Origin: Burkholderiales bacterium
GTDB lineage: Bacteria; Pseudomonadota; Gammaproteobacteria; Burkholderiales; SG8-41
Direction of reading: 5' to 3'
DNA: 48,493 nucleotides
Assembly (NCBI GenBank): GCA_019751125.1
Contig: JAIENU010000026.1
Location: 1 to 48,493 of the forward strand
The notes under the pieces are model-generated. The model was not told the origin of the DNA and made no database searches. It saw only the letters and a program-made list of their open reading frames with translations. Shown here in pieces: positions 1-48,493 of this stretch. The position numbers were made by a program, and so were the translations under genes. The stretch's first letter is position 1. The number at the start of each line of letters is the position of its first letter.

Positions 1-163
1 ATTCGTCAGATCGGCGCGCGATTGCGCCCGAAGGGGACGGTGCAGGTTTCCCCGTCGTCGTGACCGCCCGGTGTTGCGCGGTGGCGGGTCAGGCTTGGGA
101 TTATCGCACTATTTTTCCCGCCGGACAGCGCTCCCAGCGGTCCGGAAAGCGGGATGCGGGGGA

Positions 164-192
164 ATAAAAAAGCCCGCGCAAGGCGCGGGCTT
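164..192 (-). terminator. Rho-independent terminator of the cold-shock gene
   Basis: A perfect 10-bp stem (170-179 with 183-192) with a 3-nt loop is followed on the minus strand by a run of T. It lies about 50 nt beyond the stop codon of the cold-shock gene. Nothing else was recognised in positions 1-163. Confidence 0.85.
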
Positions 193-244
193 AGTTCAGC
201 AGGGCCGTGTCCGGGAACCCCGGCCACGGCAAGAGATCACAGCT

Positions 245-448
245 TCAGGCTGCTTGGATGTTAGAGGCTTGTTTACCCTTCGGACCCTGGGTGACTTCGA
301 AAGACACCTTTTGACCTTCCTTCAGCGTCTTGAAGCCGTTCATCTGGATGGCCGAAAAATGGGCGAAAAGATCTTCGCTGCCATCATCCGGCGTGATGAA
401 ACCGTAGCCTTTGGAGTCATTGAACCATTTCACAGTGCCAGTTGCCAT
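245..448 (-). CDS. Cold-shock domain protein (CspA family)
   Basis: A 67-residue single cold-shock domain, the usual length of the CspA family, which are cytoplasmic nucleic-acid chaperones that melt RNA secondary structure. The RNP1-like motif KGYGFI and the RNP2-like motif DLFAHFS are both present, and the protein opens [10 protein letters not shown] as most bacterial members do. I chose the start at 448 rather than the longer frame from 517 because homologues start there and a purine-rich AGGCAGG lies just upstream. It is divergent from clpS, with 292 bp between the start codons, and has its own terminator. Which csp paralogue it is (cspA, cspD or cspE) cannot be told from sequence alone. 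Confidence 0.96.
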
Positions 449-740
449 ATGCCTGCCTTGATAGAAAAGCGGATGGGCTCCGCGATTTGTTCGAGTTCCA
501 AGGATCGCACCGGCCAAAATCTGGGACTGCCCTGGTCTTGCGATGAAGCCTGAACCCCAACACCCGACTGCTTTCTAGGGTATTTGTCCCGGAAAGTCAA
601 GTTCCGGTGCCGGTGCACCGGGATGGATACGCAGGGCCCGTTTTTGGTGCTATTTCCACACTTGAAAAATTCCTGATTCCAGACACAATGGCTGCGCAGA
701 CTTACTGAATGGACACGGAAATTTCCCGACCCCCGCAGGC
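449..740. other. Divergent intergenic region csp / clpS
   Basis: This 292-bp stretch separates the divergent cold-shock and clpS genes. It must carry the csp promoter and a long 5' leader, as is typical of cold-shock genes. I see no clear sigma-70 hexamer pair, riboswitch or additional ORF that I would defend. Confidence 0.4.
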
Positions 741-1049
741 ATGGCGAACAGGCAGCGTGAAGACACCGTCCTTGAGGCGAAGCGCAGCAAGACCAAGCCG
801 CCACCGATGTTCAAGGTGCTGCTGCTCAATGACGATTACACCCCGATGGACTTCGTCATCAGCGTCTTGCAGAGGTTTTTCGGCTTGAGCCGCGAACGCG
901 CCACCCAGGTCATGCTCAAGGTGCACCGCGAGGGCATGGGGGTTTGCGGCGTTTTCCCCAGGGATGTTGCGGCCACCAAAGTCGAACAGGTAAAGTCGTA
1001 CGCAAAGCAGCACCAGCACCCGCTGCAGTGCGTGATGGAAGAGAACTAG
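741..1049 (+). CDS. clpS: ATP-dependent Clp protease adaptor ClpS
   Basis: A 102-residue adaptor that binds the N-terminal domain of ClpA and hands over N-degron substrates bearing bulky hydrophobic N-termini to ClpAP. The family core is clear: a disordered N-terminal extension, then [16 protein letters not shown], which carries the N-end-rule pocket residues, then the helix with VMLKVHREG and GVFPRDVA. It sits 29 nt upstream of clpA, the usual clpS-clpA operon. The ATG at 741 has only a weak Shine-Dalgarno sequence. Confidence 0.97.
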
Positions 1050-1078
1050 AGAATTAAACAGCCCAGGAACAGGACACC

Positions 1079-3346
<2,268 letters not shown>

Positions 3347-3361
3347 GCCCGGGTTCAGGAT

Positions 3362-3390
3362 GACGCCGTCGCGGCTCCCGCGGCGGCGTC
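3362..3390 (+). terminator. Hairpin after clpA, possible terminator
   Basis: A long imperfect stem (GACGCCG at 3362-3368 with CGGCGTC at 3384-3390, extended inward by CGCGG/CCGCG) begins 15 nt after the clpA stop. It lacks a real T-tract, so it may be a weak or Rho-assisted terminator. Confidence 0.4.
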
Positions 3391-3526
3391 TTGACAGTGT
3401 CTGCCCGCGCGTGGACACTGCCTCTGCAATAACAATAAAAAACTGATTGCCGCGCCATCCGACAACGGAGCGACGGCTGGCTGTTTTCAGGCTGTTTCCC
3501 CGTTCCTCGTTTTCAGGAGATCAACC

Positions 3527-3877
3527 ATGTCGAGAAGCTCGACTTTGCTGGCGTTGTTGTCCTTCAGCATGCTCAGCCCCCTGCCGGTGCTGGCTGCCGA
3601 AGCCGCGAACCCGACTTATGCGCGCAGTCTTGCCGCAACCTGTTTCACCTGCCACGGCACCGACGGCCGCAGCGTCGATGGCGTACCGCCCAGCCTTGCC
3701 GGACAAAACCGTGACTACCTGCTGCAGCAGATGCGCGAGTTCCGCAACGGCAAACGACCAGCAACGATCATGCACCAGCACGCGCTGGGTTACACCGATG
3801 AACAACTGGCGCTGATCGCCGGCTATTTTGCCGGCGTGGCGCCTGGCCCGGCTGCCCGTGCGCCGGCCGCCCGCTAG
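3527..3877 (+). CDS. fccA: Monohaem cytochrome c, FccA-like subunit of sulfide dehydrogenase
   Basis: A 116-residue secreted class I cytochrome c. A signal peptide of about 24 residues ends near LAAEA. The haem site is C39-F-T-C42-H43 and M82 in ATIMHQ is the likely distal ligand. The gene is followed 10 nt later by a flavocytochrome c sulfide dehydrogenase flavin subunit, so it is probably the electron-accepting haem subunit of a periplasmic complex that oxidises sulfide to sulfur. It has one CxxCH motif, so it is the short monohaem form and not the dihaem form of some purple sulfur bacteria. GGAG precedes the ATG. Confidence 0.85.
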   Translation: MSRSSTLLALLSFSMLSPLPVLAAEAANPTYARSLAATCFTCHGTDGRSVDGVPPSLAGQNRDYLLQQMREFRNGKRPATIMHQHALGYTDEQLALIAGYFAGVAPGPAARAPAAR

Positions 3878-3887
3878 GAGAACCGCG

Positions 3888-5162
3888 ATGACGACATTCA
3901 AGCGACGTGAATTCCTGAAATGGGCCGCGGCAGGCACCGGTGTCGCCGCGATGGGCGGCTGCGCGACGGCGGGTGGCGGCAGCGCCGGCCGTGTGGTGGT
4001 GATCGGCGGCGGTTATGGCGGCGCCACCGCGGCGAAATTCGTCAAGATGTGGGCGCCGGACATCGATGTTGCTCTGATCGATATGAACGACACCTTTGTT
4101 TCCTGTCCGATCAGCAATCTGGTGCTCGCGGGCAATGCGCAGATGAACCAGATCACCTTCAGCTACGACGGCCTGCGCAAGCGCGGCATTCGCGTCATGC
4201 GCGACGAGGCGATGGGCATCGACCCTGTGAAAAGGGTGGTTTCGCTGGCGAGCGGCGGTTCGGTTGCATACGACCGTCTTATTGTCTCCCCCGGCGTCGA
4301 TTTCCTGTATGACCAGATCCCGGGCCTCAACAACCGCGAGGCGCAGATGCGCTTTTTCCATGCCTGGAAAGCCGGCCCGCAGACGGTGGCGCTGCGCAGG
4401 CAGCTTGAATCGATGCGCGACGGCGGCGTGTATGCCATCCAGATTCCGATGGCGCCGTACCGCTGCCCGCCGGGACCCTACGAGCGGGTGTGCCAGGTCG
4501 CCGACTACTTCAAGAAGGCAAAACCGAAATCGAAAATCCTGGTGCTTGATGCCAACCCGGATCTGGTTTCGAAAAAGGGCCTTTTCCTCGCCGCCTGGAA
4601 CGGCATGTACAAGGGCATGATCGAATACCGTCCGAACAGCGAAATCGCCGATGTCGATACCAAGGGCATGACGATCAAGCTGCAGTTTGACGATGTGAAG
4701 GCTGACGTCATCAACGTGGTGCCGGCGCAGCGTGCTGCCGACGTTGCGGCGCGCAGCGGCCTGATCACCGCCAACAACCGCTGGTGCGGTGTGGACTGGA
4801 CCACCTGCGAATCGCTGGCGGTGAAGGGGGTTCATGTGCTCGGTGACGCCACCCTGTCCGGCCCGGCGATGCCCAAGTCGGGCAGCATGGCCAACCAGCA
4901 TGCCAAGGTCTGCGCAGCCGCAGTGATTGCGCTGATCAAGGGGCAGCCGGTGAACACCGACACCATGATGATGAACACCTGCTACAGCTTCGTCAGTGCT
5001 GACTCGGCAATGCATGTGGCTTCTGTGCACCGCTACGATCCGGCACAGAAGACGATTGCGCCGGTCAAGGGCAGCGGTGGCGTGTCCACAGCGGCAAGCC
5101 AGGCCGAAGGGCTGTATGCCTGGGGCTGGGCGAAAAACATCTGGGCCGAAGCACTGACCTGA
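3888..5162 (+). CDS. fccB: Flavocytochrome c sulfide dehydrogenase, FAD subunit (FccB/SoxF type)
   Basis: A 424-residue FAD-dependent sulfide dehydrogenase of the FCSD family. A twin-arginine signal (R6-R7 in FKRREFLKW) leads into an Ala/Gly-rich stretch, so it should be exported folded with bound FAD. The dinucleotide fold follows as VVVIGGGYGGA. Redox cysteine candidates are C73 in VSCPISN and the CPPGPYERVC segment; GDATLSGPAMPKSG near the C-terminal third is the second FAD contact typical of the family. The start at 3888 has TAGGAG eight bases ahead; an upstream ATG in frame would overlap fccA and lacks the Tat signal at its N-terminus. It forms an operon with the cytochrome gene before it and ends at a strong terminator. 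Confidence 0.92.
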   Translation: MTTFKRREFLKWAAAGTGVAAMGGCATAGGGSAGRVVVIGGGYGGATAAKFVKMWAPDIDVALIDMNDTFVSCPISNLVLAGNAQMNQITFSYDGLRKRGIRVMRDEAMGIDPVKRVVSLASGGSVAYDRLIVSPGVDFLYDQIPGLNNREAQMRFFHAWKAGPQTVALRRQLESMRDGGVYAIQIPMAPYRCPPGPYERVCQVADYFKKAKPKSKILVLDANPDLVSKKGLFLAAWNGMYKGMIEYRPNSEIADVDTKGMTIKLQFDDVKADVINVVPAQRAADVAARSGLITANNRWCGVDWTTCESLAVKGVHVLGDATLSGPAMPKSGSMANQHAKVCAAAVIALIKGQPVNTDTMMMNTCYSFVSADSAMHVASVHRYDPAQKTIAPVKGSGGVSTAASQAEGLYAWGWAKNIWAEALT

Positions 5163-5183
5163 CGGTTTTTCCGATGAGTGCAG

Positions 5184-5213
5184 CAAGGGGCGCTGCGGCG
5201 CCCCTTGTTTTTT
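5184..5213 (+). terminator. Rho-independent terminator of fccAB
   Basis: A perfect 10-bp stem (5184-5193 with 5198-5207) and TGCG tetraloop are followed by six T. It starts 21 nt after the fccB stop. Confidence 0.93.
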
Positions 5214-5228
5214 ATCCCCGCTGTGTTC

Positions 5229-5603
5229 TCAACGCTTCCTGTGCGGCGGCACCTGCCACCAGGTCAGCGCCACCATCACCGCAAAGACCAGATAGGCTGC
5301 GGTGAACACCCACAGCGGCAGATCATAAAAGAGCAGGGCGTGGATCCAGCGCGCGATAAAGCTGCGTTCACTGGCTGCTCCACGCAGTGCATCTTCAAGC
5401 AGGGTCAGCGGACACCAGATTCCGGCCAGCGCCTCGGCACTGACGACAAGGATGGCAAAGAGGTGCAGTGCGCGAAAGCCGAAGTGGCGCACCCAGCGCC
5501 AGCCGCGGGCGGCACCCAGCCAGATCAGCGGCAGGCTGCCGGTGATGAACAGCGCGATGGCAAAGTGCAGAACGAGGACGAGGTCGGCGAGGAGCAGACG
5601 CAA
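5229..5603 (-). CDS. DUF2784 family membrane protein
   Basis: A 124-residue protein with about four hydrophobic segments (near residues 5-28, 41-63, 85-100 and 100-117) that matches the feel of DUF2784: LLADLVLVLHF at the start, then RALHLFAILVVS and a WCPLT motif. Function is unknown. The start codon is TTG at 5603, preceded by AGGGCAGG and only 19 nt after the stop of the sulfurtransferase gene, so the two are probably cotranscribed. No ATG or GTG is available nearby in this frame that would keep the first membrane segment. Confidence 0.8.
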   Translation of the reverse strand: MRLLLADLVLVLHFAIALFITGSLPLIWLGAARGWRWVRHFGFRALHLFAILVVSAEALAGIWCPLTLLEDALRGAASERSFIARWIHALLFYDLPLWVFTAAYLVFAVMVALTWWQVPPHRKR

Positions 5604-5622
5604 GAGCCTGCCCTCTGCCGGG

Positions 5623-6474
5623 TCAGGCTGCGCCGGTGGCTACCGGGCGCCGGCGATCACTGACCCATTCGCTCCATGAGCCGGGATAGAGGCGTGAGCC
5701 GCTGAGCCCGGCCACTTCCATCGCCAGAAGGTTGTGGCAGGCGGTGACGCCCGAACCGCACTGGTGAATCACCGATTGCGCGGCTGTGCCGTTGATCAGC
5801 CCTTCAAATTCCTTGCGCAGCGCGGCCTGCGGCTTGAAGCAGCCGTCTTCGCCAAGGTTGGATTTGAAAAATCGGTTGGTGGCGCCCGGGATGTGTCCGG
5901 CCACCGGATCGAGGGTTTCGTTTTCACCGCGGAAACGGTCAGCAGCGCGGGCATCGATGATCTTTGATTGCGCGTCCTTCAGCTGTGCCAGCACCTGCGC
6001 GCTGTCCACCGACAGCTGGGGCTGCGGCTTGCCGGCGAACATCGCCGACGGAAACTGCGGCTGCTCGACGGTGTACGGCAGTTTGGCGCGGCTCCAGGCT
6101 GTCCAGCCGCCATCGAGCACGGCGACGTTCTGGTGGCCCAGCCAGCGCATCATCCACCACAGGCGCGCGGCGAACGGCCCGCCGCTGTCGTCATAGGCCA
6201 CCACCTGTTTGCTGTTGTCGATGCCGAGCGCGCCGAGACGCAGGCAGAAGGTGGCGGGGTGGGGCAGCGGATGGCGGCCGTTGAGTCCGGTCTTCGGGCC
6301 CGAGAGATCGACGTCGAGGTGCAGGAAACGTGCGCCGGGAATATGGCCGCTGCGATAGGCGCGGTATCCCGCGCTGTAGTCGGTCAGGTCGTGTCGGCAG
6401 TCGCAGAACACCCAGGAAGGGTCGCGCAGGTGTTCGGCGGCATCGGTGGCGCTGATCAGTGTGGTGTAAGGCAT
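5623..6474 (-). CDS. sseA: 3-mercaptopyruvate / thiosulfate sulfurtransferase (tandem rhodanese)
   Basis: A 283-residue two-domain rhodanese that moves sulfane sulfur from 3-mercaptopyruvate or thiosulfate to an acceptor. The N-terminal domain carries the rhodanese signature GHIPGARFLHLD but no active cysteine. The C-terminal domain has DARAADRF, GHIPGATN and the catalytic loop with C239 in CGSGVTA. The loop type CG[ST]GVTA is that of mercaptopyruvate sulfurtransferases, which favours SseA. With the sulfide dehydrogenase pair nearby it fits a sulfur-handling neighbourhood. A DUF2784 gene follows closely. Confidence 0.9.
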   Translation of the reverse strand: MPYTTLISATDAAEHLRDPSWVFCDCRHDLTDYSAGYRAYRSGHIPGARFLHLDVDLSGPKTGLNGRHPLPHPATFCLRLGALGIDNSKQVVAYDDSGGPFAARLWWMMRWLGHQNVAVLDGGWTAWSRAKLPYTVEQPQFPSAMFAGKPQPQLSVDSAQVLAQLKDAQSKIIDARAADRFRGENETLDPVAGHIPGATNRFFKSNLGEDGCFKPQAALRKEFEGLINGTAAQSVIHQCGSGVTACHNLLAMEVAGLSGSRLYPGSWSEWVSDRRRPVATGAA

Positions 6475-6560
6475 TGCGGCGTCAGGAAAATTTGGAACTG
6501 TGTTTGCGGGAGCGGCAAAGGTAGCAAACGCCGAACGAAAATCAAGCGCCGGAAACAGTG

Positions 6561-6581
6561 CCGGCCGCTGGAAGCGGCCGG
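6561..6581 (-). terminator. Stem-loop after the Rieske oxygenase gene
   Basis: A perfect 9-bp stem with 3-nt loop lies 43 nt past the stop of the oxygenase gene and upstream of the sulfurtransferase gene. There is no T-run, so termination is plausible but unproven. Confidence 0.4.
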
Positions 6582-6623
6582 ATCACCATCATGCTGCCTG
6601 AACCAAACAATTGTTTTTATTGA

Positions 6624-7733
6624 TTATTTTTCGAGATGCGGGGCGACTTCGCGGCGCAGGAACTGGTGGAAGTGAACCATGCCGTCTTCATAGGGCGTCT
6701 GGTAGGGGCCGGCTTCGCTGCGGCCCTGTTTCCACAAGGCGCGCCGGCCTTCGGTCATGCGCGCGATGATTTCGGCGTCTTCAACCGCGGTTTCGCGGTA
6801 CGCCGCCTGCTCGGCTTCGACAAACTCGCGCTCGAACAGCGCGATGTCTTCCGGGTAATAAAACTCGACCACGTTGCTGCAGGCCTCGGGGCCGCGCGGC
6901 ACAACGGTGCTGACCACCAGCACATGCGGATACCACTCGACCGTGATGTTGGGGAAATAAGTCAGCCAGATCGCGCCGTGCGCGGGCTGTTTGCCCTCGC
7001 TGTAACGCAGCACTTGCTCGTGCCAGCGCTGGTATACCGGGCTGCCCGGACGTGCCAGACCGTTGGCGACACCGCAGGTCTGCACGCTGTACCAGTCGCC
7101 GAACTCCCAGCGCAGGTCGTTGACGTTGACAAAGCGGCCGAGGCCCGGATGGAAGGGCTCGACGTGGTAATCCTCAAGATAGACTTCGATGAAGGTTTTC
7201 CAGTTGCAGGCGTATTCCTCGATCTCGACGCGGTCGAGCATGTAACCGCTGAAGTCGAGGTTTTTCATCACGCCGAGTGCTGCAAGGTCGCGCGCAATGT
7301 CGCGGCGGCCGGCGAACAGCAGGCCGTTCCAGTTCTGCAGCGGCGTGCGCGCGAGGTCGAGGCAGGGTGTTTCCGGGAAATGCGGTGCACCGAGCAGCTT
7401 GCCGTCCAGGCCGTAGGTCCAGCGGTGCAGCGGGCAAATGATGTTCTGCGTATTGCCGCGATCCTTGAGGATGATCGCCTGACGGTGGCGGCAGATGTTC
7501 GAGAGCAGCTCGACGCCGTTGGCATTGCGCACCAGCGCCTGCGCGTTGTCGAGCCAGGCCAGCGCGTGATAGTCGCCGGTGTTCGGCACCATCAGTTCGT
7601 GTCCGACATAACCGGGGCCGCGGTCGAACAGCAACTGCAGCTCAAGCGCGTAGAGCTTCGGATCGAAGTACCAGTGAACCGGGAGTTGCGTTCCCGAGTG
7701 GCTGAGTGCGGAAACGCTGGAAAGGTCGGACAT
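6624..7733 (-). CDS. Rieske non-haem iron oxygenase, alpha subunit type
   Basis: A 369-residue ring-hydroxylating-oxygenase-like protein. The Rieske [2Fe-2S] ligands are C81-x-H83 (CRHR) and C100-x2-H103 (CPLH). The catalytic domain shows the mononuclear iron motif in YLEDYHVEPFHPG. The family hydroxylates or demethylates aromatic and quaternary-amine substrates; the overall length and the LEDYHVEPFHP block resemble the choline monooxygenase / carnitine oxygenase branch, but no substrate can be assigned. No reductase or ferredoxin gene is adjacent, so electrons must come from elsewhere. It is transcribed alone, with a 268-bp upstream gap. Confidence 0.88.
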   Translation of the reverse strand: MSDLSSVSALSHSGTQLPVHWYFDPKLYALELQLLFDRGPGYVGHELMVPNTGDYHALAWLDNAQALVRNANGVELLSNICRHRQAIILKDRGNTQNIICPLHRWTYGLDGKLLGAPHFPETPCLDLARTPLQNWNGLLFAGRRDIARDLAALGVMKNLDFSGYMLDRVEIEEYACNWKTFIEVYLEDYHVEPFHPGLGRFVNVNDLRWEFGDWYSVQTCGVANGLARPGSPVYQRWHEQVLRYSEGKQPAHGAIWLTYFPNITVEWYPHVLVVSTVVPRGPEACSNVVEFYYPEDIALFEREFVEAEQAAYRETAVEDAEIIARMTEGRRALWKQGRSEAGPYQTPYEDGMVHFHQFLRREVAPHLEK

Positions 7734-8001
7734 GCAGCAGGGTGTCTGGTGGCGGTTGGGCGGCCTGGTTTGATCTTGCGACAGCTTCAGAACTTCGCTT
7801 CAAGGGCCTGATTTTTAACGGGATTTAAGCCCGGACTGAACGCCAAAAAAGAGGCGCCATTTTTCCCCAAGCCCCCTCAAAAGGCAACAAGATTTTCCCG
7901 GCAGCGCTGTCGGCCACACTCGATGAATGTTTATAAGCCATTGTTTTTAAACATTAATTTATGGGCTGCCGGTTTGTTGTAAATGAGCCAGTGCTGCTCG
8001 T
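7734..8001. other. Intergenic region upstream of the Rieske gene
   Basis: A 268-bp gap between the oxygenase start and the end of the glycosyltransferase gene. The part from about 7925 to 7980 is conspicuously A/T-rich in an otherwise GC-rich window and contains AAGCCAT and ATGGGCT as a loose inverted pair. This is a plausible promoter and operator zone, but I cannot define a site. Confidence 0.3.
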
Positions 8002-8649
8002 TCAGGCGGCAGCATCACCACCAAGCAAACCGCTCGCCTGCAGGCGCAGCCAGTCCTGCGGGCGGTCGATGTCCCACAGCGCTTCGAGTTCCAGCCAGGC
8101 GAGGCCGCAGTCGCTCAGTCGCGTACGTGTTTGCGCAAGCACCTGATCGCCGCCCCAGTCGATGCCGCTGAACAGCCGTGGCTCATTGCGTGCGAGTCCG
8201 ATCAGCACATAACCGCCATCCTCGGCCGGCACCAGCACGGCGTCATTGCCATCCTGCAGTTGCTTCGCCGCTGCAAGCAGATGTGCCGCGGTCAATGCCG
8301 GACAGTCGCTGCCGATGCACAACACACGCTGTGCGTCCTTCAGCGCCAAAGCAAAGGCATGGGCAAGCCTTGCGCCGAGATCAGCACCTTGCTGGACGTG
8401 CAGGCTCGCGCCATGGCGCGCGGCTGCGGCGACCAGTTGCGGATGGCTTGTATCCGGCGTGCACCACAGTTGCAGCCTTGCCGGTGCTGCGGCGGCTGCG
8501 GTATCGAGGGCATGGTTGAGCAGGCGGCTTTGCGCCGCCGCAGCACCTTCGGCACCAAGCAGCGGTATCAGCCGCGTCTTGCTGCTGCCGGGCAGTGGTG
8601 CCCTGGCGAAGACCAGCAGCGTGAAATCGCCGTGTTCAGCGGCGGGCAT
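8002..8649 (-). CDS. TIGR04282-type (DUF2064) glycosyltransferase, arsenosugar-cluster associated
   Basis: A 215-residue nucleotide-sugar-transferase fold protein. Recognisable blocks are LLVFARAPLPGSSKTRLIPLLG at the start, then LCIGSDCPALTAAHL, and later VLVPAEDGGYVLIGL, the DUF2064 core. This family is a regular companion of radical SAM ArsS genes. The preferred ATG at 8649 lies inside the last codons of the preceding glycosyltransferase gene (14-nt overlap), which indicates translational coupling; a longer in-frame start at 8694 exists but adds residues unlike the family. It is the last gene of the minus-strand cluster that begins with arsS. Confidence 0.87.
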   Translation of the reverse strand: MPAAEHGDFTLLVFARAPLPGSSKTRLIPLLGAEGAAAAQSRLLNHALDTAAAAAPARLQLWCTPDTSHPQLVAAAARHGASLHVQQGADLGARLAHAFALALKDAQRVLCIGSDCPALTAAHLLAAAKQLQDGNDAVLVPAEDGGYVLIGLARNEPRLFSGIDWGGDQVLAQTRTRLSDCGLAWLELEALWDIDRPQDWLRLQASGLLGGDAAA

Positions 8650-9316
8650 AACGCTGTGCCAGCACTGCGGGATCGGCGCCGCGCCAGTAGGCATAACGCA
8701 GGCGCCACATCAGCACGATGGTGCGCCACACGCCGCGTTGTTCCCAGCGCCGGCCGGAGGTGATGACGCGGTGGTTGAGGCAAAGCGGCGCGCCATAGCG
8801 TTTGAGCTGGGTGCACAGCGCGATGTCTTCCATCAGCGGCATGTCGGCATAACCACCGGCGGCCTCGAACAGCGAGCGCGTGACAAAGATTGCCTGGTCG
8901 CCGGTGGCGATGCCGGTGAGCCGTGATCGCCAGTTCATCATCGCCGCAATCACGGGCAGCATCGGGTGTCTGCCGCTGATCGATACATCGAATCGTCCCC
9001 AGCTGCGCCGGCTGCGCGACAGGCCGTCACGGATCAGGCAGTCTGCGCCCTCGGGCAGGCGGGTGTCGGCGTGCAGGAAACACAGGATTTCGTGCGTCGC
9101 AGCGGCGGCACCGGCGTTCATCTGCCGGGCGCGGCCGGCTTCGGTGTTGAGCACCTTGTCGGCGCGGGAGGTTGCCAGCGCCACCGTGTCATCGCTGCTG
9201 CCGCCATCAACAACAATGACCTCGCAGCCGCGCGTGCGCAGCGGCGCCAGCGCCTCAAGCGTGGCGGCGATGCCCTGGGCTTCGTTCAGTGCCGGAACGA
9301 TGATGGACAGGGGCAT
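8636..9316 (-). CDS. TIGR04283-type family 2 glycosyltransferase, arsenosugar-cluster associated
   Basis: A 226-residue GT-A glycosyltransferase. It opens with LSIIVPALNEAQGI, has VDGGSSDDT for nucleotide binding, FLHADTRLP as the metal-binding DxD-like site, and GDQAIFV and EDIALC further on. This is the pattern of the TIGR04283 family, which accompanies ArsS and is proposed to help build the sugar part of arsenosugars. It starts 6 nt after the DUF547 gene and overlaps the next glycosyltransferase gene. Acceptor and donor sugars are unknown. Confidence 0.9.
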   Translation of the reverse strand: MPLSIIVPALNEAQGIAATLEALAPLRTRGCEVIVVDGGSSDDTVALATSRADKVLNTEAGRARQMNAGAAAATHEILCFLHADTRLPEGADCLIRDGLSRSRRSWGRFDVSISGRHPMLPVIAAMMNWRSRLTGIATGDQAIFVTRSLFEAAGGYADMPLMEDIALCTQLKRYGAPLCLNHRVITSGRRWEQRGVWRTIVLMWRLRYAYWRGADPAVLAQRYARR

Positions 9317-9322
9317 GCAGTT

Positions 9323-10153
9323 TCATTTTTTGGCGTCATTCAGTGCCCAATCATAGTCGAGATGGCGCAGTGCCACCTTGCCTTCGCGCAGCATTTTCTG
9401 CTGTTCGGCACTGTCGGTGAGCAGGTTTGCGTAACGTCCGAACCATTGCTCGCGCGAGGTGATCGCCGCGGTCTTGCCGTCGAGGCCGCGGTAGCCACTG
9501 GTCCAGTCGACGCTGAACCATTTGAAGATTTCGGAAACCTCGAGTGCATTGTCCTGTGCGTTGTAACGGTTGCGGCTGCGGTCGGACAGGAAACGCCGCG
9601 TCTGTTCCTCGAGCTGGGCATCGAGACGTGTCGCGACATAGGCTTCCTCGCGCAGCATCGGGCAGCCGATCGAGGCGCAGTTCACCGCGAAATGCACGCG
9701 CGGCTCGTCATAGGCACCCGGTTTGCGCAGCGTGTCGTGTTCGATCATGTCGAGACTGAACTCGCGGCCGAGCAGGGTGAAAAATTTGTCCTTGAACGGG
9801 TTGCCGAAGACCTTGCCGAAATCCCATATCGATTGGATCTTGGGGTAACGGGTCAGGATTTTTTCGACGGTGTATGCGTTGTAAGCGTTGATCAGGAAGG
9901 CCATCTGCTGCGGTTTGTTCCAGGTGTTGAATTCGGCCTGGGGCACTTTCGACAGTGTGGCGAGGTAGGCCTTGAGTTCGGCGCGGTCCTGCATGAAGCC
10001 GGCGTAACGGACTTGTGAGGCTTTGCCGCTGTCGATCAGCGCGACGTGTTTTTTGAGTAACGCAGACCAGGCCTTGTGGTCGTGGTCGAGGCTTTGGGCG
10101 GTGGCGGTCAGCGAAAATAAAATCAAGAAGAAGGTCGAGAGTATTTTTTTCAT
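9323..10153 (-). CDS. DUF547 exported protein
   Basis: A 276-residue protein with a clear signal peptide (KKILSTFFLILFSLTATAQS), so it is probably periplasmic. The DUF547 core is visible: FLINAYNAYTVEKIL, IQSIWDFGK, FAVNCASIGCPMLREEAY and FLSDRSRNRYN. The conserved Cys-containing block suggests an enzyme, but the function is unknown. DUF547 genes recur in ArsS clusters. Here the gene is separated from the upstream flavoprotein gene by a 312-bp gap holding an inverted-repeat element, so it may have its own promoter or depend on readthrough. Confidence 0.88.
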   Translation of the reverse strand: MKKILSTFFLILFSLTATAQSLDHDHKAWSALLKKHVALIDSGKASQVRYAGFMQDRAELKAYLATLSKVPQAEFNTWNKPQQMAFLINAYNAYTVEKILTRYPKIQSIWDFGKVFGNPFKDKFFTLLGREFSLDMIEHDTLRKPGAYDEPRVHFAVNCASIGCPMLREEAYVATRLDAQLEEQTRRFLSDRSRNRYNAQDNALEVSEIFKWFSVDWTSGYRGLDGKTAAITSREQWFGRYANLLTDSAEQQKMLREGKVALRHLDYDWALNDAKK

Positions 10154-10190
10154 GGCTGATGTTGTGCCTCAAGTTCGCCGGGGGTAGCCC

Positions 10191-10430
10191 GGCGGCCAGT
10201 CACTTTCTTTTGTGCGGCCAAAAGAAAGTGACCAAAGAAAAGGCCGCCCTGGCTCGCCGGCCCTGCGGGCTGCCCTGCGCTGCTCGCGGTTTCGGGCGGC
10301 TCCGCAACTCGCGAGATGATTCCTTGCTGCCTTGAACGGCGGGCGGGAAACGCTGGCGAGGCAGCGACCACCCGCGCTGCTCGCCCAGTGCTCGCCGACG
10401 GCTCCCGAAACCGCTGTGCTGCTCGGCGGC
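10191..10430. repeat. Intergenic inverted-repeat element
   Basis: The gap between two cluster genes holds nested inverted repeats. A perfect 13-bp stem (10200-10212 with 10219-10231, loop of 6) is enclosed by GGCGGCC (10191-10197) and GGCCGCC (10242-10248). A second, wider pair is 10286-10296 with 10404-10414. The inner stem built around CACTTTCTTTTG resembles a repeat I have seen in many beta- and gammaproteobacterial genomes. No ORF of substance is inside. It could end or attenuate transcription between the flavoprotein and DUF547 genes. Confidence 0.7.
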
Positions 10431-10465
10431 TTACAAGGGATTGCACTTCAAAACCACTGGCGAGT

Positions 10466-12598
10466 TTAGTTTCGTCGCCATGCGTGAAACTTTTCAACCC
10501 ATGCCAGCAGGCCCTGTGGTGCATGGGCACGCTTCCAGTTGCCCGCCACATATTTGTTGGCTTCCGCCAGCGTCGGGTAGATGTGGATGGTGCCGAGGAT
10601 CTTGTTCAGACCGATGCCGTGTTTCATCGCCATCACGAATTCGGTGATCAGGTCGCCGGCGTGTTCGCCGGCAATGGTGGCGCCGAGGATTTTGTCGCTG
10701 CCAGGGGCGGTCAGCACCTTGACCAGGCCGTGGGCATTGCCGTCGGCGATGGCGCGGTCGAGGTCGTCGATGCCGTAGGTGGTGACTTCGTGCGGGATGT
10801 TCTTTTCCTTCGCCTCGCTTTCGTTGAGTCCGACGCGGGCGACTTCGGGGTCGGTGAAGGTGGCCCAGGGAATCACGGAAAAGTCGGCGCGGAATTTTTT
10901 GAATCCACCGAAGAGGCCGTTGACCGCTGCATACCAGGCCGTGTGCGCCGCGGTGTGGGTGAACTGGTAGGGGCCGGCAACATCACCACAGGCGAGGATG
11001 TTCGGATACTTGGTCTGCATGAATTCGTTGACTTCGACTGTGCGCGATTTCGTCACCGGAATGCCGAGTTCCTCCAGACCGTAACCCGTGGTGTTGGCAA
11101 CGCGACCGACCGCGCAGAGCACGGCATCGAAGGCGATGCGTGCGGTGCCCCCGGCGTGTTCGCAGTAGAGCACCTTCTCGCCGTTCTCGATGGCAAAACG
11201 CTGCGCCTTGTGGCCGGTGAGCACGGTGATGCCTTCACTGCGGAATTTTTCCAGCACCATCGCCGAGATTTCCGGGTCTTCGCGCACCATGACCCGCGGC
11301 AGCATTTCGACCTGGGTCACCTGTGCGCCGAGACGGGCGAAACACTGGGTCAGCTCGCAGCCGATGGGGCCGCCACCCAATACCACCAGGCGTTTCGGCA
11401 GCGTGCGCAGGCCCCACACGGTGTCGGAAGTCAGCACGCCGACTTCATCAATGCCGGGGATCGGCGGCACAAAGGGACGCGCGCCGGCGGCGATGACGAT
11501 GCCGCGGGTGCTGAGTGTCTGTGTCCCTGTCGCGGTCTTGATCTCGACGGTCCACGGCGAGGTGATCTTTGCCTCGCCCTGCAGGCATTCGACGCCAAGC
11601 TGGGTGTAGCGCGCGATCGAGTCATGCGGCTCGATATCACGGATCACCCGTTGCACGCGTTCCATCACTTCGGCGAAATCAAAATCGATGTTGATGTCCT
11701 TCAGGCCGTAGTGGCTGGCCCGTTTCATTGTCGCCACCAGTTTGGCTGACTTGATCAGCGCCTTGGACGGTACGCAGCCGGTGTTCAGGCAGTCGCCGCC
11801 CATCCTGTGTTTTTCGATGAGCGTGACCTTCGCCTTCACCGCGGCGGCGATGTACGAGGACACCAGCCCGGCGGAACCGGCGCCGATCACCACCAGGTTG
11901 CGGTCGAAGCGCGCGGGTTTTTGCCAGCCCGCATAGACCTTGCGGGCCTTCAGCGCATCGAGGATTTTTTTGGCCAGCAGCGGAAATATCCCGAGCAGCA
12001 CAAAGGCGCCGACCAGCCCGGCGGAGATGCGGAATTCGCCGAGTTGGGTGCCGGCGTACACATACACCACGGTGCCGGCCAGCATGCCGATCTGGCTGAC
12101 CCAGGCGTAGGTCCAGGTACGGATCGGCGTCAGGCCCATCAGCAGGTTCACCGCAAAAAACGGAAACACCGGCACCAGACGCAGCGCGAACAGGTAAAAG
12201 CCGCCCTCGCGGGCCACGCCATCATTCACTGCGCGCAGCCGCTCGCCGAATTTCTGCTGCACCCAGTCGCGCAGCAGGAAACGCGAGGCGAGGAAGGCCA
12301 GCGTCGCACCGAGCGTCGAGGCGAATGACACGATCACGGTGCCCCACAGCAGGCCGAAGATCGCACCGGCGACCAAGGTCATGATCGCCGCCCCCGGCAG
12401 CGACAGGCCGGTGACCGCGACATAGGCAGCGAAAAACAGCAGTACGGCGCGCAGGGGTCTGGCTGCGACTTCGGCTTCGATGGCCGCGCGCTGTGACTGG
12501 AAATATTCCAGCGAGAAATAACGCTGCAGATCGAAGGCAAAAAACGCGATCACCGCTGCAACGATGATGATAAGCAGTAAGCCTTTGTTTTTATTCAT
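10466..12598 (-). CDS. Fusion of a VTT/TVP38 membrane domain and a mercuric-reductase-like flavoprotein
   Basis: A 710-residue fusion. Residues about 1-230 form a TVP38/TMEM64 (VTT, DedA-like) membrane domain with the block GAAIMTLVAGAIFGLLWG. From about 235 a class I pyridine-nucleotide disulfide oxidoreductase begins with VVIGAGSAGLVSSY, followed by the redox motif GGDCLNTGCVPSK, an NAD(P) site VVLGGGPIGCE, and the dimer-interface motif HIYPTLAEANK. There is no N-terminal heavy-metal domain and no C-terminal CC pair, so mercury reduction is unlikely. The start at 12598 shares one base with the preceding stop (TAATG), so it is coupled to the metallophosphoesterase gene. It is placed in the inner membrane with a cytoplasmic NAD(P)H-dependent reductase; the substrate is unknown. 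Confidence 0.9.
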   Translation of the reverse strand: MNKNKGLLLIIIVAAVIAFFAFDLQRYFSLEYFQSQRAAIEAEVAARPLRAVLLFFAAYVAVTGLSLPGAAIMTLVAGAIFGLLWGTVIVSFASTLGATLAFLASRFLLRDWVQQKFGERLRAVNDGVAREGGFYLFALRLVPVFPFFAVNLLMGLTPIRTWTYAWVSQIGMLAGTVVYVYAGTQLGEFRISAGLVGAFVLLGIFPLLAKKILDALKARKVYAGWQKPARFDRNLVVIGAGSAGLVSSYIAAAVKAKVTLIEKHRMGGDCLNTGCVPSKALIKSAKLVATMKRASHYGLKDINIDFDFAEVMERVQRVIRDIEPHDSIARYTQLGVECLQGEAKITSPWTVEIKTATGTQTLSTRGIVIAAGARPFVPPIPGIDEVGVLTSDTVWGLRTLPKRLVVLGGGPIGCELTQCFARLGAQVTQVEMLPRVMVREDPEISAMVLEKFRSEGITVLTGHKAQRFAIENGEKVLYCEHAGGTARIAFDAVLCAVGRVANTTGYGLEELGIPVTKSRTVEVNEFMQTKYPNILACGDVAGPYQFTHTAAHTAWYAAVNGLFGGFKKFRADFSVIPWATFTDPEVARVGLNESEAKEKNIPHEVTTYGIDDLDRAIADGNAHGLVKVLTAPGSDKILGATIAGEHAGDLITEFVMAMKHGIGLNKILGTIHIYPTLAEANKYVAGNWKRAHAPQGLLAWVEKFHAWRRN

Positions 12599-13590
12599 TA
12601 TTTTGTTTGTCCGGATTGCAACTGCCGCAGCAACTGTGGATGGATGCGAATGCCCTGGCCCATGGCGCGGTTCAGGCCGTAACGCGGGCCGTTGCGGATA
12701 CGCGCCGCATACGACAAGGCGGCGTCGCTGCCCTCCGGCCACTGCGCATCAAACTCCTGTTGCCAGACCTCGCGGTCGTAGTGCAGCGGCAGGGCGTCGA
12801 TATGCACGCCGTCAATCACCGTGCCGTACAGCGCGGGCAGGGGCGACGGTGTGGTGGCAATGCGCGTGATCACGCCAAAACCGGTGCCGGCGAAATTGGG
12901 CATGCCGGCGGCGCCGTTGTTGAACAGCGCGCAGTCGCGGCCACCGGCGCTGAAACGCACAGCCACCGGCAGGCAGGTGTGGCTGCTGGCGATCACACGC
13001 ACGCCGGCGGCTTCGCAGTGTGCGGCAAGGCGGCCGATACCTGCGGCATCACGCAGTGCCGATTCGTCATACGACCAACCGGCCAGCGATTCACAGTCGC
13101 CATGCACGATGGCCACCCGCAGGCCGCCGGTTTCGGCGGTGAGTGTTATTGGCAACGTTCCGAGCCGTGAGCGCAAGGCCGGCGCGGCGCGCGCGGTATC
13201 GCGCAGCCGCGCGAGGATGGCATTCGAGCGCGCCACCTCGGCCTCGTTGACCGATTCGGGGTAGCCGCAACCGCAGCCCGCTGCATTGTCATCACCGGCG
13301 AGTTCGGTTTCGACATTGCCGCGCAGCGCGTGGTGGCGCAGTACGGTGTTGTTGATGTCGCTGAACGCGGCGGCATCACTATTGAACCAGTTGAAGTCGC
13401 CGTTGAACACCAGCGTCGCCTGTTCCCCGGCGACCATGGTTTCAAGGGCGCGCAGCGCGGGACGGTTGCCGTAGAGCCCGCCGATCACATACAGCGTGTC
13501 GGCATGGATCTCCGGCGCGCGGTTGAGCGAGGACGTCGCGTAGCGGTAGTGCAGAGGGCAGCTGCGCCCCGGTTGGCTCGGCGTCGTCAC
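12598..13590 (-). CDS. Metallophosphoesterase-like protein of the arsenosugar-type cluster
   Basis: A 330-residue calcineurin-like phosphoesterase, judged from DTLYVIGGLYGNRPAL (degenerate GDxHG region), VFNGDFNWFN (GD), ALRGNVETEL (GNxE), VAIVHGDCESLAG (GH-like) and SSHTCLPV. The usual GDxHG motif is altered to GGLYGN, so metal binding at site one may be unusual. A CGCGYPES segment in the middle adds three close cysteines. The start is GTG at 13590 in a GTGA overlap with the symporter stop. Related phosphatases occur next to ArsS, where a dephosphorylation step would fit; the substrate is not known. Confidence 0.8.
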   Translation of the reverse strand: MTTPSQPGRSCPLHYRYATSSLNRAPEIHADTLYVIGGLYGNRPALRALETMVAGEQATLVFNGDFNWFNSDAAAFSDINNTVLRHHALRGNVETELAGDDNAAGCGCGYPESVNEAEVARSNAILARLRDTARAAPALRSRLGTLPITLTAETGGLRVAIVHGDCESLAGWSYDESALRDAAGIGRLAAHCEAAGVRVIASSHTCLPVAVRFSAGGRDCALFNNGAAGMPNFAGTGFGVITRIATTPSPLPALYGTVIDGVHIDALPLHYDREVWQQEFDAQWPEGSDAALSYAARIRNGPRYGLNRAMGQGIRIHPQLLRQLQSGQTK

Positions 13591-14969
13591 TTCGCGCGCA
13601 GCCTTTGCAGGGCGACCGGCAGCAGGAAGCCGGCGACGCAGATCAGCAGGCCGTAGAGGTTCACACCCAGCAGCAGCGCGTATTTGCCGTCACCGATGGC
13701 CCAGCTTTGCGGAATCTGTCCAGCGGCGAGCAGCGTGCCGAGGACCACGCCCGGCCAGAACGCGAGGTGGAAACTCCACGGCGAATGTTTGACCAGTGGC
13801 GCGAGCAGGAACACCGGCGCGAGGCCCATCACCATGGTGCCGCTGATGGTGGTGGCTTTGAGGATGTCAGTGCCGGCGATCATCGGCAGGTTGCCGAGCA
13901 GCGCGAAGGCGCACATCGTCCACATGCCGATGAGCATCGCGCGCGGGCCCGGCTTGCGGCCGGCGAGCATCGGCAGTTCCTGGCCTATTGATTTCGCCAC
14001 CGAGGAGAAGGTCGAGTCCAGGGTCGAGCCCGCGGCCATGATCATCACCACCGTCATCAGCAGGTAGGGCAGCACGCCGAAGGCCCCGGCCACCGCGCCC
14101 GGCATGTTGTCGCCGGAAGGCAGGCCCTCCAGCTTGGCGTGCACGCCGACCAGGCTGAAGGCGAAGATGCAGACAAAACCGAGCACGCCGGCGGTGATCA
14201 TCGCGCGCAGCATGGTTTTTTCGCGGGTGATGAAGCCGCGGTCGGTGAGCACCGGATCGTGGAAGGGATAGGACAGCACCTGCAGCAGCGCGACCAGCAC
14301 CAGATCGACGCCGGCATTGAGGCGGAAATCGCCGACCGTGAGCAGCGTGCCCAGGCCATGTTTCGGCAATACCAGGAACAGTACCACGCCGAGCACCACC
14401 ACGAACAGCACCGCCTGGATGACGTCGGTGAAGATGGAACTGCGCAGGCCGCCCTTCAGGCTGTAGAACAGCGTCGCCGCGGTGAACAGCAGCGCCGAGC
14501 CGATGAAGGTCCACTCGCCGGCCTGGCCGTAGTAGGCGCCGACCACCGCGGTGTTGCTCCACACTTCGTTGTAGAGCCGGATCAGGATCGCCAGCGTGAA
14601 GGCGAGGGCGGCGAGCCGCCCGTAACGCTGGATCAGGAAAGGCACCAGCCCCGTTGCACCGTGGCGGGTGCGCAGCCAGTAGATGACCAGGCCGGCGACC
14701 GGAATCGACAGCCAGTAGGTGGCGTAGGCCAGCCCGCCGACCACACCCCAGGCGGCGCCGAGGTTGGCGGCATTGGTCACCGACTTGGCGAAAATCCAGC
14801 TGATGAAAATGCTGCACATCAGCGCCCATTCAGTGGCGGGCCGACCGGCGTCGTCGCTGCCGGTAAAAAAACTCGCCTCGCTGCGCGCGTTGGGCGAGAT
14901 CGCGTACATCACGCCGCCGTAGAGCAGCAGGAAACCCCAGAAATAAATGGCGAAGGCGGGTTCGATCAC
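13587..14969 (-). CDS. Sodium:solute symporter (SSS) family transporter
   Basis: A 460-residue polytopic membrane protein with about 12-13 hydrophobic helices. SSS-family traits include the first helix FAIYFWGFLLLYGGVMY, the block FISWIFAKSVTNAANLG, LYNEVWSNTAVVGAYYG, YSLKGGLRSSIFTDVIQ and the sodium-site region AAGSTLDSTFSSVAKSIG. I place the start at GTG 14969, which overlaps the arsS stop as GTGA; the longer frame has an arginine-rich head unlike the family. The substrate is unknown. Its place between arsS and the phosphoesterase gene suggests movement of an organoarsenical, a sugar precursor or a cosubstrate. Confidence 0.88.
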   Translation of the reverse strand: MIEPAFAIYFWGFLLLYGGVMYAISPNARSEASFFTGSDDAGRPATEWALMCSIFISWIFAKSVTNAANLGAAWGVVGGLAYATYWLSIPVAGLVIYWLRTRHGATGLVPFLIQRYGRLAALAFTLAILIRLYNEVWSNTAVVGAYYGQAGEWTFIGSALLFTAATLFYSLKGGLRSSIFTDVIQAVLFVVVLGVVLFLVLPKHGLGTLLTVGDFRLNAGVDLVLVALLQVLSYPFHDPVLTDRGFITREKTMLRAMITAGVLGFVCIFAFSLVGVHAKLEGLPSGDNMPGAVAGAFGVLPYLLMTVVMIMAAGSTLDSTFSSVAKSIGQELPMLAGRKPGPRAMLIGMWTMCAFALLGNLPMIAGTDILKATTISGTMVMGLAPVFLLAPLVKHSPWSFHLAFWPGVVLGTLLAAGQIPQSWAIGDGKYALLLGVNLYGLLICVAGFLLPVALQRLRAK

Positions 14970-15937
14970 TGTCCACCCTCCAGTGCGCCGCCGCAGCTCG
15001 AACCCTGACCGGCGGTGCAGCCGTAGCAATGGTCGCGCACGACGATGGCATTGCCGTCGAGGTCGGCGCCGAGCAGTTCACGCAGATGGGTGCGCGGCTT
15101 GTTTTTCCAGGCCAGCGGCAGGCCGAGCATCTGGTTGAAGTCGCAGTCGTAGACGTAACCCTGCCAGTCCACCGACAGCAGCGAGCGGCACATCACGGTG
15201 TCGAGGTTTTCCGCGCGATAGGCGTTTTTCAGCAACTGCATATAGGGATCAAACTGGCCCTTGCTCACCAGGGTGCTGCCGAAGCGCTGGATCGGCATGT
15301 TGGTCAGCGCATAGAGCTGGTTGAACTTGATGCCGTACTCCTTGCGCAGATGCTGTTTGTAATCCTGCTCCAGCCCGGCCTGCGGTGGCGGCAGCGCGGG
15401 CCCCTGCGGGTTGTAGACCAGGTTCAGCGCCAGCCCCGAATCCGGCCGGCCGTAACCGAGTGCATTGAGCCGCTGCAGCGCGCGGATGCTGGTGCCGAAC
15501 ACCCCCTTGCCGCGCTGGCGATCGACGTTGTCCTCGAGATAGCAGGGCAGCGAGGCGGTGATTGCAACCTGCTGCGCGGCGAGGAATTGCGCGAGGTCTT
15601 CCTGGCCGGGCTCGAACAGGATGGTCAGGTTGCAGCGGTCGATGACCTGCACGCCGAGCTGGCGCGCGGATTCGACCAGCAGGCGGAAATGCGGATTGAG
15701 TTCAGGCGCGCCGCCGGTGAGGTCGAGCGTGCGGATGTTCGCCGCCTTGAGAAAGGCGACCACTTCAAAAATGGTGTCGCGCGCCATCAGCTCGGTGCGC
15801 GTCGGGCCGGCGTTGACGTGGCAGTGCAGGCAGCTTTGATTGCACAGATAGCCAAGGTTGACCTGCAGGGTGTCCGGCGGCCGGCGGCGAATGGCCGGGA
15901 AATCACTGTGTTCAAGCAGGGGCAGCGTGGCGTGCAT
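14966..15937 (-). CDS. arsS: Arsenosugar biosynthesis radical SAM protein ArsS
   Basis: A 323-residue radical SAM enzyme. The [4Fe-4S] cluster motif is C32-x3-C36-x2-C39, followed by LDLTGGAPELNPHF as in the ArsS family. The C-terminal segment HCYGCTAGQGSSCGG is the diagnostic ArsS tail, in which some homologues carry selenocysteine; here all positions are Cys. ArsS is proposed to add the 5'-deoxyadenosyl group to dimethylated arsenic. It is first in a coupled minus-strand operon (arsS, symporter, phosphoesterase, flavoprotein). An ECF-type promoter lies about 110 nt upstream. No arsM methyltransferase gene is present in the window. Confidence 0.92.
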   Translation of the reverse strand: MHATLPLLEHSDFPAIRRRPPDTLQVNLGYLCNQSCLHCHVNAGPTRTELMARDTIFEVVAFLKAANIRTLDLTGGAPELNPHFRLLVESARQLGVQVIDRCNLTILFEPGQEDLAQFLAAQQVAITASLPCYLEDNVDRQRGKGVFGTSIRALQRLNALGYGRPDSGLALNLVYNPQGPALPPPQAGLEQDYKQHLRKEYGIKFNQLYALTNMPIQRFGSTLVSKGQFDPYMQLLKNAYRAENLDTVMCRSLLSVDWQGYVYDCDFNQMLGLPLAWKNKPRTHLRELLGADLDGNAIVVRDHCYGCTAGQGSSCGGALEGGQ

Positions 15938-16044
15938 TAAAAGCTCCAGGAACCAAAATCGGATTTAATCCCTGCTTGAGTCGCTGTTGCAACGTAAAAC
16001 TTACAGGGAGGGCGCTGACAAGTAGACGCATGGCTGAGCAAATG

Positions 16045-16072
16045 AGACCGCTTATTGAAGGATAACCTTACA
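16045..16072 (-). promoter_or_regulatory. ECF-type promoter of the arsS operon
   Basis: On the minus strand TGTAAG (16067-16072), 18 nt, then GTCT (16045-16048). The hexamer, spacing and tetramer equal those upstream of the ECF sigma gene, the Cys-rich peptide gene and the YHS gene. It leaves a leader of about 100 nt to arsS. A second TGTAAG at 16000-16005 has ACTC instead of GTCT at the same spacing and is a partial match. Confidence 0.7.
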
Positions 16073-16084
16073 GACTCGGTTACA

Positions 16085-16112
16085 TTGCATTTTGGAATGA
16101 TCATTCTATAAT
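16085..16112 (+). promoter_or_regulatory. Sigma-70-type promoter with a palindrome in its spacer
   Basis: TTGCAT (16085-16090) and TATAAT (16107-16112) are 16 nt apart. The perfect 12-bp palindrome GAATGATCATTC fills 16095-16106, so a bound dimer would block RNA polymerase. It reads toward the AhpD-like gene at 16211. Confidence 0.65.
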
Positions 16113-16210
16113 CGTTTAAAGCAAAGTCCAATGACCCCTTATGGGCTGCCGTGACAAGCGCGCCGCAGGTCTCGGTGATCATCCAAAACATCCAGCAAAG
16201 GAAGCATGAC

Positions 16211-16807
16211 ATGTCCCGAATCTCCCCGGCACCCAAGGAGCGCCTTGCCGAGCTCGCTGCGGATTTTGAAAAATCCCGCAAAACCCGCGGATACGTACCC
16301 AACAGCTGGCTGACTCTGGCGCGCAAGCCCCGGATTTTCCGTCTGGTGCGTGAGTTGCGCGATGCGGTGATGGTCGATGCCGGGGAAATTCCACCCGCAT
16401 TACGCTTCATGATTGCAGAGGTGGTCAGCAACGCTGCTGGGTGCCGTTACTGCACGGCGCATAACGCCGAGAGCGCGGTGGAGCGGGGCAAGGTGGCTGA
16501 CGAGAAACTGCACGCCCTGTGGCAGTTTCAGGCCAGTCCGCTGTTTACGCCCGCTGAACGCGCAGCCCTGAATCTGGCGCTGGCTGCCGGCGGCACGCCG
16601 CCCTCGGCGACGGATGCACATTTTGACGAGCTTAAAAAGCACTACTCGGAAGATGCCATCATCGAGATTGTTTCGGTGATATCGATGTTTGGCTGGATGA
16701 ATCGCTGGAACGACACGCTGGCCACTCAGCTTGAAGAGCATCCCCTTGAATTCGCGCGCGAGCACCTAACAGCTTCCGGCTGGACCCCTGGTGTGCACGC
16801 AAAATAA
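16211..16807 (+). CDS. AhpD / carboxymuconolactone decarboxylase-like protein (Cys form)
   Basis: A 198-residue helical AhpD-like protein with the redox site C78-R-Y-C81-x2-H84, expected to act as a thiol peroxidase or disulfide reductase. Downstream blocks include ALWQFQASPLFTPAERAAL and MFGWMNRWNDTLAT. It is clearly paralogous to the gene at 22847, where the second cysteine is replaced by an in-frame TGA. The start at 16211 has AAAGGAAG six bases ahead. Related peroxidase-like proteins are found in arsenosugar clusters, and here it diverges from arsS. A DUF302 gene follows 13 nt later. Confidence 0.9.
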   Translation: MSRISPAPKERLAELAADFEKSRKTRGYVPNSWLTLARKPRIFRLVRELRDAVMVDAGEIPPALRFMIAEVVSNAAGCRYCTAHNAESAVERGKVADEKLHALWQFQASPLFTPAERAALNLALAAGGTPPSATDAHFDELKKHYSEDAIIEIVSVISMFGWMNRWNDTLATQLEEHPLEFAREHLTASGWTPGVHAK

Positions 16808-16820
16808 AGGAGGGAAACAT

Positions 16821-17276
16821 ATGAAGAACCGAATGCCGGCTGTTGTTGGTTTTTTCCTGGTGATGGTATCGACCACGCTCTTTGCCGCTGATGGTCTGGT
16901 CGTGCTCAAAAGTGCCCATGGTGTCAAAACCACCATGGACCGGCTGGAGGCGGCCGCAAAAGACCGGGGGCTCAACATTTTTTTGCGGCTGGATCATGCT
17001 GCGGGTGCGCAAAAAATCGGTAAAACCCTGCGCCCCACTGAGTTGCTGGTTTTTGGCAATCCCCAGGGTGGAACGCCGTTGATGGAGTGCGCGCAAACCG
17101 CGGGGATTGATCTGCCTCTGAAGGCCTTGGTGTGGCAGGACGCCCCGGGACAAGTCTGGCTGGGTTACAACGCGCCCCAATTTCTGGCCACACGACACCA
17201 GACCAGGGATTGCGAGCAGGTGGTTCTGGGCTTGAGCAAAGCGCTGGCTGTGCTCGCCCAGGAGGCCAGCCAATAG
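16821..17276 (+). CDS. DUF302 exported protein
   Basis: A 151-residue protein with a signal peptide (FFLVMVSTTLFAA) and a DUF302 fold: VVLKSAHGVKTTMDRLEAAAKDRGLNIF at the start, then TELLVFGNPQGGTPLM and PLKALVWQD. DUF302 proteins are small periplasmic or cytoplasmic domains of unknown function, often seen beside redox and sulfur genes. An excellent AAAGGAGGG precedes the ATG at 16821. It is probably cotranscribed with the AhpD-like gene 13 nt before it. Confidence 0.88.
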   Translation: MKNRMPAVVGFFLVMVSTTLFAADGLVVLKSAHGVKTTMDRLEAAAKDRGLNIFLRLDHAAGAQKIGKTLRPTELLVFGNPQGGTPLMECAQTAGIDLPLKALVWQDAPGQVWLGYNAPQFLATRHQTRDCEQVVLGLSKALAVLAQEASQ

Positions 17277-17317
17277 TGGCGACCGGTCCAGTCGCTTCAC
17301 CGTGTCCTTGCCTGCCT

Positions 17318-17345
17318 TGTAAGTAATCCAGGCTTTTGCCGGTCT
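17318..17345 (+). promoter_or_regulatory. ECF-type autoregulatory promoter of the sigma factor gene
   Basis: TGTAAG (17318-17323), 18 nt, GTCT (17342-17345), about 45 nt before the TTG start of the sigma gene. Presence of the same element here and before three other genes suggests this sigma factor reads its own promoter. Confidence 0.72.
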
Positions 17346-17390
17346 TTAGGATGGAGCCTGCACCCTGCCGGCTTTTGACCGGGATGAACC

Positions 17391-17900
17391 TTGAAGGAAG
17401 TCGATCCAAATTTTGAAAGCGTGGCCAGGGCGCATGCCGGTGACTTGTTCCGGTTCGCGTTCTGGCTCACCCGCGATCGTCAGCAGGCCGAGGACGTGGT
17501 GCAGGAGGCTTTGTTGCGCGGTTGGCGCAGTTACCGGGGCCTGCGTGAACCAGGCGCCGCCAAGGCCTGGCTGTTCTCGATCGTACGCAACGAGTTTTAC
17601 CGCACCATTTCGGCGAACGCCCGGCATGCCGGCCATGTGGATGTGGCCGACCTTGAAATCGCGGATGAAAGACCCCCCGCGTTCGGGCTTGAAATACGTG
17701 ATGCGCTCAAGACATTACCCCAGACCTATGCCGAACCTCTTGCCTTGCAGGTGCTGGGCGGTTTCAGTTGCGCGGAAATCGCGGAGATGCTCGAAACCAC
17801 GGAGGGCGCAGTGATGACACGTCTGACGCGGGCGCGCCAGACCTTGAAACGTCTGGTCTCGGCTCCCGGGGCCAGGTGGTCAGGTGGAGGGTTGCCGTGA
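17391..17900 (+). CDS. ECF-family RNA polymerase sigma factor
   Basis: A 169-residue sigma-70 family protein with only regions 2 and 4. Region 2 is LFRFAFWLTRDRQQAEDVVQEALLRGWRSY; region 4 is LKTLPQTYAEPLALQVLGGFSCAEIAEMLETTEGAVMTRLTRARQTL. The start must be at or after 17391 because an in-frame TGA lies two codons upstream; TTG at 17391 keeps the usual DPNFE-like N-terminus. The stop overlaps the anti-sigma start as TGATG. Four copies of a TGTAAG-N18-GTCT element around this locus are the probable targets. Confidence 0.93.
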   Translation: MKEVDPNFESVARAHAGDLFRFAFWLTRDRQQAEDVVQEALLRGWRSYRGLREPGAAKAWLFSIVRNEFYRTISANARHAGHVDVADLEIADERPPAFGLEIRDALKTLPQTYAEPLALQVLGGFSCAEIAEMLETTEGAVMTRLTRARQTLKRLVSAPGARWSGGGLP

Positions 17901-18598
17901 TGACATGCCTTGATTTCAGACGTTTGTTGCTGACGGGTGAACCCGAAAGCGCGCTGATGCGCGCCCATCGCCAGCAATGCCCGGCTTGCGAAGCCCATGC
18001 CGTCGAACATGCCTTGTTTGAGCGCGAGCTGGGTCTGGGCTTGAGCGTGCCCGTTCCGCTGGGATTCGAAGAGCGTCTGCTTGACCGGTTGACTGTTCAA
18101 GGCGCTCCGGCACAAGCCCTGCCCAATCCAGGCCGGCGCAGGATGCTCGTCGTTGCGGCTACCACCGTGGTGACCGCAGGCCTGGGGGGCATGATGTGGT
18201 ATCGCCGAGACGACCCACTGGCGATGGATTGCATCCAGTTTGTGATGAAGGAGGAGGCCAAGTCGATCATGATGGGGGCCATGCCGCGCGCCGAGGCTGT
18301 GAAGGCGCTCGCAGAGGTCGTGCCGCTGCAGCGTATCGAGCAGATTGGGCAGATCCTTCACATCGGCCCCTGTCCCTTCAATGGCATCACTGCCTATCAT
18401 GTGGTGATGTCGGTGATGCAGGAAAAAATCACCTTGCTGGTGATGCCGGGTCTCATGGTCTCGGCGCGCAAGCGGGCCGGCCATGATGGCTTGCACGCCA
18501 GGGTGGTTCCCTTGCGCAATGGCAGTGTGGGCATGGTTGGCAGTAATGCCGGATTGCTGGATAACCTGGCCGGCGTGCTGCGTTCACAGAGCACCTGA
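17900..18598 (+). CDS. DUF3379-type zinc anti-sigma factor
   Basis: A 232-residue membrane protein translated from a TGATG overlap with the sigma gene. The N-terminal cytoplasmic part carries H23-x3-C27-x2-C30, the motif of zinc-binding anti-sigma domains, which sense thiol oxidation or metals. One transmembrane helix spans about residues 82-100, followed by a periplasmic domain with GPCPFNGITAYHVVM and ITLLVMPG as in DUF3379. It should hold the sigma factor inactive until a signal arrives. The periplasmic Cys in GPCPFNG could add a second redox or metal input. Confidence 0.85.
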   Translation: MTCLDFRRLLLTGEPESALMRAHRQQCPACEAHAVEHALFERELGLGLSVPVPLGFEERLLDRLTVQGAPAQALPNPGRRRMLVVAATTVVTAGLGGMMWYRRDDPLAMDCIQFVMKEEAKSIMMGAMPRAEAVKALAEVVPLQRIEQIGQILHIGPCPFNGITAYHVVMSVMQEKITLLVMPGLMVSARKRAGHDGLHARVVPLRNGSVGMVGSNAGLLDNLAGVLRSQST

Positions 18599-18769
18599 CA
18601 AAATGTCTCCGCAATGGCTGATTACGGTTCGGGCTCCTGCGATCCATCCATGAGACCCTCCTCAGATACAGCTATCACCTTGTTGATTCGCCCTCCAGGA
18701 GAGCAGAGGATGCACTGAACAGGCTGGTTTTTTTGTTGCCGGATCAACGAAATGGCATGGAGGTAATGA

Positions 18770-19405
18770 ATGAAATCCTGCAAGCTGCACCCGGTCCCGG
18801 ATTTGCTGCGCCGTTCAATGCTTGGGGCTGCGGGTGGTGCTGCGCTGCTGGGTATGTCAGACCAGGTGCGCGCAGCACAACTGGGCGAGGTGATGGGCGA
18901 GCTGTATGTCAACGGCTTCCGTGCGCCGCCGGGCACCGTGATCAAGCCGGGGGACCGGGTGTTGACCGGCCCTGATACCAGTCAGACCTTTGCTGTCGGC
19001 CAGGATGCCTTCAGGATGCGGCCGCTGACTTCGCTGCAGATCGAAGGCGGCGCCTTTGTTGCCGGCCTGCGTGTGCTGACGGGTGGTTTGCTCGGTGTAT
19101 TCGGTCGCGGCGGCACCCGCACCATCCGTACCTCGACGGTGACCGCGGGCATCCGCGGCACCGGCGTTTATGTCGAGGCGAGCTCGATCATGAGCTACTT
19201 CTGCACCTGTTATGGCGAGGTCGACCTAGAGTGCGTGACCTACGGCTCGAAGCAGCGGGTGAAGACCGATAATCACAAGGCCAATTTCATCTACGGCAAG
19301 ATCGACAGCGGCCGTTCCATAGTGAGCGCGCCGGTGGTCAACCACAGCAACGAAGAACTGATGGCGCTTGAAAAGATGGTGGGCCGCAGGTCGCCCTTGG
19401 GTTGA
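18770..19405 (+). CDS. FecR-domain exported protein
   Basis: A 211-residue protein with a twin-arginine-like leader (LLRRSMLGAAGGAALLG) and a FecR-type beta domain: GEVMGELYVNG, PGTVIKPGDRVLTGP, SQTFAVGQDAFRM, and RTSTVTAGIRGTGVYVEA. The C-terminal part contains YFCTCYGEVDLEC with three close cysteines. It has no FecR anti-sigma N-terminus, so it is likely a periplasmic binding or scaffolding protein. GGAGG precedes the start. It lies 171 bp after the anti-sigma gene and probably belongs to the same transcription unit, although I see no TGTAAG-N18-GTCT site directly before it. Confidence 0.85.
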   Translation: MKSCKLHPVPDLLRRSMLGAAGGAALLGMSDQVRAAQLGEVMGELYVNGFRAPPGTVIKPGDRVLTGPDTSQTFAVGQDAFRMRPLTSLQIEGGAFVAGLRVLTGGLLGVFGRGGTRTIRTSTVTAGIRGTGVYVEASSIMSYFCTCYGEVDLECVTYGSKQRVKTDNHKANFIYGKIDSGRSIVSAPVVNHSNEELMALEKMVGRRSPLG

Positions 19406-19470
19406 ACACCGCCCGGCTCTGGTGATCGTTCGGGAGCGGGGTGCGTTTTGAGGGATTGTTTGGCGGCCGA

Positions 19471-19498
19471 TGTAAGGTTCGGTCAAGTGAACAGGTCT
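19471..19498 (+). promoter_or_regulatory. ECF-type promoter of the Cys-rich peptide gene
   Basis: TGTAAG (19471-19476), 18 nt, GTCT (19495-19498), about 65 nt before the peptide start. Same string and spacing as before the sigma gene. Confidence 0.72.
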
Positions 19499-19562
19499 AT
19501 TTGATGCGCAGTCCTCATTCTGCGCGGATTTGATCAACCATCCATCCAAAAAGGAGTCTTTC

Positions 19563-19739
19563 ATGAAGCGCAAAACAACCCTGGCGGCGCTCGCAGCCCT
19601 GTCGCTGGCCACCGCAGTGCCGGCGTATGCGGCCTGCGGTGCCAAATGTGCGGCCAAGTGTGGTGCCAAGGCAAGCGCGAGCAAATGCGCGGGCAAGTGC
19701 AAGGCCAAATGTGGCGCCAAGTGCGCCGCCAAAAAATAG
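19563..19739 (+). CDS. Small exported Cys/Lys/Ala-rich peptide
   Basis: A 58-residue product: a signal peptide (KRKTTLAALAALSLATAVPAYA) and a mature part of about 35 residues with seven cysteines in repeats of the form CGAKC, AAKC, AGKC and KAKC. No globular fold is expected. It looks like a periplasmic metal- or thiol-binding peptide and recalls the low-complexity bufferin/HvfA-type precursors, although no DUF692 (MNIO) or DUF2063 partner is in the window. AAAAGGAG lies ahead of the ATG at 19563, and an ECF-type promoter sits upstream. A perfect hairpin follows 28 nt after the stop. Confidence 0.82.
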   Translation: MKRKTTLAALAALSLATAVPAYAACGAKCAAKCGAKASASKCAGKCKAKCGAKCAAKK

Positions 19740-19767
19740 CGACTGAGCAGGTGTTCTTCTCATTCAC

Positions 19768-19788
19768 GCCCTCCAGTTACTGGAGGGC
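19768..19788 (+). promoter_or_regulatory. Hairpin after the Cys-rich gene that covers a ribosome-binding site
   Basis: A perfect 9-bp stem (19768-19776 with 19780-19788) with TTA loop. It has no T-run, so it is not a classical terminator. Its 3' arm contains GGAGGG, the only strong Shine-Dalgarno sequence for the small ORF at 19793, so pairing would hide it. Confidence 0.5.
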
Positions 19789-19792
19789 GCGA

Positions 19793-19879
19793 ATGAATCT
19801 GTGGCCGATGCAGTGCGTCTATCGGCAGTTTTGCTGCAGCAGCTTCAAGATGTCACGCAAAATCATTGGATGTCATTGA
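19793..19879 (+). CDS. Possible 28-residue leader peptide
   Basis: A short ORF with GGAGGG at ideal distance and a stop that overlaps the ATG of the next gene as TGATG. The peptide has five cysteines, with CC and GCH motifs near the middle and end. It may serve to couple translation to the downstream gene. Existence is inferred only from the ribosome-binding site and overlap; no homologue is known to me. Confidence 0.35.
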   Translation: MNLWPMQCVYRQFCCSSFKMSRKIIGCH

Positions 19880-20529
19880 TGAGCCAAACAGCCGAAACCC
19901 GCCTTCGGCGCATGCGGCTGCATGCCCGACGTTTGAATGGCATGGCGGATCATTGGCGACCCGGCCAGCGAGCGCCCTGGTTTTCTGCCGTGGTCGGGCC
20001 TCGCCGCAATCTGCGGCTGTGGTCCCGCTTTCCGGCGGATGATGTGATTGACAAGGTCACAGGCGCCCAGTTTTTTGTTCACCGTCACGACATTCAAAGC
20101 CATGGCTACGCCCACTTTCACTGCTTTGTTCGCCAGCCCGGCGGGCGCCATGGCTTGCAACGCAAGGCGGTGACTACGCACATTGCTGCAATCGCGGTTG
20201 ACCGTCAAGGCAAGCCAATAAAAATAATAGTTTTAAATCAATGGGTTACCGATGAATTCTGGCAGAATGCGCGCCACACCCTGGCTTTGCTGGAGAAATT
20301 CAGGTTCCAGACACGTACACCCCACGGGCGTGCCGGCAACTGGCTGGAGTCGGTGCTGCATGTGCATTGGCCTGAATTGCGGAAGCTGCTCAAAGTCCGG
20401 GACCAGCGCCTGCAGCGTTGCTTGTCGCTTCATCCGGATATCAATGTGTTGCAGGACCGTCGGCTGGAGATACTCGGCAGCGTCAACATCGACCTGCGCA
20501 AAAGACTCAGGTTGCTTGGCGCCGCCTGA
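19879..20529 (+). CDS. Uncharacterised His-rich protein, resembles DUF6969
   Basis: A 216-residue soluble protein without signal peptide or membrane segment. A central block is rich in histidine (FFVHRHDIQSHGYAHFHCFVR), followed by THIAAIAVDRQGKP and LNQWVTDEFWQNA. The combination of a RFPADDVIDKVTGAQFFVHRH start and HFHCFVR resembles the DUF6969 family, which has no assigned function; I hold that name loosely. The clustered His could bind a metal. I chose the ATG at 19879 because it overlaps the stop of a small ORF with a strong ribosome-binding site; an upstream in-frame ATG at 19801 has none. It follows the Cys-rich peptide and may share its ECF promoter. Confidence 0.7.
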   Translation: MSQTAETRLRRMRLHARRLNGMADHWRPGQRAPWFSAVVGPRRNLRLWSRFPADDVIDKVTGAQFFVHRHDIQSHGYAHFHCFVRQPGGRHGLQRKAVTTHIAAIAVDRQGKPIKIIVLNQWVTDEFWQNARHTLALLEKFRFQTRTPHGRAGNWLESVLHVHWPELRKLLKVRDQRLQRCLSLHPDINVLQDRRLEILGSVNIDLRKRLRLLGAA

Positions 20530-20548
20530 GTCACCATGCGCGTAGCGA

Positions 20549-20965
20549 TCATTTGCGGATTTTTGGCCAGTGCGCATCCCCGGATTTTATGAAACCGGGA
20601 ATGTCTTTTTCCCAGCGCGCGGCAATGTCGCGGTCGAAGTTGAAATACAGCTTGTTGTTCACGACCTTGGCGAAAGCCGGGTCGCCGGGTGCGAGTTGGC
20701 CTTGCGCCACGGCCCAGGCGCAGTAGCCATCATACTGAGGCAGGAAGTTCTGCGGATTGGCGGCGAAGGTGTCCCGGTTGGCCGTGGACGAAAACTGGTA
20801 AGTCTGCCCGCGATATTGATGCGTGATGGTCTTGATGCCCTTGATGGGTTTCCCGGCACTGAAATAGGCCACAGGGTCGTGGCCACTCAGGGCGGTTGCG
20901 CCAACCAGCGGTGCCAGCAATGACAGCACCATCGCAGCCAATGCAATCAGCATGGATTTAAACAT
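20549..20965 (-). CDS. Exported YHS-domain protein
   Basis: A 138-residue protein with a signal peptide (FKSMLIALAAMVLSLLAPLVGA) and a YHS-type domain: LSGHDPVAYFSAGKPIKG, YQFSSTANRDTFAANPQNFLPQYDGYCAWAVAQG, then the C-terminal VNNKLYFNFD. YHS domains are small modules found with heavy-metal transporters and oxidases and are thought to bind metal; this is a periplasmic stand-alone form. AAGGAGT precedes the start at 20965. An ECF-type promoter lies about 65 nt upstream on the same strand, so it is a likely member of the ECF regulon. Confidence 0.87.
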   Translation of the reverse strand: MFKSMLIALAAMVLSLLAPLVGATALSGHDPVAYFSAGKPIKGIKTITHQYRGQTYQFSSTANRDTFAANPQNFLPQYDGYCAWAVAQGQLAPGDPAFAKVVNNKLYFNFDRDIAARWEKDIPGFIKSGDAHWPKIRK

Positions 20966-21029
20966 GACAACTCCTTGAAGGATTGAGGGTTTGTTGCGCA
21001 CGACGACGGACCACCTTTCCGCACGTAAC

Positions 21030-21057
21030 AGACCCGCTGGCGACGGCATAACTTACA
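21030..21057 (-). promoter_or_regulatory. ECF-type promoter of the YHS gene
   Basis: On the minus strand TGTAAG (21052-21057), 18 nt, GTCT (21030-21033), the fourth exact copy of the element. It lies 65 nt from the YHS start codon. Confidence 0.72.
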
Positions 21058-21074
21058 CGGAATCGCGGCGCTGA

Positions 21075-21103
21075 TTGCGGTTCTGGATTCTGGACTGTAT
21101 ATT
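21075..21103 (+). promoter_or_regulatory. Sigma-70-type promoter of the tetR gene
   Basis: TTGCGG (21075-21080) and TATATT (21098-21103) are separated by 17 nt and read toward the TetR gene, whose ATG is 80 nt further. It is back-to-back with the ECF-type promoter of the YHS gene. Confidence 0.45.
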
Positions 21104-21183
21104 CCTTAACTGCGAATTTGACCCGCTTCCAGCCGTTCGGCCCATGGCGTCAAGGCCCACGGTTCTTTTCTGGCAGTGCACAT

Positions 21184-21780
21184 ATGGCACGTCCCCGAGA
21201 GTTTGATACCGATACCGCACTGGAAAGTGCGATGCAGGCGTTCTGGGCCAAAGGTTACAGAGCGACCTCTCTCGAGGACTTATGCCAGGCGACAGGCCTG
21301 AGTCGCTCCAGCCTCTATGCCGCTTTCGGCGGCAAACGCGCGCTGCTGCACCGTTCGCTGGCGCACTACGAGGAAAACGCGATAGCCCGCATCAACGCGG
21401 CGCTGGCAAAGCCATTGCCGGTACGCGAAGCCATTGCCCGATTCATCGATGAACAGATTGATCGCATCGTCGCGGGGCCGGGGCGCGCTGGTTGTTTCAT
21501 CGGTAACTGCGCCGCTGAACTGGCCGGCGACCGCGCCACTGCCGCACGTGTACGGCAAAGTCTGGAGCGGATCGAGACATTGTTTCAGGCCGCATTGTTG
21601 CGCGGGCAGTCCCGCGGTGAAATTGCCGCCAACGCCGATGTGACATCACTCGCGCGTTTTCTGGTGTCGGGGATCCAGGGGCTGCGGCTGGTGGGCAAAG
21701 CCAATCCGGACCGGGCGGCACTGACGGATATTGCGGCAGTCATGCTGCGTTGCCTTGGGGAACGGGAAAAACCCGTCTGA
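21184..21780 (+). CDS. TetR/AcrR-family transcriptional regulator
   Basis: A 198-residue regulator. The N-terminal helix-turn-helix is FWAKGYRATSLEDLCQATGLSRSSLYAAFGGKRALLHRSLAHY, and the ligand domain includes GPGRAGCFIGNCAAELAGD with two cysteines typical of the subfamily with C-terminal domain TetR_C_33-like. The start MARPREF at 21184 is the usual N-terminus; the longer frame from 21118 is unlike the family. It leads an apparent operon with a Bug protein and the two TGA-interrupted genes, so it probably controls them. The effector is unknown. Confidence 0.9.
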   Translation: MARPREFDTDTALESAMQAFWAKGYRATSLEDLCQATGLSRSSLYAAFGGKRALLHRSLAHYEENAIARINAALAKPLPVREAIARFIDEQIDRIVAGPGRAGCFIGNCAAELAGDRATAARVRQSLERIETLFQAALLRGQSRGEIAANADVTSLARFLVSGIQGLRLVGKANPDRAALTDIAAVMLRCLGEREKPV

Positions 21781-21807
21781 ACGCGTGCAACCAGGAGGAG
21801 GACGGTC

Positions 21808-22797
21808 ATGACGGCGACAATAAACGCTGCAAGGCTGATGCTGGCGATGTTGTTGTGCGCAAGCCCGCTGCTGATGGCGCAGCAGGTGAATCCGTATCCG
21901 GAGAAACCGGTGCGCATCATCGTGCCCTGGGCTGCGGGCGGAAACATCGACGTGCTGACGCGCATTGCCGCGCAGCAACTAACCCGGGCGTGGGGGCATC
22001 AGGTCGTGGTCGACAACCGCGGCGGCGCCAACGGCATGATCGGTTCGGAATCCGTGGTGCGCGCCGCGCCCGACGGCTACACGCTGCTGGTGGATGGCCT
22101 GCAGACCCATGTCATTAACCCGCTGGTGTTCCGCAAGATGAACTACGATACCCAGCGCGATCTGGCCATGATCGCGCTGCTTGGTGCGGTTCAGCATATC
22201 CTGGTGTCCCATCCATCACTGCCGGTCAAGACCACGCGGGATATCATCGCTCTGGCCCGGGCCCGTCCGAAAGACATTGCCTATGCCACCTTCGGCACGG
22301 GCAGCATGCCGCACATGGCCGGGGAACTGTTCCAGCAAATGACCGGTACCGTTCTGCTCCATGTTCCCTATAAAGGTGGAGGACCGGCGCTGATCGGTCT
22401 GCTTTCGGGCGAGGCTGCGTTGTACTGGCCTGGAATTGCGATTGCGACGCCCCACATCAAGACCGGAAAACTGCGCGCCCTCGGTGTGGCCAGCAAGACC
22501 CGGGCGGAGGAGTTGCCGGAGCTGCCCACACTCGCCGAGCAACTCAATGCACCTGAGTATGATGTCACCAGCATATTTTCCTTCATGGCACCCGCGCGTA
22601 CGCCGCAGCCCGTGATCGAAAGAATCAATGCCAGCGTGACCCAGGTGCTCGCCACACCCGACGTGCGCAAGACCTACGCTTCACTTGGCGCCGCGTCCCC
22701 TGATGCGCTGTCGCCGGACCAAACGATGGCCTTGCTGCGAGCCGAGGCTGCACGCTGGGGCAAGGTGGTTCATGTCGCCGGTATCAAGGGTAATTGA
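21808..22797 (+). CDS. Bug/TctC-family solute-binding protein
   Basis: A 329-residue periplasmic binding protein of the tripartite tricarboxylate transporter type, a family greatly expanded in Burkholderiales. It has a signal peptide, then YPEKPVRIIVPWAAGGNIDVLTR, VVVDNRGGANGMIGSE, YATFGTGSMPHMAGELF and VPYKGGGPALIGLLSGE. Many such Bug proteins lack cognate membrane genes, as here. A strong AGGAGGAGG lies 5-6 nt before the ATG. Its position before two putative selenoprotein genes hints that it delivers their substrate or a signal to that pathway. Confidence 0.92.
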   Translation: MTATINAARLMLAMLLCASPLLMAQQVNPYPEKPVRIIVPWAAGGNIDVLTRIAAQQLTRAWGHQVVVDNRGGANGMIGSESVVRAAPDGYTLLVDGLQTHVINPLVFRKMNYDTQRDLAMIALLGAVQHILVSHPSLPVKTTRDIIALARARPKDIAYATFGTGSMPHMAGELFQQMTGTVLLHVPYKGGGPALIGLLSGEAALYWPGIAIATPHIKTGKLRALGVASKTRAEELPELPTLAEQLNAPEYDVTSIFSFMAPARTPQPVIERINASVTQVLATPDVRKTYASLGAASPDALSPDQTMALLRAEAARWGKVVHVAGIKGN

Positions 22798-22846
22798 TGT
22801 TTTTTGATTCAGGTATCCGACTGATTTTTCAACAAAGAGGTGTTTC

Positions 22847-23461
22847 ATGAACAAGAATACAAAACCAGATCCCCGGCTCGCGCCGCTGCCCCAGGAAACC
22901 ACGCCGGAGCTGGCGGCGGCATTTCAGACCTATGTGCGCGTCCTCGGCTTTGTGCCGAACAGCGTGCTGATCATGCAGCGCAAGCCGAAGCTGGTGCAGG
23001 CGCTGTCGCAGCTGGCCGCTGCGACCTGGGATCCGCAGAGCGAGGTGCCGGTGGCGTTCAAGCGCATGCTTGCCCACGTTTCGAGCCGCGCCCACGGCTG
23101 CCATTACTGAATGGCGCACACGGCCGGGGCGGCGCTCGGGCTGGGCATTGAAGACAAAAAACTGGAAGCTGTTTGGGAATTTCGCAGCAGTCCGCTGTTC
23201 ACTGACGCCGAGCGCGCTGCGCTGGAGGTGGCCGTTGCCGGTGCGGCACAGCCGAACGCGGTGACGGATGAGATGTTCACTGAGTTAAAGAAATACTGGA
23301 GCGAAGGACAGATTGTCGAGATCGTCGCGGTGGTGGCGATGTTCGGTTTCATGAACCGCTGGAATGACACGATGGCGACGCCGCTGGAGGAGGAGCCGAT
23401 TCATGTCGGCGAAAAGCATCTTGCACAGAGCGGCTGGAATGTGGGCAAACATCAGCGCTGA
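22847..23461 (+). CDS. AhpD-like selenoprotein with in-frame TGA (Sec88)
   Basis: A 204-residue AhpD / carboxymuconolactone decarboxylase-like protein if TGA at 23108-23110 is read as selenocysteine. The TGA falls exactly in the redox motif, C85-H-Y-U88-x2-H91, where the paralogue at 16211 has C-R-Y-C-x2-H. The reading frame continues without a shift for 116 more codons with conserved blocks FRSSPLFTDAERAAL and MFGFMNRWNDTMAT. The two halves together match the Cys paralogue along its whole length, so this is neither two genes nor a decayed gene. AAAGAGG precedes the ATG. It abuts a second TGA-interrupted gene. An automatic pipeline would call it truncated or a pseudogene. Confidence 0.86.
23124..23139 (+). 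promoter_or_regulatory. Candidate bacterial SECIS element of the AhpD-like gene
   Basis: A GC stem (23124-23130 with 23134-23139, one bulged G, one G-U pair) closes a loop beginning GG about 21 nt after the TGA. Distance and a G at the loop start fit bacterial SECIS rules, but other foldings of this GC-rich stretch compete. Confidence 0.4.
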
Positions 23462-23488
23462 ATGCGCCGTAAACGGGAGGGGTATGCC

Positions 23489-24700
23489 ATGGCGAGGATG
23501 AGTGATTTTTCTGAAACTGAACAAAAGCATCATCTCGACAAGATCGCCGAACTCCCGGATTTTGGCGTAACGCCGGATGTTGCTGGGCCGCCGCTGGCGC
23601 AACGCCGCGTCGCGATCATCACCACGGCCGGCCTGCATTTGCGCAGCGACCGGCCTTTTGACAGCGGCGCCGCTGACTACCGGGTGATTCCTGGTGATGC
23701 GCCGGCGGGCGATCTGGTGATGAGCCACCTGTCGGTCAATTTCGATCGCACCGGATTCCAGGAAGATCTCAACGTCGTGTTCCCGCTTGAACGGTTGCGC
23801 GAGCTGGCTGCCGAGGGTGTTGTCGGCGCGGTCGCGGATGTTCATTACTCGTTCATGGGGGCAACCCAGATCCGCGCGCTGGAGGTCAAGGCGCGTGAGC
23901 TGGCCGGGCTGCTCAAAAAAGATCGCGTCGATGCGGTGCTGCTGAGTCCGGTCTGACCCAACTGCACGTGCGCCGTCGGCGCACTGGGTCATTACCTCGA
24001 ACGTGAGGGCATTGCCACCTCGCAGATCAGCCTGATCCGCGAGCAGACCGCAGCAATCCGGCCGCCGCGTGCCCTGTGGGTGCCATTCATGCTCGGTCGT
24101 CCGTTTGGCGTGCCTGGCGATGCCGGATTCCAGCGCCGGGTGTTGCGCGCGCTGTTGTCCTTGTTTGAGCATGGGCGCGGTCCGCTGCTTGAGGATTTTC
24201 CGGAAGATGCGCCGGCTGGCGCGGCGGATGCCGAAGGTTTTGCCTGCCCGGTGAGTTTTGCGGCTAGTAACGCACTCGATCAGGGGCTTGCTGCAGCATT
24301 GCGTGAAGAGGTCCGGCAATTGGCATCGTGGCATGGTCTGGCGCTGCGCCGCCGGGGCCGCACCACGGTGGGGGTGTTCGGCCCTACGGTGGATGCGGCG
24401 GTGGCTCATATTGCCGCCTGCCTTGACTCCATTGATGCAGCAGTGCCGGGCATGAGCGCGGGTGCTGCTGTCAAACGCGCCAGCGACGACATCCGCGCCT
24501 ATTACTTTGAGGCTGCTGGCGCGCAGCCAGGCAATTTGTCACCGGCAGCGATCGAGCGCTGGTTCTGGAGTGATACCGCTGCGGCGCGAGCGCTTTTTGC
24601 GATCCGTGACCTGTGCCTGTCCAGCAGTGATGCCTCACTGAAACCTTTGGGCAAGATGAGCCTGATTCCCCGGGCGTTTGCTGATAAACCGCCGCGTTAG
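23489..24700 (+). CDS. GrdB-like selenoprotein of the glycine/betaine/D-proline reductase family (Sec156)
   Basis: A 403-residue protein when TGA at 23954-23956 is read as Sec. The product belongs to the selenoprotein B family of glycine, sarcosine, betaine and D-proline reductases. The TGA falls in LLSPV-U156-P-N-C159-T, equivalent to the Sec site of that family, and the frame continues through VGALGHYLEREGI, PPRALWVPFMLGRPFGVPGD and a C-terminal domain without further stops. ATG 23489 is preferred because GGGAGGGG lies 6 nt ahead; ATG 23462 overlaps the preceding stop. Aerobic proteobacterial members lack the other Grd subunits, as here, so the reaction is unknown; U-x2-C suggests a thiol-selenol redox step. 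Confidence 0.86.
23954..23991 (+). promoter_or_regulatory. Bacterial SECIS hairpin of the GrdB-like gene
   Basis: The hairpin begins at the TGA itself: a 7-bp lower stem (23954-23960 with 23985-23991) and a 6-bp upper stem (23969-23974 with 23978-23983) closed by the loop GTC. The loop G is 19 nt after the TGA, within the 16-37 nt seen in bacterial SECIS elements recognised by SelB. Confidence 0.72.
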
Positions 24701-24793
24701 CACCTCTTTTTGCTGCTACGCCGGATCGGGCGACATTGACCGCAAGCCCCTGATTGCGTTACATTTCTGCTCCTTTTTGCGGGGTTCACCGGC

Positions 24794-25030
24794 ATGTCCA
24801 AAACAAGCAAAAACGCCGCCGAGCCCAGCTTCGAATCCGCGCTGGCCGAGCTCGAGAAAATCGTTGAGGCGATGGAAGAGGGGCAGATGCCGCTTGAGCA
24901 GTCGCTTACCGCCTACAAACGTGGTGCCGAGCTGCTGAAGTTCTGCCAGTCGCAGCTGCAGGATGCCCAGCAGCAGGTAAAGATCCTAGAAAACGGCGTG
25001 CTCAAGAATTTCGGCGCGACCGGGCAGTAA
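24794..25030 (+). CDS. xseB: Exodeoxyribonuclease VII small subunit
   Basis: A 78-residue XseB, the small subunit of exonuclease VII, which degrades single-stranded DNA from both ends with XseA. The family signature FESALAELEKIVEAMEEGQMPLEQSLTAYKRGAEL is intact. The length is normal. It lies 26 nt before ispA, the usual xseB-ispA-dxs gene order of betaproteobacteria. The large subunit gene is not in the window. Confidence 0.96.
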   Translation: MSKTSKNAAEPSFESALAELEKIVEAMEEGQMPLEQSLTAYKRGAELLKFCQSQLQDAQQQVKILENGVLKNFGATGQ

Positions 25031-25056
25031 GTTTTCTCCTTCCTGACTTTCCAACC

Positions 25057-25953
25057 GTGACCGCTGCCGATTTCCAGTCCTGGGCTGCCGCCGGGCAGGC
25101 CCGCATCGAAGCCTTTCTGCAGAAAGTGCTGCCTGCGCCGGAGATTGCGCCGCAGCGCCTGCACGCGGCGATGCGTTATGCCGCGCTCGGCGCCGGCAAG
25201 CGTGTGCGTCCGCTGCTGGCCTATGCTGCGGGTGAAGTGTCGCAGGCTGATCCCGAACGCGTCACGGTCGCCGGCGCTGCAGTTGAGCTGATCCACGCCT
25301 ACTCGCTGGTGCATGACGACTTGCCGTGCATGGACGACGACGTGCTGCGCAGGGGCAAGCCGACCTGCCATGTCGAATTTGATGAAGCCACCGCGCTGCT
25401 GGTCGGCGACGCGCTGCAAAGCCTGGCCTTCCAGCTGGTGGGTGAATACCGCCTTGCTGACGACGCCGCGACCCAGCTCGGCATGGTGAAGCTGCTCGCC
25501 ACAGCCTCCGGTTCACGCGGCATGGCTGGCGGCCAGGCCATCGATCTCGCCGCAGTCGGCAGCACACTGACGGTGACCGAACTCGAATTCATGCACATCC
25601 ACAAGACCGGTGCGCTGATCCGGGCCGCGGCCGTGCTGGGCGCGCGTTGCGGCAGCGGGCTCACCGAGGCGGAGTTCGCACGTGTTGATGCCTACGCCAA
25701 GGCGGTGGGTCTGGCTTTCCAGGTGGTGGATGACGTGCTCGACGCCGATGCGTCTTCGGCGACGCTGGGCAAGACCGCGGGCAAGGATGCCGCGCAGGGC
25801 AAGCCGACCTATGTCAGCGCGATGGGCGTAGCCCAGGCCAGGGCTCTGGCCGCACAGCTGCGCGAGGAAGCCCTTGCCGCCATTGTGCCTTTTGGCGCGC
25901 GCGGCGCGCGGCTGGCGCAGCTCGCTGATTTCATCGTGCTGCGCAAGTTCTGA
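25057..25953 (+). CDS. ispA: Polyprenyl (farnesyl) diphosphate synthase
   Basis: A 298-residue trans-prenyltransferase that condenses isopentenyl and dimethylallyl diphosphate to geranyl and farnesyl diphosphate. The first aspartate-rich motif is LVHDDLPCMDDD and the second is FQVVDDVLD; GKRVRPLLAY and the GGQAIDL segment are also typical. Start is GTG at 25057. The short DDxxD-type spacing with the two extra residues (DDLPCMD) fits bacterial farnesyl diphosphate synthases. It lies directly upstream of dxs, which makes the precursor. Confidence 0.96.
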   Translation: MTAADFQSWAAAGQARIEAFLQKVLPAPEIAPQRLHAAMRYAALGAGKRVRPLLAYAAGEVSQADPERVTVAGAAVELIHAYSLVHDDLPCMDDDVLRRGKPTCHVEFDEATALLVGDALQSLAFQLVGEYRLADDAATQLGMVKLLATASGSRGMAGGQAIDLAAVGSTLTVTELEFMHIHKTGALIRAAAVLGARCGSGLTEAEFARVDAYAKAVGLAFQVVDDVLDADASSATLGKTAGKDAAQGKPTYVSAMGVAQARALAAQLREEALAAIVPFGARGARLAQLADFIVLRKF

Positions 25954-26040
25954 GAGAATAAGGCCCAATGGGCGGGAACGATGAGTGACAACCTGAGCGG
26001 CACAATGACCCTTGAGGGTGCTGGCGAACCGGAGCGGCCG

Positions 26041-27903
26041 ATGTATGAACTGCTGAAATCGATCAACTCGCCGGCGGATTTGCGCCTGCTTGAGCGCAGC
26101 CAGCTTCCGCGGCTGTCGGAGGAACTGCGTCAATACCTGGTCGAGTCGGTGAGCCAGACCGGCGGCCACCTGTCGTCCAACCTCGGCACCGTCGAATTGA
26201 CGATTGCATTGCATTACGTGTTCGACACCCCGCATGACCGCCTGGTGTGGGATGTCGGCCACCAGACCTACGGCCACAAGATACTCACCGGCCGCCGCGA
26301 GGGCATGAAGGGCCTGCGCATGTGGCAGGGTATTTCGGGTTTTCCGCGCCGCGATGAGTCGGAATACGACACCTTCGGCACCGCACACTCGAGCACCTCG
26401 ATCAGTGCCGCGCTGGGCATGGCGGTCGCGGCCAAGCTCAAGGGCGAGCCGCGGCGCGCGGTGGCCATCATCGGCGACGGTGCGATGAGCGCGGGCATGG
26501 CCTTCGAGGCGATGAACAACGCCGGCGACATGGACGTCGACCTGCTGGTGATCCTCAACGACAACGACATGTCGATCTCGCCGCCGGTGGGCGCGCTCAA
26601 CAAATATCTGGCCAAGCTGATGTCGGGCCGCTTTTATGCCGCGGCCAAGGATCTCGGCACCAAGATGCTGGGCGACCTGGCGCGCAGGGCGGAAGAACAC
26701 GTCAAGGGCATGGTCACGCCGGGCACGATGTTCGAGGAGTTCGGCTTCAACTATATCGGGCCCATCGACGGCCACGACCTTGATGCGCTGCTGCCGACGC
26801 TGAACAACATCAAGCGCCTCAAGGGACCGCAGTTCCTGCATGTGGTGACGCGCAAGGGCCAGGGCTACAAACTCGCCGAGAACGATCCGATCCTTTATCA
26901 CGGTGTCTCGAAGTTCGACCACAAGTCGGGCATTGCGGGCGGAAAATCCGGCGGCAAACCAAGCTATACCCAGGTTTTCGGCGAATGGCTGTGCGACATG
27001 GCCGAGCGCGACCCGCGGCTGGTCGCGATCACGCCGGCAATGCGCGAGGGCTCTGGCATGGTCAAATTCGCCGAGCAATATCCGAAACGCTACTTTGACG
27101 TCGGCATCGCCGAGCAGCACGCGGTGACTTTTGCCGCGGGCATCGCCTGCGAGGGTTACAAGCCGGTGGTGGCGATCTACTCGACCTTCCTGCAGCGCGG
27201 CTACGACCAACTGATCCACGACGTGCAGATCCAGAACCTGCCGGTGGTGTTTGCCTTGGATCGCGGCGGTCTGGTCGGCGCCGATGGCGCCACGCACAAC
27301 GGCAGCTTCGATCTGAGTTACCTGCGCTGCCTGCCCAACATGACGGTGATGACGCCGTCGGATGAAAACGAATGCCGGCAGATGCTGTTTACCGCCTTCC
27401 TGATGAATTCGCCGGTGGCTGTGCGTTACCCGCGCGGCACGGGCCCCGGCGTGCCGGTGCAGAAGGACATGGCTGCGCTGCCGGTGGGCAAGGGCGAGGT
27501 ACGCCGGCGCGGCAATGGCCTGGTGTCCATCCTGGCCTTTGGTTCGATGCTGGCGCCGGCACTAGCGATCGCCGACGAATTCGACGCCACTGTTGCCAAC
27601 ATGCGCTACGTCAAGCCGCTGGACGATTCGCTGGTGCGCGATCTGGCGCTGACCCATTCGCTGCTGGTCACCATCGAAGAGAACGTGGTCATGGGTGGCG
27701 CGGGCAGTGCGGTGATGGAGTCGCTGGAGCGCCAGGGCTGCACTGTGCAGGTGCTGCAGCTGGGCCTGCCCGATACCTTCATCGAGCAGGGTGACCCCGC
27801 GGTGCAGCTCGCCAGCGTCGGGCTCGATGCCGAGGGCATCGCGCAATCGATACGCAAACGCCTTGCGGCCATGGCCGCCGGCAAAGTCACGCAGCGGAGC
27901 TGA
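26041..27903 (+). CDS. dxs: 1-deoxy-D-xylulose-5-phosphate synthase
   Basis: A 620-residue thiamine-diphosphate enzyme that joins pyruvate and glyceraldehyde 3-phosphate, the first step of the MEP isoprenoid pathway. Visible are [33 protein letters not shown], the TPP-binding [18 protein letters not shown], and the transketolase domain with [13 protein letters not shown] and [16 protein letters not shown] start it at ATG 26041 (MYELLKSIN), which matches the family length and has GGAG at good distance; an in-frame ATG at 25981 would add 20 residues. It follows ispA by under 90 nt and precedes folE. Confidence 0.95.
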
Positions 27904-27925
27904 GTCCGTGCGCAAGGATAATGTG

Positions 27926-28519
27926 ATGGACGGTTACGCCCGCAGCGACCAGTACAACCCGAAGACCATCCGCAGCATCGCCAAAAAATACACCGGCATT
28001 CTCGAGGACATCGGTGAAGACCCCTCTCGTGAAGGCCTCGCCAAGACGCCGGAGCGCGTGGCCAAGGCGCTGCAGTTCCTGACCCACGGCTATGACCTCG
28101 ACCCCGCGGAAATCCTCAAGTCGGCGATGTTCACCGAGGACTACCAGCAGATGGTCATCGTGCGCGATATCGAGGTGTATTCGTTGTGCGAGCACCACAT
28201 GCTGCCCTTTTTCGGCAAGGCGCACGTCGCCTACATTCCGAAGGGGCGCATCGTCGGCCTGTCAAAAATTCCGCGCGTGGTTGATGCCTATGCGCGCCGC
28301 CTGCAGGTGCAGGAGCGCCTCACCGTGCAGATTCGCGATTGCATCCAGGACACGCTGCAGCCCGCAGGCGTGGCAGTGGTGATCGAAGCGCAGCACATGT
28401 GCATGATCATGCGCGGTATCCAGAAACAGCATTCGGTGGCCACATCCTCCGCCTTCACCGGCGAGTTCAATCACGACGTGACCCGTTCCGAGTTTCTGCG
28501 GCTGATTGCAGCCCGATAA
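27926..28519 (+). CDS. folE: GTP cyclohydrolase I
   Basis: A 197-residue type I GTP cyclohydrolase, which opens the folate pathway by making 7,8-dihydroneopterin triphosphate. Key blocks are [20 protein letters not shown], the zinc and catalytic site [45 protein letters not shown] and [14 protein letters not shown] with the second Cys ligand. The ATG at 27926 has AAGGAT nearby; GTG at 27908 would add six residues. It lies 22 nt after dxs, so it is probably the last gene of the xseB-ispA-dxs-folE unit. Confidence 0.96.
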
Positions 28520-28564
28520 TGCGACACGATAAAAATATCAATAAAAACAACGGCTTACGATAAT

Positions 28565-29824
28565 ATGAGCGCCGACGCCCGGATCAGCGACTTCATCGTC
28601 GGCGAGGTGCTGCCTGCGGTGCGCCGTGGCGACATGGTGATCCTCGTCGACAGCGAAGACCGCGAGAACGAAGGCGATCTCTATGTCGCCGCCGAGCGCG
28701 CGACACCCGAAGCGATCAACTTCATGGCCTCCGAGGCACGTGGCCTGGTTTCGCTGGCGCTGACCGAAGACCGCCTGCGCACGCTGGGCCTGTCGCTGAT
28801 CACCGACGACACCGGCAACCAGACCAAATTCGGCACCGCCTTCGCCACGCCGATCGATGCGCGGGAGGGCGTAGGCTCGGGCATGTCCGCAGCGGACCGC
28901 GCACGCACGATTGCCGTGGCCATCGCTGACAACGCCAAACCCACCGACCTGATCCGTCCCGGACGGCTGCAGACACTGCGTGCCGTCGATGGTGGCGTGT
29001 TGTCGCGGCGCGGCCACACCGAAGCCGCGGTGGACCTCGCGCGGCTGGCCGGCCTCAAACCCGCCGGTGTGATCTGCGAGATCATGAATCCCGACGGCAG
29101 CATGGCGCGCATGGCCGAACTCGAAGCCTTCGCCAAGAAGCACAACATCCTGATCCTGAAGATCAACGACCTCGCTGCACATCGCGAGCGCGAGCGCGAC
29201 ATCCGGCGCAAGGCCGAGACCGTGCTGCCGACCAGCAAGGCTGGCGAATTCAAGATGATCGTCTATGCCGACAACCTCGAAACCCAGTTGTTTGTGGCGC
29301 TGGTGAAGGGGGATGTCGATACCGGCGGTGACCAAGGCGAACCGGTGCTGGTGCGCCTGCATTCACAGTGCCTGACCGGCGACGTTTTCGGCTCCGAGCG
29401 CTGCGACTGTGGCGAACAGCTCGATACCGCGCTGACCAAGATCGAAGAAGCCGGCCGCGGCGTGCTGGTCTATATGTTCGATGAAGGCCGCGGCATCGGC
29501 CTGCTCAACAAGATCCGCGCTTACGCGCTGCAGGACCAGGGCCACGACACCGTCGAAGCCAACCACGCGCTGGGCTTCGCCGCCGACATGCGCGACTACA
29601 GTGCCGGCGCACACATCCTGTCAGACCTCGGTGCACGCAAGCTGCGCCTGATGACCAACAACCCCGACAAGGTCGCGGCGCTCGCCGACTACGGCCTGGA
29701 AGTGGTGGAGCGTGTTGCGGTGGAAGTGCCGCCGCGCAAGGCCAACGAGAACTATCTCGCCACCAAGCGCAGCAAGTTTGGACACCTGCTGTCTATGGTG
29801 GGTGGGGCGCCGGAGAAAAAGTAG
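28565..29824 (+). CDS. ribBA: Bifunctional DHBP synthase / GTP cyclohydrolase II
   Basis: A 419-residue two-domain riboflavin enzyme. The N-terminal RibB part (about 1-205) has DSEDRENEGDL and RRGHTEAAVDLARLAGL, which convert ribulose 5-phosphate to 3,4-dihydroxy-2-butanone 4-phosphate. The C-terminal RibA part has the zinc motif SQCLTGDVFGSERCDCG, the active-site EGRGIGL and a KLRLMTNNPDK block. The zinc cysteines are intact, so both activities are likely. No strong Shine-Dalgarno is seen before the ATG, and the 45-nt gap to folE is too short for an FMN riboswitch. Confidence 0.95.
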   Translation: MSADARISDFIVGEVLPAVRRGDMVILVDSEDRENEGDLYVAAERATPEAINFMASEARGLVSLALTEDRLRTLGLSLITDDTGNQTKFGTAFATPIDAREGVGSGMSAADRARTIAVAIADNAKPTDLIRPGRLQTLRAVDGGVLSRRGHTEAAVDLARLAGLKPAGVICEIMNPDGSMARMAELEAFAKKHNILILKINDLAAHRERERDIRRKAETVLPTSKAGEFKMIVYADNLETQLFVALVKGDVDTGGDQGEPVLVRLHSQCLTGDVFGSERCDCGEQLDTALTKIEEAGRGVLVYMFDEGRGIGLLNKIRAYALQDQGHDTVEANHALGFAADMRDYSAGAHILSDLGARKLRLMTNNPDKVAALADYGLEVVERVAVEVPPRKANENYLATKRSKFGHLLSMVGGAPEKK

Positions 29825-29866
29825 GGTTGGTCGATTAGCGCCTGCTACATGCGGACGCCAAAAAGG

Positions 29867-30361
29867 AAATCGACTCCGGTACCTTTAGGGATTAAATGCT
29901 TCAGGCTTCATATGGCTCGGCCCAGAAGCGCAACATTTCTGGAAGAACTAACCCAGTAAGCATTTGGTAATTTGCGATCGCGCGTTAAAGCATTTCGTGT
30001 GCGTCCGCTCGCAGGTCGAACTCCAACTCGTCGTCGCCAGCATAGTGCTTTAACTCGTTACGAGTTTGAAGTATCAGCGTGGCAATCTCTTTCTCAAGCT
30101 CTGGTGTGACCTTTCCTGTCTGGCTTGCAATCTGGACTACAGCCTTCTTTATGTTGTCGAACGATGGCTCGAGCCCCAGCTTGCGCAAACGCTTGCCTAG
30201 AATTTCTTCCGCAGCCCCTGCCAGTGTGATGCAGCTTACGTAGTCCCGCTCTTCCCACAAACGCAACGCAGCGTGCAGCTGCGTTTCGGCAATTTTTTTT
30301 GCGGAGAGTTGGTAAGGGCGGCTCATGAAGCTTAGAAAGTTAAAGGTAACGGAGTCGATTT
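29867..30361. mobile_element. 495-bp element bounded by 21-bp inverted repeats around a HEPN-like gene
   Basis: Positions 29867-29887 and 30341-30361 are reverse complements over 21 nt with one mismatch. They enclose exactly the HEPN-like gene and nothing else. The interior is visibly richer in A/T than its neighbours. No transposase is inside and I see no target-site duplication, so mobility in trans (MITE- or cassette-like) is an inference. Confidence 0.6.
29901..30326 (-). pseudogene. HEPN-like domain gene interrupted by an in-frame TAA
   Basis: The open part (29985-30326) encodes 113 residues of a helical HEPN-like protein: SCITLAGAAEEILGKRL and the R-N-E-L-K-H motif, which fits the Rx4-6H active site of HEPN ribonucleases. 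It stops at TAA (29985-29987) right after HEML. The same frame then continues with RAIANYQMLTG and MLRFW, the ending expected for this family, to a TGA at 29901. The TAA therefore replaces one codon of a once complete gene of about 140 residues. The product may be truncated by 27 residues or nonfunctional. The gene lies between two inverted repeats and has an A/T-rich codon usage unlike its neighbours, which suggests transfer. Confidence 0.7.
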
Positions 30362-30376
30362 AAATCGCATAGTGCA

Positions 30377-30781
30377 TCACTGACTGGCCTCGCGATATGC
30401 GGCCTGGACTGCTCTTACCATCGATGGATGTAAGGTGCCCAGCACAGGCGTTTGCCCATGCGGTGCCGCAGGAGGCACTGAAAACCATTCCGATGTGTAG
30501 GGCAAGTCGACCAGTTGCCGCAGGTTGAACTTGGTGCCGTAACTGAGCCCTGCCGCCGCATAAGCCGCCGGATTCCTGCTTTGCAGGATGGCAAACTCGC
30601 CGCGATAGAGTTGGGTGGTCTTCTGGCTCGTGCCGTAGGCGACGCGCACGGTGAACATCGGCGCGGCATCGTCGAATACCGCGACAATCAGTGCGGGTCG
30701 TGGCTTGGGGCGCGGGTGGATATTGTCGGGGAAGTGGCACCACACGATCTCGCCGGCGGTCGGCTCTCCCCAGGATTTCAT
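30377..30781 (-). CDS. PemK/MazF-like toxin candidate
   Basis: A 134-residue protein whose start, GEIVWCHFPDNIHPRPKPRPALIVAVFDD, resembles the SH3-like barrel of PemK/MazF ribonucleases, although the typical GDIW and later motifs are diverged. Its ATG overlaps the stop of the preceding small gene by four bases (ATGA), the classical antitoxin-toxin arrangement. MazF-type toxins cut mRNA at short sequence motifs. I am fairly sure of the gene and of the two-gene operon, less so of toxicity; a housekeeping gene of the same fold is possible. Confidence 0.68.
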   Translation of the reverse strand: MKSWGEPTAGEIVWCHFPDNIHPRPKPRPALIVAVFDDAAPMFTVRVAYGTSQKTTQLYRGEFAILQSRNPAAYAAAGLSYGTKFNLRQLVDLPYTSEWFSVPPAAPHGQTPVLGTLHPSMVRAVQAAYREASQ

Positions 30782-31071
30782 TTTTTCGCGGGTTCGATAT
30801 CAAACAGGCTGGAGCGTACCGAGCGTAACTTGCCTTGCGGTGCCATTTTTTTGATTTGCCGCATTTGTGCAGCACTGAGCGGGCCATCGTCGGGCTCGTA
30901 TTGCGGCAATACCCGCAGGGCGAGTTCGTGCAGGGCGCGGTGGATGGCCTGGGTTTCGTCCACGCCCAGTTGTTCCGCAATGCGCTTCGCGGTATCACGC
31001 GTAACGCCACTCGGGCTGTCGGTGACGCGATAACGGAAGGCGATTTGCTCTGCGGTGTAACGGGTGGCCAT
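30778..31071 (-). CDS. Putative antitoxin of the PemK-like pair
   Basis: A 97-residue, charged, probably DNA-binding or partly disordered protein. ITRDTAKRIAEQLGVDETQAIHRALHELALRVL-like features in the first half resemble ribbon-helix-helix or short helical antitoxins, and the C-terminal part is rich in K and R. It precedes and overlaps the PemK-like gene by 4 nt. An imperfect inverted repeat at 31086-31108, directly upstream of the start, would suit autoregulation. I do not recognise a named family. Confidence 0.62.
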   Translation of the reverse strand: MATRYTAEQIAFRYRVTDSPSGVTRDTAKRIAEQLGVDETQAIHRALHELALRVLPQYEPDDGPLSAAQMRQIKKMAPQGKLRSVRSSLFDIEPAKK

Positions 31072-31085
31072 GGCGCATGCTCCAA

Positions 31086-31108
31086 CTAGATATCAATAAG
31101 ATATCCAG
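31086..31108 (-). promoter_or_regulatory. Candidate operator of the toxin-antitoxin pair
   Basis: CTAGATATC (31086-31094) and GATATCCAG (31100-31108) form 9-bp arms with one mismatch around AATAA. The site is A/T-rich and ends 15 nt before the antitoxin start, where an autorepressor would bind. Confidence 0.5.
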
Positions 31109-31203
31109 TTTTTGAGGCGTCGTCAATGAAGGCCCGGGTGCTGATGCGACTGCCAGAGTCGACAATTCAATAAGTAATTGTTTTAATTGATATTTATTTC
31201 ACT

Positions 31204-31881
31204 TCAAAACCGCTTTGTCAACGTCAGCGTCTGCCCATCCCGCCTCATCTCCGTGCGGTTCAGGAAACTCATCCCCAGCAGTGCAATCTTCAGCCCGTCG
31301 CCTTCCAGCACCACCGCTTCGACACTGTAGAGCGTGATGTCGCCGACCTTCACCGAGTCGAGATTGATCTTGTAGGCGGTGGCTTTGCCGTTGGCGGTTT
31401 CGGTATAGCCGCGCTGGCCGCTGAGGTAGTTGATGCCAAGGCGGCGTGCGTCGGCGGAGGGCAGGGCGATGGAGGTGGCCCCGGTGTCCACCAGGAATTG
31501 CACGGTGCCGCCGTTGATCTGGCCCAGTGCCATAAAATGCCCACGTGCATCCGGGCTGAGCACGACACGGCCGCTGGAAGATGCGCTGCTGTCACCGCCG
31601 CCACCGCCGAAGCGGCCGCTGCCACCGGGGACCAGTGTCTGGCGTTTGCCCTGGAATTCGATCACCGCACTGCTGCTGTCGGCGCTGATCAGGCGCACAC
31701 CTTCGGGTGTGGCCTGGCCCACTGAAAGGGTGCGTGGCGCACCGTTGTTGATCACCAGCACGGCCTTGCCGGGGAACAGTGCTGCGACGCTGATGTCATT
31801 GGCATGGGCCATGCTTGCAATCAGCAGCAGCCCGGCCGTTGCGCAGGCTCTAAAATCCGTCCACCGATTCATCCAACGCAT
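31204..31881 (-). CDS. Retropepsin-like aspartic protease, TIGR02281 type
   Basis: A 225-residue exported protein: a signal sequence (ACATAGLLLIASMAHA), a domain with VLVINNGAPRTLSVGQ, a Gly/Ser-rich linker and a clan AA aspartic protease domain with the catalytic motif FLVDTGATSIALP and ALLGMSFLNR. One Asp per chain implies a homodimeric retropepsin fold in the periplasm. The start at 31881 has GGGGGAT ahead of it; further upstream starts would overlap the divergent gene. Substrate unknown. Confidence 0.85.
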   Translation of the reverse strand: MRWMNRWTDFRACATAGLLLIASMAHANDISVAALFPGKAVLVINNGAPRTLSVGQATPEGVRLISADSSSAVIEFQGKRQTLVPGGSGRFGGGGGDSSASSSGRVVLSPDARGHFMALGQINGGTVQFLVDTGATSIALPSADARRLGINYLSGQRGYTETANGKATAYKINLDSVKVGDITLYSVEAVVLEGDGLKIALLGMSFLNRTEMRRDGQTLTLTKRF

Positions 31882-31894
31882 CGCTTTATCCCCC

Positions 31895-32611
31895 ATGAAA
31901 CCCGTCGCCATATTCCGCCACTCGCCGACTGAAGGTCCGGCTTATTTTGCCACGTACCTTGAGCGCCACCGGATTCCGTACCGGATCATCAAGCTCGATG
32001 CCGGCGAGGCGGTGCCGTCCGGGCTGGCCGAGTTTGCCGGGCTGTGTTTCATGGGCGGGCCGATGAGCGTGAATGACGACCTGCCCTGGGTGGCGCCGGT
32101 GTGCGCGCTGATTCGTGATGCGGTGGCGCAGGATGTGCCGGTGATCGGCCATTGCCTCGGTGGTCAGCTGATGGCGAAGGCGCTGGGTGTTCCGGTGACG
32201 CGCAACCCGGTCAAGGAAATCGGCTGGGGCGAGGTGCGCGTGCTCGACGAGCCGCTGGCGCGGCAATGGCTGGGTGATGGCCTGCAGCGCTTTTTGTCAT
32301 TCCACTGGCATGGCGAGACTTTTGCGATCCCGCAGGGCGCGACGCGGCTGATGGAAAGCGCCTGGTGTGTGAATCAGGCTTATGTGCTGAACGACCGCCA
32401 CATCGGCATGCAGTGCCATGTCGAGATGACGCCGGCGCTGATCCGCAGCTGGTGCCATGACTGGGCGGCGGAGGTCGAGGCGCTGGCCGGGCGTGTGCCT
32501 TCGGTACAGACACCGGCGGAGATGGAAGACGGCATCGAGGACAAGGTGCGCGCCCTCAATGCCGTGGCCGACCGGATTTATGACCGGTGGGTGCAGGGGC
32601 TGGTGCGCTGA
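31895..32611 (+). CDS. Class I glutamine amidotransferase
   Basis: A 238-residue GATase1-fold protein. The catalytic nucleophile is in VIGHCLGGQLMAKALG, and the remaining triad is suggested by QCHVEMTP (His-x-Glu). FMGGPMSVNDDLPW and LSFHWHGETF are shared with GuaA-like stand-alone amidotransferases and gamma-glutamyl hydrolase-like enzymes of unclear substrate. The start at 31895 leaves only 13 nt to the divergent protease start and no Shine-Dalgarno is visible, so translation may be leaderless. The next gene, chrA, is convergent. Confidence 0.88.
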   Translation: MKPVAIFRHSPTEGPAYFATYLERHRIPYRIIKLDAGEAVPSGLAEFAGLCFMGGPMSVNDDLPWVAPVCALIRDAVAQDVPVIGHCLGGQLMAKALGVPVTRNPVKEIGWGEVRVLDEPLARQWLGDGLQRFLSFHWHGETFAIPQGATRLMESAWCVNQAYVLNDRHIGMQCHVEMTPALIRSWCHDWAAEVEALAGRVPSVQTPAEMEDGIEDKVRALNAVADRIYDRWVQGLVR

Positions 32612-32624
32612 TTGGCGCCTGAGT

Positions 32625-33971
32625 TCAGACCAGCAGCGTCCACGCCGCGCCCACCAGTGCGCACACCCCGATCACCGGCATGATGCCCATCTTGTAGCGC
32701 CACAGTGCGACAAAGGCGGCGATGCCGATGACGGCCGAGGGCCAGTCGAAGTGATTGCCGAAGCCGTTGGGCCACAGCACGTGGTAGGCAAAAAACACCG
32801 CAAGGTTGAGGATTACGCCGACCACGGCGGCGGTGATGCCGGTCAGCGGCGCGGTGAAGTGCAGCTCGCCATGTGTGGTTTCGACCAGCGGGCCACCGAG
32901 CAGGATGAATATGAAACTCGGCAGGAAGGTGAAGAAGGTCACCACCGTGGCCGCCAACGCGGCCGCGGCCACCACGTGGTCGGCGCCGAGGAACTGCGTG
33001 GTCCAGCCGCCGACGAAGCCGACGAAGGCGACCACCATGATCAGCGGGCCGGGTGTGGTTTCGCCGAGCGCGAGGCCGTCGATCATCTGCAGCGGCGTCG
33101 TCCACAGATAGTGCTCAACGGCAGCCTGATAGACATAGGGCAGCACCGCATAGGCACCGCCGAAGGTGAGCAGCGCGGCCTTGGTGAAAAACCAGCCCAT
33201 CTGCGCCAGCGTGCTTTCCCAGCCGAACACGGCAATGATAGCCGCCATGCCGGCGATCCACAGGCCGAGGCCCGCGGCCAGCACGCGGTAGAAGCGTCCC
33301 CAGGAAAAACGCGCGTGTTCCGGAGTTGGTGTGTCGTCGTCGATCACCGCCGGGCCGTAGTCCTTGTCCGCGGCGCCGTGGCCGCCACCCATGGCAAACA
33401 GTTGCGGGCGTATCCGGCCGCCGATCCAGCCTGCGATGCCGGCGCTGATGACAATCAGCGGGAAGGGCAGTTTCAGCGCGAACAGACCGATGAAGGCGGC
33501 GGCGGCAAAGCCCCACAACACGCCGTTTTTCAGGGCGCGTGAGCCGATGCGGATCGCTGCAAAGACCACGATCGCGGTCACCGCCGGCTTGATGCCGTAA
33601 AGCACGCCGGCGATGGCCGGCACCTGGCCCCAGGCCATGTAGATCCACGACAGCGCGATCAGGATGAACAGCGAAGGCAGCACGAACAGCCCGCCGGCGA
33701 CGATGCCGCCCCAGGTGCGGTGCATCAGCCAGCCGATGTAGGTGGCGAGCTGCTGCGCCTCGGGGCCGGGCAGCACCATGCAGTAGTTCAGCGCGTGCAG
33801 GAAGCGGCGCTCGGAAATCCAGCGCCGTTTCTCGACCAGCTCCTGGTGCATGATCGAAATCTGCCCGGCGGGGCCGCCGAAGCTGATGAAGCCGAGCTTG
33901 AGCCAGAAGCCGAAGGCTTCGGCGAAGGAGACGGCTGCGGGTTGTGTGTTGTTCTGGTTTTGATCGCTCAT
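32625..33971 (-). CDS. chrA: Chromate transporter ChrA
   Basis: A 448-residue long-chain CHR-family transporter with two homologous halves. The first half has LGFISFGGPAGQISIMH and LPGPEAQQLATYIGW; the second has TFGGAYAVLPYVYQ and GETTPGPLIMVV. It exports chromate, a sulfate analogue, from the cytoplasm. The start at 33971 is preferred to longer frames because homologues begin near it. It is 20 nt downstream of a rhodanese-ChrB fusion gene, so the two form a chromate resistance operon. Confidence 0.93.
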   Translation of the reverse strand: MSDQNQNNTQPAAVSFAEAFGFWLKLGFISFGGPAGQISIMHQELVEKRRWISERRFLHALNYCMVLPGPEAQQLATYIGWLMHRTWGGIVAGGLFVLPSLFILIALSWIYMAWGQVPAIAGVLYGIKPAVTAIVVFAAIRIGSRALKNGVLWGFAAAAFIGLFALKLPFPLIVISAGIAGWIGGRIRPQLFAMGGGHGAADKDYGPAVIDDDTPTPEHARFSWGRFYRVLAAGLGLWIAGMAAIIAVFGWESTLAQMGWFFTKAALLTFGGAYAVLPYVYQAAVEHYLWTTPLQMIDGLALGETTPGPLIMVVAFVGFVGGWTTQFLGADHVVAAAALAATVVTFFTFLPSFIFILLGGPLVETTHGELHFTAPLTGITAAVVGVILNLAVFFAYHVLWPNGFGNHFDWPSAVIGIAAFVALWRYKMGIMPVIGVCALVGAAWTLLV

Positions 33972-33991
33972 TTTGATTTTCAGTCGGGTTT

Positions 33992-34816
33992 TCAGCGCAA
34001 CGCATCGGGGTTCCAGGTGTGGTGTTCGTCCTGCCCCTCCCTGCACCACAGATAAAGCGCATCGTACATCACCATGCCCTGTTCAAGCTGGGCGTGGTCG
34101 TCGCCGATCAGCCGTGACAGGCCCAGCGACAGCGCGGCGAGGCCGGCGGACTGCGGCGCCAGCGTGAGCTCGCCGGTGTCTGCACCACGGACGATGTTGG
34201 CCAGCTGCAGCAGCGCGGGATCGCTGAGGCCGTAACGGCGGATGAAAGCATCAAAGCTGCAGAGCGGGCCGTCGTGGGTGAATTCAACGTCCGGCACGTC
34301 GTAGGGGATGGCCTGCAACTCGGCGGCGCGGGTTTTGACCTCTTTGGAAGGCACGTAGAGGAATTCGGCGCCGGGATCGATGAAGCGGCGGATCAGCCAG
34401 GGACAGGCGATGCGGTCGACCTTGGGCCGCTCGCGGGTGATCCAGCGTGTCGCGGCGTCCTTCGGTTTGGCCAGGGTCGCGATGCCAGCCATCTTCAGGC
34501 CTTCCTCGAGGCCGTCTTCAACGAAACGTGCCGCATAACCGCGGTCGCGCAGGGCCCGGGCGGCGTTCTGGCTGACTTCATGGCCGTGCACGCAATACAC
34601 CGCGATCTGCGCGCTCTTCGGCAGGCTGTCGGCCCACTGTGCGATGGTTGCGGGATCGCGCCGCAGTGCACCGGCCGCCATGTCGGGGGCTGAGCGGAAG
34701 GCCGCTTCGCGGCGCACGTCGATCAGCAGCGGTGGTTGCGCGGAACCGCGCAGTTCAAGCAGCTGCCGGGCGGAAATCGATGCTTGGGAATCGGATGCAG
34801 CGGGAGATGTGCTCAT
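33992..34816 (-). CDS. Rhodanese fused to a ChrB-type chromate resistance domain
   Basis: A 274-residue fusion. Residues about 15-120 are a rhodanese domain with the active cysteine in VYCVHGHEVSQ. The rest is a ChrB C-terminal domain: RWITRERPKVDRIACPWLIRRFIDPGAEFLYVP, VEFTHDGPLCSFDAFIRRYG and VRGADTG. AAGGAGG stands 5 nt before the ATG at 34816. ChrB proteins sense or counter chromate; the added rhodanese might handle sulfur or thiol damage. The gene precedes chrA in the same operon. Confidence 0.87.
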   Translation of the reverse strand: MSTSPAASDSQASISARQLLELRGSAQPPLLIDVRREAAFRSAPDMAAGALRRDPATIAQWADSLPKSAQIAVYCVHGHEVSQNAARALRDRGYAARFVEDGLEEGLKMAGIATLAKPKDAATRWITRERPKVDRIACPWLIRRFIDPGAEFLYVPSKEVKTRAAELQAIPYDVPDVEFTHDGPLCSFDAFIRRYGLSDPALLQLANIVRGADTGELTLAPQSAGLAALSLGLSRLIGDDHAQLEQGMVMYDALYLWCREGQDEHHTWNPDALR

Positions 34817-34970
34817 AAAGCCTCCTTCGCGCAGGTGAATGCGCACGAAGGCAGCGCTTGGACGCGGGGCGTCTGAGCCGGGGAGCCTGCCGAAATCCCC
34901 GTGGAACGGAATTGATTATGTGACGCAACGGCTATGGCGTCAACGCGTTGTACTTCAGTGACTGCAATCG

Positions 34971-35080
34971 TCACCCCGGCAAAAGCCGGGGTCCGGCGAT
35001 GAGTTATCGGGCGTGATCGCAGCACCGGGTTCCGGCTTTCCCCACAAGGGGACTTCCTTCGGGGCGCGACGGAACGACGA
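34971..35080. repeat. Intergenic palindromic repeat cluster (REP-like)
   Basis: A perfect hairpin ACCCCGGC-AAAA-GCCGGGGT (34973-34992) and a second CCCC/GGGG hairpin near 35040-35051 fill the gap between the ChrB-like and yajQ genes. Similar units are common between genes in many proteobacteria. They may also stop yajQ transcription. Confidence 0.6.
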
Positions 35081-35086
35081 AGGGGT

Positions 35087-35578
35087 TCAGTCCCGGAAAT
35101 TCTTGAACTGCAGCGGGAAATCGGTGATCGACTTGCGGATCAGCGCGATAGCGTCCTGCAGCAGGTCCTTTTTGGCGCCGGATACACGCACCACGTCGCC
35201 CTGGATGCTGCCCTGGACCTTCATCTTGCTGTCCTTGATCGTCTTGACGATTTTCTTGGCCAGTTCCTGCTCGATGCCTTCGCGCACGGTGACCGGCTGC
35301 TTCATCTTGTTGCCGCTGATGGTTTCGGGGTCGCCGAGTTTCAGGCAACGGGTGTCGACGCCGCGCTTGGCGAGCTTGCCGGTCAGCACGTCGCGGACCT
35401 GGCTGAGTTTGAAATCATCGTCAGCAAAGACGGTGAGGGTTTTTTCCTTGTCGTTGATTTCAACGCGGGCATCCGAGCCCTTGAAATCAAAACGGGTGGA
35501 GACTTCCTTGTTGGTCTGGTCGACGGCGTTGCGCACTTCGACCTGGTTGACCTCGGAAACAATGTCGAACGAGGGCAT
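35087..35578 (-). CDS. yajQ: YajQ family nucleotide-binding protein
   Basis: A 163-residue YajQ (UPF0234) protein, two RNP-like domains that bind nucleic acid or, in some species, cyclic di-GMP. It opens [20 protein letters not shown] and contains [13 protein letters not shown] and [12 protein letters not shown], which fit the family from start to end. It is transcribed apart from its neighbours, after a REP-like cluster. Confidence 0.95.
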
Positions 35579-35648
35579 GGGCTGCTCCCTGCAGTGGATA
35601 CTGCGGTTGATGATGCGAGCGCGGATTATACGCCGCGCAGCATGTGCT

Positions 35649-36233
35649 TCAGCTGCGGGCGGCTTTCAGCGCGATGCGATGCGACTGCAGCGGCAGGCCG
35701 GTGGCATCGTCGAATTCGGCGGCGGTTTCAACCGCGCGCCGTGCCAGTGCTTCGGCGTCGTGCTTGGGATCATTGTACAGCGCGTGCAGCGCGCCCATCG
35801 CATAGGTGCTGCCGCTGCCGAAGGCGTAGTAGCGGGTGAATTCCTGCACCGTGCGATGTGCGACCACGCCGAAGATGCCGTGGCGGTTGGCGATTAGTGC
35901 ATCAAAGCGCGTCGATTCCAGCGGTTCGTCATCCTGGCCGCCGATGTGCAGGAAATAGTCGTTTTTCAGCGCGGCGTGCAGCGACTGCCAGGTACGGAAG
36001 ATTTCCAGCGGCGAATCGAAGCGCGCGCGGGCCTTCGGCTTGCCGAAATGGTCGCGCAGTATGGTCTTGAAGGTGGCGTTGCCGGTGAGGCCCAGCCAGG
36101 TGTCATCCACCTGCAGCAGCTTGCCGTTGTTGGCGACGTAGTCGGCAGTTTCCTTGGCCGCGCCCCATTTGGTCATGGTGTCGGCGGCGATGGCCACCGA
36201 GCGGCCCTTGCGCACTACAACAATGGTGGTCAT
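35649..36233 (-). CDS. Betaproteobacterial proteasome-like protease (BPH type)
   Basis: A 194-residue Ntn-hydrolase of the proteasome/HslV superfamily. The mature N-terminal nucleophile would be Thr2 after Met removal ([10 protein letters not shown]), followed by [13 protein letters not shown] with the catalytic Asp. It lacks an hslU neighbour and is longer than HslV, matching the BPH group described in Betaproteobacteria. Such proteins form ring or helical assemblies; substrates are unknown. It lies 26 nt from ppnP and may be cotranscribed with it. Confidence 0.85.
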
Positions 36234-36259
36234 TTATTTGGCTGCTGAAGTCTGCTGTA

Positions 36260-36565
36260 TCAGCCGAAATGGCAGACGTAGTGCAGGGCTTCGACGGCTT
36301 CGATGTCGAAGCTCGACTTGCCCGGCACATCAAAGCTGTCACCGCCCTTGACCGCCTTCCAGTCGCCGCCGGCGAGGCGGTAGCGGCCATTGCCGGCGAT
36401 GATTTCCATGCGCTCTGGGGCATCGGTGTTGAAGTTGAGCGTCGCGGGCAGGATCACACCCACCGACTTGCGCACGCCACCGGCGAGGATCACGGTGTGG
36501 CTGACGCATTTGCCGTCGAAATAGACGTTGGCTTTCTTGATGACGGAGACGTTGTCGAATTGCAT
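36260..36565 (-). CDS. ppnP: Pyrimidine/purine nucleoside phosphorylase
   Basis: A 101-residue cupin-like PpnP (formerly DUF1255 / YaiE) that phosphorolyses several nucleosides to free base and ribose 1-phosphate. The family block [23 protein letters not shown] and the [15 protein letters not shown] segment are clear, and the length is typical. It lies upstream of the BPH gene on the same strand. Confidence 0.93.
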
Positions 36566-36630
36566 GGAAATTTCCTTGGATTAAACCGTTCGGGCTGGAT
36601 CGATCGAAGCTCGTGTGCCCGGATGCGTCC

Positions 36631-36656
36631 GCCCTTCGACGGGCTCAGGGCGAACG
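36631..36656. repeat. Short dispersed intergenic repeat
   Basis: GCCCT (36631) and AGGGC (36647) flank TTCGACGGGCTC in a string very like one that occurs repeatedly between genes in many proteobacterial genomes. It lies just after the argG stop and may act in 3'-end formation. Confidence 0.5.
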
Positions 36657-36668
36657 GAACGTGGTTGC

Positions 36669-37898
<1,230 letters not shown>

Positions 37899-37918
37899 GA
37901 CTCTTCGCTTTGCGGAAA

Positions 37919-38842
37919 TTACTTGGATTCAACTTTGCCGAGCAGCAGGTATTCCATCAGCGCCTTCTGTGCGTGAAGGCGGTTTTCTGCTTCATCCCAG
38001 ACCACACTCTGCGGGCCGTCGATGACTTCGGACGTGACTTCCTCGCCGCGGTGGGCGGGCAGGCAGTGCATGAACAGCGCGTCTTTTTTCGCGGCGCGCA
38101 TCATGTCGGCGTCGATGCACCAGTCCTCGAAGTCGCGCTTGCGCTCTTCGTTCTCGGCCTCGAAGCCCATGCTGGTCCAGACGTCGGTGGTGACCAGGTC
38201 GGCATCCTTCACCGCGTCCATCGGGTCCGGGAATTCCTCGTAGTGGTCGGTGCCATAGAGGCCGGCGCGCTCGGGCTCGACCTCATAGCCGGGCGGCGTG
38301 GAGACATGCACGTTGAAGCCGAGCACTTCCGCCGCCTGCAGCCAGGTGTTGCAGACATTGTTGGAGTCGCCGATCCAGGCCACGGTCTTGCCGCGGATCG
38401 AGCCGCGATGCTCGATGAAGGTGAAGATGTCGGCAAGGATCTGGCAGGGATGGTATTCGTTGGTCAGGCCGTTGATCACCGGCACCCGCGAGTAGGCGGC
38501 GAAGCGGTTGATGATTTCCTGCTCGAAGGTGCGGATCATCACCACGTCGACCATGCGCGTGATCACCCGTGCCACATCCTCGATCGGCTCACCGCGTGAG
38601 AGCTGGGTCTGGCTGGAGGTCAGGTTGATCACCGAGCCGCCCATCTGCAGCATGCCGGCCTCGAAGGAAACACGGGTGCGCGTCGAATTCTTCTCGAAAA
38701 TCATCGCCAGCGTGCGGTCGTGCAGCGGCAGATAAGGTTCGTAGCGCTTGAACCGCGTCTTGATCCAGGCGGCGCGCTCGAATACATGGGCGTATTCGTC
38801 GGCGCTGAAATCCCTGAACTGAAGGTAGTGGCGGAGTTGCAT
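37919..38842 (-). CDS. argF: Ornithine carbamoyltransferase
   Basis: A 307-residue transcarbamylase that makes citrulline from ornithine and carbamoyl phosphate. The phosphate-binding motif [13 protein letters not shown], the ornithine-loop region [10 protein letters not shown] and the Cys-containing [12 protein letters not shown] are all intact. It is located between argD and argG on the same strand, with 33 and 20 nt gaps. Confidence 0.97.
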
Positions 38843-38875
38843 GATTTTTCCCGGCGCAGCGGTCGCGCTGCGCGG

Positions 38876-40066
38876 TCAGGCGGCCGCCGGAGCGGCCTTC
38901 ATCAGGAATGAACGGATCATCGGCGCCAGCTGGCCGACCAGCTGGTCGGCCTCGGTGCGCGACATCACCAGCGGCGGCACCAGCCGCACCACGTTGTCGG
39001 CGGTGACGTTGATCAGCAGTCCGCCGTCAAGCGCGGTTTTAACGAGATCACCGCAGGGGCGGTCGAGTTCGATGCCGATCATCATGCCCTTGCCGCGGAT
39101 GTCCTTGACGCCCGGGGTTTCGGCCAGCGCGCGCTTCAGGCTGGTCTGGATGTGCAGGCCCACCTCGGCGGCGTTGCGGCACAGGTCTTCGGATTCGATG
39201 ATTTCGAGCGTGGTCAGTGCCGCCGTGCAGGCGAGCAGGTTGCCGCCGAAGGTCGAGCCGTGGCTGCCCGGCTTGAACAGTGTGGCCGCTTCGCCGCGGG
39301 CGACGCAGGCGCCGATCGGGACGCCGCCGCCGAGGCCCTTGGCGAGGGTGATCACATCGGGCATCACGCCGTAGTGCTGGAAGGCGAACATTTTGCCGGT
39401 GCGGCCCATGCCGGTCTGCACTTCGTCGAGCATCAGCAGCCAGCCGTTGGCGTCGCAGATGTCGCGCAGGCCCTTCAGGTAGCCGTCGCCGCAGACGCTG
39501 ACGCCGCCTTCGCCCTGCACCAGTTCGGCCAGCACGGCGACGACGTTGCGGTTGGAGGTGGCAACACGCTGCACTGCCTCAAGGTCGTTGAACGGCACGC
39601 GCACAAAACCGGTCACCAGCGGTTCAAAGCCGGCCTGCACCTTGCGGCTGCCGGTGGCTGACAGCGTGGCCATGGTGCGGCCGTGGAATGATTTTTCGAG
39701 CACCACCACCGCGGGGTTCTCGACGCCCTTCTTGTGGCCGAAATAGCGGGCGAGTTTGATCGCCGCCTCGTTGGCTTCAGCGCCGGAATTGCAGAAGAAC
39801 ACGCTGTCCATGCCGGATGCGGCGGCGATGCGGTCGGCGAGTTTTTCCTGTGCGGCAATCTGGTAGATGTTGGAGGTGTGAATCAGCTTGCCGACCTGGT
39901 CGCGCAGCGCCGCCACCAGCTTCGGGTGGCTGTGGCCGACCGCGTTCACGGCCACGCCCGCGAGCGCATCGAGGTAACGTTTGCCCTGGGTGTCCCAAAG
40001 CCAGACGCCTTCGCCGCGCTCAAAAGCCACGGCCAGCCTGCCGTAGGTATTCATCACATGTGACAT
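38876..40066 (-). CDS. argD: Acetylornithine / succinyldiaminopimelate aminotransferase
   Basis: A 396-residue class III aminotransferase. The PLP lysine is in ITLAKGLGGGVPIGA, preceded by LMLDEVQTGMGRTGKMF, and the glycine-rich CNSGAEANEAAIKLAR binds the cofactor phosphate. ArgD catalyses the amination step to N-acetylornithine and often serves in lysine synthesis too. MSHVMNTYGR at 40066 is the usual N-terminus; the longer frame from 40129 is not. First gene of the argD-argF-argG unit. Confidence 0.94.
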   Translation of the reverse strand: MSHVMNTYGRLAVAFERGEGVWLWDTQGKRYLDALAGVAVNAVGHSHPKLVAALRDQVGKLIHTSNIYQIAAQEKLADRIAAASGMDSVFFCNSGAEANEAAIKLARYFGHKKGVENPAVVVLEKSFHGRTMATLSATGSRKVQAGFEPLVTGFVRVPFNDLEAVQRVATSNRNVVAVLAELVQGEGGVSVCGDGYLKGLRDICDANGWLLMLDEVQTGMGRTGKMFAFQHYGVMPDVITLAKGLGGGVPIGACVARGEAATLFKPGSHGSTFGGNLLACTAALTTLEIIESEDLCRNAAEVGLHIQTSLKRALAETPGVKDIRGKGMMIGIELDRPCGDLVKTALDGGLLINVTADNVVRLVPPLVMSRTEADQLVGQLAPMIRSFLMKAAPAAA

Positions 40067-40181
40067 GGTCTCGCACCTGCCCGAAAACGCCGCCGTTGAA
40101 GGCGGCCGGTTACCGCAATCGCCACGCAATCAGCAGGGGGTGTACTGCTTGAAATTGCCCGGCACATGCTGCAAAAACAGA

Positions 40182-40200
40182 CGGCGGCTTTACGCCGCCG
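40182..40200. other. Intergenic GC hairpin upstream of argD
   Basis: A perfect 7-bp stem CGGCGGC/GCCGCCG with a 5-nt loop lies between the divergent argD and DUF3579 genes. It could be a leader structure of the arginine operon; no further support is visible. Confidence 0.35.
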
Positions 40201-40330
40201 GTAAAACTGATTCTCGGCCAAGCCGGCGCGGCTTGGCAAGTGAATTTTCCGGGACAGCACCCCGGTTTCAGTGCGGCTTCTGCTAGACTTTTTTCCCTCG
40301 ACAGCAGGGGCTGGCAGGGAAACATTCGGC

Positions 40331-40648
40331 ATGTTCGAAGGCGCACCGGAAATCGTCATCGAAGGCGTCACCGATCTCGGAGAGAAATTCCGCCCCAGCG
40401 ACTGGGCGGAGCGACTGTCCGGAATGCTTTCCGTATTCAGCGAGAGCGGACACCTCGAGTATTCACCCTACCTGAAACCGATTTTCGCTGGCGGCAACCA
40501 TTGCGTCGCGGTCGACCGTGCACTCGAGGCGCTGAATCCGGCGGCATTCGCCTTTTTGCTGCAATTCGCGAAGGACAACCGGCTGAAAATACGGCCCGGG
40601 CGCCGGATCAGGCGGCCGGATGAACACGCCGCCGAAAGGCAATCCTGA
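40331..40648 (+). CDS. DUF3579 family protein
   Basis: A 105-residue protein of unknown function matching DUF3579, a family concentrated in Betaproteobacteria and often near argD: EIVIEGVTDLGEKFRPSDWAERL, SPYLKPIFAGGNHCVAVD and PAAFAFLLQFAKDNRL. I start it at ATG 40331; a longer frame from 40271 has a tail unlike the family. Divergent from argD. Confidence 0.9.
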   Translation: MFEGAPEIVIEGVTDLGEKFRPSDWAERLSGMLSVFSESGHLEYSPYLKPIFAGGNHCVAVDRALEALNPAAFAFLLQFAKDNRLKIRPGRRIRRPDEHAAERQS

Positions 40649-40704
40649 GGGATTGCCGGCCGCAGCGCTGCAGTTCGGGAACTGGATGCGCCGCGTGAAA
40701 CCGA

Positions 40705-40968
40705 TCAGGCCATCGCCTTGATCGCGGCCGACAGGCGGCTCTTGTGACGGGCAGCGGTGTTTTTGTGCATGATGTCCTTGTCGGCGATCGAATCGATGGT
40801 GCTCACCGATTTCTGGAACAGGGTCTTGGCAGCGGCTTTGTCGCCGGCTTCGATCGCTTTGCGCACATCCTTGATCGCGGTGCGCAGCTCGGAACGCTGC
40901 GAGGCGTTGCGCGCGCGGCGTTTCACGGCCTGGCGGGCGGCTTTTTTGGCTGAAGCAGTGTTGGCCAT
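40705..40968 (-). CDS. rpsT: 30S ribosomal protein S20
   Basis: An 87-residue, lysine- and arginine-rich S20 that stabilises the 5' domain of 16S r[24 protein letters not shown] and the C-terminal [18 protein letters not shown] are diagnostic. CGGAGT precedes the start at 40968. It is divergent from murJ, a common arrangement in Betaproteobacteria. Confidence 0.97.
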
Positions 40969-41073
40969 GTAAACTCCGGATTTCGTTCGGAAAAAGGGCG
41001 CAATGATAAAGAACTTGGGCCTTTTCCGCAAGCCGCAGCCGACTGCGGCTCCAGCCTACCCCGATAAAAATAA

Positions 41074-42606
41074 ATGAATCTAATCAATGCGTTAGCGACA
41101 GTCAGCGGCATGACGCTGATGTCGCGGGTACTGGGATTCGTACGCGACGCGGTAATCGCCCGGGTATTTGGTGCCGGACTGGCCACCGACGCCTTTTTTG
41201 TCGCCTTCAAGATTCCCAACCTGCTGCGGCGGCTTTTTGCCGAGGGCGCCTTCTCCCAGGCCTTCGTGCCTATCCTCGCCGAATACAAGAACCGGCGCGG
41301 CGAAGACGATGTCCGCGCGCTGATCGACCAGGTCAGCGGCGTACTGTTGCTGGCATTGCTGCTGGTCAGTGCGCTGGGCATATTGATCGCGCCGTGGATC
41401 ATCGCCGTTACAGCGCCGGGGTTCAGCGCAACGCCGGAAAAATTCGCGCTGACGGTGGAGCTGCTGCGCATCGTCTTCCCGTACATCCTGTTCATCGCGC
41501 TGACCGCGCTGGCCGGCGGCATCCTCAATACCTGGAGCCGTTTCGCGGTGCCGGCCTTCACGCCGACACTGCTCAATATTTCCTTCATCAGCTTTGCGCT
41601 GCTTGCCGCGCCCTATTTCGATCCGCCGGTGAAAGCACTGGCCTGGGCGGTGTTCGCCGGCGGCGTGCTGCAACTGGCCTTCCAGATCCCCTTCCTGGCG
41701 AGGGCCGGCGTGTTGCCGCGGCCGCGTTTCAACTGGCGCGATGAGGGCGTGCAGCGGGTGCTGAAGCAGATGGCACCGGCGCTGTTCGGTGTGTCGGTGG
41801 GGCAGGTCAGCCTGCTGATCAACAACATCTTCGCTTCCTTCCTCGTCACCGGCAGTGTCACCTGGCTCTACTTCGCCGACCGTTTGATGGAGTTTCCTGC
41901 GGGCCTGCTCGGCGTGGCGCTGGGCACAGTGCTGTTGCCCAGCCTCGCAAAAAGCCACGCCGAACGTTCAGCGCAGGCCTATTCCGAACTGCTCGACTGG
42001 GGCCTGCGGCTGACCCTGATGCTGGCTCTGCCCGCTGCCGTGGCGCTGGCGGTGCTGGCCGTGCCGCTGGTGGCGACGCTGTTCCACTACGGCGCCTTTA
42101 CTGCCACCGATGTCATCAATACCCAGCAGGCGGTGATGGCTTATGCCGTGGGTCTTGTCGGCTTGATTGCGGTGAAGGTGCTGGCGCCGGGCTTTTATGC
42201 GCAGCAGGACATCCGCACGCCGGTGCGCATCGCGGTGGTGACACTGGTGGTGACGCAGTTGCTCAACCTGGTGCTGGTCTGGCAGTTGCGCCACGCCGGC
42301 CTCGCTCTGGCGATCAGCCTCGGTGCCTGCCTCAATGCGGCCCTTCTGCTGCGTGGCCTGTGCCGGCGCGGCATCTACCAGCCGCAGAAGGGTTGGGGCG
42401 TGTTCATCCTCAAGCTGCTGCTGGCGGTGTATGCGATGGCGGTGGTGCTGTGGTGGCTCGCAGGCGCGCCCGCGGAATGGCTGGCTGCCGGCGCCTGGAC
42501 CCGGATGCTGAAACTGGCGCTGCTGGTGCTGGCCGGCGGCAGCACCTACTTCGGCATGTTGTGGCTGTGCGGATTCCGCTGGCGCGACTTTAATCGGCGC
42601 TCATAA
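41074..42606 (+). CDS. murJ: Lipid II flippase MurJ
   Basis: A 510-residue integral membrane protein with about 14 helices of the MOP superfamily, which flips lipid II across the inner membrane for peptidoglycan synthesis. Family blocks are [23 protein letters not shown] at the start, [23 protein letters not shown], and [27 protein letters not shown]. The ATG at 41074 has an A-rich stretch but no clear Shine-Dalgarno. It converges with the phn genes. Confidence 0.96.
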
Positions 42607-42619
42607 ATTCGCAGACAAC

Positions 42620-43474
42620 CTACTTCTGCATCACCCGCCGCGCGACATACGACAAAGCATCAACCAGAGCCACCAGCAACAGCATCGCAATCAGGATCGA
42701 GCTGGTTTCATTCATGTGGAACAGGCCCATGTGGAAAGCCAGCATCTGTCCCAGCCCGCCACCGCCGACCACGCCGAGCACTGCTGCGGCGCGGATGTTG
42801 TTCTCCCAGCGATAAAGCGTGTACGACAACAGTTGCGGCAGGATCTGCGGCAGCGTTGCATAGCAGAACACCCGCATTTCAGCCACGCCGCGCGCGCGCA
42901 GCGCGAAGCCCGGTCCCGGCGGCGCATTCTCGACCGCTTCGGAGAACAGCCGGCCCAGCACGCCCGTGGTGTGCATTGCCAGCGCCAGCGTGCCGGCGAA
43001 GGGGCCGAGGCCGGCGGCGATGATCAGCAGAGCGGCCCAGACCAGTTCCGGAATCGAGCGCAGCGCATTGAGCACCAGCCGCGTCGGCGCGCGCCAGTGT
43101 GCGGGGTCAGCGGCGTGTGAACGGCTGGCCGGAAGCGCGAGCAGGATACCGGCGATGGCGGCGAGCAGCGTGCCGAGTGCCGACATCGCCAGCGTCTCGA
43201 AACCGGCACGCAGCAATTTGAGCAGGAAGGCGCTGTCGGTGGACGGTGACAGCAGCTCGCCGAGGAAACGTCCCATCTTGCGCAGCGCATCGGCGGACAG
43301 GAATTTGGCCCACTGCAGGTCCAGGGTCCAGAAGCTTGCGACGGTCAGCACGATCAGCCCGCAGAGAAACCAGCACATCGCGCAGCGCGCGCTGAACAGC
43401 TTCGGCGGCATGCGCCAGGCTTCGTTGGCGGCCTGCGCGCTGTCTTTGTGGCCACTCATTTTGTGCTCACTCAT
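42620..43474 (-). CDS. phnE: PhnE-type ABC permease, second copy
   Basis: A 284-residue permease with about six hydrophobic helices. The binding-protein-dependent loop is visible as LPQILPQLLSYTLYRWENNIRAAAVLGVVGGGG. Its ATG overlaps the stop of the preceding permease gene by 4 nt. Together they form the membrane part of a PhnCDE-type importer. As no phosphonate lyase or hydrolase genes are present, phosphonate may not be the substrate. Confidence 0.88.
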   Translation of the reverse strand: MSEHKMSGHKDSAQAANEAWRMPPKLFSARCAMCWFLCGLIVLTVASFWTLDLQWAKFLSADALRKMGRFLGELLSPSTDSAFLLKLLRAGFETLAMSALGTLLAAIAGILLALPASRSHAADPAHWRAPTRLVLNALRSIPELVWAALLIIAAGLGPFAGTLALAMHTTGVLGRLFSEAVENAPPGPGFALRARGVAEMRVFCYATLPQILPQLLSYTLYRWENNIRAAAVLGVVGGGGLGQMLAFHMGLFHMNETSSILIAMLLLVALVDALSYVARRVMQK

Positions 43475-44316
43475 GCCAGCGACTTCCTGAGCCACGCGCT
43501 GACCTGGTCGGCCAGCGCCACCAGCAGCATGAACACGATCAGCATCGTGGCGACTTCCGAGCCCTGGAACATCTTCATCGAGTTGTCCATCTGCTGGCCG
43601 AGGCCGCCGGCACCGACGAAGCCGAGCACCGCCGAAGAGCGGATCGCGCATTCCCAGCGATAGACCGTGTAGCTGGTGAGTTCGGGGGCGCTGTGCGGCA
43701 GCAGGCCGTAGAAAAAGGCCTGCAGGCGGCCGGCGCCGTTGCGCATCAGTGTGCGTGTGGAATGGGTTTCGTCGCTTTCTAGGATCTCGCCGTAGACCTT
43801 GCCGAGCATGCCGCCATAGGTCAGTGCAATGGCTAGCACGCCAGCGGTAGGGCCGAGGCCGACCACGCGTACGAAGACCAGCGCCCACACCAGCTCCGGG
43901 ATGCTGCGCAGCACGATCAGCAGCCAGCGCACGGCCTGGCGCACGATCAGTGGCAGCGTGTGCATGCGACCGGACAGCGCGGACACCGAAAGCGCGCCGG
44001 TCGAGACCAGCGTCAGCGGAATCGCGATCACCATCGCTAGAGCCATGCCGGCGGTTGCGATGGCCACGGTGCGCCAGCACTCGATCGCGACCATCAGCAT
44101 GAACTCGCGGTCGATTTTCGGCGGGAAAAAATCAGCGATGAACCGTTTTGTTGATTTCAGTGCGTCGGGCTCAAACAGTATCCACGGCTTGAATTCGGTG
44201 ACGACCAGTGCGGGTGCGATCAGCACGCAGGCCGCGAGCAGCCAGAACACGCGGCCGATCCAGGCCGGATCGCGCAGTTGTGGCGCAGCGATGGCAGTGG
44301 CTTGTGGATGGGACAT
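43471..44316 (-). CDS. phnE: PhnE-type ABC permease, first copy
   Basis: A 281-residue permease of the phosphonate/selenate importer type. The helical core includes LLIVLRSIPELVWALVFVRVVGLGP and the cytoplasmic coupling loop HSAPELTSYTVYRWECAIRSSAVLGFVGAGGLG. It starts 15 nt after the ATPase gene and overlaps the second permease gene by 4 nt. Confidence 0.88.
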   Translation of the reverse strand: MSHPQATAIAAPQLRDPAWIGRVFWLLAACVLIAPALVVTEFKPWILFEPDALKSTKRFIADFFPPKIDREFMLMVAIECWRTVAIATAGMALAMVIAIPLTLVSTGALSVSALSGRMHTLPLIVRQAVRWLLIVLRSIPELVWALVFVRVVGLGPTAGVLAIALTYGGMLGKVYGEILESDETHSTRTLMRNGAGRLQAFFYGLLPHSAPELTSYTVYRWECAIRSSAVLGFVGAGGLGQQMDNSMKMFQGSEVATMLIVFMLLVALADQVSAWLRKSLA

Positions 44317-44331
44317 GACCAGCGGTGGCAG

Positions 44332-45162
44332 CTAGCGGCAGTACATCGCCGGCGTCTGCGGCGGGCCGGGTGGTGTGTCACCGCCATCCGCAGGGGCGCC
44401 CAGCAGTTCGTGCTCATGCTGTGCATACAGTTCACGCAGCCGTTCGGGAGTGACTTGTGCTGCGGGCAGGTCGAAATGCAGTTCGCCGTCGCGCAGGCCC
44501 AGCACGCGCGGGAAGCGTGTGGCCACATCGACCTGGTGCAGGGTGGTCACCAGCGTGGCACCGGCCTCGCGCGCGGCGGCGGTGAGGGTGTCGATGGCGA
44601 GCCGTGACCGGGCGGGGTCGAGCGAGGACAGTGGCTCGTCCACCAGCCACAGCGAGGCCGAGGAGAGCAGCACACGCGCGAGACCGACGCGCTGGCGTTC
44701 GCCGCCGGAGAGGCGGTCGACGCGGTCCCACAGCTTGTGCGCGAGGTCAAAGCGGGTGAGGGCGGCTTCCGCTTCCGCAATGCCGGTGGGGTAAATCAGC
44801 GAGCGCAGGCTGGCGAACAGCGACTGCCGCGGCAGCCTTCCGGCGAGCACCGCGGTGATAACGCGCTGCCGCGGCGGCAGCGGTGGCGTCTGCGGGCCGA
44901 GGAACAGCCGGCCGCGCAGTTTCTGCAGTTGTGAAACCGGCAGCGTCCACGGATCAACGCCGTCCAGGGTGAATGATCCGGCCGCAGGTTTCAGGGCACA
45001 GGCCAGCGCATGCAACAGCGTGGTCTTGCCGGCACCCGAGGGGCCGATCACGGCAATCTGTTCGCCGACCGCGATGTCGAGCGTGACCGGCTTCAGGGCC
45101 GGCACGCTCGCCACCGTGGCGGCAGGATGGCGGGCGGAAAGCCCGCGCAGGCTGACGCGCAT
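44332..45162 (-). CDS. phnC: PhnC-type ABC ATPase
   Basis: A 276-residue ABC ATPase. Walker A is GPSGAGKTTLL near residue 40, the signature is LSGGERQRVGLAR and Walker B is LWLVDEPLSSLD. The Q-loop region reads FLGPQTPPLPPRQR and is a little unusual beside standard PhnC. The proline-rich C-terminal tail after residue 255 is probably unstructured. It lies between the binding-protein and permease genes. Confidence 0.9.
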   Translation of the reverse strand: MRVSLRGLSARHPAATVASVPALKPVTLDIAVGEQIAVIGPSGAGKTTLLHALACALKPAAGSFTLDGVDPWTLPVSQLQKLRGRLFLGPQTPPLPPRQRVITAVLAGRLPRQSLFASLRSLIYPTGIAEAEAALTRFDLAHKLWDRVDRLSGGERQRVGLARVLLSSASLWLVDEPLSSLDPARSRLAIDTLTAAAREAGATLVTTLHQVDVATRFPRVLGLRDGELHFDLPAAQVTPERLRELYAQHEHELLGAPADGGDTPPGPPQTPAMYCR

Positions 45163-45183
45163 TTTCGGGCTTTTTCCCTTCTC

Positions 45184-46074
45184 TTACTTGATGAGGCCGG
45201 CGCTGCGACCCGCGTTTTCCAGGCCCTTGTAATTCTCGGCGCGGGTCGGGATGTACTTCGTTGCGCGGTTCAGGGTCAGGATTTCCTTGCCTTCGGGGTC
45301 GTTCATCGACAGCGCCAGCAGGGCTTTGGTGATGCGCTCGCGCAGGGCCGCCGGCATGTCGGCATGCACCGACCAGTTGTAGTTGTAGAACGGCGGCGTG
45401 GTGTAGAACACGTTGACCTTGGCGGTGTCGACCTTCTTGTCTTCGACGAACCTGCGCCACACGGTGATGTCCAGCGCCGCGGCATCAACCCGACCGCCGA
45501 CCACGGAAGCAATGGTGGCGTCATGCGCGCCGGAGTAGGCGATGCGCTTGAAATCCTTTTCAGGATCGATCTTGGCGTCGAGCAGGAAGCTGCGCGGCAT
45601 CAGGTGACCGGAGGTGCTCGACTGCGAGCCGAAGCTGACCTGCTTGCCGCGCAGGTCGTTGAGGCTCTTGATGCCGGAATCGGTCTGGGCAATGAACACC
45701 GAGCGGAATTGGCTGTCCTCCTCGCGCTGCGCGATCGGGATCACCTTGCCGCCGGAGCGCAGCTGCGCCTGGACGTGGGTGAAGCCGCCGAACCACACCA
45801 GATCAACCTGCTTGTTGACCAGGGCTTCGACTGCGGCCGGGTAGTCATTGACCGGCGTGAACTCGACCTTCATGCCGAGTGAGCGCTCGAGGTAACGGGT
45901 CAGCGGACCGAATTTGCGGATCTGTTCGGTCGCGGCTTCTTCGGGGATGGTGGTGACCTTGAAGGTCTGCTGGGCCAGTGCGGGTGCTGTAATGCCGAAG
46001 ACTAGTGCCAGGGGGAGCACGCGGCGCAGAATGTTGCGTACAACAGCGGATTGCGAAAACGCGATGGAAGGCAT
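45184..46074 (-). CDS. PhnD-like periplasmic binding protein, putative selenate type
   Basis: A 296-residue periplasmic binding protein with signal peptide (LPLALVFGITAPALAQ). TIPEEAATEQIRKFGPLTRYLERSLGMKVEFTPVNDYPAAVEALVNKQVDLVWFGGFTHVQAQ is close to the TIGR04553 type, annotated as a putative selenate ABC transporter component, rather than to PhnD of phosphonate operons. That assignment is mine from memory of the family, not from a search. The ATG at 46074 has AAAGGA, which overlaps the stop of a small upstream ORF. With CysB-like and cysI genes nearby, an oxyanion such as selenate, or a phosphonate, is possible. Confidence 0.75.
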   Translation of the reverse strand: MPSIAFSQSAVVRNILRRVLPLALVFGITAPALAQQTFKVTTIPEEAATEQIRKFGPLTRYLERSLGMKVEFTPVNDYPAAVEALVNKQVDLVWFGGFTHVQAQLRSGGKVIPIAQREEDSQFRSVFIAQTDSGIKSLNDLRGKQVSFGSQSSTSGHLMPRSFLLDAKIDPEKDFKRIAYSGAHDATIASVVGGRVDAAALDITVWRRFVEDKKVDTAKVNVFYTTPPFYNYNWSVHADMPAALRERITKALLALSMNDPEGKEILTLNRATKYIPTRAENYKGLENAGRSAGLIK

Positions 46075-46085
46075 GGTGGTTCCTT

Positions 46086-46199
46086 TCAGCAAAGGCGGGA
46101 TTTGGGGGCGGGGTCTGAAACGCAGGCCTGGCTCGCATGGAGCTGGGCACCGTAACCGATCACCACCCGGCGGGTGCGGGAGGGGCTCAGGTCAATCAT
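46086..46199 (-). CDS. Putative 37-residue leader ORF of the ABC operon
   Basis: A short ORF with AAGGA 7 nt ahead of ATG 46199 and a TGA that merges with the ribosome-binding site of the binding-protein gene (TGAAAGGA). The peptide begins with a basic SRTRRVV stretch and ends ACVSDPAPKSRLC with two cysteines. A hairpin lies upstream at 46227-46250. Layout resembles a translated leader that could couple or attenuate expression. I know no homologue. Confidence 0.45.
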   Translation of the reverse strand: MIDLSPSRTRRVVIGYGAQLHASQACVSDPAPKSRLC

Positions 46200-46226
46200 G
46201 TTGTTGTCCTTGAAATGAACAGGAAA

Positions 46227-46250
46227 GCATCGCGGCTGATGCCGCAATGC
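46227..46250 (-). promoter_or_regulatory. Leader hairpin upstream of the 37-residue ORF
   Basis: A 10-bp stem with one mismatch (46227-46236 with 46241-46250) and loop of four lies 28 nt before the leader ORF start. A second GC hairpin (46270-46277 with 46292-46299) is just upstream, near the end of the TctC gene, and may be its terminator. Confidence 0.4.
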
Positions 46251-46308
46251 TGAGACACGCTACCGTAGCGGCCCGCGAATTGCAAAGGCCGCGCGGGCCC
46301 GTTTGGGA

Positions 46309-47295
46309 TCAGTCGATCTTGGCGCCGGAGGCGATGACGACCTTCTGCCACTTCGCGTTTTCGGCGGCGAGAAATTCGCTGAAGGCCGCCGGACTGTTGC
46401 CGACGCCGTCGGCGCCGAGTGTGGCGAAGCGTTCACGCACTTCACTCGAACCCAGGGCCTTGACCACTTCGCGGTGCACGCGCGTGACGCGGTCGGCGCG
46501 GGTTTTGGGCGGCGCGAACAGGCCGAACCAGAGATCGGCATCGTAACCGGCAATGCCGGCCTCGATGATGGTCGGCACATCGGGCAGCACCGCGGCGCGT
46601 TTGCGGCCGGACACGCCCAGCGCGCGCACACGACCCTGCTTGATGAAGGGCAGTGCCACCGGCGGCACGTCAAACAGGATCTGGATGGTGCCGCTGATCA
46701 TTTCCGGATAAACCAGCGCCGTGCCCTTGTATGGCACGTGCACGATGTTGATGCCGGCGAGCAGTTTCAGCAGCTCGCCGGACAGATGGAACTGGGTGCC
46801 GGTGCCCGAGGAGCCGAAATTGAGCTTGCCCGGCTGGGATTTGGCGAGCGCCACCAGTTCCTTGATCGACTGCGCCGGCACCTGCGCCGCGACCAGCAGC
46901 ACGTTGGGCGAAGTCGCGACCTGGGTCACATGGGTGAAATCGGTCAGCGGGTCATAGGGTTTTTTCGAATACAGGTGCGGTCCGATGGCGTGGGTGCTGG
47001 TGGTGCCCATCAGCAGCGTGTAGCCATCTGGTGTGGCGCTGACCGCCACCCTCGATCCGAGCGTGCCGCCGGCGCCGGGCCGGTTGTCCACCACGACCTG
47101 CTGGCCCAGCTGCTCGCCGGTCTTCTGGGCGACGACGCGGGCCAGGATGTCGGTGGCACCGGCCACCGGGAAGGGCACGATCATGCGCACCGCGCGGGTC
47201 GGAAAAGCGTCCTGTTGCGCGAGGGCCGGCGCGGCCGTGGCGAGAGCGGTGATGACGGCAGTGCAGAGGGCATGGCGGGCGGACCGGCGCATCAC
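46309..47295 (-). CDS. Bug/TctC-family solute-binding protein
   Basis: A 328-residue periplasmic binding protein with a signal peptide (HALCTAVITALATAAPALAQ). Family blocks: FPTRAVRMIVPFPVAGATDILAR, VVVDNRPGAGGTLGSRVA, LNFGSSGTGTQFHLSGELLK and VPYKGTALVYPEMISG. The ligand is probably a small carboxylate. It lies 32 nt after the CysB-like regulator gene on the same strand, so the two may be cotranscribed. Confidence 0.92.
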   Translation of the reverse strand: MMRRSARHALCTAVITALATAAPALAQQDAFPTRAVRMIVPFPVAGATDILARVVAQKTGEQLGQQVVVDNRPGAGGTLGSRVAVSATPDGYTLLMGTTSTHAIGPHLYSKKPYDPLTDFTHVTQVATSPNVLLVAAQVPAQSIKELVALAKSQPGKLNFGSSGTGTQFHLSGELLKLLAGINIVHVPYKGTALVYPEMISGTIQILFDVPPVALPFIKQGRVRALGVSGRKRAAVLPDVPTIIEAGIAGYDADLWFGLFAPPKTRADRVTRVHREVVKALGSSEVRERFATLGADGVGNSPAAFSEFLAAENAKWQKVVIASGAKID

Positions 47296-47327
47296 GAGCT
47301 CCTGAAATTGGGGGGGGTGCGCCCAAT

Positions 47328-48305
47328 CTACACCGCGGGTTGGGCGTCCTCAAGGCCGGCCTGTGCCGCCAGCGTGTTGGCGGCGGAGGCTTTCAGTGCC
47401 GACTCGACGGTGGCGCGTTTCAGTTTGGGTGCGAACAGCTCGATGAAGTCGTAGGCATAGCCGCGCAGCCAGGCATTCGGCCGCAGCGCGATGCGTGTGG
47501 TGCTGGCCTCAAACAGGTGGTCGGCATTGATCAGGCGGATGCCGGTGTCGCGTGCCGGGTCGAAGGCCATCTTGGCGAGGATGCCGATGCCCATGCCCTG
47601 TTCGACATAGGCCTTGATCACGTCGGCGGCGATTGCGGTGAGCACAATGTTGGGCTTGATGTCGGCGGCATCGAAGGCGCGCTGGATCGGCGAATTCGCG
47701 GTGAACGCGAAGTCGTAGGTGATCAGCGGATGTTGAGCAATCTTCTCCAGCGTCAGCGGTCCGCTGCCGAGCAGCGGGTGGCGCAGCGGGGTGATCACGC
47801 AGCGCGTCCATTGCGCGCAGGGCAGGGTTACCAGGTCGGAGAAGCTCTCGTCCGATTCGGTGGCGATGCCGACCTCGGCGCTGCCCTCGCGCAGCATGTC
47901 AGCGATCTGCGCCGGACTGCCTTCACGCAGCGTCAGCCGCACCTGCGGATAACGCTGGGTGAAACGCGACACCACCGGCGGCAGCGCGTAACGTGCCTGG
48001 GTGTGGGTGGTGGCGATGACCAGCGTGCCGCGGCCGCCGGAATTGAATTCGCGGCCGACCTCGCGCAGGTTTTCGGTGTCGCGCAGGATGCGCTCCGCAA
48101 TGTCGAGCACGATCCGGCCTGGTTCGGTCAGTGCGGTGATGCGCTTGCCGTTGCGTACGAGTATGGTCACGCCCAGTTCTTCTTCCAGCAATTTGATCTG
48201 TTTGCTGATGCCGGGCTGGGAGGTAAACAGTGCTTCCGCCGCATCGGATACTTTCAGGCCATTGCGGGCGATTTCGCGCAAATAGCGTAATTGCTGTAAA
48301 TTCAA
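47328..48305 (-). CDS. cysB: CysB-family LysR-type regulator
   Basis: A 325-residue LysR regulator. NLQQLRYLREIARNGLKVSDAAEALFTSQPGISKQIKLLEEELGV is the CysB/Cbl-type helix-turn-helix, and the effector domain has TTHTQARYALPPVVSRF and VEQGMGIGILAKMAF. CysB controls sulfate assimilation and responds to N-acetylserine or sulfate. I take TTG at 48305 (preceded by AAGGTAAG) as start because CysB proteins begin at that motif; a longer frame from 48374 has a hydrophobic-rich head. It diverges from cysI and so probably controls it. Confidence 0.88.
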   Translation of the reverse strand: MNLQQLRYLREIARNGLKVSDAAEALFTSQPGISKQIKLLEEELGVTILVRNGKRITALTEPGRIVLDIAERILRDTENLREVGREFNSGGRGTLVIATTHTQARYALPPVVSRFTQRYPQVRLTLREGSPAQIADMLREGSAEVGIATESDESFSDLVTLPCAQWTRCVITPLRHPLLGSGPLTLEKIAQHPLITYDFAFTANSPIQRAFDAADIKPNIVLTAIAADVIKAYVEQGMGIGILAKMAFDPARDTGIRLINADHLFEASTTRIALRPNAWLRGYAYDFIELFAPKLKRATVESALKASAANTLAAQAGLEDAQPAV

Positions 48306-48353
48306 TGACTTACCTTGATTTGTGGGGTATGTTCGGCTAAGGGCAGGTTTTAT

Positions 48354-48386
48354 ATAACATATAGCGATTAACAATAAATAACATAT
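48354..48386. promoter_or_regulatory. Repeated ATAACATAT sites in the cysB-cysI intergenic region
   Basis: ATAACATAT occurs at 48354-48362 and again at 48378-48386, 24 bases apart, in an A/T-rich gap between divergent genes. CysB sites are A/T-rich with ATAAC/GTTAT half-sites, so these are good candidates. Confidence 0.5.
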
Positions 48387-48446
48387 TCTTGGACGATATA
48401 TAAGGGGGTTTTTACCATCAGCGGCGTCAAATCAGAGGTGCCGCAG

Positions 48447-48493
48447 ATGTATCAATACGACGCAATCGATCAGAAGCTGGTGGACGAGCGGGT
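48447..48493 (+). CDS. cysI: Start of sulfite reductase beta subunit (CysI), cut by the window edge
   Basis: Only the first 15 complete codons are in the window: MYQYDAIDQKLVDER, which matches the N-terminus of betaproteobacterial sulfite/nitrite reductase haemoproteins. Divergence from a CysB-like gene supports this. The identification rests on few residues. Confidence 0.65.
   Translation, partial: MYQYDAIDQKLVDER

Follow-up and report, generated by a model that had tools for sequence, protein, structure and literature searches.

Four copies of a two-block element, TGTAAG-N17-GGTCT, lie within 5 kb in this Burkholderiales contig and are very probably promoters of the adjacent ECF sigma factor. 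The sigma factor would be held by a DUF3379 anti-sigma factor, would have arrived with an acquired block of genes and appears to have captured a resident arsS operon, which would now carry tandem promoters. In the window (the whole stretch of 48,493 nucleotides that was analysed), exact matches to the originally predicted pattern, TGTAAG-N18-GTCT, were found at 16045–16072 (minus strand), 17318–17345 (plus), 19471–19498 (plus) and 21030–21057 (minus), just where they had been reported. The elements and the genes around them are as follows.

10466–12742, minus strand: gene fusing a membrane domain (TVP38-like by eye) to a MerA/lipoamide-dehydrogenase-type oxidoreductase; no model over cut-off
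12598–13590, minus strand: arsS operon gene for a protein of unknown family (no Pfam or NCBIfam match at the thresholds used), present in 12 of 13 congener contigs
13587–15029, minus strand: gene for a putative SSS-type transporter (weak match to the sss model, 31.9 bits, below the cut-off of 184)
14966–15937, minus strand: arsS-type radical SAM gene, first in the resident operon (TIGR04167, 463 bits, cut-off 300)
15979–16005, minus strand: proximal element before arsS, TGTAAG-N16-CGACT, the congeneric form (13/13 congeners)
16045–16072, minus strand: distal element before arsS, exact TGTAAG-N17-GGTCT (0/13 congeners)
17277–21183, no strand: segment missing from six congener contigs between their DUF302 and TetR genes
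17318–17345, plus strand: exact TGTAAG-N17-GGTCT before the sigma gene (candidate autoregulation), also seen before sigma in relatives
17391–17900, plus strand: ECF sigma factor gene with a TTG start (Sigma70_r2 and r4_2 above cut-off; aligned with seven relatives)
17900–18598, plus strand: DUF3379 anti-sigma gene (PF11859, 67.1 bits, cut-off 33.2) with an HX3CX2C domain, a predicted long helix (77–101) and an RseB-like C-terminal domain
18770–19405, plus strand: gene for an exported protein of no known family (no Pfam or NCBIfam match at E 0.1)
19471–19498, plus strand: exact TGTAAG-N17-GGTCT before the Cys-rich peptide gene
19563–19739, plus strand: gene for a 58-aa Cys-rich peptide, from its translation, with a signal-like N-terminus (by eye); no family above cut-off
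19876–20529, plus strand: gene for a DUF6969 protein (PF22308, 152.8 bits)
20549–20965, minus strand: gene for a YHS-domain protein (NF041384, 141 bits, cut-off 70)
21030–21057, minus strand: exact TGTAAG-N17-GGTCT before the YHS gene

All four elements share an additional G ahead of GTCT, giving TGTAAG-N17-GGTCT as the natural form, and every one of them faces its gene. The distances from element end to likely start codon are 45 nt for sigma (TTG, 17391), 64 nt for the Cys-rich peptide (ATG, 19563), 64 nt for the YHS gene (20965) and 107 nt for arsS (15937), within the 45–110 nt first proposed. Dinucleotide shuffling of the window yielded no match in 100 shuffles. The window's four are also the only matches to the ten-base pattern in the 3.46-Mb genome; a reversed-pattern control gave two, so four in a genome is no unusual number; what stands out is their confinement to 5 kb. 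For the 11-base form, the genome has 4 matches versus 0 reversed. Allowing up to two mismatches revealed no excess that would point to a wider regulon in this genome (230 versus 456 in the control).

The original prediction would have failed had the element not been conserved before orthologues, and for the sigma gene it is conserved. Most of the loci were obtained because they encode the anti-sigma factor, which makes nearness to sigma partly a matter of selection, and the reversed and random-window controls were taken from the same loci. Five of the 101 loci had no adjacent sigma gene (L073, L099, L108, L128 and L156), one had too little upstream sequence (L146) and 16 were assigned to the genome's own family by matching contigs, leaving 79; merging five duplicate upstream sequences gave 74 distinct non-family loci. 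A promoter model built from 11 elements matched before sigma in 52 of these 74, compared with 26 of 2,960 random windows, and the spacer was identical in 50 of the 52. The remaining 22 had no model match near sigma. This conservation supports the reading of an autoregulated ECF promoter. Of the 16 family loci, only 8 carried the element in the stretch scanned before sigma, partly because it sits farther upstream, ahead of a lipoprotein gene.

The 92 anti-sigma loci (1.10 Mb, counting duplicates) gave 33 strict matches versus 0 reversed, and the 11 family genomes searched gave 29 versus 6 reversed; no enrichment of the exact form appeared in 11 anti-sigma-encoding genomes from beyond the family (3 matches versus 13 reversed). 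Beyond the fixed bases, 57 elements converge on a T-rich stretch after the −35 block and CC before the −10 block. We sorted the 59 distinct strict elements from all loci analysed by sequence rules written after inspecting the data, which left one bufferin-like case (L156) among 'other'. Twenty lie upstream of an ECF gene or at the head of a sigma operon, and 17 lie upstream of genes for Cys-rich exported peptides; elements of the window are counted in both classes. A further 20 stand before genes that form no recurring class, many of them in genome G027, where most of the 11 strict matches lie ahead of unrelated genes. The Cys-rich peptides include bufferin-type (DUF2282) ones, the type to which we take NMB2141–2143 of Neisseria meningitidis to belong.

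The evidence for the individual targets is uneven. Cys-rich exported peptides stand as a candidate target class through peptides of other sequence types, although a tblastn search of 100 loci found no relative of the peptide encoded in the window. Likewise, the YHS gene has the exact element upstream but its protein had no relative among those 100 loci, and the GGTCT element was seen before a YHS gene, or arsS, in this genome only. DUF6969 relatives occurred in 15 of the 100 loci (duplicate loci included), and the exported protein at 18770–19405 has an 82% identical homologue elsewhere in a congener (G016). The genome, which is 94% complete, had no match to the MNIO enzyme (PF05114) that a bufferin/MNIO RiPP system needs for modifying its Cys-rich peptide.

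The sigma factor is of the ECF type, with regions 2 and 4 only. Its neighbor is a zinc-type (ZAS) anti-sigma factor by motif, with a predicted zinc site at H23, C27 and C30. These three columns are invariant across 51 aligned anti-sigmas, a hand-chosen subset of the 91 left after dropping eight duplicate-by-name loci and short proteins. The literal HX3CX2C motif is present in 76 of the 91; the spacing is HX3CX3C in Luteibacter proteins, and two from Motilimonas, outside the aligned subset, lack HX3CX2C. Furthermore, Cys158 and His167 are invariant in both sets (51/51 and 91/91). In the predicted structure (pLDDT 89.2), the C-terminal fold resembles RseB/MucB, with Z scores of 7.9–8.4 over 87–97 residues, values near 8 being attainable without kinship. 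A structure search placed 1vr8 at Z 8.5 and, beyond it and RseB/MucB, the next entry at 5.4; the best Foldseek match to RseB was weak (E 0.037). The helix at 77–101 was modelled with moderate confidence (block means 56–79) and has marginal hydropathy (1.65). By sequence, the nearest solved relative is RsiW (E 0.0035). The zinc-type part of the 'zinc-type redox-sensitive' label is borne out at the motif level; the redox-sensitive part is only putative, and the protein looks membrane-bound with a periplasmic domain. E. coli RseA-RseB and Pseudomonas MucA-MucB combine a membrane anti-sigma factor with a periplasmic RseB fold. RseB is a separate protein in E. coli, whereas DUF3379 unites an RseB-like domain and an anti-sigma factor with a zinc-type sigma-binding part in one chain.

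The sigma block (about 17.28–21.18 kb) is missing from congeners: the flanking DUF302 and TetR genes are direct neighbors in 6 of the 13 contigs from congeners, and the anti-sigma factor was found in 0 of 20 congeners among the candidates scored. We noticed neither a clear GC step at the block nor a repeat at its two ends. The arsS operon is shared with the congeners; the putative transporter gene adjoins arsS in 12 of 13 contigs and the fusion gene at 10466–12742 lies beside arsS in relatives. Congeneric arsS promoters have the CGACT form in 13 of 13 congeners, counted with a relaxed pattern written after viewing the sequences, and the GGTCT form in none, whereas the window carries both. Together with the absence of the block, this suggests that the acquired sigma has captured the resident operon. 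For arsS the original proposal is not supported in detail, since the GGTCT element is not conserved there: besides the congeners, none of 20 family loci with arsS had it, nor, within two mismatches, did any of seven distinct loci from outside the genus in which arsS is linked to sigma. An element does head a co-directional run, likely an operon, of thioredoxin-like, sigma, anti-sigma and arsS genes in the betaproteobacterial loci L107, L121 and L137. Genome-wide, TGTAAG-N16-CGACT is not enriched in the genus (32 versus 55 in the control, 21 genomes), and its support comes from recurrence before the same genes in congeners (arsS, Msr-like and others).

We also observed a palindrome, GAATGATCATTC (16095–16106), that recurs before arsS in some congeners as a separate site from the GGTCT element. 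arsS was rejected as a marker for the sigma factor: of 74 family genomes, 59 have arsS above cut-off, versus at least 17 with the anti-sigma (at most 38 candidates per genome scored). The arsenosugar label first given to the operon is doubtful because the genome has no match to arsenosugar-type ArsM (NF038099), even though ArsS itself scores well; a relative (L070) encodes this ArsM beside arsS (548 bits).

Published work offers several parallels. At the sequence level, the promoter closely resembles the sigma-E consensus of N. meningitidis (−35 GTMAGBWTT, spacer 12–13, −10 CGTCTAAH; PMC2893595), which overlays T-GTAAGnnnn-N13-GGTCT, differing at the −10 block (GGTCT here). Like the system predicted here, Neisseria sigma-E (NMB2144) is an autoregulated ECF sigma with an HX3CX2C anti-sigma (NMB2145), which also needs a Cys near its start; its operon (NMB2140–2145) includes a DoxX-like gene (PMC2893595). 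However, NMB2145 is likened to cytoplasmic redox-type proteins (PMC2893595), whereas DUF3379 has a predicted membrane helix and RseB-like domain, and the second Neisseria target, msrA/msrB, was not seen among the targets of the 59 classed GGTCT elements. Haemophilus influenzae RpoE2-HrsE also pairs an ECF sigma with a Neisseria-related anti-sigma and an msrAB target but, unlike the system here, the anti-sigma has 67 aa and autoregulation is very limited (PMC7907618). Caulobacter SigF-NrsF is a metal-stress ECF sigma with an anti-sigma that has conserved cysteines, yet its element (GTAACC-N16-CGAA) and multi-span membrane NrsF are both unlike those here (PMC3511200); bufferin-1 clusters include sigma and NrsF genes (PMC12452194). 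In Cupriavidus metallidurans, the ECF gene rpoQ lies beside gigPABT, a copper- and gold-induced peptide operon whose control by RpoQ is assumed rather than demonstrated; RsqA is, like DUF3379, a predicted membrane anti-sigma (PMC10304878). In the open-licence literature searched, 'DUF3379' does not occur, and the papers that contain TGTAAG together with ECF sigma and promoter are, judged by title, on other subjects; one paper combines two of the subjects ECF sigma factor, arsS and arsenosugar.

We propose that the four elements are −35/−10 promoters read by the sigma factor encoded at 17391–17900. The co-transcribed DUF3379 protein would hold sigma at the membrane through its cytoplasmic zinc-type domain, while the periplasmic RseB-like domain, with its Cys158/His167 pair, would sense envelope metal or thiol stress. 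Once freed, sigma would transcribe its own operon, the genes for the YHS protein and the Cys-rich exported peptide (possibly metal- or oxidant-buffering) and, from a promoter newly added there, the arsS operon that was already resident. Insertion between two genes that abut in congeners, rather than loss from them, would account for the block. The earlier CGACT promoter probably belongs to another, resident sigma whose anti-sigma is small and zinc-type, which would leave arsS with tandem promoters for two ECF sigmas.

A chance cluster, picked as a pattern after reading the sequence, is almost inconceivable. The pattern was indeed chosen post hoc and exact matches outside the family do not exceed their control, but the shuffles and the strict matches in the anti-sigma loci speak against it, and the conservation before sigma already refutes it as a general account. 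Chance could act more narrowly, with sigma driving itself and the Cys-rich peptide, the arsS and YHS elements non-functional and arsS relying on the CGACT promoter only. This is unlikely, yet the least improbable alternative: no congener or other arsS locus examined has GGTCT before arsS, the YHS protein lacks relatives in the loci searched, and about two ten-base matches are expected genome-wide from the reversed control. Against it, both elements match all 11 bases, are placed and oriented as promoters would be and lie less than 5 kb from sigma; outside this cluster the genome has no such match, and arsS runs in the same direction as sigma, likely in one operon, in L107, L121 and L137.

Somewhat less probable still is a single sigma reading both GGTCT and CGACT, which would make one regulon and no capture. 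The −35 blocks are alike and the −10 published for Neisseria is CGTCTAAH (PMC2893595). However, the spacers of the two forms are unequal by one nucleotide, the congeners carry CGACT forms before arsS, Msr-like and other genes with no DUF3379 anti-sigma found there, and a further ECF gene of this genome is followed by one for a 59-aa peptide with the HX3CX2C motif. It is very improbable that the elements are operators of a repressor or activator such as the TetR protein encoded at 21184. The TetR gene in the cluster and the palindrome recurring before arsS would suit such a role, but the element is non-palindromic and directional, its two blocks are always 17 nt apart, and it follows the sigma gene across genera. 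Furthermore, the palindrome is a separate site, and TetR lies beside arsS in six congener contigs, yet the element precedes arsS in none of the 13.

The preferred reading, DUF3379-controlled ECF promoters and a captured arsS operon, would give this unnamed family, whose genes adjoin those of ECF sigmas at many loci in proteobacteria, a working role, a promoter and a target set, and link it to bufferin-type and other Cys-rich peptides. A broader model seems evenly balanced to us: DUF3379 proteins may be a fused RseA-RseB type that senses periplasmic metal or oxidant via its invariant Cys and His residues and, in Beta- and Gammaproteobacteria alike, controls metal-buffering Cys-rich peptides; here, one such module would have inserted beside an operon run by a second ECF sigma and taken it over through tandem ECF promoters. 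The locus would provide a natural comparison of the states before and after a resident operon is recruited by an acquired sigma factor, making it testable how a newly gained stress switch is wired into an existing pathway.

The four TGTAAG-N18-GTCT matches of the original prediction are present, with none in 100 dinucleotide shuffles, and profile matches bear out its calls of ECF sigma factor, YHS-domain protein and ArsS.

14966-15937: ArsS-type radical SAM protein
16045-16072 (-): element before arsS
17318-17345: element before the ECF sigma gene
17391-17900 (+): ECF sigma factor
17900-18598 (+): anti-sigma factor, DUF3379 (PF11859)
19471-19498: element before the gene for a Cys-rich peptide
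20549-20965: YHS-domain protein
21030-21057 (-): element before the YHS gene

Because a G precedes GTCT in all four matches, we write the element as TGTAAG-N17-GGTCT. The source genome, 94% complete, comprises 3,457,426 bases in 275 contigs, and the window spans contig C264 in full. This genome contains four matches in total, all of them the window's, versus two of the reversed control pattern. The genome-wide count is unremarkable and the clustering of the four is remarkable. All results come from sequence and prediction, and many of the genomes compared are, by their titles, metagenome bins; since start codons are predicted, element-to-start distances are predictions too.

The element recurs near related sigma genes. 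Scanning named genomes with seven aligned anti-sigma factors yielded 80 loci, and 399 genomes sampled from the order, not counting the source genome, added 12. These 92 anti-sigma loci, duplicates included, held 33 strict matches versus no reversed ones. We then searched positions -110 to +12 relative to the sigma start with a weight matrix built on 11 elements (four from the window, seven from loci of the same family). Significant matches came from 55 of the 79 loci that were not placed in the family and from 8 of the 16 that were. With duplicates merged, 52 of 74 loci in the former group reached the score, versus 26 of 2,960 random windows drawn from them; the 17-nt spacer is retained in 50 of the 52. 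Variants such as TGAAAG and GGTCA or GGTCC occur, for example, in Luteibacter loci. In four loci (L155, L163, L168 and L100) the GGTCT block stops 8 nt upstream of the predicted start codon of the first ECF gene, a distance suggesting that these sigma mRNAs may be leaderless. L100 also carries two tandem ECF genes upstream of its DUF3379 gene (6965-8004), the first preceded by a GGTCT element and 46% identical to a second ECF factor of the source genome (C244).

Whole-genome counts set the range of the exact form. Strict matches outnumbered reversed ones 29 to 6 in 11 family genomes, most with the anti-sigma gene, versus 3 to 13 in 11 genomes that belong to the order but not to the family and encode the anti-sigma factor. 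Thus, the exact GGTCT form is a family-level consensus and elsewhere no genome-wide marker. Within the family it lies upstream of sigma genes, of small lipoprotein genes heading sigma operons and of NPCAAK-repeat peptides, some of which carry a fused cytochrome c domain (in L121, one matching SoxA/TsdA cytochrome c). The loci examined yielded 59 distinct strict elements altogether. An ECF gene follows 14 of them (in L100 and L091, the first gene of a tandem pair); three more precede a thioredoxin-like gene and three a small lipoprotein gene, each at the head of a sigma operon. Genes for Cys-rich exported peptides follow another 17 (11 of NPCAAK type, four of DUF2282 type, two others). Two are those upstream of arsS and the YHS gene in the window, and 20 belong to none of these classes, including one (L156) with a DUF2282-like peptide downstream by inspection.

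L131 shows the bufferin arrangement: its peptide is of DUF2282 type, and genes for an MNIO enzyme and DUF2063 come next. The window's 58-aa Cys-rich peptide, like its 211-aa exported protein, matched no family above cut-off, and it has no sequence relative in 100 loci. No MNIO enzyme was matched in the 94% complete source genome, so the peptide is probably not modified the bufferin way. Directly 3' of its gene lies an 18-nt inverted repeat with a 1-nt loop (19760-19796).

The DUF3379 anti-sigma factors share nine invariant columns in an alignment of 51 (R7, H23, C27, C30, P53, A87, C158, H167 and G208). In a wider set, C158 and H167 are present in 91 of 91 proteins and a literal HX3CX2C in 76 of the 91; the motif reads HX3CX3C in Luteibacter proteins and is missing from two Motilimonas proteins. 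The structure model of the window's protein (pLDDT 89.2, pTM 0.60) runs from N-terminal helices through a long helix of moderate confidence (77-101), which may span the membrane, to a C-terminal beta domain. Foldseek matched it best to MucB and RseB with weak E-values. VIA-align scored six RseB/MucB entries at Z 7.9-8.4 over 87-97 residues, a level possible without kinship, and 1vr8 at Z 8.5, with the next row at 5.4. C158 and H167 sit on neighbouring model strands (151-160 and 163-172) and could form a metal site.

Upstream of arsS, the window carries a second ECF-like element of CGACT form at 15979-16005 (-) alongside the GGTCT element. The form [T/C]GTAAG-N16-[C/T]GAC[T/C] precedes arsS in 13 of 13 congeners (N17 in one; 3 of 3,900 shuffles), none of which has a GGTCT element there. 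Thirty exact CGACT loci read across the genus (L263-L292) outline a candidate second, resident ECF-type regulon: six precede arsS, four MsrA/MsrB-like, five DUF1223-like, four RimK-like and three other recognisable genes, and eight nothing recognisable, all names except arsS being assigned by eye. CGACT matches across the genus total 32 versus 55 reversed; this absence of overall excess, like that of exact GGTCT outside the family, counts against a wide regulon. The gene after the second ECF gene of the source genome encodes a 59-aa peptide carrying HX3CX2C, an arrangement like that of Neisseria sigma-E and its anti-sigma factor; this second sigma factor may be the one that reads CGACT. Between arsS and a CMD-family gene lies a palindrome, GAATGATCATTC (16095-16106), exact in three of 13 congeners (L247, L257, L259) and near-exact by eye in L248 and L249; it is possibly the operator of the TetR regulator at 21184.

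The block that holds the sigma gene was probably inserted at this locus. In six of 13 congener arsS contigs (L247, L248, L249, L253, L258, L259) a DUF302 gene is followed directly by the TetR gene, with a TGATG stop/start overlap in the four junctions inspected. Five others carry neither gene at this place, one retains DUF302 without TetR, and in the last, a contig that breaks off within the adjacent CMD gene, the two are likewise missing. In the window, 3.9 kb separate the two genes and encode sigma, anti-sigma, the exported protein, the Cys-rich peptide, DUF6969 and YHS. The anti-sigma factor had no match in 20 congener genomes, and insertion of the block in the window's lineage is a simpler reading than its loss in the congeners. 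The block may be composite, since one congener encodes an 82% identical homologue of the exported protein elsewhere.

Two further features of the window were recorded. A CMD/AhpD-like gene (22847-23461) is split by an in-frame TGA (23108-23110) at the second Cys of a CxxC (CHY-TGA; CRYC in the paralogue at 16442), also found in five congeners (L247, L248, L249, L253, L259) and in L067 and L069; it likely encodes a CxxU selenoprotein. At 3527-5162, a gene that by eye is cytochrome c-like precedes a sulfide dehydrogenase flavoprotein gene.

Other genomes tie arsS to this sigma type independently: in L107, L121 and L137 the element heads a co-directional run including sigma, anti-sigma and arsS (with a DsbD-like gene confirmed in L121). 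In the other sigma-linked loci (L069, L070, L072, L178), arsS has a CGACT-form element instead. PMC2893595 gives the Neisseria sigma-E consensus as GTMAGBWTT, 12-13 nt, CGTCTAAH, with the start 6 nt downstream, which closely overlays TGTAAG-N17-GGTCT. The promoter type and anti-sigma motif are therefore already known. The word DUF3379 did not occur in the open-licence papers searched, and what is new here is how DUF3379 is predicted to be built, which targets it has and the apparent capture of arsS.
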